Translations under genes and position numbers: made by a program | NCBI GenBank assembly: GCA_003327435.1 | Contig: QOQV01000001.1 | Location: forward strand, 124,001 to 188,000 | From: Ignavibacteriota bacterium | Lineage (GTDB): Bacteria > Bacteroidota > Ignavibacteria > UBA10030 > BY39 | Reading direction: 5' to 3' | Length of the DNA stretch: 64,000 nucleotides | Notes under the pieces: model-generated | Seen by the model: only the letters and a program-made list of their open reading frames with translations | Databases searched by the model: none | What the model was told of the DNA's origin: nothing | Shown: positions 1 through 64,000 of the stretch, one piece after another | Layout: each line of letters opens with the position of its first letter | Position numbering within the stretch: the first letter of the stretch is position 1

Positions 1-396
1 AAAATTGCAGTTCTCGGATTAAATCCACACTCTGGAGAAAATGGTAAAATAGGAAAAGAAGAAATCGAGACAATTATACCAGCAATTAAACAAGCCAAAA
101 ACAGGAAGATAAATGTAACCGGTCCATTCCCTGCAGATGGATTCTTTGGTTCAGGACTCTATAAACATTTCGATGCAATACTTGCAATGTATCATGATCA
201 GGGTTTAATCCCTCTCAAATTATTAGGATTTGAAACTGGAGTGAACTTTACGGCAGGTTTACCTATTGTTAGAACATCACCTGATCATGGAACTGCTTTC
301 GAAATTGCTGGTAAAGGAATTGCAAACCCTTCAAGTATAATTTCAGCGATTAAAGAAGCAGTTAAAATTATTAAAAACCGTAAATTTGTAAAATGA
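1..396 (+). CDS. pdxA: 4-hydroxythreonine-4-phosphate dehydrogenase, C-terminal part (5' end outside window)
   Basis: This is the last 131 codons of PdxA; the frame is open from base 1. PdxA oxidises 4-phosphohydroxy-L-threonine with NAD(P) in the DXP-dependent route to pyridoxal phosphate, in the cytoplasm. The sequence shows the family motif [10 protein letters not shown] near the start, the block GPFPADGFF, and [11 protein letters not shown]; the two His residues in PHSGE and YHDQG are metal ligands in the family. A later [13 protein letters not shown] block is also typical. The stop codon overlaps the next ATG (ATGA), so it is translationally linked to the ftsE-like gene. The identification is firm; only the N-terminal half is missing. 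Confidence 0.95.
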
Positions 397-1055
397 TAGA
401 TTTCAAAAATGTATCAATAAGTTTCAAGAACCAACCAATTTTACAAAATATTAATCTTCATATAAATCAGGGTGAGTTTGTTTCCTTAGTTGGTGAATCA
501 GGAATTGGAAAAACAACATTATTAAGATTAATCTATATGGATCTTTTTCCTGATAGTGGTATTGTAAGTGTTGGCAAATTTAATTCTTTGACCATTCAAA
601 AAAAAGAAATACCGCTATTAAGAAGAACGCTTGGTATAGTGTTTCAAGATTTTAAATTATTAGAAGACAGAAATATATTTGAAAATGTTGCCTTCGCACT
701 TCAGGTAACAAATGTTAAGAGAAAAGATATTCAAAAAAGGGTATTACGAGTGCTTGCAGATGTTGGCTTGAGTCATAAAAGAAGTAATATGCCTGATGAG
801 TTATCTGGAGGTGAGCAACAGAGAGTTGTAATAGCGCGAGCCCTCGTAAACGAACCTTTAGCACTCCTTGCTGATGAACCCACAGGTAATCTTGATCCAA
901 ATACATCTTTTGAGATATTAGATTTATTGAAAGATATAAATCGAAAAGGAACCGCAATTGTACTGGCAACTCACAATTATGAACTAGTTCGCCGATCAGA
1001 AAGTAGAATATTGCAAATTAAGGACGCCAATATTACAGAATTAGAATCCATTTGA
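393..1055 (+). CDS. ftsE: FtsE-like ABC transporter ATP-binding protein
   Basis: A 220-residue ABC ATPase. The Walker A motif GESGIGKT is at residues 34-41, the Q-loop reads [10 protein letters not shown], the signature is LSGGEQQR, and Walker B runs into [11 protein letters not shown] with the switch His in ATHNYE. The [15 protein letters not shown] segment is characteristic of FtsE rather than of LolD or MacB. FtsE works with the membrane protein FtsX at the division septum to control peptidoglycan hydrolases. The gene overlaps pdxA by four bases and is followed directly by an esterase gene; no ftsX is next to it. A LolD-type exporter ATPase is the alternative. Confidence 0.85.
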
Positions 1056-1057
1056 AA

Positions 1058-2353
1058 ATGAGAATTAAATACTTCTTTTATTATTTTTTAATTTCTTCAC
1101 TTTTAATACCAACAAGCAACACTCAAGAAAAAAGATTATTAAAATTTAAAATTGAATCTTTTCTTCCCTCACATAACTATAATAAATCTTTTCTACCATC
1201 ATTTAAGATTCATATTAATGCTATTGAAAATTTAAAAGGAAAATTATTAATAAAATTAAAAAGGATAAACGAAAATAATTTCCGGGATGTGTATATAAAG
1301 AAAACAAAAGTAATAAAGGGAGAAAATGTATTTCAAATTTCAGAAAATGAATTTCAATTTAGTAACTTAAGCACTGAGTTTTATGAAATTTACTCACAAT
1401 TTTTAACAAGTGATACTAAATATACATCAGATACTTTAACTTTTGTTATTAATATTGATTCATTACGGTATCCACGTTTTAAGCCACCGGATTTTGATTC
1501 TTTCTGGAGTAATACTTTTTCCAAGCTTGATTCAATAGAACCAAATTACAAAATCGATACTTTATGTGACAAATGGACGGAACAAATCTCAATTTACAAA
1601 GTTTCATTTTCAGGTCTGGATTCAATGACGATAAAAGCTTGGTATTGTATTCCTAAAGGAGTTAATAAAGTACCTGCAGTATTAGTATTACCAAGTTACG
1701 GTAATGGGCCAATTACTATACCCTACAATTTTTGTGAGCAGGGTTATGCAGCACTTGCATTACAGATACATGGAAAAGATGTTGAAAGCGACACATATCC
1801 TGTTGGAGATGATCCATCGGCAGGTTTGAATCTTAATAATCCTGAGAAATATTACCTCAAGCATGCTGTAGCTCATATAAAAAGAGCCATAGATTTTCTA
1901 TACTCTATTCCGGAAATAGATACAAATCGCATTGGAGTTGCTGGAACAAGTCAAGGGGGTGGTTTAGCCTTATTAATCACTGGTCTTGATAGGAGAATAA
2001 AAGCAACAGCTGCTACAATTCCCACCTTGATCTGTTATACTCAAGCATTAGAAAGTGGTGCTTACTGGAGAATTAAAAGAGCAATAAAAAATGGACTGGT
2101 TGATGAAAAGACAGCACTTCATACACTTTCCTATTTCGACGCCAGCAATCTAACTGAAAAATTTAATCAGCCAGTGATGCTATCAGCTCATTACAAAGAT
2201 AGAATATCTCCGCCAAATACTATTATTTCTTTTTATAATCAGTTACAAATTAATAATAAACAACTTTTAACTCAACCAGAATTGGGGCATCAGTTTCCTG
2301 AGCATCATTGGGATATTACAACAGAATGGTTAAAAGTGATTTTTAAGATGTGA
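1058..2353 (+). CDS. Secreted acetylxylan esterase / cephalosporin deacetylase-like alpha/beta hydrolase
   Basis: A 431-residue protein with a hydrophobic N-terminus (signal peptide, residues about 4-20). The middle holds the AXE1-type entry block FKPPDFDSFW followed by an alpha/beta-hydrolase core. The likely catalytic triad is Ser298 in GTSQGGG, Asp381 in YKDRISPP and His411 in LGHQFPEH. Such enzymes remove acetyl groups from xylan or other small acetylated substrates; the real substrate is unknown. I place the start at ATG 1058, two bases after the ftsE stop; a TTG at 1052 in the same frame would add two residues. About 130 residues between the signal and the AXE1 block form an extra beta-rich N-terminal region. 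The gene ends one base from the convergent ZIP gene. Confidence 0.75.
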   Translation: MRIKYFFYYFLISSLLIPTSNTQEKRLLKFKIESFLPSHNYNKSFLPSFKIHINAIENLKGKLLIKLKRINENNFRDVYIKKTKVIKGENVFQISENEFQFSNLSTEFYEIYSQFLTSDTKYTSDTLTFVINIDSLRYPRFKPPDFDSFWSNTFSKLDSIEPNYKIDTLCDKWTEQISIYKVSFSGLDSMTIKAWYCIPKGVNKVPAVLVLPSYGNGPITIPYNFCEQGYAALALQIHGKDVESDTYPVGDDPSAGLNLNNPEKYYLKHAVAHIKRAIDFLYSIPEIDTNRIGVAGTSQGGGLALLITGLDRRIKATAATIPTLICYTQALESGAYWRIKRAIKNGLVDEKTALHTLSYFDASNLTEKFNQPVMLSAHYKDRISPPNTIISFYNQLQINNKQLLTQPELGHQFPEHHWDITTEWLKVIFKM

Positions 2354-2354
2354 T

Positions 2355-3134
2355 CTATAAAGCTACATCTAAAAACATCATTACGACAAAGCCAATCATT
2401 ACACCAAAAGTTGCTTCGGTTTCAAATCCTTTTCTATGAGATTCCGGAATTATTTCATCGCTAATCACAAAAAGCATTGCGCCAGCAGCAAATGATAATC
2501 CCCATGGCAAAAACGGTTTCGATATACTGACAATTCCAACACCTATCAATCCTCCAATTGGCTCGACCATACCTGTAAGAAATGAAATCCAAAGTGCTTG
2601 TCCAACAGGATATTTTTCACTGATTAATGCAAGTGCAACTACCAATCCTTCAGGAATATTCTGTAATCCAATACCAATAGCGAGCGTGATGCCATTTTCA
2701 ATATTTCCACCACCAAAACCAACACCAACCGCTAAACCTTCAGGAAAATTATGGAGTGTAATAGCAATAATAAATAGCCAGATCCTTCTTAAATTTTTTC
2801 TACTTGCTCCTTCGGGTCCCTTAATAAAATGTTCATGTGGAGAATACTTATCACTTAAATAAAGAAAAACTGCACCCAGCATCATTCCCACAACAACAAC
2901 AATAGCTGCAAATACTCCTCCCCCGCCAGCTTCAATCGCAGGCACAATAAGTGAAAAACTGGTAGCAGCAAGCATCACACCAGCTCCAAAACCCATCATA
3001 ATATCCTGTAATTTTTGTGATATCTGTTTAAAAAACAGTATAGGAATTGCACCCAAAAAAGTTGCACTACCAGCTAAAAAACTTGCACCTAATCCTAAAA
3101 ACAATATTGGTAAATTAGCGAGATATTCAATCAT
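2355..3134 (-). CDS. ZIP family metal transporter (GufA/ZIP11-like)
   Basis: A 259-residue inner-membrane protein with about eight hydrophobic segments. The two metal-site helices read LHNFPEGLAVG and GLQNIPEGLVVA. The second has Gln where many ZIP proteins have His, as is common in the GufA/ZIP11 branch. ZIP proteins bring Zn(II) or related divalent metals into the cytoplasm; which metal cannot be told here. It is the last gene of the long minus-strand block and starts 24 bases after the preceding CydA-like gene. Its stop lies one base from the convergent esterase stop, so any terminator must sit inside coding sequence. Confidence 0.85.
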   Translation of the reverse strand: MIEYLANLPILFLGLGASFLAGSATFLGAIPILFFKQISQKLQDIMMGFGAGVMLAATSFSLIVPAIEAGGGGVFAAIVVVVGMMLGAVFLYLSDKYSPHEHFIKGPEGASRKNLRRIWLFIIAITLHNFPEGLAVGVGFGGGNIENGITLAIGIGLQNIPEGLVVALALISEKYPVGQALWISFLTGMVEPIGGLIGVGIVSISKPFLPWGLSFAAGAMLFVISDEIIPESHRKGFETEATFGVMIGFVVMMFLDVAL

Positions 3135-3158
3135 CTTAACTACTTTAACGTATTAAAT

Positions 3159-4280
3159 TTAATTATGTACGACTAAAGATGACTTACCAAAAGATTTTTT
3201 TAACATCCAGATTACTGTTATCAATCCACCCAATAACAACAAAACAAATATCGTAATAACTCCCCACTGCGGTTCAACCTGAACTTTTTCCCAGTCTATA
3301 TAGGGTTTAAGATATGCTTCTCTCAGTTCGTGTCTCATCAAAACCATCATTACAACTGTTAATAATAAAAATACTTTACCAAACATAATTTTCATGACGG
3401 GTTTAACAGCATTGAGTGCAATAAACATAAATATTAAGCTTGCAAACATAGTGACGAGTGCAATCAAAAAGTATATGGTTGCATATATATTTTCTCCCAT
3501 AAAAAGCATCAACAAATTTTTCGGTAATGAAATTAAAAACCATAAACCGACAACTATATTAACAAGAGTAGGAATTATAAACCATAGCAATCCATATCTG
3601 ATTCCCCATTTACCAAGCTGCTCGTTTGACTTAATATTTTTAAGTCCCCACATTACTACTAACAATCCAGCCACAGCAAGTGCAGCTACCATAAAATGTA
3701 GATATCTGGGTATTACTGTTGGATCTGAAATATTTAAATTAGTTCCATGTGGATTATTAAAATAAATCTCTTTCCATTTTTCGGGTGTTAGCATCAGAAC
3801 TATATTTTGTGTGTAGATTAGTCCAATAATTGCTAAGAGAATTGCGCTTATTAAAACGACAGCGAATCTTTTACCATTAAGTTTTTCCCATCTAAAAGAG
3901 TACAAATAATAACCATAATAGGCTAAGATAAATATTACAATAATCGAAAGCCAGGGCCATGCAATCAATATTGTTGAAGTGTAAAAGAAATTTCCGTACA
4001 ATACTTGTAAGAACAATAATGGTGCAACGCCAAGAGTTATTGTAAACGCAGTAAATGGTGGAAGCATTTTGGAAATACTTCTGCTGAGTTCGAGGTGGTT
4101 TTGACTGTTTCTTTTCTTTCCTAAAAATTCTGTAATAGCTGCAATAAAGCCACCTCCAACTGCTACATTCATTGCAAGAATATGCAGTGTAAAAGTTAAC
4201 AATAATAAGACTTTAAGTAACCATAGTGGTGCCGGTACTGGGATTGGATCGATATCCGGGATAATAACTTGACTTTCCAT
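3159..4280 (-). CDS. CydA-like membrane protein without cytochrome c domain (third subunit of bd-like complex)
   Basis: A 373-residue protein with about nine membrane helices, related to the two upstream genes and distantly to cytochrome bd subunit I. Helix 1 has TLHILAMNVAVGGGF, where His33 matches the CydA haem ligand of helix 1. His195 in YLHFMVAALAVAG matches the second CydA haem His (E. coli His186), which both paralogues lack. The paired Glu residues of helix 3 are absent here, and the C-terminal REAYLKPY block has Leu in place of the Arg kept by its neighbours. I start it at ATG 4280, one base after the preceding stop, because AAAGGAG lies seven bases upstream; an upstream in-frame extension would overlap that gene. 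Alignments were made by eye. Confidence 0.65.
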   Translation of the reverse strand: MESQVIIPDIDPIPVPAPLWLLKVLLLLTFTLHILAMNVAVGGGFIAAITEFLGKKRNSQNHLELSRSISKMLPPFTAFTITLGVAPLLFLQVLYGNFFYTSTILIAWPWLSIIVIFILAYYGYYLYSFRWEKLNGKRFAVVLISAILLAIIGLIYTQNIVLMLTPEKWKEIYFNNPHGTNLNISDPTVIPRYLHFMVAALAVAGLLVVMWGLKNIKSNEQLGKWGIRYGLLWFIIPTLVNIVVGLWFLISLPKNLLMLFMGENIYATIYFLIALVTMFASLIFMFIALNAVKPVMKIMFGKVFLLLTVVMMVLMRHELREAYLKPYIDWEKVQVEPQWGVITIFVLLLLGGLITVIWMLKKSFGKSSLVVHN

Positions 4281-4281
4281 T

Positions 4282-5577
4282 TTATTGCTCCTTTCTATTT
4301 TCTTTATTAAACTGATATAACCATTTAGCAATTGCTTCAGCTTCAGCTTCATTGCCGGCAAATTTTGGCATATAGCCTCGATAATTTTCTAAATCATTAA
4401 TAATCATCGCAATTGTTTCTTCATCCAAATCAGAAATTAATGGTTTCACATCATTGTAACCATTAATAATATGACAACTTGCGCAGTATAGTTTAAACCC
4501 GACTTCGCCAGCTTGAAGTTTGTTTTCATCAGTGATTTCTTTAATCTTAGACCATTTTGAGGTTTTTAAAATTCCCTGTTCTTTGATTGAATCAAACTGG
4601 TTAATTAATAAACCGTTAGAGTACATATAATCATAAATCACATATGGTTTTCTTATTGACTCCCTAACTCTCTCACCAGCAAACATTATTGTTAATCCAA
4701 GAATCAATATTATTGTAGCAACGAATTTATTGAATAATCTGGTATTGAAATATCCCATAATCAAAACGAGCAAGAATATTAAAAAACCAGCAACAATTCC
4801 AATTATAGCAGTATTTGACACAAACGATATTCCACCTAACACTATCTCCTTTGGAATATCGGGTAATGTATAATAATACCAGAGGCTGGCAATTGGAAGT
4901 ATTAGCATAAATGGTATGACCCATTTACTTGAATATTTAATAATTTGCTGCCTATTTTCTTTTTCCACTAAGAAAGTTGCTGTAAACAAGCCATAAATTC
5001 CTGCCATTACAATTGCTGTAACAATCCGTACCACAAGAGATGAGAAGTATGTTGGATTAAAAAATCCATCCCAGAAGTTTTTTGTTTCGATCCATTTTCC
5101 AGGTGTAAGCATAAAAGATAATATACCATTAATGATTACCATACTAAGTAGTGCAGCAATAAAATAAATCCAACCAATTGCGAGGTGTGTTCTACGATCT
5201 ACTTTTTCCCAGCTGTAATAATAAATCATAACAGCTGCAATTTCTACGAAGAAAAATACCCATTCTATCGCCCATCCCCATACAAAAATATGTATCAATG
5301 CTGAAGTGGCTTGCGGACTTACAAGACCAATTGTGAACCATATTGCCACACCTGATAATGCGCCAAAAACAATTGTTAAGAGCAAGAAGAATTTAGAGTG
5401 TTTTTTTACATAATTTAAAATTACATTATTGTTAGTTTTATATGCTTTAATTTCAGAAAGCACAAGAAACAAACCACCCCCTACGGCAAAATGGGAAACA
5501 AACACATGAAGAATGGCAACTATTCCGATTAACCAGCCACCACCGACAAGGGGCACTTCCCAGAAAGGATAATTCAT
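4282..5577 (-). CDS. CydA-like oxidase subunit with C-terminal cytochrome c domain (copy 2)
   Basis: A 431-residue protein: about eight or nine membrane helices, then a cytochrome c domain. The N-terminal part matches CydA in order: ILHVFVSHFAVGGG (haem His), AIEWVFFFVEIAA (two acidic residues like E. coli Glu99/Glu107) and ESIRKPYVIYDYM (like the CydA Glu445/Arg448 block ExGRQPW). The position of CydA His186 is Arg in SLVVRIVTA. The c domain has CASCH with a likely axial Met in GYMPKF. It is a close paralogue of the next upstream gene and is spaced 19 bases from it, so the three genes form one operon. I infer a bd-superfamily oxygen reductase that receives electrons from cytochrome c; the substrate is unproven. 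Confidence 0.7.
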   Translation of the reverse strand: MNYPFWEVPLVGGGWLIGIVAILHVFVSHFAVGGGLFLVLSEIKAYKTNNNVILNYVKKHSKFFLLLTIVFGALSGVAIWFTIGLVSPQATSALIHIFVWGWAIEWVFFFVEIAAVMIYYYSWEKVDRRTHLAIGWIYFIAALLSMVIINGILSFMLTPGKWIETKNFWDGFFNPTYFSSLVVRIVTAIVMAGIYGLFTATFLVEKENRQQIIKYSSKWVIPFMLILPIASLWYYYTLPDIPKEIVLGGISFVSNTAIIGIVAGFLIFLLVLIMGYFNTRLFNKFVATIILILGLTIMFAGERVRESIRKPYVIYDYMYSNGLLINQFDSIKEQGILKTSKWSKIKEITDENKLQAGEVGFKLYCASCHIINGYNDVKPLISDLDEETIAMIINDLENYRGYMPKFAGNEAEAEAIAKWLYQFNKENRKEQ

Positions 5578-5596
5578 AGACTTGCTCCTTGATTTA

Positions 5597-6880
5597 TTAA
5601 TAGGATCTATTTAATTCATAAAGCCATTTAGCAAGAGCTTTTCTTTCCATTTCCGAACCCATAAATGGAGGCATAAATCCTTTGAGTTGATTTAAGTGTT
5701 GAAGTTGTGCGTCTATAAATGGTTCTTGCCAACCTTTAACAAGGATTTTTACTCCATTATAACCTTCTACGGTATGGCAACTCTGACATTGAAGTTTAAA
5801 AACCTGTTCACCAATTTTCAATGTATCAGTTTCAGTTTTGGTATCAATTATAGTCCATTTTGCGGATGCTAATACACCTGTCTGCTTAACATTCTCTTCA
5901 TTGACTTTTAAAACATTATTTGAATACATATAATCATATATGATATATGGTTTTCTAATAGCTTCACGTACCCACTCACTTACTGCTGTTACTGTTAAAC
6001 CCATGAGTAGAAATAGAGCAGATAATGCCACAGGAAATCTTTCAGGATGACGGTATGGAAGAAAATAAGCAAATCCGAAGATCAAGATCGAGAAGAAAAT
6101 ACTTGCAACAGCAAATAAAGTTACAGCTGGTGCACCACCGCTAATAATATCAAATGCCATTTCTGGAATCACCGAAACATACCATAAACCTCCAAGTGGT
6201 AAAATGAAGAAAGGCACGATTAACCATTTTGCTGAATATTTTACCATTAATTTTCTTAAATCTTCATTTTTTAAGTTAGAGGAAGTCAATAATGCATATA
6301 GACCAGCAAGTGCTAATGAAACAGCTGTTCTCATAATTAAAGATGGAAGCATTGTTGGATTGAAAAAAGCCGACCAGAAACTTCTATTCTCAATCCATGC
6401 TCCTGGAGTTAACATAAAGGATAAAATTCCGTTAATAACAAACAAGCTCATCCAGGCAGCTATAAAATATATCCAGCCAATTGTCAGATGAGTTTTTCTA
6501 TTTATCTTATCCCAGGTGTGATAATAAATCATTGCAGCAGCAATTTCGATGAAGAAAAAAATCCATTCTATTGCCCAACCCCAGACAAAGATGTGTATCA
6601 GAGCAGAGGTTGCAGTAGGTGTAACAAGTCCAATTGTAAACCAAATTCCAACACCAGTTAATGCTCCGAATACTAAAGTTACCAGGATAAAAAATCGTGA
6701 ATGTATTTTAAGATAATCTATTATACCTGAATTGTTTTCTTTATATGCTTTTATTTCAGTAAGCACTAGAAACAAGCCGCCACCAATTGCAAATTGGGAT
6801 ACAAATGTATGTATTATTGCTACCAATCCAATTAAAATTCCACCACCAATAAATGGAATATCCCAGAATGGATAATTCAT
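5597..6880 (-). CDS. CydA-like oxidase subunit with C-terminal cytochrome c domain (copy 1)
   Basis: A 427-residue paralogue of the following gene and first of the three-gene set. Residues matching CydA are His24 (IIHTFVSQFAIGGG), Glu105 and Glu112 (AIEWIFFFIEIAA), and Glu306/Arg309 in REAIRKPYIIYDYM. Arg184 stands where CydA has the second haem His. The C-terminal domain has haem c motif CQSCH (365-369) and Met403 as probable axial ligand. The quinol-binding Q-loop of canonical CydA is not recognisable, which fits cytochrome c rather than quinol as donor. It starts 37 bases after the NifU-domain gene and may be in the same transcript. Family placement rests on motif order, not on a search. 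Confidence 0.7.
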   Translation of the reverse strand: MNYPFWDIPFIGGGILIGLVAIIHTFVSQFAIGGGLFLVLTEIKAYKENNSGIIDYLKIHSRFFILVTLVFGALTGVGIWFTIGLVTPTATSALIHIFVWGWAIEWIFFFIEIAAAMIYYHTWDKINRKTHLTIGWIYFIAAWMSLFVINGILSFMLTPGAWIENRSFWSAFFNPTMLPSLIMRTAVSLALAGLYALLTSSNLKNEDLRKLMVKYSAKWLIVPFFILPLGGLWYVSVIPEMAFDIISGGAPAVTLFAVASIFFSILIFGFAYFLPYRHPERFPVALSALFLLMGLTVTAVSEWVREAIRKPYIIYDYMYSNNVLKVNEENVKQTGVLASAKWTIIDTKTETDTLKIGEQVFKLQCQSCHTVEGYNGVKILVKGWQEPFIDAQLQHLNQLKGFMPPFMGSEMERKALAKWLYELNRSY

Positions 6881-6917
6881 AATTTTTACCTTTCCAGACT
6901 TGTTTTTAAAATTTTTT

Positions 6918-7172
6918 TTAATTAACCAATTCTACACGTCTTACAGATGGTACAGCATTTAATATGGTTCTTTCTATACCACCTCTTAAAGTCATAAGAG
7001 ATAAAGGACACATTTTACAAGTACCATGATATCGTATTCTGACAGTTCCATCATTTTCAATGTCAATCAATTCCACATCGCCACCATCTTGATTTAAAAA
7101 TTGACGACAGGTTTCCAGAGCATCTTCAACTTTCTTTTTGATATCAGGATTATTTTCCAGTATACTAAGCAT
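6918..7172 (-). CDS. NifU C-terminal domain Fe-S scaffold protein
   Basis: An 84-residue stand-alone NifU-like (Nfu) domain. It carries the CxxC pair in TCKMCPLSLMTLRGG, preceded by the typical FLNQDGGDVELIDI segment. Nfu proteins hold a [4Fe-4S] cluster between two subunits and hand it to client proteins in the cytoplasm. It overlaps the end of the mrp gene by eight bases, so two Fe-S carriers are translated together. Neighbouring ActB, NuoG and NuoI need many Fe-S clusters, which makes a local supply role plausible. The alternative, a SufT-like or general carrier, would not change the chemistry. Confidence 0.85.
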   Translation of the reverse strand: MLSILENNPDIKKKVEDALETCRQFLNQDGGDVELIDIENDGTVRIRYHGTCKMCPLSLMTLRGGIERTILNAVPSVRRVELVN

Positions 7173-8253
7173 TTAACTTGATATCAATTTTTTTTATAGT
7201 TTGAGCATTAAAGGAATTTATACTCAATTGAGCCACCATATTACGTGCAATGTTCTTAATTGCTATTCCTTGAGGAGATTCAGGAGCTGAAACAACTATA
7301 GGAGTTCCTATATCTCCACCAACTCTTATACTAGTATCAATAGGAATTTCGCCAAGGAAATTTGTTCCTAATTTCTCAGCTTCTTTTTTACCGCCACCAT
7401 AGGCAAAAATTTCCTCTCTATGCCCGCATTTGGGGCACAGGTAATAACTCATATTTTCAATTATACCCAAAACTGGAACATTTAATTTTTCAAACATTGC
7501 AAATCCTTTACGGGCATCAGCAAGAGATATATCTTGAGGAGTGGTTACAATAACAGCTCCAGATAGTGGAATTGTTTGAACAAGAGTTAATTGTATATCT
7601 CCAGTACCAGGTGGTAAATCAAAAATAAGATAATCTAATTCACCCCAATCCACATCCGTCATAAACTGTCTTACAGCACCACTTGCCATAGGTCCACGCC
7701 ATATTACTGCATCCATTGGGTTTACCAGAAATCCAATTGACATAACTTTAACACCATGCGCAACAAGAGGAACAAGTTTCTGATTCTTTATATCTGGTCG
7801 CCTGTTGATACCCATCATTAACGGTATACTTGGTCCATAAACATCGCTATCAATAAGTCCAACATTGGCACCATCCTGAGCAAGGGAAACTGCAAGGTTT
7901 ACTGCAACTGTAGATTTTCCTACACCGCCTTTTCCACTGGCTACAGCTATAGTATTTTTAACATTGGTTAGGATATTATTTAAATTTTGTTGTGGTGCTT
8001 TTCGAACATTACTGGTCATCTCTATTTTGATTTCACCAACATCTGGTACAGCAGATTTTATAGCTTCAATTGCAGCAATTTTAAATTGGTCTCTTACCGG
8101 ACATGCAGGCGTTGTTAGTTCTATTTTAAAACTGATGTCTTTATTATTGATCTTTAAATCTTTAATAAATCCCAAAGTAACGATATCTTTTCTCAGGTCT
8201 GGATCAATCACTTTTTTTAGAGCACTCAAAATAATTTTTTCGTTTATTTCCAT
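7165..8253 (-). CDS. mrp: Mrp/ApbC-type P-loop Fe-S cluster carrier ATPase
   Basis: A 362-residue protein with an N-terminal MIP18/DUF59 domain (residues 1-85, with TTPACPVRDQ) and a ParA-like ATPase domain. The P-loop is VASGKGGVGKST, the switch region is FDLPPGTGD, and the C-terminal metal site is CPKCGH. Mrp proteins bind and transfer [4Fe-4S] clusters with ATP hydrolysis. A good ribosome site (AAAGGAA) lies before the ATG. The gene begins 60 bases after the actE-like gene and overlaps the Nfu gene, so it may be expressed with the respiratory operon upstream. Length and domain order match the family. Confidence 0.93.
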   Translation of the reverse strand: MEINEKIILSALKKVIDPDLRKDIVTLGFIKDLKINNKDISFKIELTTPACPVRDQFKIAAIEAIKSAVPDVGEIKIEMTSNVRKAPQQNLNNILTNVKNTIAVASGKGGVGKSTVAVNLAVSLAQDGANVGLIDSDVYGPSIPLMMGINRRPDIKNQKLVPLVAHGVKVMSIGFLVNPMDAVIWRGPMASGAVRQFMTDVDWGELDYLIFDLPPGTGDIQLTLVQTIPLSGAVIVTTPQDISLADARKGFAMFEKLNVPVLGIIENMSYYLCPKCGHREEIFAYGGGKKEAEKLGTNFLGEIPIDTSIRVGGDIGTPIVVSAPESPQGIAIKNIARNMVAQLSINSFNAQTIKKIDIKLNA

Positions 8254-8313
8254 TTAATTTCCTTTTTGAATTTTTTAAAAGATACTGATTAAGCCCAAAT
8301 ATTGCAAATATAT

Positions 8314-8766
8314 TTAATTTCGACCTTTTCGAATATACAAGATCACTTTCCAAATTTCTTCATCCGACATATAAGCACCAAGAGCGGGTGAAAATTTACC
8401 CCCATAATAAATATGAGAATAAAATTCTGAATCTGGTTTTGTTTTTACACTCAGTAAATTTAAATCGGTTGGTGGAACAGGAAATCCATATCCAACAGGA
8501 GTATTACCTTTCCAATCAGCACCATGGCAATGATAACAAAATTGTCTATATACTTTAGCTCCCATAATTAAATTTGTATCTGTTGACAAATATGGGTTTA
8601 TTGTTAAAACTTTCCCTTTATTCATTATAGATGATTTTACAATATTTTTAGGTATTTTTTGTTGAACAATTTTTGATGGTCTTGGATTTGGTTGATCATA
8701 CATTCTGCCATATTCACATCCAACCAAGAAAATTATTGTTAATACAAATATGTATTTATTTTTCAT
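8314..8766 (-). CDS. actE: Monohaem cytochrome c lipoprotein, probable ActE of alternative complex III
   Basis: A 150-residue lipoprotein. The N-terminus is a signal with lipobox LVGC (Cys17). One haem c motif, CYHCH, follows at about residues 79-83, and the C-terminal half has GFPVPPTDL and a WKVILYIRKG helix, the pattern of ActE-type cytochromes. ActE is the membrane-anchored monohaem subunit that takes electrons from the pentahaem ActA. Here it lies after the cbb3 genes instead of between actD and actF. A free cbb3-associated cytochrome is the alternative; the lack of another actE candidate in the operon favours ActE. Confidence 0.65.
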   Translation of the reverse strand: MKNKYIFVLTIIFLVGCEYGRMYDQPNPRPSKIVQQKIPKNIVKSSIMNKGKVLTINPYLSTDTNLIMGAKVYRQFCYHCHGADWKGNTPVGYGFPVPPTDLNLLSVKTKPDSEFYSHIYYGGKFSPALGAYMSDEEIWKVILYIRKGRN

Positions 8767-8777
8767 AATTAATCACC

Positions 8778-9008
8778 TCATTTACGAATAGAATCTTTTT
8801 TAACAATTTGTAACGGTGGTTGTTTTATGTCAAATTTCTCTATCGCATGGTTAGAAGAACTCGGTACAAATGGAGTTGTTCCAAAATCCCAATCTTCTGA
8901 CGGAGCATCCTTTAAATAAATAAAGGTATATAAAAAATATCCAACAATAAAGACGACTGTAGCCAGAATTAATAACCAGCCTTTTATTAAATCTTTCTTA
9001 TTATCCAT
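8778..9008 (-). CDS. Small single-span membrane protein of the ACIII-cbb3 operon, unknown function
   Basis: A 76-residue protein with one clear membrane helix (about residues 10-32, WLLILATVVFIVGYFLYTFI) and a polar tail of about 45 residues that should lie outside the cytoplasm. No cofactor motif is visible and I do not recognise the family. It is placed 12 bases after the CcoP-anchor-like gene and 12 bases before the actE-like gene, inside an otherwise gap-free operon. That suggests a small accessory or assembly subunit of the oxidase or of the ACIII-oxidase complex. Confidence 0.6.
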   Translation of the reverse strand: MDNKKDLIKGWLLILATVVFIVGYFLYTFIYLKDAPSEDWDFGTTPFVPSSSNHAIEKFDIKQPPLQIVKKDSIRK

Positions 9009-9020
9009 TTTAAATCCTTT

Positions 9021-9284
9021 CTAAAAATTGAATCCCCAAATTGCTACTGCACCAACATAAATAATTGCCCATAGAAAATATGCAATATAAAGTATTATTA
9101 AAAATAGGGGAATAGGTTTGTTGCCTTCTTTAATCCCTTCTGGAAATTCAGCAAGGTGTTCATCTCTTTTCTGATTTATTGTTCTAAATGTGTTAATCGC
9201 AATATAAAAAAATGTAACCAATATTATTCCGCCGAATATAGCCAGAATAACATATTGTGTTTGTAACAATTCATATGGTGGCAT
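9021..9284 (-). CDS. Haem-free protein resembling the CcoP (FixP) N-terminal membrane anchor
   Basis: An 87-residue protein with two membrane helices (about residues 11-31 and 58-83). The stretch FPEGIKEGNKPIPLFLIILY recalls the CcoP N-terminal domain, where DGIxExDNPLPxWW leads into a helix. Canonical CcoP continues into two haem c domains; this protein stops with none. The missing cytochrome c domain appears instead on the fused CcoO gene of the same operon. I infer a split CcoP anchor that docks on CcoN. The similarity is short and judged by eye. It starts 14 bases after the ccoS-like gene. Confidence 0.5.
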   Translation of the reverse strand: MPPYELLQTQYVILAIFGGIILVTFFYIAINTFRTINQKRDEHLAEFPEGIKEGNKPIPLFLIILYIAYFLWAIIYVGAVAIWGFNF

Positions 9285-9298
9285 ATTATTTCTTCCTT

Positions 9299-9574
9299 CT
9301 ATAAATTATGAAATACGACAAATAACATACGGATAATCGTTGCAAGCGACAGGAAAACAACTACCATTAAAGCGATTAATTCGATGGACCAAACAAATTT
9401 TATTTTTTTATTATCTACACCGTGATTTTTTATATTCATTGGTGGATTAGAAAATGGTAAATATTTTGCCCTTTCTTGTTCTTCAAACTGGCCTCTTTTC
9501 ACAGCCCAATAGAATATCCACATGGATAGGGTCAGACCTACAATCATAAATAATATCCAGAATTGTAAAAACAT
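9299..9574 (-). CDS. ccoS: CcoS-like cbb3 oxidase assembly protein with an added membrane helix
   Basis: A 91-residue protein. Helix 1 leads straight into WIFYWAVKRGQFEEQE, matching the CcoS signature FLWAVxSGQFDD. CcoS is needed for maturation of cbb3 oxidases, probably for cofactor delivery to CcoN. Typical CcoS has one helix and 50-70 residues; this protein has a second helix (about 62-86). It sits three bases after the fused ccoO gene, as expected for a cbb3 operon. The function follows from the motif and the neighbourhood. Confidence 0.6.
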   Translation of the reverse strand: MFLQFWILFMIVGLTLSMWIFYWAVKRGQFEEQERAKYLPFSNPPMNIKNHGVDNKKIKFVWSIELIALMVVVFLSLATIIRMLFVVFHNL

Positions 9575-9577
9575 AAA

Positions 9578-10546
9578 TCATTCTCCTTTATATTTTTTAA
9601 TTTCTATCGAATCGACTGGTTCATAAGATGCATCTATTCCACGGGGCTCAAGATTAGCATCTTTTTTTCCTACGAAATTTATCATTATATAATTGGATAC
9701 ATCCCAGATTTTTTCTGACTCTAATTCCCTTTTGAAATAGGGCATTGCTGTACCTGTGATTCCATTCATAATTTGATAATAGAAGATTCCGCTTGAAGCA
9801 CCCGTTCTTTTCAGTAAAGTAAAATTTAGTGGTGGGGGATTTAAATATTTTGCTGCAGGACCCTGTCCATCTCCTACTGGTCCATGGCATCCTATGCAAA
9901 AGGATTGGTAAATCCTTTCGCCTCGTTTTAGAGACGCTTCAGTAGCTGGATAAGGGTTAGGCATATTAATCCACATTTCTGGAACATTTCGATGAAGTAT
10001 CGCAACATTAGAATCCGGACCTTTATTATAAGCGTCAACAAGTATTTTATTCCAATATTTTTGTCGAGCAACTCGAGCATCTGCTTCCTTACCACCCAAA
10101 CTCTGAATATAACTGGTTAAGGCACGGATTTTTTTATCACCTAAAAATTCAAAAGGGGGCATAATTGATTCTGGTCTTGTATATCTGGGATTTACAAAAT
10201 GTGCATAGTGCCAATCATCAGGATGTTCACCACCGGCATTTGACAAATCAGGCCCAGTACGAATTGAACCCAATAAAATTGGTTCATCATTTACATAATC
10301 ACCTTCCTGGGCAATACGGTCTGCACCAAGGTCCCAATCCTGTGGACGGATATACTGAGAATGACAATAAGTACAACCGTTTTCTATGTAGATTTTTCGA
10401 CCTTCCTCTTCAATTTGGGTTCGCTTACGTACAATATCTGATGGTGTTATTTGAGCTTGATATGTTGGAATTATCACCACAATCACAAATATAATTATAA
10501 AAATCAGCAATGTACCCACTAAAAGGACACTAGTCGTCATTTTCAT
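9578..10546 (-). CDS. ccoO: cbb3 oxidase subunit II fused to a second cytochrome c domain (CcoO-c)
   Basis: A 322-residue membrane-anchored dihaem protein. After one N-terminal helix (7-28) comes the CcoO domain: GRKIYIENGCTYCHSQYIRP gives the first haem c, followed by GSIRTGPDLSNAGG, HPDDWHYAHF and PESIMPPF, all standard CcoO blocks. From about residue 205 a second cytochrome c domain follows with CIGCHGPVGDGQGP and a likely axial Met in GTAMPYF. Normal CcoO has one haem; the extra domain looks like one CcoP haem domain moved here. The ATG overlaps the ccoN stop (ATGA). Electrons would pass through these haems to CcoN. Confidence 0.9.
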   Translation of the reverse strand: MKMTTSVLLVGTLLIFIIIFVIVVIIPTYQAQITPSDIVRKRTQIEEEGRKIYIENGCTYCHSQYIRPQDWDLGADRIAQEGDYVNDEPILLGSIRTGPDLSNAGGEHPDDWHYAHFVNPRYTRPESIMPPFEFLGDKKIRALTSYIQSLGGKEADARVARQKYWNKILVDAYNKGPDSNVAILHRNVPEMWINMPNPYPATEASLKRGERIYQSFCIGCHGPVGDGQGPAAKYLNPPPLNFTLLKRTGASSGIFYYQIMNGITGTAMPYFKRELESEKIWDVSNYIMINFVGKKDANLEPRGIDASYEPVDSIEIKKYKGE

Positions 10547-11904
10547 ACAGATCTAATCTCCTTTCCTTTTACTAAAGTCATTATTACATTATAAAATCCG
10601 ATGATAAAACCTGCAACTATTAGAACACCAAGTAGAGCTCTTATAGTAAAGTATGGTACCATTTCAGGTAGTACCCTGTATATTGTTTCACCATGAAGCC
10701 AAGAACTCCCCTGGACAAGTCCTACAGCAGTGAGTACCAGGAAAAATCCATTAACACCAATCATCAATAACCAATATTGAAAATTTGCCAGGGTTTTGGA
10801 ATAAATTTCCCGACCGGAAACTTTTGGAAGAAAATAATACATTGCTCCTACTGCAATAAAACCAGCAAATCCTAATAAAGCTAAATGTGCGTGAGCCACG
10901 ACCCAATTGTTAAAATGCGTTATTCTTTGAACTGATGGTAACGACTGCAACGGCCCTTGAATACAAACGATAAAATAGAAGAATGTACCCGCAAAAACAT
11001 ACTTCCCTGCAATTTCTTTATAAAAAGTACTAAATCTTTCTTTTAAAGGTAACCATACATTAGTTAGAAAAGTCATAACAGGAACAAGCATACCAATTGA
11101 ATCAACGATAGAAATAACTTTTAACCATTGTGGAACTGGAGCTTGAATAAGGTGGTGCGTACCAATATGTGTATACATAACAAGTAACATCCAGAAACCA
11201 ATTAATGAAAGTGTATGACTGTAGATTGGTGCACCCGTGACTCGAGGAATAATATAATATGCAGCAGCAACCGCTAATGGTGTAAGTAGAAGGCCAAATA
11301 TATTATGACCATAAAACCATAGCCATATTGCGTCTGTCGTACCTTTTAAGGCACCTGTTTCTGGATTCCAGACAACATTACCAAGTGTATATAAAACAGA
11401 TGTCCATATAAATGCACCTGCTATATACCAGAGTGATACAAACATAAGATTTTCTTTTCTATTAAGAATGGTCTTTACAACAACAAAAGTTAGTATCAAA
11501 AAACTGATTATGACCAAAATATCTATAGGCCAGATCAATTCTGCATATTCTCTGCCTTGAGTTTTTCCTCCAGATAGAGTAAATACAGCTGCGGCAGTAA
11601 AAATATTCCAGATTATCATTGCTATATTTGCTAATCTCTCACTGTAAAGTTTAGTTTGTGTAAGAAGAGGTACCAAATATAGAGCTGTTCCAATTAAAGA
11701 AGGGGTTAGAAATCCAAAAAGGACGAGATTTATATGTATTGGTCGAATTCGTCCGAAAAGTAATTCGGGAATATTAGCAAAAATATCGGGAGCCACTAAC
11801 TCAACGGCAGCGGTTAGACCATACAAAGTTGCTACACAAACCCAAAATGCAGAGCTGATATAAAAATTTTTGGCAGCACTATTTGGTTTATCTAAAAATT
11901 TCAC
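10543..11904 (-). CDS. ccoN: cbb3-type cytochrome c oxidase catalytic subunit I
   Basis: A 453-residue haem-copper oxidase subunit with about 12 helices. It shows IRPIHINLVLFGF (low-spin haem His), WFYGHNIFGLLLTPLAVAAAYY (Cu-B His and the helix-VII Tyr used by cbb3 enzymes), IGTHHLIQ (Cu-B His pair) and VVAHAHLALLGF (haem ligands). It reduces O2 to water and pumps protons at high oxygen affinity. I set the start at GTG 11904: AGGAGA lies seven bases upstream and the N-terminus then reads VKFLDKPN. An upstream in-frame ATG would overlap actA and lacks a ribosome site. It follows actA by 20 bases, which joins oxidase and ACIII in one unit. Confidence 0.93.
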   Translation of the reverse strand: MKFLDKPNSAAKNFYISSAFWVCVATLYGLTAAVELVAPDIFANIPELLFGRIRPIHINLVLFGFLTPSLIGTALYLVPLLTQTKLYSERLANIAMIIWNIFTAAAVFTLSGGKTQGREYAELIWPIDILVIISFLILTFVVVKTILNRKENLMFVSLWYIAGAFIWTSVLYTLGNVVWNPETGALKGTTDAIWLWFYGHNIFGLLLTPLAVAAAYYIIPRVTGAPIYSHTLSLIGFWMLLVMYTHIGTHHLIQAPVPQWLKVISIVDSIGMLVPVMTFLTNVWLPLKERFSTFYKEIAGKYVFAGTFFYFIVCIQGPLQSLPSVQRITHFNNWVVAHAHLALLGFAGFIAVGAMYYFLPKVSGREIYSKTLANFQYWLLMIGVNGFFLVLTAVGLVQGSSWLHGETIYRVLPEMVPYFTIRALLGVLIVAGFIIGFYNVIMTLVKGKEIRSV

Positions 11905-11924
11905 AATACATTCTCCTAAATTTT

Positions 11925-12464
11925 TTAATGATGACAGACATAACATTCTACTGATGCATTATTTTGCCGATGACAGGTTACACAAAATTCCATTTTAGTT
12001 TGAAATGATTGAGTTACACGATCCATTTGTTCAATATTTCCATGGCATGTTTTACATTCTACACCAAGAACAATATGTCTTTTATGATTAAAGAATACGA
12101 AATCCGGTTGAAAGAATATGCGCTTCCATTGTATAGGTTTCTTCTCATCGTAATATCTATGTAACTTTTGTATTTCAGGATGTTGAGGAATAATATATTT
12201 ATGACAACTGATACACAATTCTACTGGTGGCATTCCTGGATAGGGCGATCTATCCACATAACTATGACAATATTTACAATCTATCTCTTTATCAGTTACA
12301 TGCAATCTATGACTGAAAGGAATCGGCTGCATTGCTCCAATTCTTTTCTCAGGATATATATAAACCAGATACAACATAATTAAGGTTGTCGCAAAAACAA
12401 ATATAATTAAAAACCACTTGTATAATGGTTTAAAAGGTTTTTCGCTTGTATTGATATCGTTCAT
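11925..12464 (-). CDS. actA: Pentahaem cytochrome c subunit of alternative complex III
   Basis: A 179-residue protein with one N-terminal membrane helix (about 15-37) and five haem c motifs: CKYCH, CISCH, CKTCH, CVTCH and CYVCH. PIPFSHRLHV and FFNHKRHIVLG supply the distal His residues usual for multihaem class III-like cytochromes. ActA is the pentahaem electron wire of ACIII. In most operons actA comes first; here it comes last of the membrane-core genes and directly before ccoN. Its start overlaps the actF stop by four bases. A NapC/Fcc-like cytochrome is unlikely given the surrounding act genes. Confidence 0.9.
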   Translation of the reverse strand: MNDINTSEKPFKPLYKWFLIIFVFATTLIMLYLVYIYPEKRIGAMQPIPFSHRLHVTDKEIDCKYCHSYVDRSPYPGMPPVELCISCHKYIIPQHPEIQKLHRYYDEKKPIQWKRIFFQPDFVFFNHKRHIVLGVECKTCHGNIEQMDRVTQSFQTKMEFCVTCHRQNNASVECYVCHH

Positions 12465-13711
12465 TTTTCTCCTTCTAAAGAATGTTTTAAAAGCGGATCA
12501 CCAAAAGCTATCATTGGGTATTTATTCCAGAAATAATTAATAGATGACATAAAGATACCCAAAAATCCAATCGTTATTGCAATTTGTATAAAATTAATAG
12601 TAAAAACTTCTGTATTAGAAACCGCTGGTGCAATTAACAAATTTCTTTCAAGCCAGTATCCCAGAAGAATACCTGCTGATATTAGCTTCATAGCATTTGG
12701 GTTCATTTTAATTTTTTTCCTTAACAAAATTATAAATGGTGCAACAAATGAAAGTATCAAAACTATATATGCTATAGTAATCCAGGGTTGATGTTGTGTT
12801 CTTTCAATGATGTAATGTGTTTCTTCCGGTAAATTCCCATACCATATAACAAGAAATTGTGAATAGAAAAAGTCACCATTCACAATTGCGAAACCAAAAA
12901 GTAGTTTTCCCAAATCATGTAAGTGATTTGGTTGAATTATTTTACCCTCTGGTCGTTTTTGAAATAATGTAACTAATATTATTGTCAATGCAATACCCAT
13001 ATAGAAACATCCAATAAAATAATATGCACCGAAAAGTGTACTTACCCAGTGTGGATCCAATGACATAACCACATCTATAGCAAAAAGAGAGTATAGCACA
13101 GCATATAAAATTGCAATTATAGTGCTCATTCGATAGAGTTTGTTGTATTCGTTTTCTTCATTTAGTGTTTTATCTATTTTTACTAAGCTTTGAAATCTTT
13201 TTGGAATATTTGCAGGTTCATAAATTTTTAGTAGATCAAGCCGTATTGAACTGCGTACATAAATATAACTTAGAATTGTCAACACAATCAGGTAAAATGC
13301 TACTCTAGATAACATAAATGTAGGATTTAGATAAGCCGCTTTGTGGACAATTGGTTCATTAAACCAGCTGTACAAATAATCTGCTCCAAATACTAAAATT
13401 ATAAAAAGAACCAATGATATAGGAAGGAAATAAATTGTACTTTCGGCTATTCTGATTATTGGTCTTCCCCACTTAGCATTGGTTAGTCTTAGAACTACAG
13501 ATAAAATTATAGAACCCTGCGCAAGTCCAGTCCAGAATACAAAATTAATCAAAAATGCTTGATAAGTATGTTTCACATTGCCTAAAATCAAGCCATAAGC
13601 AAAAGCTAAAATTCCTATCATTAGAAATACAATAGTATAACTTGTAAAGAGTTTCTTCTCTTCTGAATTAAGTGAATTTACCAAAATATTTTTTAGATCC
13701 TGTCTATTCAT
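12461..13711 (-). CDS. actF: Alternative complex III NrfD-like membrane subunit ActF
   Basis: A 416-residue membrane protein with about ten helices of the NrfD/PsrC type. It is a distant paralogue of ActC: both have a WTGLAQGS or WVGIAHSG turn and a SLDPHWVSTLFGAYYFIG or VPGWHSTIFAPYFVAG block. ActF is the more divergent of the two quinol-site/proton-channel subunits of ACIII. The start overlaps actD by eight bases and the stop overlaps actA by four, so translation is coupled. The assignment of F rather than C rests on order after actD and on the shorter sequence. Confidence 0.85.
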   Translation of the reverse strand: MNRQDLKNILVNSLNSEEKKLFTSYTIVFLMIGILAFAYGLILGNVKHTYQAFLINFVFWTGLAQGSIILSVVLRLTNAKWGRPIIRIAESTIYFLPISLVLFIILVFGADYLYSWFNEPIVHKAAYLNPTFMLSRVAFYLIVLTILSYIYVRSSIRLDLLKIYEPANIPKRFQSLVKIDKTLNEENEYNKLYRMSTIIAILYAVLYSLFAIDVVMSLDPHWVSTLFGAYYFIGCFYMGIALTIILVTLFQKRPEGKIIQPNHLHDLGKLLFGFAIVNGDFFYSQFLVIWYGNLPEETHYIIERTQHQPWITIAYIVLILSFVAPFIILLRKKIKMNPNAMKLISAGILLGYWLERNLLIAPAVSNTEVFTINFIQIAITIGFLGIFMSSINYFWNKYPMIAFGDPLLKHSLEGEK

Positions 13712-14207
13712 AATAGATGTCCTTTGCTCCTAGGGAACTTAATTTTTCCTTCAAAGAATTGACTTCATTTTCTTTTATTTCTATAGATATACCGAACTTA
13801 TCGATTGTAAAATCAGGTTTGTAACCTGGAAATTTTTTATACGATGGAAATTTTCCCTTTATAATCAATCCAAGCAATGTAGCTAATGCTCCAAAAAGAA
13901 TTGTGAATTCGAAGCCAATTACCAGAAATGGTATTAATGTAACAGGAGGTTTACCTCCCAAGGTTAAGTTCCACTGTGCTGAAGTATAGATAGCCAAACC
14001 AAAACCGGTTACCAATCCAATTATTGCTCCTGTAAGTGTGAACCATCCAACCTTGCTTGATTTTAAATTTAATGCTTTTTCTATTTCATGATTTGGGACA
14101 GGCGAATACAAAGAAAATTTTATGTGTTCGGAATTTAAATATTTGATCGCATTTATAAGTTTATTAACATCCGAGAATGATGCCGTTAAAAATATATTGC
14201 TATTCAT
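13704..14207 (-). CDS. actD: Alternative complex III subunit ActD (DUF3341)
   Basis: A 167-residue protein with a short N-terminal alpha/beta domain (residues 1-50), two membrane helices (about 55-79 and 92-115, with TGAIIGLVTGFGLAIYTSAQWN), and a C-terminal ferredoxin-fold-like tail. DUF3341 proteins are the ActD subunits that pack against ActC and ActF. No cofactor ligands are seen. It overlaps both neighbours by eight bases. Length and hydrophobic pattern match the family. Confidence 0.88.
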   Translation of the reverse strand: MNSNIFLTASFSDVNKLINAIKYLNSEHIKFSLYSPVPNHEIEKALNLKSSKVGWFTLTGAIIGLVTGFGLAIYTSAQWNLTLGGKPPVTLIPFLVIGFEFTILFGALATLLGLIIKGKFPSYKKFPGYKPDFTIDKFGISIEIKENEVNSLKEKLSSLGAKDIYYE

Positions 14208-15522
14208 GGTCGACTTCCTTTTTGTTTAAAGGGATTAGTTCTTTCACCTCAGTAATTGAAATAGATGGAAGAAATTTTGCAAAAAGGAAAAATAGCGTCA
14301 GGAAGAAACCCCAACTACCAAGAGAAATACCAATTTCAACCCAGGTTGGTGCATAATTGCCCCAGGCTGCTGGTAAAAAGTCGTGAGCTAATGATGTGAC
14401 TATTATAACATATCTTTCAAACCACATTCCAACATTTATAAGAATAGAAATTACAAGCAACCATGTTAAGTTAGTTCTAAATTTTTTAATAAAAAAGAGT
14501 AAGGGGAATACAGAATTACAGAGGACCATAATCCAGAATGCCAGAGCATAATCGCCGCTCGCTCTCCATTTAAATATCGCTAATTCATATGGATTTCCGC
14601 TATACCAGGCAATGAAGTATTCAATTGCATATGCATATCCCACAATTAATCCTGTTAGTAGAATTACCTTAGCCATATTTTCAAAATTGTTAATTGTAAT
14701 TAGTTTTTCTACTTTAAAAATTTTTCTGAGTGGAATAAGCAATGTTATTACGAGTGCGAGACCAGAATGTATTGCACCAGCAACAAAATAAGGTGCGAAT
14801 ATTGTACTGTGCCAACCTGGTACTATAGACAAGGCAAAATCCCATGATACCACGCTATGTACAGAAATTACAAGCGGTGTAGCAAGGGCTGCAAAGAATA
14901 AATATGCTCTACTGTAATGAAGCCATTGTTCCTGTGTACCGTGCCAACCAAATGATAATATCGTGTAAAATTTTTTCCTCCACCCAGTCGATTTTTCTCT
15001 TGCAGCGGCAATATCAGGTACAAGACCAATTAAAAAGAAAGTTGCACTTACAGTTAAATATGTAGTAATTGCAATCACATCCATCACAAGGGGTGATTTA
15101 AAATTTGGCCAGAGCAACATTTCGTTTGGATATGGAAAAATCCAGTAAGCCACCCAGACTCTTCCAAGATGAATTAGAGGATACATTCCAGCTGTAGCCA
15201 CAGCGAATACCGTCATTGCTTCTGCACTTCTATAGATGGACATTCTCCATTCAGCTCTGAATAGATATAAAATTGCTGAGATTAACGTACCGGAATGTGC
15301 AATACCAACCCAGAAAACAAAATTTGTAATAAAAACCCCCCACATAACTGGATGTCGGATACCTGCAACTCCAAGTCCAGATAAAATCATATAAAGCCAT
15401 ATACTCATCCCTGCTGCAAAAACAAGTGCAAAAAAACCAACAATAACATAATAATATTTCTTAGGCGGAGTTAGTGTCGAAAGTACCAGTTCGTTCACAT
15501 CTTTATAGCTTAAGTTTTCCAT
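14200..15522 (-). CDS. actC: Alternative complex III NrfD-like quinol-oxidising subunit ActC
   Basis: A 440-residue polytopic protein of the NrfD/PsrC family with about ten helices. Typical segments are GVFITNFVFWVGIAHSGTLI, AMTVFAVATAGMYPLIHLGR and VPGWHSTIFAPYFVAGAIHSG. ActC provides the quinol-binding site and a proton half-channel and sits under the Fe-S subunit ActB. I use ATG 15522; an in-frame TTG two codons upstream is less likely. It follows actB by 24 bases and overlaps actD by eight. Confidence 0.9.
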   Translation of the reverse strand: MENLSYKDVNELVLSTLTPPKKYYYVIVGFFALVFAAGMSIWLYMILSGLGVAGIRHPVMWGVFITNFVFWVGIAHSGTLISAILYLFRAEWRMSIYRSAEAMTVFAVATAGMYPLIHLGRVWVAYWIFPYPNEMLLWPNFKSPLVMDVIAITTYLTVSATFFLIGLVPDIAAAREKSTGWRKKFYTILSFGWHGTQEQWLHYSRAYLFFAALATPLVISVHSVVSWDFALSIVPGWHSTIFAPYFVAGAIHSGLALVITLLIPLRKIFKVEKLITINNFENMAKVILLTGLIVGYAYAIEYFIAWYSGNPYELAIFKWRASGDYALAFWIMVLCNSVFPLLFFIKKFRTNLTWLLVISILINVGMWFERYVIIVTSLAHDFLPAAWGNYAPTWVEIGISLGSWGFFLTLFFLFAKFLPSISITEVKELIPLNKKEVDHE

Positions 15523-15546
15523 AGTCAATCTTTCTATCCTCTCATT

Positions 15547-18366
15547 TTATTTTTTAATAAATTCATCTTTAATAACCCTTTTTAAATAAGTAATTGCTGA
15601 ACGAGTGTTATATTCCTCAAGCACCCTGTAAGCTCTTGGATTGTTTTTTAATCGACTTACTTGAGAATTTTCATCTAACAAATTACCAAATACAAGTGCA
15701 TTTGTTGGACAGGTTTGCACGCATGCTGGTTGTATTTCACCATCAACAATCTCACGAAATTCATCTTTTGCTTTATTTTTGGCTTCAATTATCCTCTGAA
15801 CACAGAATGTACATTTTTCCATGACTCCCTTGTCCCTTACAGTAACATCAGGATTCAACTGCAAATATGTAGGATAGGGATGTTCATAACTGAACCAATT
15901 AAAACGCCTGACTTTATAAGGACAGTTATTTGAACAATATCTCGTACCGATACAACGATTATAAACCTGAACATTTAAACCATCTTTGCTATGGTAAGCT
16001 GCATAGACTGGACAGACAGGTTCACAAGGAGCATTTTCACAGTGCTGACACATCATAGGTATGAACCGATTGCCATAATCGAAAAATTCTTCTTCCAGAT
16101 ATCTTTCAATTCTAATCCAATGCATTTCTCTTCCCTTCGAGACCAATTCTTTACCAACTGTTGGTATGTTATTTTCAGCGAAACAAGCTACTACACATGC
16201 CCCACATCCTATACATTTATCAAGATCAACAGCCATTCCCCACCTATAATTTTCATGTTTAACTTCAGGATACATATTTATTTCTTCAATATCCTCTTTC
16301 TTTTTTCCAACCTCTGAAGCTAAAATGCTTCTGGCTATATTTCTTCGATATTGCAAGTCGGTATCACTTGGAGATACCAGTTTTATCCATTTCCCCGTTT
16401 TATTAACACTTATGTTTACTGCTTCCCAAATTCGTTTATTCAATAAAGGAATAGGTGAATATCCAATATTTGTAGCATTTCGACCAAAGTTTTGATGGCC
16501 AAGACCGAAAACAATCAACCCAGTGTGGTATTCAACATCTCTGGAGACTCGAACTGGTACTTCCAATTTACCGTTTGAATTGCTTAACTCGATAACATCA
16601 TAATTTTTAATATTCTGGTGTTCAGCAAACTTGTCATTAAGAATTAAATAATTATCCCAAACGATTGAATTATACGCATCAGGTAATTCGTTCAACAATG
16701 TACTATTCGCACCTCTACCATCATAGTATTTATAAGAAGGAACTGATATTAATTTTAGATTTTCAAAGTCATCCTGGTATGATGGTTTATGTACTGAGCT
16801 CGCGGTCAATTTAATTTCAATTGGTTTCTCTCTTCCTTTGAGTTCAAAACCCTTACCAAATGCTTTTTCTAAAATCCCTTTATCGGATTTAAATTCTTGA
16901 TAGATATACTCATATAAATCGTTTACATTTTTCAATTTTGAACCAAATATTTGCTCATAAAATTTTAGGATATAATCTCCAGTAGTTGAAACACCAAACA
17001 CACTTTCCATAACAGGTTGCATAAAGTTTCTCGTCAGGTTATCTGGTTCATAAGATCCCCATTCTTCGTAAGATGTATTGATTGGTAAGACATACTTTGC
17101 GTATTGAGTTGTTTCATTCATTACAGGAGAAAACGCAACGATGGTTTTTATATTTTTTAAAGCTTCAATAAATTTTGTTTTGTTCGACAGTGTGAAAATC
17201 GGATTTGTATTTATCAAAAATAATACATCGTATTTGTGATTAATTGCATCGTCAGTAAATTTATCAATTTCATCATCTGTCGATATGTATGAATATGATA
17301 GTGGAATATCCAAGAAAATATTTTTACCAATTGCGCCGATTAAATAATTAATTAACATCAGGGCAATCTGTGTATCCTCGTCACATGAAATTCCACCAAG
17401 AACTACAGGATTGTTGCTTTTCAAAATTTTATTTGCAACTAATTTTATATCATCTTCTTTTATGAAAATTTTCGTTGCAACATTTTCTGAAGTAAATCCG
17501 TCACAGAATTGTTTTGCAAGTGGATTTGGTATTGATTTCGTAATTTCATTCAATAGAGCTAATGCAAAAAGTTTTTCACCTCCAGGAGGTATTTTTATCC
17601 ACATATCAGCCATATTACCTGTAATTCCAAGATATGGACTTATGTGTATAAAAAGGTTAGTCCGTCCAAGGTTGGGATCTGAGCTTTCATACAACTGTCT
17701 GGAAAATTCAACAGGAGATATATATGTTTCCAGAATATCAGCCGATAATGAAATTATCAAATCCGCATTTTCAAGAGATATTTTTGGAACAACAGATTTA
17801 TTAAACAATTTCTTGCAAGCATTTCTAATCGAGGTATAATTGACTGCTTCATATACCAATTTTGTATTTGAACCAATCGCACTTATAAAATCATCTATGC
17901 ACCTGGATAAAGCACCGGTATTTAGCTCGGTAATGACAGCAATTCTTTCACCTTTTTTATCTTTCAATAACACTTTTATTTGTTCAGCAATATCGCTTAC
18001 TATTAATTCAACATCAATTGGAACAAAGTTTCCGTTATCAGATTTTAATTGAGCTTGAATTAATCTATCGGGATTATATAGTTCCTGTAGTCCCGCCTGA
18101 CCTCTTGCACAAAGTTTACCCTTGTTAATTGGATGTTCTGGATTACCCTCAATTTTAACAGCTCTACCTTCTCTACATTTAATCAATATACCACATCCAG
18201 CCGGACATTGTCTACAAGTTGAAGCATACCAATCAGCTACACCCGGTACGATGTCTTCAGGTGGTATTACATATGGTACTATTAATCTCTGTGTTTCTGT
18301 TTTACACCCGGCGAATATACCGGCTCCGGTCAATCCAAGTATCTGTAAGAAAGTTTTTCTATTCAT
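15547..18366 (-). CDS. actB: Alternative complex III Fe-S / molybdopterin-like subunit ActB
   Basis: A 939-residue two-part protein. Residues 1-20 form a Tat-like signal (NRKTFLQILG, Lys in place of the second Arg) with lipobox FAGC. Residues 45-650 are a molybdopterin-oxidoreductase-like domain (B1). Residues 700-900 are a PsrB/DmsB-like ferredoxin domain (B2) with four Cys groups: CIGCGACVVAC, CQHCENAPCEPVC, CIGTRYCSNNC and CTFCVQR...CVQTC. B2 carries electrons from quinol toward ActA. B1 keeps a full C51-x2-C54-x3-C58-x27-C86 motif, although many described ActB proteins have lost it. It follows the copper ATPase by 26 bases and is the first act gene. Confidence 0.93.
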   Translation of the reverse strand: MNRKTFLQILGLTGAGIFAGCKTETQRLIVPYVIPPEDIVPGVADWYASTCRQCPAGCGILIKCREGRAVKIEGNPEHPINKGKLCARGQAGLQELYNPDRLIQAQLKSDNGNFVPIDVELIVSDIAEQIKVLLKDKKGERIAVITELNTGALSRCIDDFISAIGSNTKLVYEAVNYTSIRNACKKLFNKSVVPKISLENADLIISLSADILETYISPVEFSRQLYESSDPNLGRTNLFIHISPYLGITGNMADMWIKIPPGGEKLFALALLNEITKSIPNPLAKQFCDGFTSENVATKIFIKEDDIKLVANKILKSNNPVVLGGISCDEDTQIALMLINYLIGAIGKNIFLDIPLSYSYISTDDEIDKFTDDAINHKYDVLFLINTNPIFTLSNKTKFIEALKNIKTIVAFSPVMNETTQYAKYVLPINTSYEEWGSYEPDNLTRNFMQPVMESVFGVSTTGDYILKFYEQIFGSKLKNVNDLYEYIYQEFKSDKGILEKAFGKGFELKGREKPIEIKLTASSVHKPSYQDDFENLKLISVPSYKYYDGRGANSTLLNELPDAYNSIVWDNYLILNDKFAEHQNIKNYDVIELSNSNGKLEVPVRVSRDVEYHTGLIVFGLGHQNFGRNATNIGYSPIPLLNKRIWEAVNISVNKTGKWIKLVSPSDTDLQYRRNIARSILASEVGKKKEDIEEINMYPEVKHENYRWGMAVDLDKCIGCGACVVACFAENNIPTVGKELVSKGREMHWIRIERYLEEEFFDYGNRFIPMMCQHCENAPCEPVCPVYAAYHSKDGLNVQVYNRCIGTRYCSNNCPYKVRRFNWFSYEHPYPTYLQLNPDVTVRDKGVMEKCTFCVQRIIEAKNKAKDEFREIVDGEIQPACVQTCPTNALVFGNLLDENSQVSRLKNNPRAYRVLEEYNTRSAITYLKRVIKDEFIKK

Positions 18367-18392
18367 AATTTATTCCATAATAAATTTGCATT

Positions 18393-20591
18393 TTAGAACT
18401 TTAATAATCTTAATGAATTTAATACAACCGTAATACTGCTAAGCATCATCATCACCGCAGCAATAAGTGGATTTAATAATCCAGAGATTGCGAGCGAAAT
18501 ACCAACAATGTTGTATATTATTGCCCAGATAAAATTCTGCATTGTTATCGTCTTCATTTTCGCAGAATATTTAAATAATCCGGGTAGTTTATCTAAATAA
18601 TTTTTAAAAATTATCATTGAAGCCGACAACTTTGCAAGATCTGTTCCGCTACTTAGTGCTACTCCAATATCGGCTTCTGTCATAGATGCCGCATCGTTTA
18701 TACCATCCCCGATCATCATTACTTTTTTATTGTTATTCCTAAGAGTCTTCACATAATTGATTTTGTCGTATGGTGTTTGTTCACCCAACCATAAATCAAT
18801 ACCTACAGATTTCGCAAAACTTTTTGTAGTTTCGATTTTATCACCTGATAACAAATGGATATTAAGATTTTTATTTTTCAATGTATCCACCAATTCCTTT
18901 ATATTGTCTCTTGATTGATCTCCTATACTGAAGTAGCCTTCAATTACAGAATTTTTGCCAAAAAAAACAGTGGTATTTCCGTATTCCATCTTCTCTTTTG
19001 CATCTATTTTTAAATTATGAGGATCATTATTAAACATTTTGTCGTTGCCAACTGCCCAAACTTCAGAATCAAATGATCCTCTAATTCCATAATCATATAA
19101 ATTAACCGTGTTTATATCAATTTTTGTATCAGTTGTATCATCAATTTTATTTGTAAGATAATTTTTAATTGCTTCAGCTGCTGGATGTGAAGAAAAGGAT
19201 TCGAGGATGAATAATTTGTTCAAAAGCTCATTGTCTTTGCCAACAGATACAAATTTATTTACTTCATATTTTCCAAAAGTTAAAGTACCGGTTTTGTCAA
19301 AAATAACATCAGTAATTTTATTTAATAATTCAAGTGAATCAGGATTTCTTATTAAAATACCATTTTTTGCAAGCGTTCCGTATGCAGTCACAAGACTGAT
19401 GGGTACAGCAAGGGCTAATGCACAAGGGCAAGCAATTACCAGAACTGTCAGAGCCCTTAAGAAACTACTCTCAAACGGAAATCCAATAGAGTGCATAACT
19501 ACAAACACTATAGCAGAAATCATAATAATAATTGGTATAAAGTATCTTGCAACTCTATCACTAAAATTCTGAAGATTTGATTTCTTCTTTAATGCATTTT
19601 CAATAATTTTAACAATAGACGAAAGAGCTGAATCTTTTACAGTTGTGGTCGCACGAACCTGAATAAAACCGTTTTTCAGAACGCAACCCGAAATAACTCT
19701 GCTTTGTGCTCTTTTTAAAACCCCTCTTGCCTCACCGGTAAATATAGATTCGTCTACGAGTGCTTGGCCGTTTATCACGACTCCATCTGCAGGGATTATT
19801 TCGCCCGCATGGACTTCAAATAAATCGTGAATTTTTAATTCATCTGCGGGTATCCATTTAACGTTGTGCATTATATCACGAATACGTACCTTCCGGGGTA
19901 ATACATAATTAAGCTTATTGACCTCCTGTGATGCCTTATATCTAAAATGATTCTCAATAAATTTGCCAAATAAAATAATTACTACCAAAGTTGAAGATGT
20001 ATCATAATAAAGATGTGGATTTTCAGCAAAGATTAATTCAATAGTACTATAGATGAACGCAGCTAATGCTCCAATTCCTATTAAGGTTTCCATTCCTGGA
20101 TAGCCTTTAAACATGCTAACAGCTGCTCTCTTTAATATTCCCCAACCATTAATAAACAATACAGGAATACATAAAATGAACATTAGCCAACCAAATAAAT
20201 TGACAATATTTACTTCGATAACCTCAAAATAATTCCAGTAAACTGGAATGGTTAACATCATTATATTCATAGCCAGAAATGTTGCAATACCAAAATTAAT
20301 TAGAGTGGATCTCTGACTTCTATAAAATTCCTCCACTCCAAATGAATCATTTACTGAATAACCAAGGTCCTTTATGCTTTTAGCTATGGTCTTTTTTGAA
20401 ATCTTTGTCGGATCATATTCAACTTTGCAACTATCAGTAGCATAATTTACTGAGCAATTTGATACTCCATCCAATTTTTTAATTGTATCTGAGATAATGG
20501 AGGCACAGGAAGCACATCTCATCCCTTCAATATGAAAGGTAATTTCATTACTTACAGGATATTCCAATTTTTCTTTTAAAACCTCAGGCAT
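18393..20591 (-). CDS. Copper-translocating P1B-type ATPase (CcoI/CopA-like)
   Basis: A 732-residue P-type ATPase with one N-terminal heavy-metal domain (GMRCASC, Cys26/Cys29), about eight helices, the transport motif ACPCALALAVP (about residue 390), phosphorylation site DKTGTLTFG (about residue 430), and hinge GDGINDAASM. It exports Cu(I) from the cytoplasm. Its place as first gene of the ACIII-cbb3 operon, 26 bases before actB, fits a CcoI/FixI role: supplying copper for Cu-B of CcoN rather than general copper resistance. There is no strong ribosome site; TAGGGA lies right against the ATG. A promoter should be in the 193-base gap upstream. Confidence 0.9.
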   Translation of the reverse strand: MPEVLKEKLEYPVSNEITFHIEGMRCASCASIISDTIKKLDGVSNCSVNYATDSCKVEYDPTKISKKTIAKSIKDLGYSVNDSFGVEEFYRSQRSTLINFGIATFLAMNIMMLTIPVYWNYFEVIEVNIVNLFGWLMFILCIPVLFINGWGILKRAAVSMFKGYPGMETLIGIGALAAFIYSTIELIFAENPHLYYDTSSTLVVIILFGKFIENHFRYKASQEVNKLNYVLPRKVRIRDIMHNVKWIPADELKIHDLFEVHAGEIIPADGVVINGQALVDESIFTGEARGVLKRAQSRVISGCVLKNGFIQVRATTTVKDSALSSIVKIIENALKKKSNLQNFSDRVARYFIPIIIMISAIVFVVMHSIGFPFESSFLRALTVLVIACPCALALAVPISLVTAYGTLAKNGILIRNPDSLELLNKITDVIFDKTGTLTFGKYEVNKFVSVGKDNELLNKLFILESFSSHPAAEAIKNYLTNKIDDTTDTKIDINTVNLYDYGIRGSFDSEVWAVGNDKMFNNDPHNLKIDAKEKMEYGNTTVFFGKNSVIEGYFSIGDQSRDNIKELVDTLKNKNLNIHLLSGDKIETTKSFAKSVGIDLWLGEQTPYDKINYVKTLRNNNKKVMMIGDGINDAASMTEADIGVALSSGTDLAKLSASMIIFKNYLDKLPGLFKYSAKMKTITMQNFIWAIIYNIVGISLAISGLLNPLIAAVMMMLSSITVVLNSLRLLKF

Positions 20592-20632
20592 TCCCTATAA
20601 ACCTGGTGGTCCAAACAAACAATTATAGTATC

Positions 20633-20662
20633 CAAAATGTATAATTGCCCTGTAAATGCAAA
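20633..20662 (-). promoter_or_regulatory. Candidate promoter for the copper ATPase-ACIII-cbb3 operon
   Basis: Read on the minus strand this is TTTG, 17 bases, then TACATTTTG, ending about 40 bases before the ATPase start codon. The -7 element is identical to that of the candidate at 30838, but the spacer is 17 rather than 20. The remaining part of the gap 20592-20784 is AT-rich and shows no convincing terminator for nuoI. Confidence 0.25.
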
Positions 20663-20784
20663 GGATATTTATAATAAAAAATAAGAACAATCTAACTCCT
20701 ATGATGATTGCAATTTTTATAAAAAATTATTTTAAAATTTTTTCTATCTAATTAACTTGATGTTTGATAAAACTTGCTTAAAAA

Positions 20785-21288
20785 TCAACGGTATTGTCTT
20801 AAAAATTCCAACCTATCCTTTAATGTTTCTTTTGGCATCAATAATTTATCTTTGCCAAAGATTGCTTCTTCCTGGCTAAAAAATGTTAATTCATATTCTT
20901 TACTCATTACAATTGCTTCTTCAGGACAAGCTTCTTCACAAAGTCCACAGAAGATACATCTGAGCATATTAATTTCAAATTTTACGGGGTAGCGTTCTTT
21001 ACTTAATTCTGTCTCAGAAGCCTGTACTTCAATTGCGAGTGCAGGACACACCCTTGAGCATAATCCACAGGCAACGCATCTTTCCTTGCCATTTTCTTCA
21101 ACAAGTACTGGCCTTCCTCTAAATGAGGCTGGAGGATTCCATTTTTCTTCCGGGTACTGTCGTGTAAACTTGGGAAGGAACATCTGCTTTATTGTAATTT
21201 TCATACCTTTTATGATTTCAGGTATGTAAAGTTTTTGCCAGAAATTTAAATCTTCTGTTCGAATTACTTTTCTATTTACTTTATTCAT
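20785..21288 (-). CDS. nuoI: NADH-quinone oxidoreductase subunit I (two [4Fe-4S])
   Basis: A 167-residue complex I subunit with two ferredoxin motifs, [18 protein letters not shown] and [18 protein letters not shown]. These bind clusters N6a and N6b, which pass electrons from the peripheral arm toward quinone. The N-terminal amphipathic segment ([16 protein letters not shown]) is normal for NuoI. It starts three bases after nuoH and is the last of the three nuo genes here; the rest of complex I is not in this window. The start has a clean ATG. Confidence 0.95.
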
Positions 21289-21291
21289 ATT

Positions 21292-22308
21292 TTACTCGAC
21301 CAAATATATTACTAAAGCAGTTACTATAACATTTGCCAACGATAATGGTAACATCCATTTCCAACCTAAATTCATCAACTGATCATATCGAAACCTCGGA
21401 ACAGTCCAGCGAATAACAATCATAAACATTATAACTATAAGAACTTTGCTGATAAAAGTCAAGATTTGAATTACACTCACCCAGAAATCTGGTATACCAA
21501 AAGTATTGATGTAAGGAAATTGCCAACCACCAAGGTAAAGTGTAGTAACCACTGCGCTGGCTGTTATCATATTAGCGTATTCTGCGAGAAAAAACAACCC
21601 AAATTTTAACCCAGTATATTCTGTATGATAACCACCGACTAATTCTGGCTCAGCTTCAGGTAAATCGAATGGTAACCGGTTTGTTTCTGCAAATACAGAT
21701 ACAAAGAAAGTAATAAAACCAACTGGTTGTAAAAATATAAACCATCTCCAGCCTGACTGAGCTTCTACGATTTTGTCTAATTCGAGGGTACCTGCAATTA
21801 ATATTACACCTATAATTGATAAACCCATCGAAAGCTCATAGCTAATTATTTGAGCTGAGGATCTCAATCCACCCAACAAAGAATATTTATTATTTGATGC
21901 CCAACCAGCTAATGCGATTCCATAAACACCTAATGAAGTAAGTGCAAGAATGTAAAGTATACCAACATTAACACTTGCTATCTGTAATTTAATTTCCTTT
22001 CCGAAAAGAACAATCTTATCACCAAATGGTACAACTGCGAAAGTCGATAAAGCTACCACAATTGATATAATAGGTGCCAGTCGATGTAACGGTTTGTAAG
22101 CCAATTTTGGGACAATATCTTCTTTAATCATTAATTTTAAAATATCTGCTACAGGCTGCAAGAGGCCTTTATAACCGACCCTGTTAGGACCGATTCTATT
22201 TTGAATAAATGCAGATACTCTTCTTTCAACAAGTACCAGATAAGCAACTGTAAATAATAAGATACCGAGATACACAACAATTTTAATAAAGGAAATTAGA
22301 ATATCCAT
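21292..22308 (-). CDS. nuoH: NADH-quinone oxidoreductase subunit H
   Basis: A 338-residue membrane subunit with about eight helices. Family blocks include ERRVSAFIQNRIGPNRVGYK in the first loop, GLRSSAQIISYELSMGL and FAETNRLPFDLPEAEPELV. NuoH forms the quinone-binding end of the membrane arm and links it to the Fe-S chain. It starts one base after nuoG and precedes nuoI by three bases. Confidence 0.96.
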   Translation of the reverse strand: MDILISFIKIVVYLGILLFTVAYLVLVERRVSAFIQNRIGPNRVGYKGLLQPVADILKLMIKEDIVPKLAYKPLHRLAPIISIVVALSTFAVVPFGDKIVLFGKEIKLQIASVNVGILYILALTSLGVYGIALAGWASNNKYSLLGGLRSSAQIISYELSMGLSIIGVILIAGTLELDKIVEAQSGWRWFIFLQPVGFITFFVSVFAETNRLPFDLPEAEPELVGGYHTEYTGLKFGLFFLAEYANMITASAVVTTLYLGGWQFPYINTFGIPDFWVSVIQILTFISKVLIVIMFMIVIRWTVPRFRYDQLMNLGWKWMLPLSLANVIVTALVIYLVE

Positions 22309-22309
22309 A

Positions 22310-23995
22310 TTACACCGTTACAGGTTTTTGATATTTAATTTTGTTCATATTTAGTAATGCACCCTTTTTCCCGATTATAAGATAATTTAAATTCCTGAAT
22401 GCCTCAACACTTGAAGCAATTTCATTAAAAATTTCCTCAGCTGAATTATATTTTAATTTATGATTCATTGCATTGGCAATTGCCACAAGAATTCTCCAGG
22501 TAGGGCGAGCATCAATCTTTGTACCTTTTGTCCATCTATCGTTTGGTGCACCAAATTTATCGAGCCGACTTTGACTCAAACCATCTAAAGCTCTATCAAC
22601 TTCCGCAGTAGCAATAGCTGGCCTAATCCTCTGTACTCTACCCTGGAAGTTTGTAAATGTCCCATCCTTTTCTGCATATGTAGCACTTGGGAAAACAATA
22701 TCAGCTATTGCAGTTAAATTATTCTTAACTGGTGAATTGACTATTAAGCAATCTATTTTTGATAAGGCATTTATTATGTCATCAGAAATTGCTATATCAT
22801 CGCATAAAACATAGAGGCATTTTATTGTTTCTGATTTTATAGCTTCTAATATTTGTTCAAAATTCATTCCTTTTTCACCTGGAGAAACACCCACAGCAAA
22901 AGCACCCAATGAGTTCGGAGTTTTGTCCGCACGAATTAACAAATCATCATCTTTTCCTATAATATGTCTCATAAAATCGATATTTGGAGAACCCAAAACT
23001 TGCTTCACAAACTTTGCAAAAATATAATTATCTTCATTCGTAGCAAATGCAGACCCAATTCCTGCTATTTCACTTTTCTTAAAGTTTTTTAATTTAAATG
23101 CGGCATTTGCAATTGCCTCTTCCCAACTTACTTCGACTAACTCACCTTCTTTATTAATCATTGGAGATTTGATTCGCTCATTTGAATTAACATATTTAAA
23201 TGTATTCAGCCGTCCAAAATCACACATCCAGTAATCATTAACTTCAGGATTATACCTTGGAGTGAGTCTAAGTATTTCATTGTTTCTCACCCAGATATTG
23301 ATATTACATCCACGAGCACAACCTCTGCATACACTTTCAGTTGCCGACATTTCCCATACCCTTGCTTTAAATCGAAAATCCCTGCTTGTTAAAGCACCAA
23401 CAGGACACAATTCAATAACATTCATAGAATAAGGATTGTCCAAAATTTCTCCCGGAGCCGTTGTTAATTCCACATGATCTCCTCTTTTTGTGAACACCAG
23501 CTGAGGTGTTTTAGCTATTTCATCACAAAATCGTATGCACCTTGAACACATAATACATCTCTCCACATCAAGCATTACATTGGGTCCAAGTGCAACTCGT
23601 TTTGGTTTTCGTACTTTTTCTTCTTCAAATCTTGAATAACCTTTGCTGTACTTATAGGCATAATCCTGCAGTTTACATTCGCCTGCCTCATCACATATAG
23701 GGCAATCTAAAGGATGGTTAATGAGCAAAAATTCCATTATGGCTTCACGAGCTTTAATTACTCGTTCATTGGTAGTATGGACAACCATTCCATCAGCAAC
23801 TCTTGTAGCACAAGCGATTACAAGTTTCGGAGCTTTTTCGACTTCAACAAGACACATTCGACAATTACCCGAAACTGACAATCTTGGATGCCAGCAAAAA
23901 TGAGGAATGTGTATTCCATTTTCTCGTGCTACTTCGATTATTGTTTTTGATGGATCTGCTAAATATTCTTTTCCATCTATTTGAATTTTTACCAT
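22310..23995 (-). CDS. nuoG: NADH-quinone oxidoreductase subunit G (short form)
   Basis: A 561-residue complex I subunit. The N-terminus has the [2Fe-2S] site (CWHPRLSVSGNCRMC ... C), then the His/Cys and Cys sites HPLDCPICDEAGEC and CIMCSRCIRFCDE. CRGCARGC with a later Cys in YWMCDFGR forms an N7-type cluster motif. The molybdopterin-like tail is cut short compared with the 700-900 residues of many NuoG proteins. It lies 15 bases after the aminotransferase gene. The protein should still carry electrons from NuoEF to NuoI; the short tail is the notable feature. Confidence 0.92.
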   Translation of the reverse strand: MVKIQIDGKEYLADPSKTIIEVARENGIHIPHFCWHPRLSVSGNCRMCLVEVEKAPKLVIACATRVADGMVVHTTNERVIKAREAIMEFLLINHPLDCPICDEAGECKLQDYAYKYSKGYSRFEEEKVRKPKRVALGPNVMLDVERCIMCSRCIRFCDEIAKTPQLVFTKRGDHVELTTAPGEILDNPYSMNVIELCPVGALTSRDFRFKARVWEMSATESVCRGCARGCNINIWVRNNEILRLTPRYNPEVNDYWMCDFGRLNTFKYVNSNERIKSPMINKEGELVEVSWEEAIANAAFKLKNFKKSEIAGIGSAFATNEDNYIFAKFVKQVLGSPNIDFMRHIIGKDDDLLIRADKTPNSLGAFAVGVSPGEKGMNFEQILEAIKSETIKCLYVLCDDIAISDDIINALSKIDCLIVNSPVKNNLTAIADIVFPSATYAEKDGTFTNFQGRVQRIRPAIATAEVDRALDGLSQSRLDKFGAPNDRWTKGTKIDARPTWRILVAIANAMNHKLKYNSAEEIFNEIASSVEAFRNLNYLIIGKKGALLNMNKIKYQKPVTV

Positions 23996-24010
23996 AAATC
24001 AACTCTTCAT

Positions 24011-25234
24011 TTAACGGTTCTTGTATTTTTCAAGTGCAAGTTTAATGATTTCAAGGGCTCTTATTAATTCTTCAATTTTAATAGTAAATGCAAGTCGAAC
24101 CTCATTTATACCTTTATCAGGAGTTGCATAAAAGCCCTGAGCAGGAGCAATTAAAACAGTTTCTTTATTATGTTCAAAATCTTCTATTAACCATTTACAA
24201 AAATCCTCAGAATCTTTTACGGGTAAACCAATCACAATATAAAAAGCACCTTCTGGCTTGTAATATGTTATATTTGGGATAGTTTTTAAATACTCATATA
24301 CTGCATCGCGTCGTTTTCGAAATTCATCAACTATAGGATTTATATATTCATCTGGGTTATTCAATAACGGTATAATGGCAAGTTGTTCGATTGTCGCAAC
24401 GCTTAGCCGAGCCATAGCAAATTTAAAAGCGCTGTTTATGATATCTTTATTATGGCTTGCTAATGCTCCAATTCGTGCACCACATACATTAAATCTTTTT
24501 GAACAACTATCAAGTAATATTGTTTGATTTTTCACTTCATCGAAATTCATTATGCTATAAAATTCTGAGTCATAATTAAACTCGCGATATACTTCATCAG
24601 CAAGAAGATATAAATTGTGCTTCTGCGCAATAGTAACCAGTCGCCTGAGCTCATCCTTTGTATAGACTGTACCTGTTGGATTTGAAGGGTTCGTAAAGAG
24701 GATACCTTTAGTTCTTTTATTGATATGTTTTTCTATTTCTGAAATGTCTGGCAAATGAAATCCGTTACTGATTGATAACGGTACCGGGTGTAATTTCACA
24801 TTAGCAATGGTTGCAAAACCGTTATAATTTGTGTAGAAGGGTTCAAAAACAATTATTTCATCCTCCGCATCACAAATTGCACACATTGCAAATATAATAG
24901 CTTCGGAACCACCAGAGGTCACAATAATTTCACTTTCGTCAAAATCAATTCCTACATGTTTGAAATAATTTTTCCACGCAGTAATTGTTTGATTAATTCC
25001 AGCTGAGGGTGCATATGCTAAAGTAGGTTTGCCAAGCTTATAGATTGTTTCATAAACAATAGTGGCGGTTGGTAAATCAGGTTGGCCAATGTTCAAATGA
25101 TAAACTTTGACACCCTGTTTTTTTCTGACTTCAGCAGTTGCAGCAAGTTTGCGCAGTGGTGATGCTTGCATCACCCTTGCCCTATTAGATATTTTAACAT
25201 TCTGTTGAAGGGAATTTTTCAGTATTTCTGGCAT
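24011..25234 (-). CDS. PLP-dependent class I/II aminotransferase (aspartate aminotransferase-like)
   Basis: A 407-residue fold-type I aminotransferase. It shows NPSNPTGTVY, the PLP-binding Asp-containing LLADEVYREF, and the Schiff-base Lys in SCSKRFNVCGARIG. A C-terminal Arg in NEVRLAFT would bind the substrate carboxylate. The exact amino donor is not clear; aspartate or alanine/valine-pyruvate types are possible. It starts 11 bases after the M16 peptidase and is followed by nuoG with a 15-base gap, so it may share the complex I transcript. Confidence 0.85.
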   Translation of the reverse strand: MPEILKNSLQQNVKISNRARVMQASPLRKLAATAEVRKKQGVKVYHLNIGQPDLPTATIVYETIYKLGKPTLAYAPSAGINQTITAWKNYFKHVGIDFDESEIIVTSGGSEAIIFAMCAICDAEDEIIVFEPFYTNYNGFATIANVKLHPVPLSISNGFHLPDISEIEKHINKRTKGILFTNPSNPTGTVYTKDELRRLVTIAQKHNLYLLADEVYREFNYDSEFYSIMNFDEVKNQTILLDSCSKRFNVCGARIGALASHNKDIINSAFKFAMARLSVATIEQLAIIPLLNNPDEYINPIVDEFRKRRDAVYEYLKTIPNITYYKPEGAFYIVIGLPVKDSEDFCKWLIEDFEHNKETVLIAPAQGFYATPDKGINEVRLAFTIKIEELIRALEIIKLALEKYKNR

Positions 25235-25245
25235 ATATTTCCTTA

Positions 25246-26529
25246 TTAGGTGTTAGGTATAAAAATAACTGTTGTAAAATCTTCTATCTCAAGTATCTTA
25301 TTTGCAACCTTCTGAATATCATCAATTGAAACTGATTCTATCTTATTAATTAATGATTCGATACTAATGTAATCATTAAAATAAATTTCATTAGTAGCAA
25401 GGCGCATCATTCGTGTAGACATATTCTCAAGACTAAGCATCATCGTTCCTTTTACTTGAGCTTTTACCCTATTAAGTTCATTATTTGATAATGGGATTTT
25501 TTTAATTTTTTCTAATTCCTTATTTATCAACTCAAGCGAAATCTCAATGTGTTTTTTATCAGTTCCGGTATAAACTCCAAAACTACCAGTATCTTCAAAA
25601 AAATTCAGGAATGAACCAATCGAGTACGAAAATCCATATTTTTCTCTGATATTTTGAAACAATCTTGAACTCATTCCCTCACCGAGCAAAGTGTTCATAA
25701 GAGTCAAAGTATATCTGTATTTACTTTTTATGCCATAACTCTTGATTCCTGTACAAATATGAGCCTGCTGAATTGGTTTTTCTACTTTAATACAGTTTTT
25801 AGTATTTTTTTGTGGAGTTATCCTTTGATTTTTTAAATTATTTTTCGGAAACCCTTTCTTCCCGAAACTTTTTTCTATTAAATCCACAAATTTCTTATGA
25901 TCTATGTTTCCTGCAGCTGCGATTACCATATTTTCAGGAGAATAAAACTTTGTCATATGATTTAATAAGTCCTGACGGGTAAACTTCTTTATGTTAACGC
26001 TATTGCCAATAACAGGATAACCAATCGAGTTGTTATGAAATAAATTTTTATCAAATACATCATGAATTAAATCTTCTGGATCATCTTCGATATTTTTTAT
26101 CTCTTCAATTACAACAAATTTTTCTTTTTCAATATCGTTTTCTTTTAACAAAGGATAAAGTACCAGTTGGCATAAAACATCAACTGCTCTTGTAAGTTGC
26201 TCATCCAGTATTTTAACATAATAACAAGTTGTTTCTTTTCCGGTAAAGGCATTTATATATCCTCCAAATCCCTCTATTTGTAATGCAATTTGTTTAGCTG
26301 AGTAATCCTTAGTCCCTTTAAAGACCATATGTTCCAGAAAGTGAGAAATACCATTTGTATCCTCCGATTCATCACGTGAACCAACATTAATCCAGAAGCC
26401 GATAGAAATCGATTTGATATGAGTTAATGACTCGGTTACAATCCTTAAACCACTATCAAGAACTGTTTTATTATAACTGGTTTTAGGAAATGTATGTATA
26501 TCTATAACAGTATCTGATGTTTTGTTCAT
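25246..26529 (-). CDS. M16 family zinc peptidase
   Basis: A 427-residue peptidase of the pitrilysin/processing-peptidase family. The inverted zinc motif HFLEH appears in GISHFLEHMVFKGT, with the distal Glu in EKFVVIEEIKNIEDDPED. The C-terminal half has RLFQNIREKYGFSYSIGSF, the usual structural partner segment. It has no signal peptide and should act in the cytoplasm on small or unfolded peptides. I place the start at ATG 26529; the in-frame TTG nine codons upstream has no support. No clear ribosome site is seen. It follows udk by 52 bases. Confidence 0.88.
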   Translation of the reverse strand: MNKTSDTVIDIHTFPKTSYNKTVLDSGLRIVTESLTHIKSISIGFWINVGSRDESEDTNGISHFLEHMVFKGTKDYSAKQIALQIEGFGGYINAFTGKETTCYYVKILDEQLTRAVDVLCQLVLYPLLKENDIEKEKFVVIEEIKNIEDDPEDLIHDVFDKNLFHNNSIGYPVIGNSVNIKKFTRQDLLNHMTKFYSPENMVIAAAGNIDHKKFVDLIEKSFGKKGFPKNNLKNQRITPQKNTKNCIKVEKPIQQAHICTGIKSYGIKSKYRYTLTLMNTLLGEGMSSRLFQNIREKYGFSYSIGSFLNFFEDTGSFGVYTGTDKKHIEISLELINKELEKIKKIPLSNNELNRVKAQVKGTMMLSLENMSTRMMRLATNEIYFNDYISIESLINKIESVSIDDIQKVANKILEIEDFTTVIFIPNT

Positions 26530-26581
26530 TAAATTATTGGTTAAAAAATTATTCAAAATATACTCAATTTACCAAATATAG

Positions 26582-27229
26582 TCAAGAAAAATCACCAGTA
26601 AACACATCGGCATGTCGTATCATTTCTTTGATTTTTGTTGCGACCATATCAATTGCTACTTCATTTTCTCCACCTTTTGGAATTATTACATCTGCCCATC
26701 TCTTGCTGGGTTCAACAAATTCTAAATGCATAGGTTTTACAGTTGAATTATACTGTGCTATTATCGATTCTATGCTTCGACCACGCTCTATTAAATCTCT
26801 TTTTATTCTTCTCAACAAACGTTCGTCTGCATCCGTATCCACATATATCTTGATATCCATTAAATCTCTCAGCTCTTTTTCAACAAAAATAAGAATCCCT
26901 TCAATTATTATAATATTTTTTGGTTGAATTAGCACTGTTTCTTTTGATCTTGTATAGCTTTTAAAATCATAAATTGGTAATTGAATGGATTTCCATTCTT
27001 TTAATCTTTTAATGTGTTCTATAAGCAAAGATGTTTCCAGAGCATCAGGATGATCAAAATTTATTTCTGATGGTTTTAAGCCATTAAAAACCGATATGTC
27101 TTTATAGTAAGCATCATGTTGAATAACAACAACTTTGTTAATATCGAGTCGTTCCAATATTTTATATGTTACCGTTGTTTTACCGGAGCCAGTGCCACCA
27201 GCAATACCAATTATTAAAGGTTGATTCAT
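26582..27229 (-). CDS. udk: Uridine/cytidine kinase
   Basis: A 215-residue P-loop kinase. Walker A is GGTGSGKTT at residues 10-18. QHDAYYKDIS and NFDHPDALE are typical of uridine kinase, as are the lid segment RRIKRDLIERGR and the Walker B-like IIIEGILIF. It phosphorylates uridine and cytidine with ATP or GTP for pyrimidine salvage. It is the first gene of the minus-strand block that runs on to the nuo genes, with a good promoter candidate just upstream. Confidence 0.95.
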   Translation of the reverse strand: MNQPLIIGIAGGTGSGKTTVTYKILERLDINKVVVIQHDAYYKDISVFNGLKPSEINFDHPDALETSLLIEHIKRLKEWKSIQLPIYDFKSYTRSKETVLIQPKNIIIIEGILIFVEKELRDLMDIKIYVDTDADERLLRRIKRDLIERGRSIESIIAQYNSTVKPMHLEFVEPSKRWADVIIPKGGENEVAIDMVATKIKEMIRHADVFTGDFS

Positions 27230-27257
27230 ATAAAAACCTTTTTTATATTTATTTTAC

Positions 27258-27290
27258 GAAAATATAATAGAATCTTACTGTATAAGCAAA
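27258..27290 (-). promoter_or_regulatory. Bacteroidota-type promoter for udk
   Basis: On the minus strand the sequence is TTTG, exactly 20 bases, then TATATTTTC, 28 bases before the udk ATG. This matches the -33 TTTG / -7 TAnnTTTG layout of Bacteroidota promoters and has the same spacing as the candidates at 30814 and 40192. Confidence 0.5.
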
Positions 27291-27303
27291 ATTATCTTCA
27301 TAA

Positions 27304-28407
27304 ATGATGCTTGAAAACCTTATATATACTTTCACAATCTTTTATACCATAGAATTTCTCATATTCTTATTTGGACTATTAAAAGCCGCAAAACCATATA
27401 ATAATATAGTTCATTACCCATCAGTTTCAATCATCGTAGCTGCTCGCAATGAGGAAGAAAATATCCTTAAATGCTTAATATCCCTTTCACAGCTTGATTA
27501 TCCTAAGGAGAAATTAGATATAATTATCGTGAATGATCAATCAACAGATCATACAAAAGAAATTGTGGAGAATTTTATTAAAGATAAAAGTCATTTTAAA
27601 CTTTTAAACTCAATAAAATCGACCTCTCAACATTTAAGAGGCAAAGCAAATGCCGTTGCACAAGGCATTGAAAATTCCACTGGAGAATTTCTACTATTTA
27701 CGGATGCTGATTGCACTGTTCCAAAAGATTGGGTTAAAGAAATTGTTGCGAACTTCAAGCAAAATATTGGTATTGTGGGTGGGTATACAATTCTCAAAGC
27801 AAATAGTATTTTTGAAGGAATTCAAACGCTTGACTGGATATACCTGTTTAATATTGCTGCTTCATCAGCAACACTGGGCTTTCCACTTACCGGAATTGGA
27901 AACAATCTTGCTATTAGAAAAAAGTGTTATGATGAAGTCGGAGGATATTATAACATCAGATTTAGTGTCACAGAGGACTATGCACTAACAAGAGCAATTC
28001 TTAATAAAACAAAGTATAAAATGGCATTTCCTTTAAATAAAAAGTCGATTGTTAATAGCTTACCTTGTAAAAACTTTACTGAATTATATCACCAGAAAAA
28101 AAGATGGGGTGTAGGCGGTTTAGATATGATCCCATTAGGATTTCTGGTATTCTCGATCCCATTTATATTCAATATGCTTATAATGATCGGTTTATATTAC
28201 TTAAATATCTGCGTGTTAATAGTTCCAATTATCATAAAAATATTTATGGACTTTATGCTCTTATTTTATTCTTTAAAGCAACTTAAATATTTGCGTTATA
28301 TAAAGTACTTTCTTTTTTTTGAAATTTACCTATTTATATATGTAATTATTCTCCCGATAATTGTAGTTATTAATAAAAAAGTTCTTTGGAAAGAGCGTCA
28401 ATTATAA
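27304..28407 (+). CDS. Membrane-bound family 2 glycosyltransferase
   Basis: A 367-residue GT2 enzyme. One N-terminal membrane segment (about 5-25) is followed by a GT-A domain with VSIIVAARNEEENI, IIVNDQSTDHT, the DxD-type FTDADCTVP, and the acceptor/base block FSVTEDYALT; KKRWGVGG replaces the QxxRW motif. Three or four C-terminal helices follow. Such proteins make extracellular polysaccharide or transfer sugars to lipids. It stands alone on the plus strand, divergent from udk, and its end reaches a strong shared terminator. Confidence 0.88.
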   Translation: MMLENLIYTFTIFYTIEFLIFLFGLLKAAKPYNNIVHYPSVSIIVAARNEEENILKCLISLSQLDYPKEKLDIIIVNDQSTDHTKEIVENFIKDKSHFKLLNSIKSTSQHLRGKANAVAQGIENSTGEFLLFTDADCTVPKDWVKEIVANFKQNIGIVGGYTILKANSIFEGIQTLDWIYLFNIAASSATLGFPLTGIGNNLAIRKKCYDEVGGYYNIRFSVTEDYALTRAILNKTKYKMAFPLNKKSIVNSLPCKNFTELYHQKKRWGVGGLDMIPLGFLVFSIPFIFNMLIMIGLYYLNICVLIVPIIIKIFMDFMLLFYSLKQLKYLRYIKYFLFFEIYLFIYVIILPIIVVINKKVLWKERQL

Positions 28408-28447
28408 GAAAAGCCACCTCAAATTATCAGGTGGCTTTTCTTATTTC
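28406..28447. terminator. Bidirectional intrinsic terminator
   Basis: A perfect 14-bp stem (AAGAAAAGCCACCT pairing with AGGTGGCTTTTCTT, 28406-28419 and 28429-28442) around a nine-base loop. The A-rich left flank and T-rich right flank let it act in both directions. It lies between the convergent glycosyltransferase and AAA+ regulator genes. Confidence 0.9.
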
Positions 28448-28464
28448 AAACCGATATTAAAATA

Positions 28465-29502
28465 TTATTTAGGTTTCACTACAGGTATACCTAATCTTTT
28501 AAGTTTATAACGAAGGGTTTGCTCAGACATACCTAAGAAGTGTGCTGCCCTTGTTTGATTAAACCCAAACTTTTCCAGAGCCCTTTTGATAATACCTTTT
28601 TCTATGAGGTCAAGGGAATTTTCAAGTACGAACTCCTGATCCGTTTCGAGATTGTTTATCATCTTAACAACTTCAGTCTTTTCATCAACAAGCTCTTGTG
28701 GCAATGTAAATTTACCACCGGTTGAGAAAAGTACGGACCTATCGATAACTGCTTTCAATTCTCGAATATTTTCTTTCCAGGTTTGTTTAACTAACACTTC
28801 AATTGCATTAATATCAATTACTAATTCACCAATACCGAGCTCTTTACAAATTTCAGATGTATAATATTTTACTAGAACAGGGATATCTTCAGGTCTTTCA
28901 CGTAACGGTGGAACATAGACACTTTCAAATTCGGAAAACTTGTTATATAAACTTTCAAGTAATTTATGTCTTTCAAATAGTTCTTTCGGAGTTGCCTTCA
29001 TAGTTATGATTAAACGTACATCTACTTTCTCAGCTTCAGAGCTTCCTAATCTTCTGATTGTTCTTTCGTTTAAGAAAGAAAGAATTTTCATTTGATTTCT
29101 GAAGCTTGCTTCCTCAATTTCCTCTATAAGCACGGTACCACGGTTTGCAATTTCAAATAGACCACGTTTTGTTGTAGAAGCTGAAACACCGGTAGCACCA
29201 AACTCAAATCCAAACAGAATTGATTCTAGTTCTTTATCATCAATAACCGATAAATTGAGAGAAGCAAAGGGTAAATCTTCTCCAGTTTCTTGTTTGCTGA
29301 GAGCGTGGATGTTTTTAGCAATTGCGCCCTTACCGACCCCAGCTTCACCGATAATAACAATATCTCTTCTTGTTTTTGCCAGACGAGAAATTTGTTTTAA
29401 AAGCTGTTCAACAGCTTTGCTCTTTCCAATAATCGGATACTCCATCTTTTCGGAGTTTTTCTCCTCTTGCTGAGTTTTTGTTGTGTTATTCTCCTGTTCC
29501 AT
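28465..29502 (-). CDS. Sigma54-activator-like AAA+ regulator with degenerate GAFTGA loop and Arg fingers
   Basis: A 345-residue protein with an AAA+ domain of the NtrC/PspF kind and a C-terminal Fis-type helix-turn-helix (FGFNQTRAAHFLGMSEQTLR). Walker A is GEAGVGKG. Where active sigma54 activators have GAFTGA, this protein reads GATGVS within ILFGFEFGATGVSAS. Walker B is LIEEIEE instead of LFLDEIGE. The Arg-finger block FRxDLYYRL becomes LLESLYNKF. The first 25 residues are charged and hold no receiver domain. It probably cannot drive sigma54 open-complex formation and may act as a DNA-binding regulator with the main sigma factor, as TyrR does. It follows a membrane-protein gene by 24 bases. 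Confidence 0.85.
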   Translation of the reverse strand: MEQENNTTKTQQEEKNSEKMEYPIIGKSKAVEQLLKQISRLAKTRRDIVIIGEAGVGKGAIAKNIHALSKQETGEDLPFASLNLSVIDDKELESILFGFEFGATGVSASTTKRGLFEIANRGTVLIEEIEEASFRNQMKILSFLNERTIRRLGSSEAEKVDVRLIITMKATPKELFERHKLLESLYNKFSEFESVYVPPLRERPEDIPVLVKYYTSEICKELGIGELVIDINAIEVLVKQTWKENIRELKAVIDRSVLFSTGGKFTLPQELVDEKTEVVKMINNLETDQEFVLENSLDLIEKGIIKRALEKFGFNQTRAAHFLGMSEQTLRYKLKRLGIPVVKPK

Positions 29503-29526
29503 ATTGCCTTCTATAATTAATTTTTG

Positions 29527-30666
29527 TTACTGTTTTGCTCTTTGTTCAAATAATCTACCTTTTAAGTCCCGAGGATTTGTAAAATGATTCAAAATAAACC
29601 TATCGATACCGTCTATCCATCGAGTAATACCTTCTGGATTTGTTTGTAATTCAACTTCATAAAATTCACCAACAACTGATTTTATAAACTTCAAACGAGC
29701 ATAGAAAAATATTACTAAACCACCATATGCAGCAATAGAAAAATACTGACCTATATCAAACAAACTCATATATTCACTATATTCCACATTTTTTATAAAT
29801 GCCCACTGATGCAAACTGTCCAATGAAACAATAAATAACATTACATACATTATTTTATCGATATATGCACCCTGAGGTGGATCCTTCGCATATTGATAGC
29901 CAAAATATAAGAAAATAAATAATAATATAAAAACATTCATATAAAGTAAATTATAATGTAATGGCTGGTAAAGCAAAACTATCCAGGAATTAGATTCAAT
30001 ATACAGCATTATATTTTTTATCTTCGCAAGTTTTGCCTCTTTATTTAAAATTCCTACATTAAGATTATCTTTTAAAATATTTAATTCAACTTTGTCAAGT
30101 ATCTCATTAGGCAACGGTTCTCTATTATTCTCAGCCCTATAATCTTCTATTGCTTTACTTACTGCTTTATAATAGGATATATTTTCTGTGTTATATAAAT
30201 AATCTGGAGAAGTAAAGAAATTAATAAAATAATATGTTCCTAATGTAAATATTATGGCAAATGCAATTAAATATTTCTTTAAAACGCCAATATTCCTAAA
30301 AAGGAAGTCCACCACAAGATAAACGATCGCAAAAGCTAATGTCATCTGGAAAAAAATATAAAAATATTGATAAGCAAAAACAGATGCGTATTTTGATTTT
30401 AAAAATAAATGATATAAACCAAAATTATAAACTAATTGTAAAAATACATTACTAAAAAACAAGCTGAAATTTAAAAATACAAATCTATTTTTGATTGTAG
30501 GTTCACTGATAAAAATCATTAACGACAGATAAAATAGTAACAGCTGAACAATATTACCTAATATTACGATAAAGCTTGGCAATTCTGGCTTATATATGAT
30601 ATAAGCAAAACCGAACAACATTAAATTGCTCAGCCATAAAAGTACTGTTATTTTAACCTGTTTCAT
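29527..30666 (-). CDS. Polytopic membrane protein of unknown function, partner of the AAA+ regulator
   Basis: A 379-residue protein I do not recognise. About five hydrophobic helices span residues 5-150, a soluble loop of about 75 residues (152-226, with a predicted helical KAVSKAIEDYRAENNR stretch) follows, then three more helices (228-345) and a C-terminal soluble tail of about 45 residues. No kinase, transporter or cofactor motif is visible. The downstream AAA+ gene starts 24 bases later, so a role as membrane sensor for that regulator is a reasonable guess. The 229-base region upstream is shared with a divergent secreted repeat protein. Confidence 0.65.
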   Translation of the reverse strand: MKQVKITVLLWLSNLMLFGFAYIIYKPELPSFIVILGNIVQLLLFYLSLMIFISEPTIKNRFVFLNFSLFFSNVFLQLVYNFGLYHLFLKSKYASVFAYQYFYIFFQMTLAFAIVYLVVDFLFRNIGVLKKYLIAFAIIFTLGTYYFINFFTSPDYLYNTENISYYKAVSKAIEDYRAENNREPLPNEILDKVELNILKDNLNVGILNKEAKLAKIKNIMLYIESNSWIVLLYQPLHYNLLYMNVFILLFIFLYFGYQYAKDPPQGAYIDKIMYVMLFIVSLDSLHQWAFIKNVEYSEYMSLFDIGQYFSIAAYGGLVIFFYARLKFIKSVVGEFYEVELQTNPEGITRWIDGIDRFILNHFTNPRDLKGRLFEQRAKQ

Positions 30667-30756
30667 AACTTTTTACTCAATTTCTTGATTTAATATAATA
30701 ATAAAAAAATAATTTGTCAAGTTTTTTCGCAATTTTTTTTAAATAATAAATTTTAA

Positions 30757-30772
30757 TGTGATGCATATCACA
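30757..30772. promoter_or_regulatory. CRP/FNR-family operator-like palindrome
   Basis: TGTGAT-GCAT-ATCACA: two perfect six-base arms that equal the Escherichia coli CRP consensus TGTGA-N6-TCACA. It sits in the 229-base AT-rich region between the divergent membrane-protein gene (90 bases away) and the repeat-protein gene (123 bases away). The regulator that binds it in this organism is unknown. Confidence 0.5.
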
Positions 30773-30813
30773 ATAAAACTAGTGAATTTTTACGAATTAA
30801 ATTTTTAAAAATT

Positions 30814-30846
30814 TTTGCGTTTTTTTGTTAATTTTTCTACATTTTG
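30814..30846 (+). promoter_or_regulatory. Bacteroidota-type promoter for the repeat-protein gene
   Basis: TTTG at 30814, a 20-base spacer, then TACATTTTG at 30838-30846. The transcript would start near 30853, leaving a leader of about 43 bases that includes a strong ribosome site AAAGGAG at 30883-30889. Confidence 0.4.
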
Positions 30847-30895
30847 TTTGAAATTATTAAAATAATTCACTAATAATTAACAAAAGGAGCTCAAA

Positions 30896-31150
30896 ATGTT
30901 AAGTAACTTAACAAAATCTCAAAATTTTAAGCGAGCACGCGCACTCGTCTTAACTTTAATTCTTGGTTTTTCAATCAATTCTGCCATATCTTTCGCCAGT
31001 GGTGATAATCAAAGAACTGCAGCAACTTACATGTATCCAAAGGATACTCCTAAACCAAAAACTGCAGCAACTTACATGTATCCAAAGGATACTCCCAAAC
31101 CAAAAACTGCAGCAACTTACATGTATCCAAAGGACACTCCTAAACCGTAA
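30896..31150 (+). CDS. Small secreted protein of three 15-residue repeats
   Basis: An 84-residue protein. A positively charged start and a hydrophobic stretch (ALVLTLILGFSINSAISFA) form a signal peptide, probably cut near SFA-SG (about residue 35). The mature part of roughly 50 residues is almost entirely three copies of TAATYMYPKDTPKPK, the last lacking its final Lys. The repeats are rich in Thr, Tyr, Pro and Lys and contain no Cys. The gene has one of the strongest ribosome sites in the window (AAAGGAG, seven bases before ATG), its own promoter candidate and its own terminator, so it is a real, separately expressed gene. I do not recognise the family. A structural, adhesive or signalling precursor role is possible. 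Confidence 0.75.
   Translation: MLSNLTKSQNFKRARALVLTLILGFSINSAISFASGDNQRTAATYMYPKDTPKPKTAATYMYPKDTPKPKTAATYMYPKDTPKP
31016..31147 (+). repeat. Three tandem 45-bp repeats inside the secreted protein gene
   Basis: Units begin at 31016, 31061 and 31106; the third is 42 bases and runs into the stop codon. Each starts ACTGCAGCAACTTACATG. The units differ only at a few third-codon positions (CCT or CCC, GAT or GAC, CCA or CCG), so the amino-acid repeat is exact. Confidence 0.97.
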
Positions 31151-31181
31151 AGAACATTAAAATTTTGGTTTTATAATTTCC

Positions 31182-31217
31182 GGGCTTTGAGAATATCCCT
31201 CAAAGCCCTTTTTATTT
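31182..31217 (+). terminator. Intrinsic terminator of the repeat-protein gene
   Basis: A ten-bp perfect stem, GGGCTTTGAG with CTCAAAGCCC, a seven-base loop, then TTTTTATTTTT. It lies 31 bases after the repeat-protein stop and separates that gene from the downstream peptidase. Confidence 0.92.
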
Positions 31218-31264
31218 TTATAAAAATTTTGTTATAATTTTAAAAAAATATTTTTAAAAAGCAA

Positions 31265-32209
31265 ATGTTTATCACAAAAAAAAATTCTTCCTATATACTC
31301 CATACCTCCCTTTTTATACTTACTTTCTTAACTACAACTCTTGCGGGAGTAATGTGGTTAAATAAAAATCCATTTGAGCTTGAAAATTTTCATCTCGGTT
31401 TTCCTTACTCAATATCCTTATTGATTATTTTATTAGCGCATGAACTTGGACATTATTTTGCAGCCAAGTATCATAATGTTAATGCAACATTACCATATTT
31501 TATTCCGATTCCACCGTTTTTATTCAATCCATTCGGAACAATGGGTGCGCTGATAAAAATCAAATCACCTATCCCGACGAAAAGAGCCCTTTTTGATATT
31601 GGGATTGCTGGACCGCTCTCGGGTCTGTTTTTTACATTAATTATTCTAATATATGGTTTGGCCACTCTACCCCCACTCTCATATGTTTATGATATACATC
31701 CTGAGTATAAACAATTAAGTGAAATACCTTCAACCGGCCTTGCCTTTGGTCACTCATTATTAACATACATAATAAAATTACTTCACGGAAATCCTTCTAA
31801 CTTTCCTCCAATGAATGAAATTTACCATTACCCTTATCTCTGCGTTGCCTGGTTTGGATTATTCGTTACAACATTAAATCTAATTCCCGTTGGTCAATTA
31901 GATGGTGGACATATTTTATACGCACTGATTGGTAAAAAACAAGGAGTTGTTGCAAGAATATTTTTCTTTTTCATTATAGGAATTGGACTTTCAAGCTTTC
32001 TACCCCTCCCAAATCTTGGTTTTCACCCAGGCACAATTGGTTGGCTTTTGTTTGCAGTATTAATTTACTTCTTTATCAAATTGGATCATCCTGAAATCTA
32101 TGATTTATACGAACTTGACCCAGTAAGAAAAATTTTAGGTTGGTTTGCACTCTTTATTTTTATAATTGCATTCCCACCTGTCCCTTTCTTTGAACTTCTC
32201 CCAACTTAA
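31265..32209 (+). CDS. Site-2 protease family (M50) intramembrane metalloprotease
   Basis: A 314-residue membrane protein with about seven helices. The zinc motif is HELGH (59-63) in LLAHELGHYFAAKYH, and the third ligand is in VGQLDGGHILYA (about residue 217). Family members cut membrane-bound regulators or clear signal peptides. No PDZ domain is present, unlike RseP. The compact type with a DPVRKILGW C-terminus is often called a site-2 protease family protein. It starts 48 bases after the terminator of the repeat gene; no strong ribosome site is seen. Confidence 0.88.
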   Translation: MFITKKNSSYILHTSLFILTFLTTTLAGVMWLNKNPFELENFHLGFPYSISLLIILLAHELGHYFAAKYHNVNATLPYFIPIPPFLFNPFGTMGALIKIKSPIPTKRALFDIGIAGPLSGLFFTLIILIYGLATLPPLSYVYDIHPEYKQLSEIPSTGLAFGHSLLTYIIKLLHGNPSNFPPMNEIYHYPYLCVAWFGLFVTTLNLIPVGQLDGGHILYALIGKKQGVVARIFFFFIIGIGLSSFLPLPNLGFHPGTIGWLLFAVLIYFFIKLDHPEIYDLYELDPVRKILGWFALFIFIIAFPPVPFFELLPT

Positions 32210-32257
32210 ACTCAAAAACATTCTCCTACATTAATTTTGAAATATCATTTTGTTTTG

Positions 32258-32271
32258 TTAGTTTAAACTAA
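32258..32271. promoter_or_regulatory. 14-bp perfect palindrome before the lipoprotein gene
   Basis: TTAGTTTAAACTAA is its own reverse complement and ends 22 bases before the ATG at 32294. It could be an operator, but AT-rich palindromes of this size can arise by chance. Confidence 0.25.
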
Positions 32272-32293
32272 AATTTATAATCAATATTCTATA

Positions 32294-33139
32294 ATGAAAA
32301 ATTATTCTGAAATTATAACATTAAAAAATTTATTTATCCTATTCGTCTTTATATTTACATCATGCGAAAATAGTAAATTTTCACCATTCGATGTTGATGT
32401 TGATGTACCATATATCCAAAATTTAAAATTATCTGACCATATTATTGATACTGATACAATTAGATATAATAATCAATTCTCAATAGAAGATACTATAATA
32501 ATCAATAACCAAATGATTGTTAATGTTAGAAACAATGGTTCAGATCAAATCAAATCAGTGATATTTTCAGTAACAAGGGAAACTGATAATACAATTATTG
32601 AAAACGGCCTACTATCATATAGACGAACATTTATTGAGAATGGGATAAACTATAACGAATATACTGGTAGTACAAATTTTCTGATTCAGAGAAAAGTAGT
32701 AGGAATATTCACAGTAAGAGTTGTAGCGATTGATAAAGATGGGAATAATAGCAATGTGTTATTTGCTTCTTTCGAAATTATACGATCTGGAAAACCACCA
32801 GTAATATATGATTTAAGTGCACCTGATACAGTATATCTACCCTCCTCTGGTCAGAAGGTTATCCTGATTACAATTAAAGCAACAGATCCCAATAATGATA
32901 TTAAAGAGGTCTATTTTCGGAGTTTGGATTCTTCTGACCCAAACAGAAAATTTTTCTTGTATGATAATGGCAACATTTCAGTAAACGGAGATTCAACCGC
33001 AAACGATGGCATTTATTCAATCCTTATATCATTGCCATACAATATGACTCCCAAGGCATATAGATTTGAATTCGAGGCAAAAGATTATACTGAGTTACTC
33101 AGTAATAAAATATTACATACATTAAATGTGATTAAATGA
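32294..33139 (+). CDS. Lipoprotein with Ig-like C-terminal region, unknown function
   Basis: A 281-residue protein. The N-terminus has a short signal with lipobox FTSC (Cys24). The rest is beta-rich, with two probable Ig-like or cadherin-like modules. The second (about 170-281) has VILITIKATDPNNDIKEVYF and GDSTANDGIYS, seen in bacterial surface Ig folds. No enzymatic motif is visible. The stop overlaps the next start by four bases, so it is made together with the sorting-domain propeller protein and is probably its surface partner. Confidence 0.7.
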   Translation: MKNYSEIITLKNLFILFVFIFTSCENSKFSPFDVDVDVPYIQNLKLSDHIIDTDTIRYNNQFSIEDTIIINNQMIVNVRNNGSDQIKSVIFSVTRETDNTIIENGLLSYRRTFIENGINYNEYTGSTNFLIQRKVVGIFTVRVVAIDKDGNNSNVLFASFEIIRSGKPPVIYDLSAPDTVYLPSSGQKVILITIKATDPNNDIKEVYFRSLDSSDPNRKFFLYDNGNISVNGDSTANDGIYSILISLPYNMTPKAYRFEFEAKDYTELLSNKILHTLNVIK

Positions 33140-34668
33140 CAATGAAGATAATTGGTTTATTAATAAGTATTTTTATTCTTGATTTTACTGTGTTTTGTCA
33201 AACATATTACCCAAAATATTTCAAACTCGAATCTTCAGCTACAGAGGAAACGATAATTCCAAGTAATAGCATCTCACAATTAAAGATAGAGCTTGATAAG
33301 ATCTGGATTGGTACAAGTAATGGTCTGGCAAAATCTGAAGATAGTGCAAAAACCTGGATAAGCTACTCGAATGTTCCAGAATTTGTCAATCCAGGAATAT
33401 ATGGATTGGATGTCTCTAAAGATACTATCTGGGTTTCGACAGGTTATATTAAAAAGAAAGATAATGAGAACATCTCAACCGGTAGTGGCTATACATATTC
33501 ATATGATGGTGGTAGCTCCTGGAAACACATTAGCCAAACATTAGATTCAAGAGCAGATACAATTATTGAATACGGTATGAACAAAATTAAAGCCTTACCT
33601 GTCATAGTCCCAGAACAAAATGTAACATACGATATATCAATCTCAGCCGGTAGATTATGGATTGCAAGCTGGGCAAGTGGTTTACGATACACTAAAATGG
33701 ATACTATTAAATGGGTGAGGGTAATTTTACCACCTGATAATCTTTCATCAATAAAACCAACAGATACACTGAATTTTTACTTTGATCCACGCAGAAATAA
33801 CAACTTCTTGGCTTTTTCAGTGCTTGCACTGGATAATGATACAATATGGTGTGGAACCGCTGGCGGGATAAATAAATCGACAGATGGCGGAATTAGCTGG
33901 AAAAAATTCAACCGTCAAAATCAAGATAAACCTATTTTAGGAAACTGGGTTATTACAATTAAAGCTCAGACAACTGGATACAAAAAAATTATATGGACTA
34001 CAAATTGGAAAGCAGATTCTCCCGATGAAGAGTATGGTGTAAGTTACACTACAGACGGTGGTGGAACCTGGAATAACTTATTAAAAGGCATTAAAGCATA
34101 TGATTTTGCATTTAAAGATTCTATAGTCTACATTGCAACAGATGAAGGACTATTTAAAACCGCCGATTTCGGTAGAACCTTCTCTCGCACTGGATTGATA
34201 ATAGATGAAGAATCAAGGAACATTATTACATCTTCAGCAATTTATACTGTCGGAGTTATTGGGGACTATGTTATAGTCGGTACTGGCGATGGATTAGCTA
34301 TTACAACGGATAATGAGTACTTTACATTTGGCAGTAAATGGAAAATTCTAAGGAAATATGAACAAATTGGGAATCAACCTAAAACTTACAATTATCCCAA
34401 TCCATTTTCTCCGAAAAACGAATACACCAGAATTCATTATGCAATAACAGAGATAAAATCCAATGTTAGAATAGAAATTTTCGACTTTGGAATGAATCGT
34501 GTTAAAACAGTAATTCAAGAAGCTCCGCGCTCAGGTTATGCTGAATATGATGAACTATGGGACGGGCGTGATGATGATGGTAACGAAGTCGCAAATGGTG
34601 TCTATTTCTATAAAGTCACAATTGACAATTCAGAACCACTATGGGGAAAAATAATTGTACTCAAATAA
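33136..34668 (+). CDS. Secreted beta-propeller protein with FlgD-like type IX sorting domain
   Basis: A 510-residue exported protein. After a signal peptide (about 1-21) come repeated blades of the sortilin/YCF48 kind: IWIGTSNGLAKSEDSAKTW, SYTYSYDGGSSWKHI, IWCGTAGGINKSTDGGISW and SYTTDGGGTWNNL. The last 95 residues form a FlgD-Ig-like C-terminal domain: NYPNPFSPKNEYTRIHYAI, LWDGRDDDGNEVANGVYFYK and a final GKIIVLK. That domain is the type A sorting signal used by type IX secretion in this phylum group. The ligand of the propeller is unknown. It overlaps the upstream lipoprotein gene by four bases. Confidence 0.82.
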   Translation: MTMKIIGLLISIFILDFTVFCQTYYPKYFKLESSATEETIIPSNSISQLKIELDKIWIGTSNGLAKSEDSAKTWISYSNVPEFVNPGIYGLDVSKDTIWVSTGYIKKKDNENISTGSGYTYSYDGGSSWKHISQTLDSRADTIIEYGMNKIKALPVIVPEQNVTYDISISAGRLWIASWASGLRYTKMDTIKWVRVILPPDNLSSIKPTDTLNFYFDPRRNNNFLAFSVLALDNDTIWCGTAGGINKSTDGGISWKKFNRQNQDKPILGNWVITIKAQTTGYKKIIWTTNWKADSPDEEYGVSYTTDGGGTWNNLLKGIKAYDFAFKDSIVYIATDEGLFKTADFGRTFSRTGLIIDEESRNIITSSAIYTVGVIGDYVIVGTGDGLAITTDNEYFTFGSKWKILRKYEQIGNQPKTYNYPNPFSPKNEYTRIHYAITEIKSNVRIEIFDFGMNRVKTVIQEAPRSGYAEYDELWDGRDDDGNEVANGVYFYKVTIDNSEPLWGKIIVLK

Positions 34669-34678
34669 GGTATAAAAA

Positions 34679-35629
34679 ATGTTTACTCGCTTCAAATACA
34701 TAATGCTAATTGTTTTGCTTCTATTTAATTATTCACTTTCGCAAATAGGAGGAAAAGCCGGAGCATTTTCAAGATTGGGATTTGGTTCAAGAGGTATGGG
34801 AATGGGAAATGCAATGTCAGCAATTACTTCTGGTAACATTTCAACATATTATAATCCAGCCCTAATACCTTTTACAGAAAATAGAACCATTAACATAACC
34901 TACTCATTCTTATCGCTTGATAGATATTTAAATTTTCTCAGCTACGGTCAATCTATAAAACCGAGTGCTGGTGTTTCATTTGGATTGATAAACTCCGGTG
35001 TCAGAAACATTGAAGAAAGAGATTCAGACGGCAATATATTAGGCAAACTAAATACATCAGAAAATTTATTTTTTCTTTCATTCGGTAACCAATTAAACAA
35101 AAACTTATCGATAGGAATTACATTTAAGTTATTTTACTATAAGCTATATTCAGGTATATCATCCACAACTGTTGGTTTTGATTTAGGTTTTCTTACAAAA
35201 TTGACAAGCAGTTCAACAATTGCACTGACTATAAAAGATATTAATTCAAAATACCAGTGGAACACAACCTCAATTTACGGTCGAGCTGGAACCTCAACAA
35301 AAGACCAGTTCCCACGATTATTAATATTGTCGTTTTCTTACAAACTACCTTATGAATTAGGACTGGCATCTATTGAGTTCGAAAACTCCACTGCCAAGAC
35401 AAATCAACTAAGAATTGGAAGCGAGATATTATTACATAAAAATTTTATTATAAGAGCTGGTATCGACAGATTTGTTTATAGTAACAGCTATTCTGGAATC
35501 AAACCAACATTTGGTTATTCTCTTAATTTCGATATTGATAAAATTTCAACATCACTCGATTATGCTTATGTAATTGAATCTTTTTCTCCTGGAAATATTC
35601 ATATAATAACATTATCATTTATTTTTTAG
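34679..35629 (+). CDS. PorV/PorQ-family outer-membrane beta-barrel protein (copy 1)
   Basis: A 316-residue exported protein. A signal peptide (about 1-21) leads into the family block AGAFSRLGFGSRGMGMGNAM and TYYNPALIPF. Alternating beta strands follow, ending in an aromatic Phe (LSFIF) suited to outer-membrane insertion. PorV-like proteins carry type IX cargo to the attachment complex. The gene begins ten bases after the sorting-domain protein gene and two bases before a paralogue, which supports a shared export role. Specific assignment as PorV rather than PorQ or another FadL-like barrel is not possible by eye. Confidence 0.78.
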   Translation: MFTRFKYIMLIVLLLFNYSLSQIGGKAGAFSRLGFGSRGMGMGNAMSAITSGNISTYYNPALIPFTENRTINITYSFLSLDRYLNFLSYGQSIKPSAGVSFGLINSGVRNIEERDSDGNILGKLNTSENLFFLSFGNQLNKNLSIGITFKLFYYKLYSGISSTTVGFDLGFLTKLTSSSTIALTIKDINSKYQWNTTSIYGRAGTSTKDQFPRLLILSFSYKLPYELGLASIEFENSTAKTNQLRIGSEILLHKNFIIRAGIDRFVYSNSYSGIKPTFGYSLNFDIDKISTSLDYAYVIESFSPGNIHIITLSFIF

Positions 35630-35631
35630 TC

Positions 35632-36534
35632 ATGAAACCGATTAAACTCATTTTTACTTTTTTAATATTAATTATATTTTTATCTTTACAATCATTGGAA
35701 GCGGCTACAACCGGATTCTCGTTTCTCAAGACAGGTATAAGTCCGCGTGCAATTAGTATGGGCGATTCATATGCAATGAACAAATTTGAACCATCTTCAA
35801 CATTCTACAACCCTGCTCTACTTGGATTATCAACAAATCTTGAGTTGCAAATTGTACACAAAGAATGGTTCCAAGATTCAAAAACTGAATATCTTGGCTT
35901 TGCTACTCATATAAACAATTTAAAGTTGGGAATTGGGATAAATTCCTTCTCAATTCAGAACATTGAATTAAGAACTATTCCTGGTCCCCCAGAAGGTACC
36001 TTTACCGCACGAAATTTAGTATTATCACTTGCAGGAGCTTATCAATTTAAAAACATAACTGCCGGTTTATCAGGAAAATTTCTTTATGAAAAAATTCATA
36101 TACATGAAGCATCTGGATATGCTTTCGACTTAGGTGCTCTTTACTCATACTCAGATTACCTTCAAATATCTCTTTCGATTAATAATATCGGTAAAATGAA
36201 TCCACTTTATATTCAATCAAGCAAATTGCCTATCAACTTAAGATTTGGACTTTCCTCATCACTGAAATTGGGTGCTACAAAATTAAACGCCAATCCTGCA
36301 TTACAATTATTGACAATATTCAGCGAAAAAAAGAATCACATTCACGGTGGATTAGAAATTGGCTATGATAATTTAGTGTTCTTTAGATTGGGTGCTCAAT
36401 CGGGCTATTCTACACATAATTTTTCTACAGGATTTGGAATTAGTTATAAATTTTTCACTTTTGATTATGCGTATTTACCACTAAAATATGAATTAGGTAA
36501 TTCACATTCATTTTCAATCAAAGTAACTTTTTAA
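35632..36534 (+). CDS. PorV/PorQ-family outer-membrane beta-barrel protein (copy 2)
   Basis: A 300-residue paralogue of the preceding gene. It has a signal peptide (about 1-24, ending SLEA), the block FLKTGISPRAISMGDSYAM and TFYNPALLGL, and a terminal Phe (SIKVTF). About 12-14 beta strands are likely. The copies are diverged, sharing little beyond the N-terminal block, so they are not a recent duplication. Together with the lipoprotein and propeller genes they form an envelope-export cluster. Confidence 0.78.
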   Translation: MKPIKLIFTFLILIIFLSLQSLEAATTGFSFLKTGISPRAISMGDSYAMNKFEPSSTFYNPALLGLSTNLELQIVHKEWFQDSKTEYLGFATHINNLKLGIGINSFSIQNIELRTIPGPPEGTFTARNLVLSLAGAYQFKNITAGLSGKFLYEKIHIHEASGYAFDLGALYSYSDYLQISLSINNIGKMNPLYIQSSKLPINLRFGLSSSLKLGATKLNANPALQLLTIFSEKKNHIHGGLEIGYDNLVFFRLGAQSGYSTHNFSTGFGISYKFFTFDYAYLPLKYELGNSHSFSIKVTF

Positions 36535-36549
36535 TTTATAGAGGATATT

Positions 36550-37050
36550 ATGAATAAAAAATACATATATATAATAATTCTTTTAGTATTTATTGCGTTT
36601 GGATTCTATACATTTTACACAGATAATACAATTAAATTTAAATGGTATGATTTTAATGATGGTTTAAATTTAGCTAAAAAAGAAAACAAAAAAATTCTTA
36701 TAAATGTATATGCAGATTGGTGCAAATGGTGTAAGAAGATGGAAAGTGAAGTTTATCCAAATACTGATATTAAATCATACATTGAAAAAACATTTATACC
36801 AATCAAGTTTAATGGTGAAGCCCAGAATAAAATAAATTATGATGGGCAAATATATTCACATTCTGAGTTCATTGAAGCCTTTGGTATTAATGGTTTTCCT
36901 GCAACAATTTTTATGACTTCTGAAACAGAACCAATTACAGTTCTACCAGGTTATCATGATGCAAAATCTTATCTTAATATTCTAAAATTCATCGGTGAAG
37001 ATTTTTATTTAAAGATGACATACGACGAATATCTGAATTCCCTGAAGTAA
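36550..37050 (+). CDS. Membrane-anchored thioredoxin-like protein
   Basis: A 166-residue protein with an N-terminal signal or anchor (about 4-24) and a thioredoxin fold of the thioredoxin_7/DUF255 kind. The active site is ADWCKWCKKM (Cys58, Cys61), with the cis-Pro in NGFPATIFM. It should act in the periplasm as a disulfide reductase or in haem/Cys maturation. A GAGG ribosome site precedes the ATG. It closes the plus-strand envelope cluster and converges with hpnE five bases away. Confidence 0.85.
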   Translation: MNKKYIYIIILLVFIAFGFYTFYTDNTIKFKWYDFNDGLNLAKKENKKILINVYADWCKWCKKMESEVYPNTDIKSYIEKTFIPIKFNGEAQNKINYDGQIYSHSEFIEAFGINGFPATIFMTSETEPITVLPGYHDAKSYLNILKFIGEDFYLKMTYDEYLNSLK

Positions 37051-37055
37051 CTAAT

Positions 37056-38399
37056 CTACCTTTTGTTCAATATTAAATCAGCACATAAAAATCCACTTGT
37101 TACAGCACTTTCTATAGTCGCGGGTAAGCCAGTATTAGTCCAATCACCTGCAATATAAAAATTTTCAATCTCGGTTTCCTGGTTAGGTCGATATTTCTCA
37201 GCTTCAGGTGATGCGGAAAATGTAGCCCTACGTTCCTTTATAACACTGTAATGAATTAATTTAGATTTTTCAATTTTAGAAAAATTAGTTCTTAATTCTT
37301 CCATTGCTAAAGATATAATTTGATCCTTTTTCTTTTCCAATATTGACCTGGCATTACTTATAACCGCTGTTAAATGATTTAATCGATTATTATTTTCCTT
37401 TAATATTCTGTTACGATTGAATAACCACTGGACATTTGTATTTATTAAACCGACAAACTGGTCATCCATGATTTCTTGATCAAACCACAAGTTTATTGAG
37501 ATTATTGGAGAAGAATTGAAATTTTTAATTCCATAGAACTGATTGATATTATGATATTTTTCGGATAGCAGATTTAAAATATTAAAATTTTCGACTGCAC
37601 TTATTACATATTTAGATTCTATCAATTTCTCTTTAATATAGACACCCTTAACCTTACTGCCTTCGATTAGTAATTTATCAACTCTTTGATTCATAACAAT
37701 TTTAGATTTATGCACCTTGATAAACTCGACAGCTTTATCAACATACAATTCGCTCTGACCCACAGATGGTAGCCAGATTCTATTATTTTCATCTTTAGAT
37801 AAATATGTATTATTAAGTACTTTAGCAAACAATAAAGCAGATGCGATATCTGGTGATTCATTCATAACAGATATTACCAGAGGATTCCAGAAATATTTTT
37901 TAACATTTTCACTCTGCTCATAACTATTTAGAAAATTTTCTATGCTTTTTTCTTTAATATTTTCTGCAAAATCTCGACCCCACCTTTTAATATCCTTTAC
38001 AATTTTTATCAGATTTATTTTATCATTCATTGAGAGGGGGTATAATGCTAAAAATCCAAAAAATAAATTAAATGGAGGAGGAAGAATATCACACGTATGA
38101 ATTTTATAGCAATATTTACCATTCTCAATAAAATTTAATGATTTCGGATTCTTTGGACTTAGTAAGTCCCTTGTTCCTATCATTTCCAAATACTTAAATG
38201 TATTTTTATAAGCGCCAACAAGAATATGTTGACCATTATCTACGACACTATTTGTATTTTTGTCTCTGAATGAATAAGTTCGTCCACCGAGGTGATTATT
38301 TTTTTCAATGATCAATACATTAGCACCTGCTTGAACCAATTTAATAGATGCTGAAAGACCTGCTAATCCTCCACCTATAATGATAATATCAGGACTCAT
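37056..38399 (-). CDS. hpnE: Hydroxysqualene dehydroxylase HpnE
   Basis: A 447-residue FAD-dependent amine-oxidase-fold enzyme. The dinucleotide site is IIIGGGLAGLSASIKL, followed by IIEKNNHLGGRTYSF. DNGQHILVGAYKNT is a hallmark of HpnE, and the C-terminal FAD block is YIAGDWTNTGLPATIESAV. HpnE reduces hydroxysqualene to squalene, the last step of the HpnCDE route. The ATG overlaps the hpnD stop by four bases. A phytoene-type desaturase is the alternative, but the hpnCD neighbours decide it. Confidence 0.88.
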   Translation of the reverse strand: MSPDIIIIGGGLAGLSASIKLVQAGANVLIIEKNNHLGGRTYSFRDKNTNSVVDNGQHILVGAYKNTFKYLEMIGTRDLLSPKNPKSLNFIENGKYCYKIHTCDILPPPFNLFFGFLALYPLSMNDKINLIKIVKDIKRWGRDFAENIKEKSIENFLNSYEQSENVKKYFWNPLVISVMNESPDIASALLFAKVLNNTYLSKDENNRIWLPSVGQSELYVDKAVEFIKVHKSKIVMNQRVDKLLIEGSKVKGVYIKEKLIESKYVISAVENFNILNLLSEKYHNINQFYGIKNFNSSPIISINLWFDQEIMDDQFVGLINTNVQWLFNRNRILKENNNRLNHLTAVISNARSILEKKKDQIISLAMEELRTNFSKIEKSKLIHYSVIKERRATFSASPEAEKYRPNQETEIENFYIAGDWTNTGLPATIESAVTSGFLCADLILNKR

Positions 38400-39244
38400 G
38401 CCATTTTTAATATTTTAATTTTAACGAAATATTTAATCGCAATTAGCATTTTCATAAAAATCGAAAGTCGTATTGTTTTATCGAAAACCTTGTAATTATT
38501 CTTTTTTATTTTCTTTAATGTACGAAAATATATTCTTTCCATAATTTTTGGAGCAAGTAATTTGATTTTATCTTCTGGCTTTAAAATGTTTCTTGCTCTT
38601 TCATAATATTCTTCAGCTCTTTTTGTTTCGTACTCCATTAAACTAAAAAAATTATCATTATAAATCCCTTGAATTAAATCTGCCTCGGTATAATTAAATT
38701 TCTGTAAATCCTCAACTGGAACATATATCCTGTTTAACTTAGCATCTAATTTTATATCTCTTAATATATTTGTTAATTGCAAAGCAATTCCAAGATTTTC
38801 TGCATACTTTATAATGCGTTCGTTTTCTTCGGTGAAAATCTTAATTACCATCAATCCTACCGATGAAGCTACAAGTCGACAATATTCCTCTAATTCCTGA
38901 AAATTTTTATATCTATTCTTATATAAATCCATTTCCACACCTCTAATCAGGTCATAGAAATGTTGTACGGGAATATTAAATTTCTTTGCGGTTTCTGTAA
39001 GTTTATTTAGAAGTGCATACTTTGATTCACCCTTCAGAGCTTTACCTAATTCTATTCTCCAATGTCTAATGTATAAAACTTTTTTATTTTGTTCTAAATC
39101 CCCATCGACAATGTCATCTGTTGCTCTGCAAAAATCATAAATAGTCATAATTGCCTGCCGTTGGACTTTGGGTAAAACTAAAAACGATAGTTTAAAACTT
39201 GAGCTATATCCCTGATCAAGTATGTTAGTTAATTCAAATCCCAT
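38396..39244 (-). CDS. hpnD: Presqualene diphosphate synthase HpnD
   Basis: A 282-residue trans-isoprenyl diphosphate synthase of the squalene/phytoene family. The two Mg-binding motifs are FCRATDDIVDG and ILRDIKLDAKLNRIYVP. It condenses two farnesyl diphosphates to presqualene diphosphate. Its start overlaps hpnC by 16 bases. It is assigned HpnD because it directly precedes hpnE and follows a more divergent copy; a swap with HpnC cannot be fully excluded by eye. Confidence 0.83.
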   Translation of the reverse strand: MGFELTNILDQGYSSSFKLSFLVLPKVQRQAIMTIYDFCRATDDIVDGDLEQNKKVLYIRHWRIELGKALKGESKYALLNKLTETAKKFNIPVQHFYDLIRGVEMDLYKNRYKNFQELEEYCRLVASSVGLMVIKIFTEENERIIKYAENLGIALQLTNILRDIKLDAKLNRIYVPVEDLQKFNYTEADLIQGIYNDNFFSLMEYETKRAEEYYERARNILKPEDKIKLLAPKIMERIYFRTLKKIKKNNYKVFDKTIRLSIFMKMLIAIKYFVKIKILKMA

Positions 39245-40134
39245 AAACTCTTTTTCTTATATAAACTAACATTGTTATAAAAAAGTCCTCTCAGAAATAT
39301 CATAATTTTATTCCCCAAACTTAATTTTACATTATCTTCAAATACATTATACTTTTTTTTGATGATCTTATTTAAAACAGACATACCACCAAACCATACT
39401 AAGCGTAATTCCAATTGCAAATCCTTATCAACCAGATTTATTAATTCTGCTCCCTTGTAAAAAAGTTGTCGTGCTCTTTCAATCTGGAATTGCATCAATT
39501 TAATAAAATTCTGATTATAAACTTTGGCAAACAACTCTTCATAAGAATAGCCATATGATATAATTTCATCTTCAGGAAGATAAACTCTATTTTTTAACAA
39601 ATCAACAGAGACATCCTGAGCAAAATTCGTAAGCTGAAGTGCTGTACATATACAATCTGATAAATGGAATAATTTATCATCTTTGTAACCAAAAATCATT
39701 AGAACCAATCTACCTACAGGGTTTGCAGAATGTTTACAATATGTTAGAAGTTCCTCTGAACTTTTATACCTGTTTTTCTGAACATCCATTTTAAAGGCGT
39801 ATATTAAATTCGCAAGAGGTTCAATAGGTATACTTAGTTTACTAACAGTTTCCGACAAAGCAATGAAGACAGGGTGTTGAGCTTCACCCTTATAACACAT
39901 CTTTAGTTGCTCTTCCCAATCATCTAATAATTTTATTCGTTCAATAGGAGAGAGATTAGATTCATCTGCAAAATCATCAGCTAACCTTGCAAATGCATAT
40001 ATACTCTGGATGTAAGGTCTTTTTTCATAAGGGATGAGTAAAGAAGCTACAGGAAAGTTTTCATAGTGATCCCGAGTGATTTTCGCACAATACTCAAATG
40101 CTTTATCGACGCTATTTTTCTGTAAAATATCCAT
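39229..40134 (-). CDS. hpnC: Hydroxysqualene synthase HpnC
   Basis: A 301-residue member of the squalene/phytoene synthase family. It has YAFARLADDFADE as first Asp motif and NFAQDVSVDLLKNRVYLP as second. The FDALED-like end of ordinary phytoene synthases is replaced. The enzyme turns presqualene diphosphate into hydroxysqualene. It is first of the three-gene hpnC-D-E unit. The 100 bases upstream are shared with the divergent tRNA gene; a weaker minus-strand promoter candidate (TTG, 21 bases, TATCTTTT) lies there. Confidence 0.83.
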   Translation of the reverse strand: MDILQKNSVDKAFEYCAKITRDHYENFPVASLLIPYEKRPYIQSIYAFARLADDFADESNLSPIERIKLLDDWEEQLKMCYKGEAQHPVFIALSETVSKLSIPIEPLANLIYAFKMDVQKNRYKSSEELLTYCKHSANPVGRLVLMIFGYKDDKLFHLSDCICTALQLTNFAQDVSVDLLKNRVYLPEDEIISYGYSYEELFAKVYNQNFIKLMQFQIERARQLFYKGAELINLVDKDLQLELRLVWFGGMSVLNKIIKKKYNVFEDNVKLSLGNKIMIFLRGLFYNNVSLYKKKSLWDLN

Positions 40135-40191
40135 AATTACTCTTTTTAAAAGATAAAAAAGTAATATAAGAAAGGCAATTTTTAAAAATTC

Positions 40192-40224
40192 TTTGCATTT
40201 TTTGCAAAATTATCATATATTTTG
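40192..40224 (+). promoter_or_regulatory. Bacteroidota-type promoter for the tRNA gene
   Basis: TTTG at 40192, a 20-base spacer, then TATATTTTG at 40216-40224, ten bases before the first tRNA base. The spacer contains an inverted repeat TTTGCA-N5-TGCAAA (40192-40208) that overlaps the -33 element. Confidence 0.55.
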
Positions 40225-40234
40225 ATGTAAAGAT

Positions 40235-40308
40235 GGCGGGATAGCTCAGCTGGTTAGAGCGTCGGAATCATAATCCGTAGGTCGTGGGTTCGAGTCCCTC
40301 TCCCGCTA
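40235..40308 (+). tRNA. tRNA with anticodon CAT (elongator Met, or Ile2 read after lysidine modification)
   Basis: A 74-base cloverleaf: acceptor GGCGGGA / TCCCGCT (ending in a G-U pair), D arm GCTC...GAGC, anticodon loop ATCATAA with CAT at its centre, and T arm GTGGG-TTCGAGT-CCCTC. Discriminator base is A and CCA is not encoded. Initiator tRNA is ruled out: there is no C1-A72 mismatch and no GGG/CCC anticodon stem. Two stem positions look like U-U mismatches (27-43 and 50-64). The first gene downstream is tilS, the enzyme that modifies tRNA-Ile2(CAT), so an Ile2 identity is possible, though the acceptor looks Met-like. Confidence 0.93.
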
Positions 40309-40324
40309 CTCAATTTAAATAACC

Positions 40325-40373
40325 ACCTTTCAGTCGCTTCTTTGTTGAAAATGTGGGCTGAAAGGTTTTTTTT
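40325..40373 (+). terminator. Intrinsic terminator after the tRNA gene
   Basis: ACCTTTCAG (40325-40333) pairs with CTGAAAGGT (40358-40366), and eight Ts end at 40373. The loop is long (24 bases). It lies between the tRNA and the tilS start, so it may also limit read-through into tilS. Confidence 0.65.
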
Positions 40374-40386
40374 AAGATACGAAAAT

Positions 40387-41769
40387 ATGCAATTTAGCAA
40401 TAAATTTTTAGAATCACTCAACCAATTTCTCAGTGAAAACCAGTTAATCAAAACTGGTGATAAGGTAATAGTTGCCCTAAGCGGAGGTATAGATTCGATG
40501 GTTCTGCTGGATTCTCTATATAAACTTCAAAAAAACTGGAATCTCTCAATTGCAATTGCACATTTGAATCATATGCTTCGCGATAGAGAATCAGATGAAG
40601 ATGAAGAATTTGTGAAACAAATTTCAAAGAAATATTCCTTAGATTGCTACATTGAACGTGTTAATACTTCGCTGGTAGCTGAAAGCAAGAAACTTTCGAT
40701 TCAGGAAGCAGCAAGAATTCTTAGATACGATTTTCTGAACAAAATCAGAACATCTACAGGTTTTACTAAAATCGCAACTGGACATAACGCTGATGATAAT
40801 ACCGAAACAATTCTGTTAAACATTTTTCGGGGTTCTGGAATTCATGGTTTGACTGGAATACCTGTTTTCAGATACGACATACCTACGATCAGACCTCTTT
40901 TATTTGCTACAAGATTAGATATAGAAATGTATGCCTTAGAGAACAAAATCCCTTACCGTGTTGATTCAACAAATTTAAAAACCGATTACCTGAGAAATTT
41001 AATTAGACATGAAATTCTGCCGATAATAAAAGAAAAAATTAATCCAAATATTTCTACTACCTTCAACCGTTCTGCAAAGTTATTCAATGAACTTGAACAC
41101 TACCTAGATGAAGAAATCAAAAAAATAACACCACAGGTAATTATCGCAAAGGGTACTGATGAATTAATTATAGACATAAAAAAACTATTTAGATACCCTG
41201 AATTTATTCAGGAATATTTTTTACTTAAAAGCGCAAGAGATTTTACAAAACACGATATATCATATTCTACAGCTCGTTCGATATATAAAACATCTAAATC
41301 CGAACCAGGCACAAGTTGTTCAGTTAAGCTTGATATTATTTTTTACAAAGATAGAGACAAATGCATATTTAAATCAATTACTCCTCCAAAACCTTTTAAA
41401 TATAATATTATACCGGATAAAGAATATGAATTTGAACATTTTTATTTTAAATCAAAATTCGTCGAGAGAGCTGATTTTAACAACAATTTAAGCATTGAAT
41501 ATATCGATGCTGGTTTAATAGGTAAAAATCTGGTACTTCGAAATTGGAAGGAAGGAGATTGGTTTTTCCCATTGGGATTAGATGGAAAAAAGAAAGTAAG
41601 CGATTTTTTTATAGACCAAAAGATTCCTATATTTAAGAAGCATTTAATCCCAATTTTGGAAACCGATGGAAAAATTGTCTGGATCTGCGGTTTAAAAATA
41701 GATGATAGGTTTAAAATTACTGAAAATACAAAAGAAATTTTAGAAATTTCATTTAAAATGAAAGAATAA
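40387..41769 (+). CDS. tilS: tRNA(Ile)-lysidine synthetase
   Basis: A 460-residue PP-loop ATPase with SGGIDS at residues 32-37, IAHLNHMLR, GHNADDNTETILLNIFRG and the C-terminal TilS domain (LRNWKEGDWFFPLG, KKVSDFFIDQKIP). It changes C34 of tRNA-Ile(CAT) to lysidine so that AUA is read as Ile. I place the start at ATG 40387; in-frame TTG codons at 40342 lie inside the terminator stem-loop of the tRNA and have no ribosome site. It is followed by hpt with one base between, then ftsH, a gene order also known from Bacillus. Confidence 0.94.
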   Translation: MQFSNKFLESLNQFLSENQLIKTGDKVIVALSGGIDSMVLLDSLYKLQKNWNLSIAIAHLNHMLRDRESDEDEEFVKQISKKYSLDCYIERVNTSLVAESKKLSIQEAARILRYDFLNKIRTSTGFTKIATGHNADDNTETILLNIFRGSGIHGLTGIPVFRYDIPTIRPLLFATRLDIEMYALENKIPYRVDSTNLKTDYLRNLIRHEILPIIKEKINPNISTTFNRSAKLFNELEHYLDEEIKKITPQVIIAKGTDELIIDIKKLFRYPEFIQEYFLLKSARDFTKHDISYSTARSIYKTSKSEPGTSCSVKLDIIFYKDRDKCIFKSITPPKPFKYNIIPDKEYEFEHFYFKSKFVERADFNNNLSIEYIDAGLIGKNLVLRNWKEGDWFFPLGLDGKKKVSDFFIDQKIPIFKKHLIPILETDGKIVWICGLKIDDRFKITENTKEILEISFKMKE

Positions 41770-41770
41770 G

Positions 41771-42316
41771 ATGAAAAGAAATTTCACAATAAATGGAGAT
41801 AAATTCACCTTATTTATATCGGAAGCTAAGATCAGGAAAAGAATATGCCAACTGGCAAAAAAGATAAGCAGGGATTATAATGGTAGTATACCAATTTTTA
41901 TCGGAGTACTGAATGGTTCTTTTATATTCTTTTCGGATCTAATCAGAGAAATTAGCATAGATTGTGAAGTAGATTTCATAAAACTATCGAGTTACGGTGA
42001 TGCAAAGATTAGTTCTGGTAACATACGCTTACTTAAAGAACTCAACTGTCAGATAGAAGGTAGAGATATAATAATTGTTGAGGATATAGTTGATTCAGGT
42101 TTATCTATTGAGTTCATAAAAAATCTTATTATGAAACAAAATCCAAAATCTTTAAAAGTAGTAACATTATTATTGAAAAAAGAAGTAGTGAAAATAAATT
42201 TCCCTATTGATTATGTGGGATTTGAAATACCAACCTACTTTGTTGTCGGTTACGGATTGGATTATGCACAAAGAATCAGGCATTTGAAATCAATCTACAG
42301 ATTAGTTGAAAAATAA
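41771..42316 (+). CDS. hpt: Hypoxanthine phosphoribosyltransferase
   Basis: A 181-residue type I phosphoribosyltransferase. The PRPP motif is DIIIVEDIVDSGLSIEF, the flexible-loop region is LSSYGDAKISSGNIR, and VDYVGFEIPTYFVVGYGLDY is the purine-binding end. It salvages hypoxanthine and guanine to IMP and GMP. It starts one base after tilS and 14 bases before ftsH. Length and motifs are standard. Confidence 0.95.
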   Translation: MKRNFTINGDKFTLFISEAKIRKRICQLAKKISRDYNGSIPIFIGVLNGSFIFFSDLIREISIDCEVDFIKLSSYGDAKISSGNIRLLKELNCQIEGRDIIIVEDIVDSGLSIEFIKNLIMKQNPKSLKVVTLLLKKEVVKINFPIDYVGFEIPTYFVVGYGLDYAQRIRHLKSIYRLVEK

Positions 42317-42330
42317 AATAAATTAAATAC

Positions 42331-44361
42331 ATGGAAAAGAAACAAAAGAAAAGCGAACAAAATAAACCCAATAAAGGATACGGCAAACCTCCGAAGAACG
42401 ACGAAGAATTTAACTGGATGAAATTAGGACGGGTAGTAGTATCCTGGCTTGGTATTCTTATTGGAATATTTTTATTGATGGCAATTTTTAAAACTGCTGG
42501 CGTTAAAGAATTTGAAATCACATATCCAGATTATTTAAAATTGCTCAATCGACGGGAAATTGCTAAAATTACGATTGTAAAATCTGATTTAAACACATTC
42601 ACATTACACGGAGAGTTAAAATCAGATAGACATATGGAACTTGCAAATGGGCACACAGCAGTTGTAAAGAACTTTTATACAATTTTACCATATGTCGATA
42701 AAGAACTGATTGATACTCTAAACGCGGCAGGTATACCATTCAAAATTGAGAAAGAAGATAACACATGGCTAAATGCTTTAATTTCTGTGCTACCCTGGCT
42801 ATTAATTTTGCTGGTCTGGCTCTTCTTTATGAGAAGAATGCAAGTTGGGGGAACTAAAGGTATTTTTAACTTTGGAAAAAGTAAAGCAAAATTACTGACA
42901 AGTGAGCAAGGAAGAGTTACTTTTGCAGATGTTGCAGGAGCCGATGAAGCCAAGGTTGAACTCCAAGAAATTATAGAATTTCTCAAGGAACCTACAAAAT
43001 TCCAACGCCTTGGTGGTAAGATACCAAGAGGCGTGCTATTATTAGGACCACCTGGAACTGGAAAAACACTGCTCGCTCGAGCAGTTGCTGGTGAAGCTGG
43101 TGTACCGTTCTTTTCTATCTCAGGTGCGGATTTTGTCGAAATGTTCGTTGGTGTTGGAGCAAGTCGTGTCAGAGATTTATTTGAAACAGGAAAAAAGAAC
43201 GCACCATGTATAATTTTTATTGATGAAATAGATGCTGTGGGCAGACATCGCGGAGCAGGATTGGGTGGAGGTCACGACGAAAGAGAACAAACCCTGAATC
43301 AACTGCTTGTTGAAATGGATGGTTTTGAGCAAAACAGCGGTGTCATAATTATTGCAGCAACAAATCGTCCTGATGTACTGGATCCAGCACTTTTAAGGCC
43401 GGGAAGGTTTGATCGTCAGGTTGTAGTTGATAGACCAGATGTAAAAGGTCGTGAGGGTATTCTTAAAGTGCATACACGTAATATTCCACTCGCTGATGAT
43501 GTTAGATTGGATATTCTTGCTAAGGGTACACCCGGTTTAGCTGGTGCTGAATTAGCAAACCTCGTAAACGAAGCTGCGCTTTTAGCAGCCCGTCAAAATT
43601 CTAAAGTCGTTACAATGCGTCACTTTGAAGAAGCCAAAGACAAAGTAATGATGGGTGTTGAAAGAAAGAGTTTAATAATAAGTGAAGAAGAAAAGAAGAT
43701 TACTGCATATCATGAATCAGGACATGTTTTGGTATCTAAAATGGTTCCTGAATCTGATCCAGTTCATAAAGTAACAATCATTCCTCGTGGCAGAGCTCTT
43801 GGTTTAACTACATACTTACCTATCGATGAAAAACACACATATTCAAAAGATTACCTTTTAGCGATGATAACATATGCATTGGGTGGAAGAGCTGCAGAAA
43901 AAATTGTATTTAATAAGTTGACCACTGGTGCTGGAAACGATATCGAAAGAGCCACCGCATTAGCCCGAAAAATGGTATGTGAATGGGGTATGAGCGAAAC
44001 TCTTGGACCTCTGAACTATGGACAGAAGGAAGAAGAAATATTCCTGGGTCGTGAGATTACAAGAACCAAAAATTATTCCGAAGCTACTGCGGTTGCAATT
44101 GATCAAGAAATTAAGAAAATTGTAGATTCGTGTATGCAACGAGCAGAAAATATTATACATACTCATATAGACAAACTTCATGCATTAGCAACTGCACTTT
44201 TAGAGCGTGAAATACTTGATGGGAATGAAATTGATATGATTATAAGAGGTGAACCTTTACCACCAATCAAGCCATATTCTAATAGTGAACCAAAAACGCA
44301 AAATCAATTAGAGCAACCCGAGCAATCAACCACTTCTGAAGAAAGCTCGAAAAATGTTTGA
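42331..44361 (+). CDS. ftsH: ATP-dependent zinc metalloprotease FtsH
   Basis: A 676-residue membrane protease. Two N-terminal helices (about 34-53 and 148-167) flank a periplasmic domain. The AAA domain has Walker A GPPGTGKT at 239-246, Walker [12 protein letters not shown] and [22 protein letters not shown]. The zinc motif is HESGH at 461-465. It degrades membrane and regulatory proteins. The last 35 residues form a Pro/Gln/Glu-rich tail. The stop overlaps the next start by eight bases. Confidence 0.97.
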
Positions 44362-45013
44362 AAAAATTGAGAACATAGAAGTAAATTATAAGATTGAATA
44401 CATAAGGAAAGCAATTCACTTCTGTTCCCTCTCAATTCCTGTAATTTATTTTTTTATCGATAAATCTACTGCCCTATCTATATTAATACCTATTACGAGC
44501 TTATTTGTTATTTCTGATTTAGCCCGCTACTATTCAAAAACTGCAGCAAAACTATTTTATAAATATTTTGGCTGGTTACTTAGAAATTATGAAATAGACC
44601 ACGAACGAAAAAGATTAAATGGAGCTTCTAACATATTAATTTCTGCAATAATATGCATTATTGTTTTCCCAAAACTTCTAACAGTAACTGCATTCGCGGT
44701 GTTAATTATATCCGACTCGATGGCTGCTCTTATTGGCAGAAAATACGGAAAACACAGATTTTTCAAGAAAAGTCTTGAAGGCACACTCGCTTTTATTGCT
44801 GGTGGTATTATTGTAATTCTTTTTACACCAAAGGTAAACTCTGTATTCACTGAATATATTATTGCCTCATTTGGTGTTGTGGTGGGCGGGATTTTCGAAG
44901 CTCTCTCTATAACTATTGACGATAACATAACCATTCCTATAAGTATTGCAATAACTATTTGGCTTTTATATACAATATTTTTACCTGATTATAATTTGTA
45001 CATTTATGGTTAA
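44354..45013 (+). CDS. CTP-dependent lipid kinase/cytidylyltransferase-like membrane protein (dolichol/phytol kinase family)
   Basis: A 219-residue membrane protein with about six or seven helices. [18 protein letters not shown] followed by [13 protein letters not shown] is the SEC59/VTE5-type signature, and [12 protein letters not shown] closes the domain. Relatives phosphorylate dolichol, phytol or diacylglycerol with CTP, or make CDP-diacylglycerol. The substrate here is not known. It overlaps both ftsH and the next gene by eight bases, so all three are translationally coupled. Confidence 0.75.
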
Positions 45014-45485
45014 ACCAATTAAAGTTTATCTATCTGGCGGCATGGAATATGCCTATGCCGAAGGCGTACACTGGAGAAAAGATATTGAATCCTGGTTAAA
45101 AACTCATTTAGGTCACGAAACATTTAATCCCAATGATGAAAGCGATAAGTTCTTTAAAAATCATTATCCCAATGTAAACTTCAGAGAAATTAAAAACCAT
45201 AATATAAAGCTTTACAAAGAAATTGCTGAAAAACTTGTAGAAATTGATACCAATGAAATCGCTAAAAATTCTGACTATGTCATCTGTTATTGGGATGACG
45301 GTGCTGCTAAAGGAGCTGGTACAAAGGGAGAAATAACTATGGCAAAATATTTTAATAAACCTGTATACCTTGTAACTTCACATTCTTTTTCATCCATACC
45401 AGGTTGGGTAATTGGATGTGCAACACACATATTCAATAATTTCGATGAACTTAAAAATTTTTTATTGAACACCTACAAAAAATAA
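45006..45485 (+). CDS. Nucleoside 2-deoxyribosyltransferase-like protein
   Basis: A 159-residue Rossmann-like protein. The start KVYLSGGMEYA resembles the substrate loop of nucleoside 2-deoxyribosyltransferases. NSDYVICYWDDGAAKGAGTKGEITMAKYFNKPVYLV matches the family's catalytic and GTxxE region in order (given here as consecutive short blocks). Such enzymes move or hydrolyse deoxyribose on nucleosides or nucleotides, fitting the nearby purine-salvage gene hpt. The exact reaction is uncertain. Confidence 0.65.
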   Translation: MVKPIKVYLSGGMEYAYAEGVHWRKDIESWLKTHLGHETFNPNDESDKFFKNHYPNVNFREIKNHNIKLYKEIAEKLVEIDTNEIAKNSDYVICYWDDGAAKGAGTKGEITMAKYFNKPVYLVTSHSFSSIPGWVIGCATHIFNNFDELKNFLLNTYKK

Positions 45486-45491
45486 TTATAT

Positions 45492-46685
45492 TCAATCAAT
45501 TTTTTTATCTTTTAAAATCAAAACGACTGTTACTACCATAAGTGGAATAAGCGGTACCGAATATCTGCCCCATCCTATAACAAATGCATGCACTATTGAG
45601 TAATATGTTATGATGAGTATTAATATCCAGCCAAATTCATAACTTCTGATGAGTTTTTTAATACCTATAACGATTACTAACAACAAGGGAATTTGTGCAA
45701 TGATAAAAAAGATTGATTTTATTGGAGATTCACTAAGATACCAGAATGTTATAAAATTGATAAAAGTTCGATATGCAAAAAATTCTGGATTTTTAAACAC
45801 AGAATTTAAATAAGTTCTTATTAATAATTTCTCGTTATCAACCTGATAGTTATCAAAATCAAAATTGTTTATTATTGATTGAATTTTTGTGTATCCTTTT
45901 TCCCATGCATCCAGATTATTAAATGGATTTTGTGTCCAATTTTCTGCCAATGCGTTGCCTAAAATCAAATTTTGCCCTAAACCTATGTTTACAGGTACAA
46001 AGGAATTTGATACCTTGTAATTCCTTATGACCCACGGTAGCAAAATTACAGATGCAACAACTATTATTATTAAAACTGATTTAAATCCCTTAATCCCTTT
46101 TGTAAAATAAAAAAAGAATAACAAAAATATTGGGAAGAATAGCAGAACTGATTTAGTTAATATAGTTACACCTGTCATTAGTCCAGAAACAATCGAATTA
46201 CTTAACTTTAAAGAATTAAACAATCTGAGATAAGACAGGCAAGTCGCAACAAATATCAATATATAAAAAGATTCAATCCAGATTCTGGGAGTATACCAGA
46301 TCAGAATTGGATGTAGAGCAAGCGTTAGTTGTGTAATAGCAGCTGTTTTTCCATCAACTACATTCCGAATAAAAAAGAAAATCAATAAAGTTGTGAGAGA
46401 ATGGAATAAAGCTTGAAAAATTTGAACAATATAATAATTAACTCCATTAGTTAGATGAAATAACAATGCAAGCAAATATGGATAAACTGGTGGTTTATCA
46501 ATTATTTCCGCTGTTGAATTAGAATATTTGAAACCAGATTCAGTATATATATTGTGGGCAACTTCCCAATACCGGTCTGGATCTATACCTAAGTTGAGTG
46601 GTATCTGAATTTTAGGATAGACAATCAATGAAAATATTAAAGCTGCAGCAAATCCTACAATCGCAATGAAAAAATGAATTTTCAT
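45492..46685 (-). CDS. GT39/ArnT-like membrane glycosyltransferase
   Basis: A 397-residue protein with about ten helices of the dolichyl-phosphate-mannose mannosyltransferase (PMT_2) type. The first outer loop holds IDPDRYWEVAHNIYTESG, with acidic catalytic candidates, and KPPVYPYLLALL, the usual helix-start block. It would transfer a sugar from a polyprenyl phosphate to lipid or protein on the periplasmic side. It is the last gene of the 18.5-kb minus-strand run and starts 15 bases after the Fe-S protein. Confidence 0.8.
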   Translation of the reverse strand: MKIHFFIAIVGFAAALIFSLIVYPKIQIPLNLGIDPDRYWEVAHNIYTESGFKYSNSTAEIIDKPPVYPYLLALLFHLTNGVNYYIVQIFQALFHSLTTLLIFFFIRNVVDGKTAAITQLTLALHPILIWYTPRIWIESFYILIFVATCLSYLRLFNSLKLSNSIVSGLMTGVTILTKSVLLFFPIFLLFFFYFTKGIKGFKSVLIIIVVASVILLPWVIRNYKVSNSFVPVNIGLGQNLILGNALAENWTQNPFNNLDAWEKGYTKIQSIINNFDFDNYQVDNEKLLIRTYLNSVFKNPEFFAYRTFINFITFWYLSESPIKSIFFIIAQIPLLLVIVIGIKKLIRSYEFGWILILIITYYSIVHAFVIGWGRYSVPLIPLMVVTVVLILKDKKID

Positions 46686-46700
46686 TTAACTCTTAATAAA

Positions 46701-48689
46701 TTAATTTATCAAAGCATCAGCAACTATTTCAGCAATATCTTTCACCGCAATTTCATCGGATTTTTGTCTATCCTTTACACCATCAGAGAGCATTGTAAGG
46801 CAAAATGGACATGCTGTTCCAATCATACCTACATTTAAGGCAAGAGCTTCGTCTGTTCTTTCATGATTTATTCGTTTACCTTCTGTTTCTTCCATAAACA
46901 TCCGAGCACCTCCAGCACCGCAACAGAAACCCTTATCTTTATTTCGCTTCATCTCAACGATTTGATTAACAGAAACCGTTTTTAATATTTTTCGTGGTTG
47001 ATTATAGATACCATTATATCTTCCCAGATAACAGGAATCATGATAAACAGTTTTAGTATTTAGAGATTTAGATAATATTATTTTACCATCTGAGATAAGA
47101 TTCTCTATAAATTCACTATGATGGATAACTTCATATCTACCACCAAATGCAGGATATTCATTTTTAAGTGTATTATAGCAATGAGGACAGGTTGTTAATA
47201 TTCTTTTTATTTTATATTTATTTAGTGTAGAGATATTTTCATTAATGAGCATTTGTGCGAGATATTCATTTCCACTTCTCCGTGCAAAATCACCGGTACA
47301 TTTTTCTTCATTTCCTAAAATTGCAAATTTTATATTTGCCTTATGTAATATTTTGACCATTGCCCGACTAACTTTCTTAGCTCTATCGTCAAATGCTCCA
47401 GCGCAGCCAACCCAGAACAACAAATCCACACCTTCTGAATTTGAAACAATTGGAACATTTAAATCGCTTGCCCAATCTTCTCTCGCGGAAGAGCTAAAGG
47501 ACCAGGGATTATAATTTCTTTCGAGATTTTGAAATGCTATCTGCAATTCTTTTGGAAATCTTGATTCATTTAACACCAGGAAACGTCGCATATCAACTAT
47601 GTGATCCACATGCTCAATCATTACCGGGCATTCATTCACACAAGCTAAACACGTAGTGCATGCCCACAATTCTTCCTCAGTTATATATTTATCGACAAGA
47701 TTTTTGTTTATTATCTCATCCCGATTGTGAGAATTGCCTTGTTCACTTAATATTATTGGAGCTTTTTCAATCAATCTTTTTCTGATGTTAATAATAATTT
47801 CCCTTGGAGAAAGCAATTTGCCAGTAATATTTGCTGGACAGGAAGCAGTACATCTGCCACATTCTGTACAGGTATAACCGTCAAACAATTGTTTCCAGGT
47901 TAAATCTTCAACATCTGATACACCATATTTCTGCAAATTCTCATCATTCAAATTTAATGTACGCAATTCACCGTATGAATTTAGTCGAGCAAAAAATACA
48001 TTCGGAATAGATGTTATGATATGAAAATGCTTCGAAAATGGTAGTAGATTCAAGAATACGAATACTAACCCTATATGAATCCACCAGAAGATATGATATA
48101 GAACATTATTATATTCAAAATTGGTAAAAATATGTTGTAATGAACTGGCAATAACTCTATAATTGGAATATTCATCAGGACGAATTAATATTTTAACACT
48201 GTTTTGTAAATACATTGAGAGCATGATCATTAAAATCATAAACAGAATCAGATATGCTTCAGCAGAAGAGTGGCTTTTAAGTCTTTTCGGTTTACCCGTA
48301 ATTCTTCTAAACAATGCAAATATAACTGATAGAATAACAAAAAGAGCAATAAATTCCTGTAAAATAATGAGTGGTATGTAGATGTCTCCGATAAAACTCA
48401 AGGAAAAATTAGAATTAAACCCTTCTCCGATGGATTCAAATATGGCAGAGAGTAAAATCAAAAAACCCCAGAATATAAAAAAGTGCATTAATCCTGCTGC
48501 TGGTTCTCTTAATAATTTTGTTTGTCCAAAAGCAACAGTTAGAACTTTCCACAATCTGGATAAAGGTTTATCTGTTCTAATCTCTTTTTTACCAATTTTC
48601 AGATAGCTAAAAAATTTTGTAATGTTAAAAGCAAAAATTGCTATGGTGATTGAAAATACAAATACAAAAATGATATTGTTTAAATTCAT
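46701..48689 (-). CDS. Membrane-bound Fe-S oxidoreductase with CCG domains (HdrD/GlpC-related)
   Basis: A 662-residue protein. About six N-terminal helices (residues 5-245) resemble the NarI/DsrM haem b domain. Then come two [4Fe-4S] motifs, CTECGRCTASCPA and CTTCLACVNECP, and two CCG-type cysteine domains (WVGCAGAF...TTCPHCYNTLKNEYP and YHDSCYLGRYN...FCCGAGGARMF). The first CCG element reads EKCTGD instead of CCG. Such proteins move electrons between quinone and a soluble partner, often electron-transfer flavoprotein. The partner is not adjacent. It follows the PhzF-family gene by nine bases. Confidence 0.82.
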   Translation of the reverse strand: MNLNNIIFVFVFSITIAIFAFNITKFFSYLKIGKKEIRTDKPLSRLWKVLTVAFGQTKLLREPAAGLMHFFIFWGFLILLSAIFESIGEGFNSNFSLSFIGDIYIPLIILQEFIALFVILSVIFALFRRITGKPKRLKSHSSAEAYLILFMILMIMLSMYLQNSVKILIRPDEYSNYRVIASSLQHIFTNFEYNNVLYHIFWWIHIGLVFVFLNLLPFSKHFHIITSIPNVFFARLNSYGELRTLNLNDENLQKYGVSDVEDLTWKQLFDGYTCTECGRCTASCPANITGKLLSPREIIINIRKRLIEKAPIILSEQGNSHNRDEIINKNLVDKYITEEELWACTTCLACVNECPVMIEHVDHIVDMRRFLVLNESRFPKELQIAFQNLERNYNPWSFSSSAREDWASDLNVPIVSNSEGVDLLFWVGCAGAFDDRAKKVSRAMVKILHKANIKFAILGNEEKCTGDFARRSGNEYLAQMLINENISTLNKYKIKRILTTCPHCYNTLKNEYPAFGGRYEVIHHSEFIENLISDGKIILSKSLNTKTVYHDSCYLGRYNGIYNQPRKILKTVSVNQIVEMKRNKDKGFCCGAGGARMFMEETEGKRINHERTDEALALNVGMIGTACPFCLTMLSDGVKDRQKSDEIAVKDIAEIVADALIN

Positions 48690-48698
48690 ATTGATTTA

Positions 48699-49610
48699 TT
48701 ATATTTGTGGGATGATAATTTCGGTTTTAAAAATTGTAACAGCATTACCCCCAATTTTCACAACTTTTGGTTTATTATTTTCGACTTCTAATTTAACCTG
48801 TACCCTACCCTTCCTACCGATACTATCTCCTTGTTCAGCTATATATTCGAATTGTCCATCCTTAACCTCGAGCATTCCATTTTCAAAAAGATAAGCAGCT
48901 AAAGGGCTATGAACAGAACCTGTCACCGGATCTTCCGATATACCTTCATTTGGTGCAAAAAATCGAACATGGATGAATGATTCTTTTTCAATTGTTTCAA
49001 ATGTGAAAACACATAACCCATGTAAATTTCTTTGATTCATAAAATTTGTTAATGCAAATAGGTTTGGTTTAAGAGCATATAAAACATGCAACCTTCTAAT
49101 TGGGACAAAAACAAAATCGTTTCGCATAATGGGGGGCTTTGAATCAACATCACTAATATTAATGTTCAGTATTCGAACCAGATCCAGTTTATATTGTGAA
49201 AACCTTTCATACCTGTTTGGTGGAGTAATTCCAAGATTTATTTTTATCTCATTATTTTCTTTTATTACTTCAGAGAAAAGAATACCGGATTTGGTTTCAA
49301 TATTAAAGTTGTACTTACCATTATTCATCATACCATACAAACCATCTTCAGCCAAAGAATGAAGTGCAGCAATAGTTGCATGCCCACATAAAGGAACTTC
49401 ACAAACTGGAGTGAACCACCTAATTCTCATATCTGCCTCAGGCATACGAGGGGGTAAAATAAAGGCGGTTTCGGATAAATTCATTTCCTTTGCGATTAGT
49501 TGCATTTGAAGATCATTTAAATAACTTGCCTCGTTCACAACACCAGCAGGATTTCCCTGATAAGGGATTCGAGTGAACGCATCTACCTGTTTAATTGGTA
49601 TTTTCTTCAT
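48699..49610 (-). CDS. PhzF-family isomerase
   Basis: A 303-residue protein of the PhzF/diaminopimelate-epimerase fold. The catalytic Glu47 is in MNLSETAFILP, and other blocks are VPLCGHATIAALHSL and DPVTGSVHSPLAAYLF. PhzF isomerises a dihydroxyanthranilate in phenazine synthesis, but most relatives act on other small molecules and no phenazine gene is near. I use ATG 49610, with GGAG 11 bases upstream; an in-frame TTG further up overlaps yjbQ. Confidence 0.87.
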   Translation of the reverse strand: MKKIPIKQVDAFTRIPYQGNPAGVVNEASYLNDLQMQLIAKEMNLSETAFILPPRMPEADMRIRWFTPVCEVPLCGHATIAALHSLAEDGLYGMMNNGKYNFNIETKSGILFSEVIKENNEIKINLGITPPNRYERFSQYKLDLVRILNINISDVDSKPPIMRNDFVFVPIRRLHVLYALKPNLFALTNFMNQRNLHGLCVFTFETIEKESFIHVRFFAPNEGISEDPVTGSVHSPLAAYLFENGMLEVKDGQFEYIAEQGDSIGRKGRVQVKLEVENNKPKVVKIGGNAVTIFKTEIIIPQI

Positions 49611-49617
49611 TGGTGTA

Positions 49618-50037
49618 TCATTCTCCAATAATCTTAAAGATTATTTTTCTTTCTCTAGGTCTGTTATCGAAATCGATAAGCACTGGTTGTTGCCAGGTAC
49701 CAAATTCCGCCCTACCATCATCTACTGGTACACTCAAGGAAGTTCCAATTAATGAAGATCTAATATGTGCATACCCATTTCCATCCTGCCATGTATTATC
49801 GTGATGATATATCCTGTCTCTTGGTGCTATTTTTTCCATTATTTCCGGGAAATCTTTTTTTAATCCAGGTTCATATTCAATTGTTGTTAATCCTACCGTG
49901 GAACCCACCACAAATATTGTCAGGATGCCATCCTTTATTTTTGAGTTCCTTAAAACTTTTAAAATGTGATCAGTGATATCGATTATATCATTATTTCCTT
50001 TTGTAGGTATAGAAATATATTCAGTATATATTTTCAT
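49618..50037 (-). CDS. yjbQ: YjbQ family protein (UPF0047)
   Basis: A 139-residue protein with the family blocks GSTVGLTTIEYEPGLKKDF, YHHDNTWQDGNGYAHIRSS and GTWQQPVLIDFDNRPRERKI. YjbQ forms a trimer and can replace thiamin-phosphate synthase weakly; its true substrate is unknown. The start overlaps the preceding gene by four bases, and the PhzF-family gene starts seven bases after its stop. Confidence 0.9.
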   Translation of the reverse strand: MKIYTEYISIPTKGNNDIIDITDHILKVLRNSKIKDGILTIFVVGSTVGLTTIEYEPGLKKDFPEIMEKIAPRDRIYHHDNTWQDGNGYAHIRSSLIGTSLSVPVDDGRAEFGTWQQPVLIDFDNRPRERKIIFKIIGE

Positions 50038-50867
50038 TGAAGCATTATTGCATTTAATATAAATTTGTTTTTAATATAAATTAAAAAACCATTATCCATA
50101 TAAAATCGTGGTGAAACAACTTGATTCCCATTTGTGAATAATTTATCTATATAGAGTTGCTTTGCTTCAAGATCAATAATACTAATATAATCATCGAATA
50201 AAGCTTTTCCGTTAACATACTGCTCTACACTAAATCCAATAATGTTTAATTGATTACTTTGTAATATATCGACTACTTTAAAAATATTTTTATTTAGATT
50301 AGAAAAATACCGAATAATGTTATCTATTCTAATCTCTTCTATATCCAATGAATCAGGAAAGTACAAATTTCTACTGTTCTCGATAATTTGTGAAGTAATC
50401 AATTTCATTTCTTCGTACGAAAGATTTTTAATGATATCACCTGATTTTATATTTATCTGATAAAATATTTGCTGTTCTATATTACTTGATGTAGCAAAAA
50501 CAAAATCAACAGTAGCGCTTACGAATTTTACATCTTTTAATTGCCACAGGACTGAATGGTTAAATAGATCAACCGCGATTATACTTTTGTGAATTGGGAA
50601 ATCTGGTCTCTCATATTCGTGAAAAAGAATCACATCTCCATATACTCCTTCAACACCCATCCACCAATTATTATCCAGAAAATAATTCTGCCATATAAAT
50701 TTGCCCGTATTCAGATCTATTGAATGGTATTTTGTGATTTTATTTTCTATATCTCTTGTTTCACATAAGATGATGTTTTGAGAAGATGGGAATATTTTCC
50801 ATATAGGATACTCAAAATTTTGTTTCCAGTTTATTTTGAAAATATTTTTCGATAAAAAATTAAACAT
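50034..50867 (-). CDS. Hypothetical protein with PQQ-like repeats (possibly DUF4905)
   Basis: A 277-residue soluble protein without signal peptide. It contains blade-like repeats with KYHSIDLNTGKFIWQN, SIIAVDLFNHSVLWQLKD and YQINIKSGDII, a pattern of 'fact followed by converted unit' seen in PQQ-like propellers, too short for a full eight-blade propeller. The look and length recall DUF4905 proteins of the Bacteroidota group; I cannot confirm this. It sits between rdgB (50-base gap) and yjbQ (overlap of four). Confidence 0.5.
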   Translation of the reverse strand: MFNFLSKNIFKINWKQNFEYPIWKIFPSSQNIILCETRDIENKITKYHSIDLNTGKFIWQNYFLDNNWWMGVEGVYGDVILFHEYERPDFPIHKSIIAVDLFNHSVLWQLKDVKFVSATVDFVFATSSNIEQQIFYQINIKSGDIIKNLSYEEMKLITSQIIENSRNLYFPDSLDIEEIRIDNIIRYFSNLNKNIFKVVDILQSNQLNIIGFSVEQYVNGKALFDDYISIIDLEAKQLYIDKLFTNGNQVVSPRFYMDNGFLIYIKNKFILNAIMLQ

Positions 50868-50917
50868 CCAATATTCGTTAATAATTTAATATAAGATAAT
50901 AATAATGAAACAGATTT

Positions 50918-51517
50918 TCAAATTTTGTTAAAAAAATGAACAATAAAAGGTTTTATTTTATTCAATGCTTGTGCCCGATGACTAATCTTATTTTTAAGTT
51001 CCTGTGGCATCTCGGCGAATGTTAAATTAAAACCATCTGGAATAAATAATGGATCATAACCAAACCCACCAGTTCCTCGCAATTGTTCAATAATTTTACC
51101 CGAACAGATGCCTTCGGCAATTTCCTCTTTTTCTTCTGTTTTAAAAACAACTACACATCTAAATCGAGCCTTGCGAGACACATCCGGTACATTTTCTAAC
51201 AATTTTAATAACTTCGCATTGTTATTCGCAAAATTCGTAGGTTCACCAGCAAATCGTGCGGATAGAACTCCTGGCTGATTATTTAAAAATTCTACCTCCA
51301 AACCTGAGTCGTCGCTAAGTACTGGCAATTTCAAAATTCCATACACTTCTCTTGCTTTTTTGAGAGCATTTGCCTCAAATGTTTCCCCATCTTCGTAAAT
51401 TTCTGGAATATCCTTGAAATTATTTAAATCAATTATATCTACATTTAAATCTGAAAATATTGCTTTGATTTCCTTAACCTTTCCCTTATTACGGGTTGCA
51501 ATTACCAATGTTCTCAT
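50918..51517 (-). CDS. rdgB: XTP/dITP diphosphatase (RdgB/HAM1)
   Basis: A 199-residue nucleotide-pool cleaner. It starts VIATRNKGKVKEI, has the catalytic LSDDSGLEVEFLNNQPGVLS, SARFAGEP, GGFGYDPLFIPDG and ends with KNKISHRAQALNK. It hydrolyses dITP, XTP and ITP to monophosphates and so keeps deaminated purines out of nucleic acids. It begins three bases after radA. Confidence 0.96.
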   Translation of the reverse strand: MRTLVIATRNKGKVKEIKAIFSDLNVDIIDLNNFKDIPEIYEDGETFEANALKKAREVYGILKLPVLSDDSGLEVEFLNNQPGVLSARFAGEPTNFANNNAKLLKLLENVPDVSRKARFRCVVVFKTEEKEEIAEGICSGKIIEQLRGTGGFGYDPLFIPDGFNLTFAEMPQELKNKISHRAQALNKIKPFIVHFFNKI

Positions 51518-51520
51518 TGT

Positions 51521-52873
51521 CTATACCAATATTCTTTCAAAAGCTTCAGAAACGGTATCTACGCCTATCAATTCAATATCCGACCTTTTTGTTATATTTC
51601 TTTTATTTGCACTTGGTAGAACAATACGTTTAAAACCTAATTTCGCAGCTTCCTGTATTCTTTTTTCTGGTTGACTAACAGTTCTAATCTCTCCAGCAAG
51701 ACCTACTTCTCCAATAACCACAGTTTTAGGTTCAACAGGAATTTCTTTTAAACTCGACATTATAGATGTAGCAATCCCTAAATCAATTGCAGGTTCATCA
51801 ATTTTTAATCCTCCAGCAATATTTACAAAAACATCATAACTTGATATTTGAACACCAACCCGTTTTTCAAGTACAGCAATTAATAGAGCTAATCTTCGAT
51901 AATCAAATCCAGTTGTATTTCTCTGCGGCATACCATATTTACTCTGTGTTACCAGAGCTTGCACTTCCACAAGAATTGGTCTACTTCCCTCCATACTTGC
52001 GACGACACTTGAGCCATTAGTCCCTGGTATTCTTTCGGAAAGGAATACTTCAGACGGATTTTTTACTTCCCTTAAACCGTTTTCATACATCTCAAAAATA
52101 CCAACTTCATTTGTAGAACCAAAACGGTTTTTCAAACATCTTAAAATTCTATATGCATGATGCTGTTCTCCTTCGAATTGAAGAACAGTATCTACCATAT
52201 GCTCTATAATTTTTGGTCCTGCTATGATACCTTCTTTTGTGATATGTCCGACAATAAATACTGGTATGTTATTTTCCTTAGCAATCCGCGTTAAGATCGA
52301 GGTTGATTCTCTTATCTGATTTATGCTACCAGGTAAGTTTTCGAGACTTGACCTATATATCGTTTGGATAGAATCTACAATTACTACATCTGGCAATTTC
52401 TCTTTTATAATTGGTATTAATAAATCCAGATCTGTTTCAGAAACTAATAGTATCTTTCTATCATCTTTAATATTTAACCTTTCAGCTCGCAGTTTTAATT
52501 GACGAAGTGATTCTTCTCCGGTAATATAAAGAGAGATTTTTTCGTTTAAATTATCTAACATCTGGAGCATAAGTGTGGACTTGCCAATGCCTGGATCACC
52601 TCCAATTAGAATTACTGAGCCTTTTACAATTCCACCTCCAAGAACACGATTTAGTTCGTTTAAATTTGTATTTATTCTTGGTTCTTCCTGTGGATCTACT
52701 TCAGCAAGCGGAATTGTTTTTGTATTAGATTTCGGTGCTCCCTTTTTTGTTCTTGGTTCGGAAATCTCTTCCAGGAAAGAATTCCATTGCTCACAATTAG
52801 GGCACTTACCCAACCATCCGGGGGATTCGTAACCACAAAACTGACAAACATATTTTACATTAAGCTTTTTCAT
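51521..52873 (-). CDS. radA: DNA repair protein RadA/Sms
   Basis: A 450-residue protein. The N-terminal zinc finger is C10-x2-C13...C24-x2-C27 (KYVCQFCGYESPGWLGKCPNC). The RecA-like core has Walker A GGDPGIGKST, Walker B VVIVDSIQTI and the RadA motif KNRFG; a Lon-like C-terminal domain follows. RadA drives branch migration in recombination. The start overlaps nadK by four bases. Confidence 0.96.
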   Translation of the reverse strand: MKKLNVKYVCQFCGYESPGWLGKCPNCEQWNSFLEEISEPRTKKGAPKSNTKTIPLAEVDPQEEPRINTNLNELNRVLGGGIVKGSVILIGGDPGIGKSTLMLQMLDNLNEKISLYITGEESLRQLKLRAERLNIKDDRKILLVSETDLDLLIPIIKEKLPDVVIVDSIQTIYRSSLENLPGSINQIRESTSILTRIAKENNIPVFIVGHITKEGIIAGPKIIEHMVDTVLQFEGEQHHAYRILRCLKNRFGSTNEVGIFEMYENGLREVKNPSEVFLSERIPGTNGSSVVASMEGSRPILVEVQALVTQSKYGMPQRNTTGFDYRRLALLIAVLEKRVGVQISSYDVFVNIAGGLKIDEPAIDLGIATSIMSSLKEIPVEPKTVVIGEVGLAGEIRTVSQPEKRIQEAAKLGFKRIVLPSANKRNITKRSDIELIGVDTVSEAFERILV

Positions 52874-53748
52874 TTTTCCTGACGAACATCTTTACCCCAT
52901 AGCAATTTAGCACGTAAAAGTTCAAAATATGTAGATTTTTTTTGTTTTATTAGCTTCACTGAATATTTTGCTTTTTTAATTATAATTTCACATGGAGATT
53001 TTAAAAACAATTCATCCTGACCATCAGCAGTCAAATGAATATTTACTCCTGTAAGAGATTTTACCTTGATTATACTATTATCCGGAATAATTAATGGGCG
53101 TGCAGTTAAGGTATGTGCTGCAATTGGATTAATCATAATTACATCTGTTCCTGGTGCTACAACAGGACCTCCAACAGCAAGTGAATAGGCAGTCGAACCC
53201 GTTGGAGTTGTAACTATTAATCCATCAGCTGCATAATTAACGAGATATTGATTATTTACATATGTTTCCAATTCTATTACTCTTTTATATGATCCCCTAT
53301 CAATAACAATATCGTTTAATCCATAAAATTTTTTCTTACTATTTAACACTCTTGCTTCGAGCACCATTCTATCTTCGATAATATAATTATGTTGAATTAT
53401 ATCATTAATACAACGCTTCATATCTTCTACACTAACTTCTGCTAAAAATCCCAATTTCCCTAAATTAATACCTAAAATAGGTACTTGTATACGACCTATC
53501 ATCCTTGCAATACTAAGTATTGTACCATCTCCACCAAGTGCAATTATAATATCTGATTTCTTTATCAGACTTTTATTATCCAGAATCTTTTTTTCAGGGA
53601 GTGTAATTTTCAACTTTTGTTTTAATAACTTCGCAGAACCATTTTCTAAATGGTAATCAACTTTTATATTATCAAAATAAGCCAGCAGTTCTCTTAAAAC
53701 CTCTAACAATGCTGGTTTTCGGGTATTCCCTATTATTCCAAATTTCAT
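52870..53748 (-). CDS. nadK: NAD kinase
   Basis: A 292-residue ATP-NAD kinase. GGDGT is at 72-76 in IIALGGDGTILSIARMIG, with LGFLAEV, ADGLIVTTPTGSTAYSLAVGGP and the C-terminal DGQ motif (LTADGQDEL). It makes NADP from NAD. It begins 12 bases after the DUF1844 gene and overlaps radA. Confidence 0.95.
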   Translation of the reverse strand: MKFGIIGNTRKPALLEVLRELLAYFDNIKVDYHLENGSAKLLKQKLKITLPEKKILDNKSLIKKSDIIIALGGDGTILSIARMIGRIQVPILGINLGKLGFLAEVSVEDMKRCINDIIQHNYIIEDRMVLEARVLNSKKKFYGLNDIVIDRGSYKRVIELETYVNNQYLVNYAADGLIVTTPTGSTAYSLAVGGPVVAPGTDVIMINPIAAHTLTARPLIIPDNSIIKVKSLTGVNIHLTADGQDELFLKSPCEIIIKKAKYSVKLIKQKKSTYFELLRAKLLWGKDVRQEK

Positions 53749-53760
53749 ATTAAATCAAAT

Positions 53761-54039
53761 TCAATTTGTTTTTTGTTCTTTTGAGACCTCATCAACATAA
53801 TTCAATTTTAATTCTTTCAAAACATCAATGAACAGTTTCTCTTCATTTTCTGAGAGATTACCTTTCATCTTTTGGTGTAACATATCAAGTATATCTATCG
53901 ATGTTTGAGCCATCTCAAGATTTTTTTCAATTTTATCAGTTAATGGATTTTTTAATTTACCCATCTGCTGTAATGCTGTTGTCTGAAACATCAGAATCAA
54001 TTGCATAAGAAGAAACTCATTTTTTTCAGATTGATCCAT
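53761..54039 (-). CDS. DUF1844 family protein
   Basis: A 92-residue soluble helical protein. The N-terminal block MQLILMFQTTALQQMGKLKNP and the following QTSIDILDMLHQKMKGNLSE (each a separate helix) fit DUF1844, small proteins found widely without a known function. It starts two bases after the glycosyltransferase gene. No catalytic motif is visible. Confidence 0.75.
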   Translation of the reverse strand: MDQSEKNEFLLMQLILMFQTTALQQMGKLKNPLTDKIEKNLEMAQTSIDILDMLHQKMKGNLSENEEKLFIDVLKELKLNYVDEVSKEQKTN

Positions 54040-54041
54040 AA

Positions 54042-54806
54042 CTAATTCTCCTTATTATTTATAGATTTTTCCCATAATTTTGCATATTTAGTAAATACAT
54101 AAAATGAGGATAATGTACAAAGTATCAAACCATGAATTCCATCTAAAAAGCCTAATTTCAAAAAGTACATCTTAAAAAAAGTAAAAATTGGATTTATAAG
54201 CAAATTTTTGTATGAAAATTTTTGCTTCGAATTTAATAAATCTTCAACAGCCAGACTTGTATAAGTGTTAAATTTGTTAAAATAATGGAATAGATTTTTA
54301 TCTGTAAAATGAATCAAATCATTTTTAAGCATACCTACTTTTCCGTCAACAATGAGCTGCTCGTGTACATTAAGATTATTATATCTGCCATATTCTTTTT
54401 GAAAAAGTCGGGTCACATAATTTGGATACCAGCCACAATGTTTTATCCATTTTCCCAGGAAATATGAACGTCGAGCAACCATATATCCACAATATTCATT
54501 ATTTTCTAAAGAAATTAACTGATTAATTTCATCCTTTAACTCCTTAGTTATCCGTTCATCTGCGTCAATGGAGAAGACCCATTTATTAGTAACAAACTGC
54601 AATGCATAATTTTTAGCATTTGCAAATCCCTGCCATTCTCTAACATAGATTTTATCTGTATAATTTTTTGCTATTTCAACTGTTCCATCAATACTATAGG
54701 CATCAACAATAATTATCTCATTTGCCCACTTTACACTTTCAAGGCAATCCTTGATATTTTCTTGTTCGTTTTTGGTTATTATAATTACTGAAAGTTTATT
54801 ATTCAT
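54042..54806 (-). CDS. Family 2 glycosyltransferase (WaaE/KdtX-like)
   Basis: A 254-residue GT2 enzyme. It has LSVIIITKNEQENIKDCLES, IIVDAYSIDGTVEIAKN, GFANAKNYAL and the DxD-like SIDADERIT. WIKHCGWYPNYVTRLFQK is the acceptor block typical of WaaE/KdtX lipopolysaccharide core glucosyltransferases. A C-terminal hydrophobic segment (about 205-240) can anchor it. The start overlaps the ligase gene by four bases. Confidence 0.88.
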   Translation of the reverse strand: MNNKLSVIIITKNEQENIKDCLESVKWANEIIIVDAYSIDGTVEIAKNYTDKIYVREWQGFANAKNYALQFVTNKWVFSIDADERITKELKDEINQLISLENNEYCGYMVARRSYFLGKWIKHCGWYPNYVTRLFQKEYGRYNNLNVHEQLIVDGKVGMLKNDLIHFTDKNLFHYFNKFNTYTSLAVEDLLNSKQKFSYKNLLINPIFTFFKMYFLKLGFLDGIHGLILCTLSSFYVFTKYAKLWEKSINNKEN

Positions 54807-56032
54807 TTGAGATTTGAATTTCTACTGGAAATATAAACAAAATTAGCTGATAATGCCAACCCAACAGTAATCCATAGAAACATAATTACTTCTGTATCTC
54901 CGAAATTCCATTCAAATAATCCATTTACCTGAAAAGCTATAAATGCAGCCACAGCACCTAAGCTAACTGAATTTGTTAACCAATCATTTAGAGTTAAGAC
55001 AGCATTTTTTAATTCTATAATAAATATCTTTACAAAAAGCAATAAAATTGAGATAAAGCCAACTATACCTAACTTTACCAATAAAGTTATGAAATTATTA
55101 TGTAAATGTCCCACAGGATTAGCTCCTGGTGGGCCATATATTTTATAAATTTCTTCAGTTCCAATATCACCAATACCCACAATTGGGTGATCTATGAATA
55201 TTTTTAATCCAGTTGACCACATTTGAATTCTTTCTACATTATTCGGATGTTTTGGATCAACTATACTATAAATCCTATCTTTAATTTCTACAGGTGATAT
55301 TAAAACGATGAACACTATTAAAAATATAATTATGGCAAAAAAGATTTTTGATCTCTGGAAGGATATTAAAATTGATCCAAGCAGAAAACCCAACCAGGAA
55401 CCACGAGTAAAGGTGAATATTAAACACACTGTACTAAATAATAAAGTTATTCCGGAAAATATCTTAAAATGTCGGGGTGTATCTTTATGAGTCACAAACG
55501 CAAGGAGAATTAAACTTGAGACCATCATTAATCCCCCTGCCGTCATATAAAATGTGGTAAGATTCAGTCTTCTTTCAAAATGTAAATACTTTTCCAGGTT
55601 AGCAATTATATCAAATGTACCAAAAAGAGATACCAATAAGATCGAGCTAAATAATACAACAATTGATGTTTTCAATCTTTCAGGAGTTCTAATCCACGAA
55701 TAAATAAGATAAATTATCGGAATTATTATTACTCTCTTATGTAGATAAAATAAAGATTGTGCAAAATCTTTTGAAAATATTGTTGCAATAATTTCTGCAA
55801 TGATGAATAATATAAAATACAAATCCAGAGGAGTTGAATAATAAATTGATTTATGGGTTCTAAATATTATTATCAACCAAAAGAATAAAGCAATAAAATA
55901 GGATATCTGCGTTAGAGCTATAGAAAAAGTGGAGGAAAATAAAAAAAGAAAAAGAAAAATTAATAATAGTTTTTCGTACTTATCTGTAGCATTATTTATT
56001 ACTTGTTTTACAAAATTAATTTGTTTAATCAT
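54803..56032 (-). CDS. O-antigen ligase / polymerase family protein
   Basis: A 409-residue inner-membrane protein with about 11-12 helices. The Wzy_C region has FTFTRGSWLGFLLGSILIS and a periplasmic loop with GIGDIGTEEIYK and HLHNNFITLLVKLG, the His/Arg pattern of WaaL-type ligases. It would attach or polymerise glycan at the outer leaflet. It lies between two glycosyltransferases and overlaps both (eight and four bases). Confidence 0.85.
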   Translation of the reverse strand: MIKQINFVKQVINNATDKYEKLLLIFLFLFLFSSTFSIALTQISYFIALFFWLIIIFRTHKSIYYSTPLDLYFILFIIAEIIATIFSKDFAQSLFYLHKRVIIIPIIYLIYSWIRTPERLKTSIVVLFSSILLVSLFGTFDIIANLEKYLHFERRLNLTTFYMTAGGLMMVSSLILLAFVTHKDTPRHFKIFSGITLLFSTVCLIFTFTRGSWLGFLLGSILISFQRSKIFFAIIIFLIVFIVLISPVEIKDRIYSIVDPKHPNNVERIQMWSTGLKIFIDHPIVGIGDIGTEEIYKIYGPPGANPVGHLHNNFITLLVKLGIVGFISILLLFVKIFIIELKNAVLTLNDWLTNSVSLGAVAAFIAFQVNGLFEWNFGDTEVIMFLWITVGLALSANFVYISSRNSNLK

Positions 56033-56855
56033 TATAATTTAAAGATTCTTTAATACCAAATTTTGCTTTGAATCTTTTTTCCATTTTTATTGACTCAAAT
56101 AAAATTCGATTGTTAGGGCTTTCGATGGTTTTAGGATGATAAAGGTGATATAATATTGCTAAATTACGAACAGATTTAAATTTAACATTGAGCAAACTAA
56201 GCCGATATTCAAGATCTGAATCTTCACCCAAACCAGGTGCCTCATATTCCTCGTTAAACCCATTAACTTCAAATAACAAAGGTTTCTCAATCGAAAAATT
56301 CGACCCCAATAATCTAACATTCCTATTTTTCAAAATTTTTCTAATTATTTTATTTTTTATATAGATAGCTTCTTCGATTCTTGAAGCTTGTCTTAAAAAT
56401 GACTCAAATAATAAAGACATATTAAAATTCTCAAAAACTCCATTTGTAATATCTATAAGTTTAAGATTATCTGAAAAATTTTTACTTAATAGTACCCTAC
56501 TTCCACAAAGGACTGTATTTGATTCCCTATTGTAAATATGCTCTTCAACAAATTTGTGATGAGGTATACAATCACCGTCAATAAATATTAGATAATCTGT
56601 TGAAGAATGAATTATTGATTTATTTAAGATTTTATTCTTTCTAAACCCATCATCAGGTTGCCATATATGTGAGATAAATAAGCTATTTTTATTCCTGTAA
56701 AAATCAACAACATCTTTAATTTCATTCTTGGAACCATCATCTGCAATAATGATTTCAAAATTTTTAAATGATTGTCGTTCAAGCGCAGCTAAAACAAAAT
56801 TTAGTTCCCTTACTTTATTATACACCGAGATGATTAATGATGCATCAAATTTCAT
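56025..56855 (-). CDS. Family 2 glycosyltransferase
   Basis: A 276-residue GT2 enzyme with the GT-A start ASLIISVYNKVRELNFVLAA, IIIADDGSKNEIKD, HIWQPDDGFRKNKILNKSI and the DxD in FIDGDCIPHH. The C-terminal half (VNGFNEEYEAPGLGEDSDLEYRL as two adjacent blocks) resembles the galactosyltransferase C-domain. It should build surface polysaccharide. Its ATG follows directly on the leuS stop and its stop overlaps the ligase gene by eight bases. Confidence 0.87.
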   Translation of the reverse strand: MKFDASLIISVYNKVRELNFVLAALERQSFKNFEIIIADDGSKNEIKDVVDFYRNKNSLFISHIWQPDDGFRKNKILNKSIIHSSTDYLIFIDGDCIPHHKFVEEHIYNRESNTVLCGSRVLLSKNFSDNLKLIDITNGVFENFNMSLLFESFLRQASRIEEAIYIKNKIIRKILKNRNVRLLGSNFSIEKPLLFEVNGFNEEYEAPGLGEDSDLEYRLSLLNVKFKSVRNLAILYHLYHPKTIESPNNRILFESIKMEKRFKAKFGIKESLNYND

Positions 56856-59378
56856 TTATTTTATTACTATATTTAGCAATTTGTTTTTAATAAATATAAT
56901 TTTTGTAATTTCCTTTCCCTCAATATACTTTTTAACTGACTCTTGTTTCATAGCTAAATCCTTAACCAAATCCTCTGTTGAGTCTAATGGGATTTGTAGT
57001 TTTGCTCTTACTTTACCACTAACCTGTATTACCATTTCAATCATATCTTCTTTAGTTTTTTCTTCATCATATTCAGGCCAGGGTTCAAAAACTATACTTT
57101 GCGAATTTCCTAATCTACTCCATATTTCTTCAGCCAGATGAGGAGCAAAAGGAGAAAGTATTTTGATAAAAATCTTCATTGCTGAAAGTGGTTTTACATC
57201 AAGATTAATGAATGAATTTACAAAAATCATCATCTGGGAAATTGCAGTATTGAAGTTTAGAGTTTCTATATCGTTTGTAACTTTTTTGATTGTCTGATGA
57301 AGAATCCTTTCTTGTTCTACTGATAGTGGTATATCTTTGAGGCTTGCATTTATTTTACCGTTTTCATCAATAAACATTCTCCACACACGATTTAAAAATC
57401 TAAATACACCTTCTACACCTTTTGTAGACCACGGCTTGGTATCTTCAAGTGGTCCCATAAACATTTCAAACAGACGAAGTGAATCAGCACCATAATTTTC
57501 CACCACCTCATCAGGATTAATAACATTACCCAGAGATTTGGACATTTTCTGTCCGTCCTCGCCAAGTATTAGTCCCTGGTTTACCAGTTTTATAAAGGGT
57601 TCCTTAGTTGATACATATCCTAAATCGTATAGAACTTTGTGCCAGAATCTTGAATATAAAAGATGTAATACTGCATGTTCTGCTCCACCTACATAAAGAT
57701 CCACAGGCATCCAGTATTTTTCTTTTTCTGAGTCACAAAATTTATTCGGATTATTGGGATCAAGATATCTTAAATAATACCAACAGGAGCCAGCCCATTG
57801 GGGCATTGTGTGTGTTTCTCGGCGATAAATCTTATTGGTTTTCTTATCAACATAATTCACCCAATTCTCGATTGTTGCTAATGGTGACTCACCGGTACCA
57901 CTGGGTTTATAAGATTCCACATCAGGGAGCAATATTGGAAGTTCTTCTTCTGGTAAGTCAATTACTCTTCCGTTTTCGTCATAGACCAACGGAAATGGTT
58001 CCCCCCAATATCTTTGCCTTGAAAACAACCAATCGCGTAATTTATAATTAATCATTCGTTTGCCTATCATCTTCTCTTGAAGCCAATTAATTATTTTTTC
58101 TTTGGCTTCTTTTGTTGGTAAGCCATTCAGCGAAACTTCATCATTAGCCGAATTTACTGCTATTCCATCTCCTGTGAAAGCAGCTGTTTCTATATTCCCT
58201 CCTGAAACTACCTCAACAATTTCAAGGTTGTATTTTTTTGCAAATTCATAATCTCTTTCGTCGTGACCTGGAACTGCCATAATAGCGCCGGTACCATAAG
58301 AAAGTAACACATAATCAGCGATCCATATTGGTATTTCTTTTTTTGTCGCAGGATTAATAGCATATGCTCCAGTAAAAACACCAGTTTTATTTTTATCAAG
58401 TGATGTACGTTCAAGTTCGCTTTTTAACGAAGATTGCTCTTTATATTTTAATACATTATGCATATAATCTGAAGTTGTTATTTTCTCAACGAGCTTATGT
58501 TCTGGAGCCAAAACCATATAGGTTGCTCCGAAAAGTGTGTCAGGTCTTGTTGTAAATACTTTTATTGTATCGATATGGTTTTTAACTTGGAATTCAACTT
58601 CAGCACCTTCTGATCTACCGATCCAATTTCTTTGCATATCTTTAATATTCTCGGGCCAATCAAGCTCATCTAAGTCTGATTCAAGTCGATCAGCGTATGC
58701 AGTAATTCTTAGCATCCATTGGCGCATCATTTTTCTTTCAACTTTATACCCTTTTTCAATCCATTCATCAACTTCTTCATTTGCTAAGACAGTTCCTAAT
58801 TCTTCACACCAATTAACAGGCATTTCAGCAAGATATGCAAGTCGTTGATTTGCTATATATTCATATTTTTCTTGTTCGTTTAAGTTATTCGGTATTGGTA
58901 ATTCGTTAATAGGTCGGGCTTTGTTGAGTTCTTTATCATACCATGAATTATAGATTTTTAAGAATATCCATTGCGTCCATTTGTAATAATTTGGATCCGT
59001 AGTATCAATTTCTCTTGACCAATCGTATGATAATCCCAGCATTTTAATTTGTCTTCTGAAATTAGAGATATTTTGCTGAGTTGTTATTTTGGGATGTATA
59101 CCTGTTTGCATCGCATATCTTTCTGCAGGTAGTCCAAATGCATCCCATCCCATTGGATGCAAAACATTATATCCTTTCATTCTTTTATATCTGGCTATAA
59201 TATCTGTCGCAGTGTAACCTTCTGGATGTCCTACATGTAATCCTGCACCAGATGGATAAGGAAACATATCAAGTATATAATACTTTGGTTTTGATGGATC
59301 CTCTACTACTTTGAATGTCTGGTTCTTATCCCAGTATTCCTGCCATTTTTTTTCAATTTCTAAAAAAGGATAGGTCAT
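56856..59378 (-). CDS. leuS: Leucyl-tRNA synthetase
   Basis: An 840-residue class I aminoacyl-tRNA synthetase. The HIGH motif is HVGH at 48-51 in [18 protein letters not shown]. The editing domain has [19 protein letters not shown] and [29 protein letters not shown] and [16 protein letters not shown] (about residue 610) complete the catalytic core. It charges tRNA-Leu. Length equals the family. It is followed without a gap by a glycosyltransferase. Confidence 0.98.
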
Positions 59379-59395
59379 ATTGTTAAAATAGTTTT

Positions 59396-61072
59396 TTAAT
59401 TTTTGTTATAAACAACTCTTCCATCAACTATTGTGAATAAAACTTCTGTAGATAAAATTTCATTTTCTGGAATTTCAAGAATATTCTTGGATAATATTGT
59501 AAAATCCGCATACTTACCAATTTCAATAGTGCCCTTCTTCTTTTCACGAAATGCCGAATAAGCAGCCCATATTGTATAAGCTCTTAGTGCTTCTTCACGA
59601 TTCATACATTGTTCGGGATACCATGACTTAATGTCCGACTTAGATGGATCCGAACGAGTTATAGCAGAATAAAATCCTACAATAGGATCAAGTATATCAT
59701 TCGGTGAATCTGAGCCTGCTGCTATGATCGAACCATTATCAAGTAGAGAACGCCATGCATAGGCACCTTTAATTCTAATTTTTCCTAATCTTTCCTCTGC
59801 CCAATCCATATCGGAGACACAATGTACTGGTTGCATACTCGGAATGACTCTCAGTTTTGCAAATCTTGGAATATCTTCTGGGGCTATGACCTGGGCATGT
59901 TCAATTCTGAATCTATAATCTGATTCACCATACCTAGCAATAATTTTTTCAAACAAATTCAATACTATGTGGTTTGCTCTATCTCCAATAGCATGAACAC
60001 AAATTTGAAATCCATTATTAATCGCGCTCTGAGCAACTCCTTCCATTATACTATCACTCAATAGTGTTAAACCACGATTTCCTGGATCATCGGAATACTC
60101 TTCTATTAATGCCGCACCTCTTGATCCTAATGCACCATCGGCATACATTTTTACTGCTTTAACTTTTAACATATCTCCAGGAAAATCAACTTGTTTGGGA
60201 TTTTGTGCCACTTCTTCCCAATCCTCACCTGGGGCATCTATTGCTCCGTATATCCTGATTAGCAATTTCTTATCTTTGATTAACTTCTCATATACACGTA
60301 TCAATTGTTTATCTAATCCCATATCATGCACTTCAGTTATACCATACTTTACACACTCGTCGATAGCCTTAATCAAATAATTTTCTATTTCTGCATCTGT
60401 AGGAGGTGGAATTATTTTTTCAATTAATTCTGTGGCTTTATCAATCAAAACGCCGGTTGGATTTCCATTATTATCTCTTATAATTTTACCACCTTCAGGA
60501 TCTGGTGTATTTTTATCAATTGCGGCAAGTTCAAGAGCTCTTTGATTTACCCAAATAGCATGACCATCGATTCTACCTAATATTACTGGATTATTTGGAG
60601 ATACGGAATCAAGCAAATTTTTATAAGGAAATTCTTTATTCTGCCAGAGTGTTTGATCCCAACCGCGTCCATAGATCCATTCACCTGGTTTTTGCTTTTT
60701 AACTTCCTCCGCAACTAATTTTACAATTTCTTCAGACGATTTAAGACCACTTAAATTTATGCTTGATAACAGCATTCCCAATCCGTACATATGAGCATGT
60801 GAGTCAATAAATCCGGGATATACATTTGCACCCTGTAAATCTATTATTTTTTTAGGAGAATATTTTTCTAACAAATCACTTGATTTACCTATATCGATTA
60901 TAATTCCATCAGATATAGCAATAGCATCATCATCAAAGTGAGCTCCCGTAAGCGTGTGAAGCACACTGTTGATTAATATTGTATCAATAGATTTTCTATG
61001 TATCATTGTGAGATAAAATACAAGACCAATTAATGCGATAATGATTGAAACAAAAATTATTTTTCTTTTCAT
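59396..61072 (-). CDS. Secreted or membrane-anchored amidohydrolase (YtcJ-like)
   Basis: A 558-residue amidohydrolase-superfamily enzyme. An N-terminal anchor (about 4-24) is followed by the metal motif [22 protein letters not shown], the Lys region [40 protein letters not shown] and a final Asp in [10 protein letters not shown]. YtcJ-like proteins hydrolyse amides of unknown identity. I use ATG 61072; an in-frame TTG 30 bases upstream is weak. It follows the response regulator by 54 bases. Confidence 0.85.
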
Positions 61073-61126
61073 AGTACTTGTTAATATAAAAAGATTTGGC
61101 AAGAAATGCTAAAATTAAAAGAAGAA

Positions 61127-61516
61127 TTAATTTGAAATTTCACCAACAATTTTTTCTAAGAATGATAATAATTCCTTTTTCTCAAATGGCTTTGGGAAAT
61201 ATTCATCAAATCCTGCTTTAATAAACCTATCCTTATCATCCTTTAAGATAATGGAAGTAAATGCAACAACCTTGGTATTGCCGTAATCAAAATTCTTTTT
61301 GATATCTTCCAGTATTCCAAAACCGTCTTTACCTGGTAAGTTAATATCCATCAATATTACATGTGGTTCGTTATTTGATAACCATTTAAGAGCAGCATCA
61401 GCAGAAGACACACAGTGAGTTACAAATTTAGTTTTCGATAACATAACAGAAACTAATCGCAAGATATGTACATCATCATCAACCACCAAAACTGTGGTAG
61501 ATTTTTCTTCTTTCAT
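61127..61516 (-). CDS. Single-domain response regulator (CheY-like)
   Basis: A 129-residue receiver domain with no output domain. Acidic pocket Asp13-15 (LVVDDD), phospho-acceptor Asp57 (VILMDINLPGKDG), Thr87 (VAFTS) and Lys109 (YFPKPFEK) are all present, so it can be phosphorylated. No histidine kinase is next to it. The start overlaps the upstream P-loop ATPase by four bases, which suggests they work together. Confidence 0.92.
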   Translation of the reverse strand: MKEEKSTTVLVVDDDVHILRLVSVMLSKTKFVTHCVSSADAALKWLSNNEPHVILMDINLPGKDGFGILEDIKKNFDYGNTKVVAFTSIILKDDKDRFIKAGFDEYFPKPFEKKELLSFLEKIVGEISN

Positions 61517-63006
61517 GATTTATGCTTTCTTTTTGTTAAACCTAAACCATATTTATATAAATCAGGAATTATATATTCCTGTGCAGTATCTATAGATTTA
61601 TTATTTATTGTTTTCAATAAACCCGCATCATAGAAAGCTCTTAATGCATCAATTCCAGATGGGTTACAATCTTCAAATAATTTAAATAGCTCTTCCTTTT
61701 TTATACGATCAAACCCAAATTCGCTTAATTTATTAAAATGTTTTGTAAGGTGTGGGAACTCAGCGAAAAGATAAGTTTCGCATCTATATTTTGAAACTAA
61801 TTTGAAAGCCGACTTTACAGCTTTTTCACTAATCAGGTATTCACCGTTGGGTTGCATTTTTTTATATATGGCTCTTTGTTCAGCAATAGCCAAATTTGCT
61901 AAGTGAATAAATTCTCTTGGATAAATTTTTCCCAAACCATCTGTAAGTTTTTTAATTATCCATTGATGTAATTTTGTATTATTATTAAAAGCTTTTTCCT
62001 GGAATATTGTATAAAACACCTTTAATAAAAACTGATTATTGCCTGTAACAACTCTATTAATATCAACAGTTTCTTTAATCTTTTCTTCACAGAATTGTTT
62101 TACATCACGATCATAAATAGCCCTTGCAAGTATCATTCGTAATATTAAATCCTCATTCCAAACTAATTCAATACTATTGGATATAAGATGCGACTTGTTG
62201 ACAATCTTAAGTTCTTTGTAAATATCGGTTCTTAAAAAAATCTTAAAATTTATATTCGTGAATCTATTGCTATACTCTATCATCAATTGAATCAAAGCTG
62301 TTATTGCTTTGTTTCGTTTATCTAAATTATCTAAATACAATAAATCAATTTGATCAACCAGTATCCAGACAAATGAATTTGTTTCTTTAAGGATTTTATC
62401 AATTTTTTCAAGTATTAGATTTACATTTAAATTGGTTTTGGATGAATAATTAACAGTTGATGGTATTTTATATGTTTGCAGGATATTTTTAATTTTTTCA
62501 AGGATGTTTTTAGATTTCTGTTCCTGTTTTTTCAACAAGCCTATATCACTTAATAAATCTCGGAGAAACTGATGATTTGACTTTAAATTTAACGAACCCG
62601 ATTTATTAATAAATGAATTTAAGTAATTAGAATTTACAATAGAGTAGGATGTTTTAAGACAAAAATACAATTGCCAGAAGTATTTAAAATCATCTATAGT
62701 TTGAGGATTTAAATCTTTTATCTCAGCATAAGTTAAATATTCATCACTGTTTAATCCATACGCAGGTATACGAAATAATTCTCTAAAAGAGATGTTGATT
62801 ATAGGACTCAAACGTTCTGCTTCTTGACTCAAGATTCTAAAGATAGCACTTTTCCCTGAACCTTTACCTCCGAGCAATAAAGTATGTTGCGGGGCGAGGG
62901 CATATTTTAACAAATCAGTACCAATAAAACAATTTATTAATTTATCATCAGTTTCAGCATCAACCCTCCCAAATGAAAAATTTGATAGTATTTTCAAGTA
63001 ATCCAT
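61513..63006 (-). CDS. P-loop ATPase of the Sll1717-like / KAP-related type
   Basis: A 497-residue soluble protein. Walker A GGKGSGKS is at 46-53 and Walker B FVWILVDQID at about 213-222, followed by a RTDIYKEL region like sensor 1/2 of STAND and Orc/KAP-type ATPases. The last 60 residues (KKEELFKLFEDCNPSGIDAL, a winged-helix-like end) may bind DNA or a partner. The FGRVDAETD start is typical of Sll1717-family ATPases, whose role is unknown. It overlaps the response-regulator gene. Confidence 0.65.
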   Translation of the reverse strand: MDYLKILSNFSFGRVDAETDDKLINCFIGTDLLKYALAPQHTLLLGGKGSGKSAIFRILSQEAERLSPIINISFRELFRIPAYGLNSDEYLTYAEIKDLNPQTIDDFKYFWQLYFCLKTSYSIVNSNYLNSFINKSGSLNLKSNHQFLRDLLSDIGLLKKQEQKSKNILEKIKNILQTYKIPSTVNYSSKTNLNVNLILEKIDKILKETNSFVWILVDQIDLLYLDNLDKRNKAITALIQLMIEYSNRFTNINFKIFLRTDIYKELKIVNKSHLISNSIELVWNEDLILRMILARAIYDRDVKQFCEEKIKETVDINRVVTGNNQFLLKVFYTIFQEKAFNNNTKLHQWIIKKLTDGLGKIYPREFIHLANLAIAEQRAIYKKMQPNGEYLISEKAVKSAFKLVSKYRCETYLFAEFPHLTKHFNKLSEFGFDRIKKEELFKLFEDCNPSGIDALRAFYDAGLLKTINNKSIDTAQEYIIPDLYKYGLGLTKRKHKS

Positions 63007-63033
63007 TTAATTACAAATAATTACTAATTAAAA

Positions 63034-63519
63034 TCAGACAAGGGCATTACGAAGTTTATTGTAAGTATCTCTCATATCTTCTGAAATAAGTTTGGTATCA
63101 GCCAATACAGGCATAAAATTAGTATCTCCATTCCATCTTGGGACTATATGGAAGTGTATATGTTCATCAATACCTGCTCCTGCGCTCCTTCCAATGTTGC
63201 TTCCGATATTAAAACCATCTGGTTTCATTGTCTTATACAAAATTTCAGTTGTAAGTTTTAAATATTTAAATATTTCTAAGATTTCTTCGTTTGATAAATC
63301 TGTAAGATTACCGGTATGTCGGAAAGGAACAACCATAAGATGACCGCTATTATATGGATAGAGATTCATTATTATATAAGAGTATGTACCTCTTAATAAA
63401 ATCAGATTTTTTTCATCGTCATTCTCAGCCGGAGCTTTGCAAAGAATGCACTCACCACTTGAAGGTTCTGAAAATGAGTTGATATACTTTGAGCGCCAGG
63501 GTGAATACATTCTTTGCAT
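63034..63519 (-). CDS. HIT-domain nucleotide hydrolase/transferase
   Basis: A 161-residue protein with N-terminal MYSPWRSKYI, a zinc CxxC (ECILCKAP, Cys24/Cys27), the HIT motif HIHFH (120-124) in DEHIHFHIVPRWNGD, and GHLMVVPFRH. Such branch-III HIT proteins act as AP4A phosphorylases or adenylyl hydrolases. It starts seven bases after the EF-G gene and 28 bases before the ATPase. Confidence 0.9.
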   Translation of the reverse strand: MQRMYSPWRSKYINSFSEPSSGECILCKAPAENDDEKNLILLRGTYSYIIMNLYPYNSGHLMVVPFRHTGNLTDLSNEEILEIFKYLKLTTEILYKTMKPDGFNIGSNIGRSAGAGIDEHIHFHIVPRWNGDTNFMPVLADTKLISEDMRDTYNKLRNALV

Positions 63520-63525
63520 AAGTAT

Positions 63526-64000
63526 TTACTCTTCCTCTTCAGTTTTGCTTTTTTCGTAATCAGCTATAATCTTATCCATTATTTCTTTAGGAACTTCTTC
63601 ATAATAAGCGAATTTTTGCTTATGAATTCCTCTTCCCTGCGTCATAGAACGAAGTGTGGTAGAATAACGATATAATTCTTTAAGTGGTACAAGTGCTTTT
63701 ATTACCTGATTATGAGAATGTGCTTCCATACCAAGAATTTTACCCCTCCTACTTGAAATATCCCCCATTACATCACCCATATATTCTTCTGGTACGGTAA
63801 CTTCAATTTCGTATATAGGTTCAAGGATTATAGGTTTGGCTTCCTTGAAACCTTTCTTGAATCCCATTCTACCAGCAATCTTAAACGAATTTTCATCAGA
63901 ATCTACCGGATGAGCTGATCCATCAAACAAAGTAACTTTCACATCTACAACCTTGTATCCAGCAATAACACCACCTTCCATAGCTTCAATAATTCCTTTT
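63526..64000 (-). CDS. fusA: Elongation factor G, C-terminal part (5' end outside window)
   Basis: The last 158 codons of an EF-G gene; the frame stays open past the right edge of the window. Domain IV end and domain V are visible: KGIIEAMEGGVIAGYKVVDV, VTLFDGSAHPVDSDENSFKIA, SRRGKILGM and TQGRG. It promotes GTP-driven translocation on the ribosome. The acidic C-terminal tail (KTEEEE) is slightly extended. Whether this is the main fusA or a paralogue cannot be told from this part. Confidence 0.9.
   Translation of the reverse strand, partial: KGIIEAMEGGVIAGYKVVDVKVTLFDGSAHPVDSDENSFKIAGRMGFKKGFKEAKPIILEPIYEIEVTVPEEYMGDVMGDISSRRGKILGMEAHSHNQVIKALVPLKELYRYSTTLRSMTQGRGIHKQKFAYYEEVPKEIMDKIIADYEKSKTEEEE

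Follow-up and report, generated by a model that had tools for sequence, protein, structure and literature searches.

Cytochrome c-fused CydA-like proteins and a degenerate CydA partner in an Ignavibacteriota bacterium: a probable CydB-less oxygen reductase of the cytochrome bd superfamily

Three CydA-like genes and their respiratory setting

The window analysed here is a stretch of 64,000 nucleotides from an Ignavibacteriota contig. It carries three co-directional open reading frames (ORFs) on the minus strand, in the order P3, P2, P1, at coordinates that agree with those of an earlier, sequence-only reading of the same DNA. We use CydA-c for a CydA-like core followed by a C-terminal cytochrome c domain, as in P2 and P3, and P1 for the partner protein. 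The three genes form a same-direction string with genes for a cbb3-type oxidase and an alternative complex III (ACIII), in which the cbb3 genes lie between ACIII and the P3-P2-P1 cluster:

3159..4280, minus strand: P1, CydA-derived, putative partner subunit, nine predicted transmembrane (TM) helices, cytochrome c domain absent
4282..5577, minus strand: P2, second CydA-like core, also of eight helices, with a cytochrome c domain, 53% identity to P3
5597..6880, minus strand: P3, CydA-like core with eight predicted TM helices and a C-terminal mono-haem cytochrome c domain; catalytic-type, copy 1
8314..8766, minus strand: small mono-haem cytochrome c, lipoprotein-like, a possible electron carrier (PF13442 7.9e-09, PF00034 1e-06)
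9021..11946, minus strand: cbb3-type oxidase genes, including small subunits (PF00115 1.9e-79, PF02433 3.7e-36)
9578-10546, minus strand: CcoO/P fusion, part of the cbb3 genes
10543-11946, minus strand: CcoN, part of the cbb3 genes
11925..18366, minus strand: ACIII genes, for the step from quinol to cytochrome c
11925-12464, minus strand: pentahaem ActA-like protein (cytochrome c7 7.1e-11)
12461-13711, minus strand: ActF-like protein, assigned by position alone
13704-14207, minus strand: ActD (PF11821 1.9e-40)
14200-15528, minus strand: ActC/NrfD (NrfD 5.8e-23)
15547-18366, minus strand: ActB (Molybdop_Fe4S4 9.3e-17)

A ribosome-binding site lies immediately 5' of each of P3, P2 and P1. The start of P1 is the ATG at 4280, behind AAAGGAG and one base past the P2 stop, which gives a protein of 373 residues and agrees with the starts of its relatives; the 400-residue ORF that would open at the TTG at 4361, within P2, is spurious, a product of the longest-ORF rule. 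A ZIP metal transporter gene lies downstream of the cluster. Upstream, in the same direction, we identify genes for an ApbC/Mrp-type ATPase and a NifU-like protein, by sequence inspection rather than profile search. The only Rfam match in the window is a tRNA at 40235-40308. Across the genome, which is 98.6% complete, neither CydB (PF02322), nor a canonical CydA, nor any CydA besides those of the cluster was found, in keeping with the CydA-only composition that the sequence-only reading had proposed, and the single COX1 hit, and hence the only haem-copper oxidase, is the cbb3 oxidase beside the cluster, downstream of ACIII.

Relationship to CydA and the haem-site residues

P2 and P3 match the Pfam CydA model PF01654 at 9.5e-21 and 1.1e-16, both well over the cut-off, and each has the expected cytochrome c domain (PF13442, 2.9e-06 and 6.9e-09). 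P1 alone matched no Pfam or NCBIfam model, and seven diverse homologues likewise gave no match above any cut-off in either collection; the P1 hit to Castor_Poll_mid (0.071) is under the cut-off and reflects chance. A profile of P1 and two homologues matches Geobacillus CydA (5doq_A) at 3e-7, a search with P1 recovers P3 at 1.4e-13, and an hhalign profile–profile comparison of the P1 and CydA-c families gives an E-value of 8.7e-14 over 305 columns. AlphaFold models built on six sequences are of middling confidence (pLDDT 61-62, pTM 0.62-0.63); in Foldseek the top matches for P1 and P3 are bd oxidase subunit I chains (E about 1e-5, probability 1.00), and the P3 model matches the fold of 5doq_A, so that both models appear to have the CydA fold. 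Judged by these profiles and models, all three proteins are members of the CydA (cytochrome bd subunit I) superfamily; the profile searches, which the sequence-only reading had named as a test of that relationship, place them within it. The fold of P1 also resembles CydB, as expected within the superfamily. A CydB origin for P1 was considered and rejected, as hhalign to E. coli CydB yields nothing (E 0.25). In P3, the membrane helices are followed by a soluble domain, and the N-terminus and the cytochrome c domain are on one side of the membrane, which the positive-inside count of the TM loops suggests is the periplasm.

Our comparison of haem-site residues uses E. coli CydA H19, E99, E107, H186, M393, E445 and R448 as reference, with positions checked. 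P2 and P3 keep the equivalents of H19, both helix-III Glu residues, E445 and R448 (in P3, H24, E105, E112, E306 and R309, with CXXCH at residue 365), and the ExxRKPY block is present, as first read. The same reading had placed an Arg at the second haem-His position, which needs correction: when the sequences are aligned without gaps from the NPT and AG anchors, the H186 position (the b558 His) is Met in P3 and Val in P2, and the Arg falls one residue past it. This Arg is invariant in 27/27 CydA-c homologues, including four that have lost the haem-site residues and CXXCH, and is therefore unlikely to be a replaced haem ligand. The low-spin haem b558 is ligated by His and Met, and the two high-spin haems by His and Glu (PMC8951039). 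Since P2 and P3 keep the high-spin ligand set and lack the b558 His, each is predicted to have a full high-spin site and no b558, and either could be catalytic alone. No conserved Met was seen around helix VII in the family, and the Q-loop is absent from all three proteins, helices VI and VII being joined by about 14 residues. The His, both Glu, the Glu and Arg of the ExxR block and CXXCH are kept together in 23 of the 27 CydA-c proteins; the other four (L065-L068), which form one clade in the tree, have lost the His, Glu99, Glu445, Arg448 and CXXCH, so the haem site and the cytochrome c motif are retained or lost together.

The two helix-III Glu residues of P2 and P3 are spaced by 7, as in the Geobacillus enzyme, whereas the spacing in E. 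coli is 8, with an inserted Leu that has been tied to the E. coli-type haem arrangement (PMC8951039). Among bd oxidases, only the Geobacillus enzyme is without an O2 channel from CydB (PMC8951039). Given the Geobacillus-type spacing, and the lack of a CydB channel in that enzyme, we infer that a CydB-less enzyme would be coherent, with O2 arriving directly from the membrane.

In P1 the two helix-III Glu residues are missing, and a His in helix V aligns with E. coli H186, both as described in the sequence-only reading. P1 also keeps the helix-I His, which that reading missed and which is invariant in 27/27 P1 homologues, as well as the ExxR-block Glu, here in the form ExxL; it is thus not simply a subunit defined by the helix-V His. 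A second His (RHxxRE) lies near the ExxR block of the window P1; in the window branch and in the Agrobacterium, L050 and L051 proteins, the two His residues mostly occur together. The helix-V His is present in only 8/27 P1 homologues, and the complementary loss of haem ligands proposed from the three window proteins does not hold as a property of the family.

A conserved pair and its known relatives

CydA-c and P1, used as separate queries against 395 Bacteroidota genomes, returned the identical 21 genomes, which span at least seven families and 12 genera; at the thresholds used, no genome had CydA-c without P1. The probability of such coincidence for a random set of 21 genomes is about 10^-35, a figure that is too small given that the genomes are related. 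Three further genomes gave weak P1 matches only (E 1e-13 to 1e-20, ORFs of 423-456 residues), presumably to other CydA-like proteins. In each of the 20 genomes with both genes on one contig, the two are either neighbours or lie 1.5-2 kb apart, and where not adjacent they are separated solely by Rieske and cytochrome b genes. The pair is also found on plasmids of Thermus, Methylosinus and Agrobacterium, from two other phyla, where the partner is annotated as "hypothetical protein" (Thermus, Methylosinus) or "cytochrome C" (Agrobacterium). In 21/21 genomes and on the plasmids, then, two CydA paralogues are encoded together, the second of them degenerate. A scan of genome contigs with P1 gave one near relative only.

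The duplication of CydA-c into P2 and P3 is seen only in the family to which the window belongs, where three genomes have two CydA-c genes (G000, G001, G004) and a fourth (G003) has one, of the P2 type, with P3 absent. P3-type proteins group weakly with the single copy of another family in our tree, which leaves the age of the duplication uncertain. Going by gene content, the conserved unit is a pair of one CydA-c and one P1, and the three-gene form is a lineage-specific local duplication. The proposal that the ligand set of one CydA is shared among three subunits is mostly unsupported, as P2 and P3 are each complete and the unit is a pair.

The "C" of OR-C refers to the cytochrome c domain. 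Compared feature by feature, the present proteins resemble OR-C in having a CydA-type core, no quinol site, no CydB and a fused cytochrome c domain. The class names qOR, OR-C and OR-N, of which the sequence-only reading had suggested OR-C, do exist in the literature, and cytochrome c-oxidising CydAA' enzymes have been proposed (PMC10839748, PMC12342949, PMC13189123). The OR-C classification of Murali, Gennis and Hemp (2021) was taken as given in PMC10839748, PMC13189123 and PMC11707229, where neither a duplicated catalytic subunit nor the P1 partner was found described; P1-type partners may already be described in the founding paper (Murali 2021). No named OR-C1 subfamily turned up in a literature search.

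Another likeness is to the OR-N CydAA' proteins of Nitrospirota and Nitrospinota (PMC12342949, PMC10839748), in which two CydA paralogues are proposed to form the enzyme and cytochrome c is the proposed donor; here, by comparison, the catalytic-type CydA has a fused haem c domain. In Nitrospirales, ACIII has OR-N5 CydAA' pairs directly downstream (PMC12342949), an arrangement analogous to that of the window, whereas the bd-like protein of Nitrospina spans the membrane 14 times (PMC3578206), against eight and nine TM helices here. In the terminal oxidase complexes TO_3 and TO_4 of Manganitrophus (PMC9040806), genes for bd-like proteins accompany those for complex III or ACIII-like components, and the Rieske/cytochrome b variants of our families f40 and f22 are comparable; in the window, cbb3 genes intervene between ACIII and the bd-like ones. 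With canonical CydAB (Geobacillus 5doq, E. coli bd-I; the qOR class) the proteins share the fold, the helix-I His, the helix-III Glu pair and ExxR, with the Geobacillus-type Glu spacing, but CydB, the Q-loop and the b558 His/Met ligands are missing and a cytochrome c domain is added. The archaeal CydAA' of Caldivirga is reported to be a heterodimer of two CydA paralogues; it is said to be a quinol oxidase, whereas the window set is without a quinol site. Taken together, the window set combines two copies of an OR-C-like catalytic subunit with a degenerate CydA partner that lacks annotation, and the kind of enzyme is one already recognised.

A probable cytochrome c-fed oxygen reductase

We consider it probable, at roughly 0.7, that these genes encode a CydB-less bd-superfamily O2 reductase of the OR-C kind that oxidises cytochrome c. 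Cytochrome c rather than quinol is the likely electron donor, as the sequence-only reading had proposed, given the fused cytochrome c domains and the missing Q-loop. ACIII would oxidise quinol and reduce a periplasmic cytochrome c, which would pass electrons to the covalent haem c domain of P2 or P3. Their destination would be two high-spin haems, with the helix-I His, the helix-III Glu residues and the Glu of ExxR as ligands. O2 would be reduced at this site, whose conservation suggests O2 as the substrate. P1 would take the structural place of CydB as an obligate partner, and the enzyme would serve as a second cytochrome c oxidase alongside cbb3. The simplest chain would run from quinol through ACIII and cytochrome c to either cbb3 or the bd-type enzyme. 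As the catalytic subunit is duplicated, P2-P1 and P3-P1 isoenzymes or a higher assembly are probable, and a fixed heterotrimer is not required. Against an oxidase counts the absence from P2 and P3 of the b558 ligands, which makes the link from haem c to the active site a putative one. The degenerate clade of four also allows a non-catalytic role for some members. In the open literature searched, we found no biochemistry for any member of the family.

A variant with a modest chance of being correct makes P1 itself a haem subunit. The helix-I His would bind haem in all P1 proteins, the window branch would add the helix-V and RHxxRE His residues, electrons would cross between CydA paralogues, and P2 and P3 would both be active with one relay P1. 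We know of no precedent for a bd oxidase with two catalytic CydA subunits and one relay CydA paralogue. About as tentative is a role in scavenging O2 or NO rather than in energy conservation, in which the cytochrome c-fed site would serve detoxification or NO reduction. Canonical bd oxidases often do so (PMC5492636 for Melioribacter; PMC10839748), and a two-component system follows the plasmid pairs in Agrobacterium and Methylosinus; the window copy, however, sits among the ACIII and cbb3 respiratory genes and not among genes for stress or denitrification.

An obligate heterotrimer whose three subunits split the haem ligands of one CydA between them, with P1 giving the low-spin haem His, appears unlikely. 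The window P1 does have the helix-V His that is missing from P2 and P3, together with the RHxxRE His, and ligand sharing is possible in the window branch. As a family rule it is rejected by the conservation survey, in which the helix-V His is a minority feature of a universal partnership and every catalytic-type CydA-c has the full high-spin site; moreover, the relative without P3 lacks the third subunit, and P1 shows no conserved Met that could act as the second b558 ligand. Slightly less likely still is a non-oxidase module for electron transfer or structure on quinol–cytochrome c complexes (ACIII or bc), with the haem site as a relay only. In families f40 and f22, Rieske and cytochrome b genes have the pair on either side, and the f22 CydA-like protein has lost the haem-site residues. 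Yet the catalytic-type residues are all invariant in the window branch and present in most homologues, and the window cluster has its own ribosome-binding sites, with the cbb3 genes between it and ACIII. Oxidation of quinol at a novel site is very improbable: P1 could hold a quinone as E. coli CydB does (PMC8951039), but no Q-loop is present and both catalytic subunits have a cytochrome c domain.

For cytochrome c-fed bd oxidases, sequence is almost the only source of knowledge. The module described here, whose two subunits co-occur strictly, show clear conserved residues and include a partner without annotation, offers a concrete first target for purification, which would show whether a cytochrome c oxidase can be built on the bd fold and what stands in for CydB. 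Current annotation misses a probable oxidase in such genomes, as the plasmid records that read "cytochrome c" and "hypothetical protein" illustrate.

Cassettes with Rieske and cytochrome b genes

Among the homologous loci from other genomes or plasmids, the gene order P1, Rieske, cytochrome b, CydA-c is found in L053, L055–L057 and L059–L062, and this cassette is a bd-type oxidase co-encoded with a bc-type complex. In family f22 (L065–L068), the cassette adjoins caa3 oxidase genes, and the CydA-like protein lacks CXXCH together with nearly all haem-site residues. P1 of the same four loci retains the helix-I His.

Plasmid-borne pairs and other window genes

The CydA-c/P1 pair is also plasmid-borne, and in both cases is followed by a sensor kinase and a response regulator:
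L071 6983–11925, Methylosinus, adjoining methanobactin genes
L014 4409–8953, Agrobacterium, adjoining tra genes

Elsewhere in the window, three consecutive genes (37056–40134) encode two squalene/phytoene synthase-like proteins and one amine oxidase-like protein which, with sequences read by eye, look like the HpnCDE squalene pathway.

Additional cytochrome c domains

Three loci carry further haem c motifs:
L049 6091–7440, P1 homologue with a cytochrome c domain of its own at the C-terminus, where CXXCH lies at residue 380; the adjoining CydA-c also has such a domain
L051 3543–6221, CydA-c extended by a long tail with several haem sites, bringing the total to 8 CXXCH
L052 7940–10630, CydA-c with a similarly long multihaem extension and likewise a total of 8 CXXCH

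Both tails have Pfam matches to MtrC/MtrF-like and cytochrome c7 domains, and a P1 gene adjoins each fusion, which is possibly a bd-type oxidase receiving electrons from, or supplying, extracellular electron transfer.
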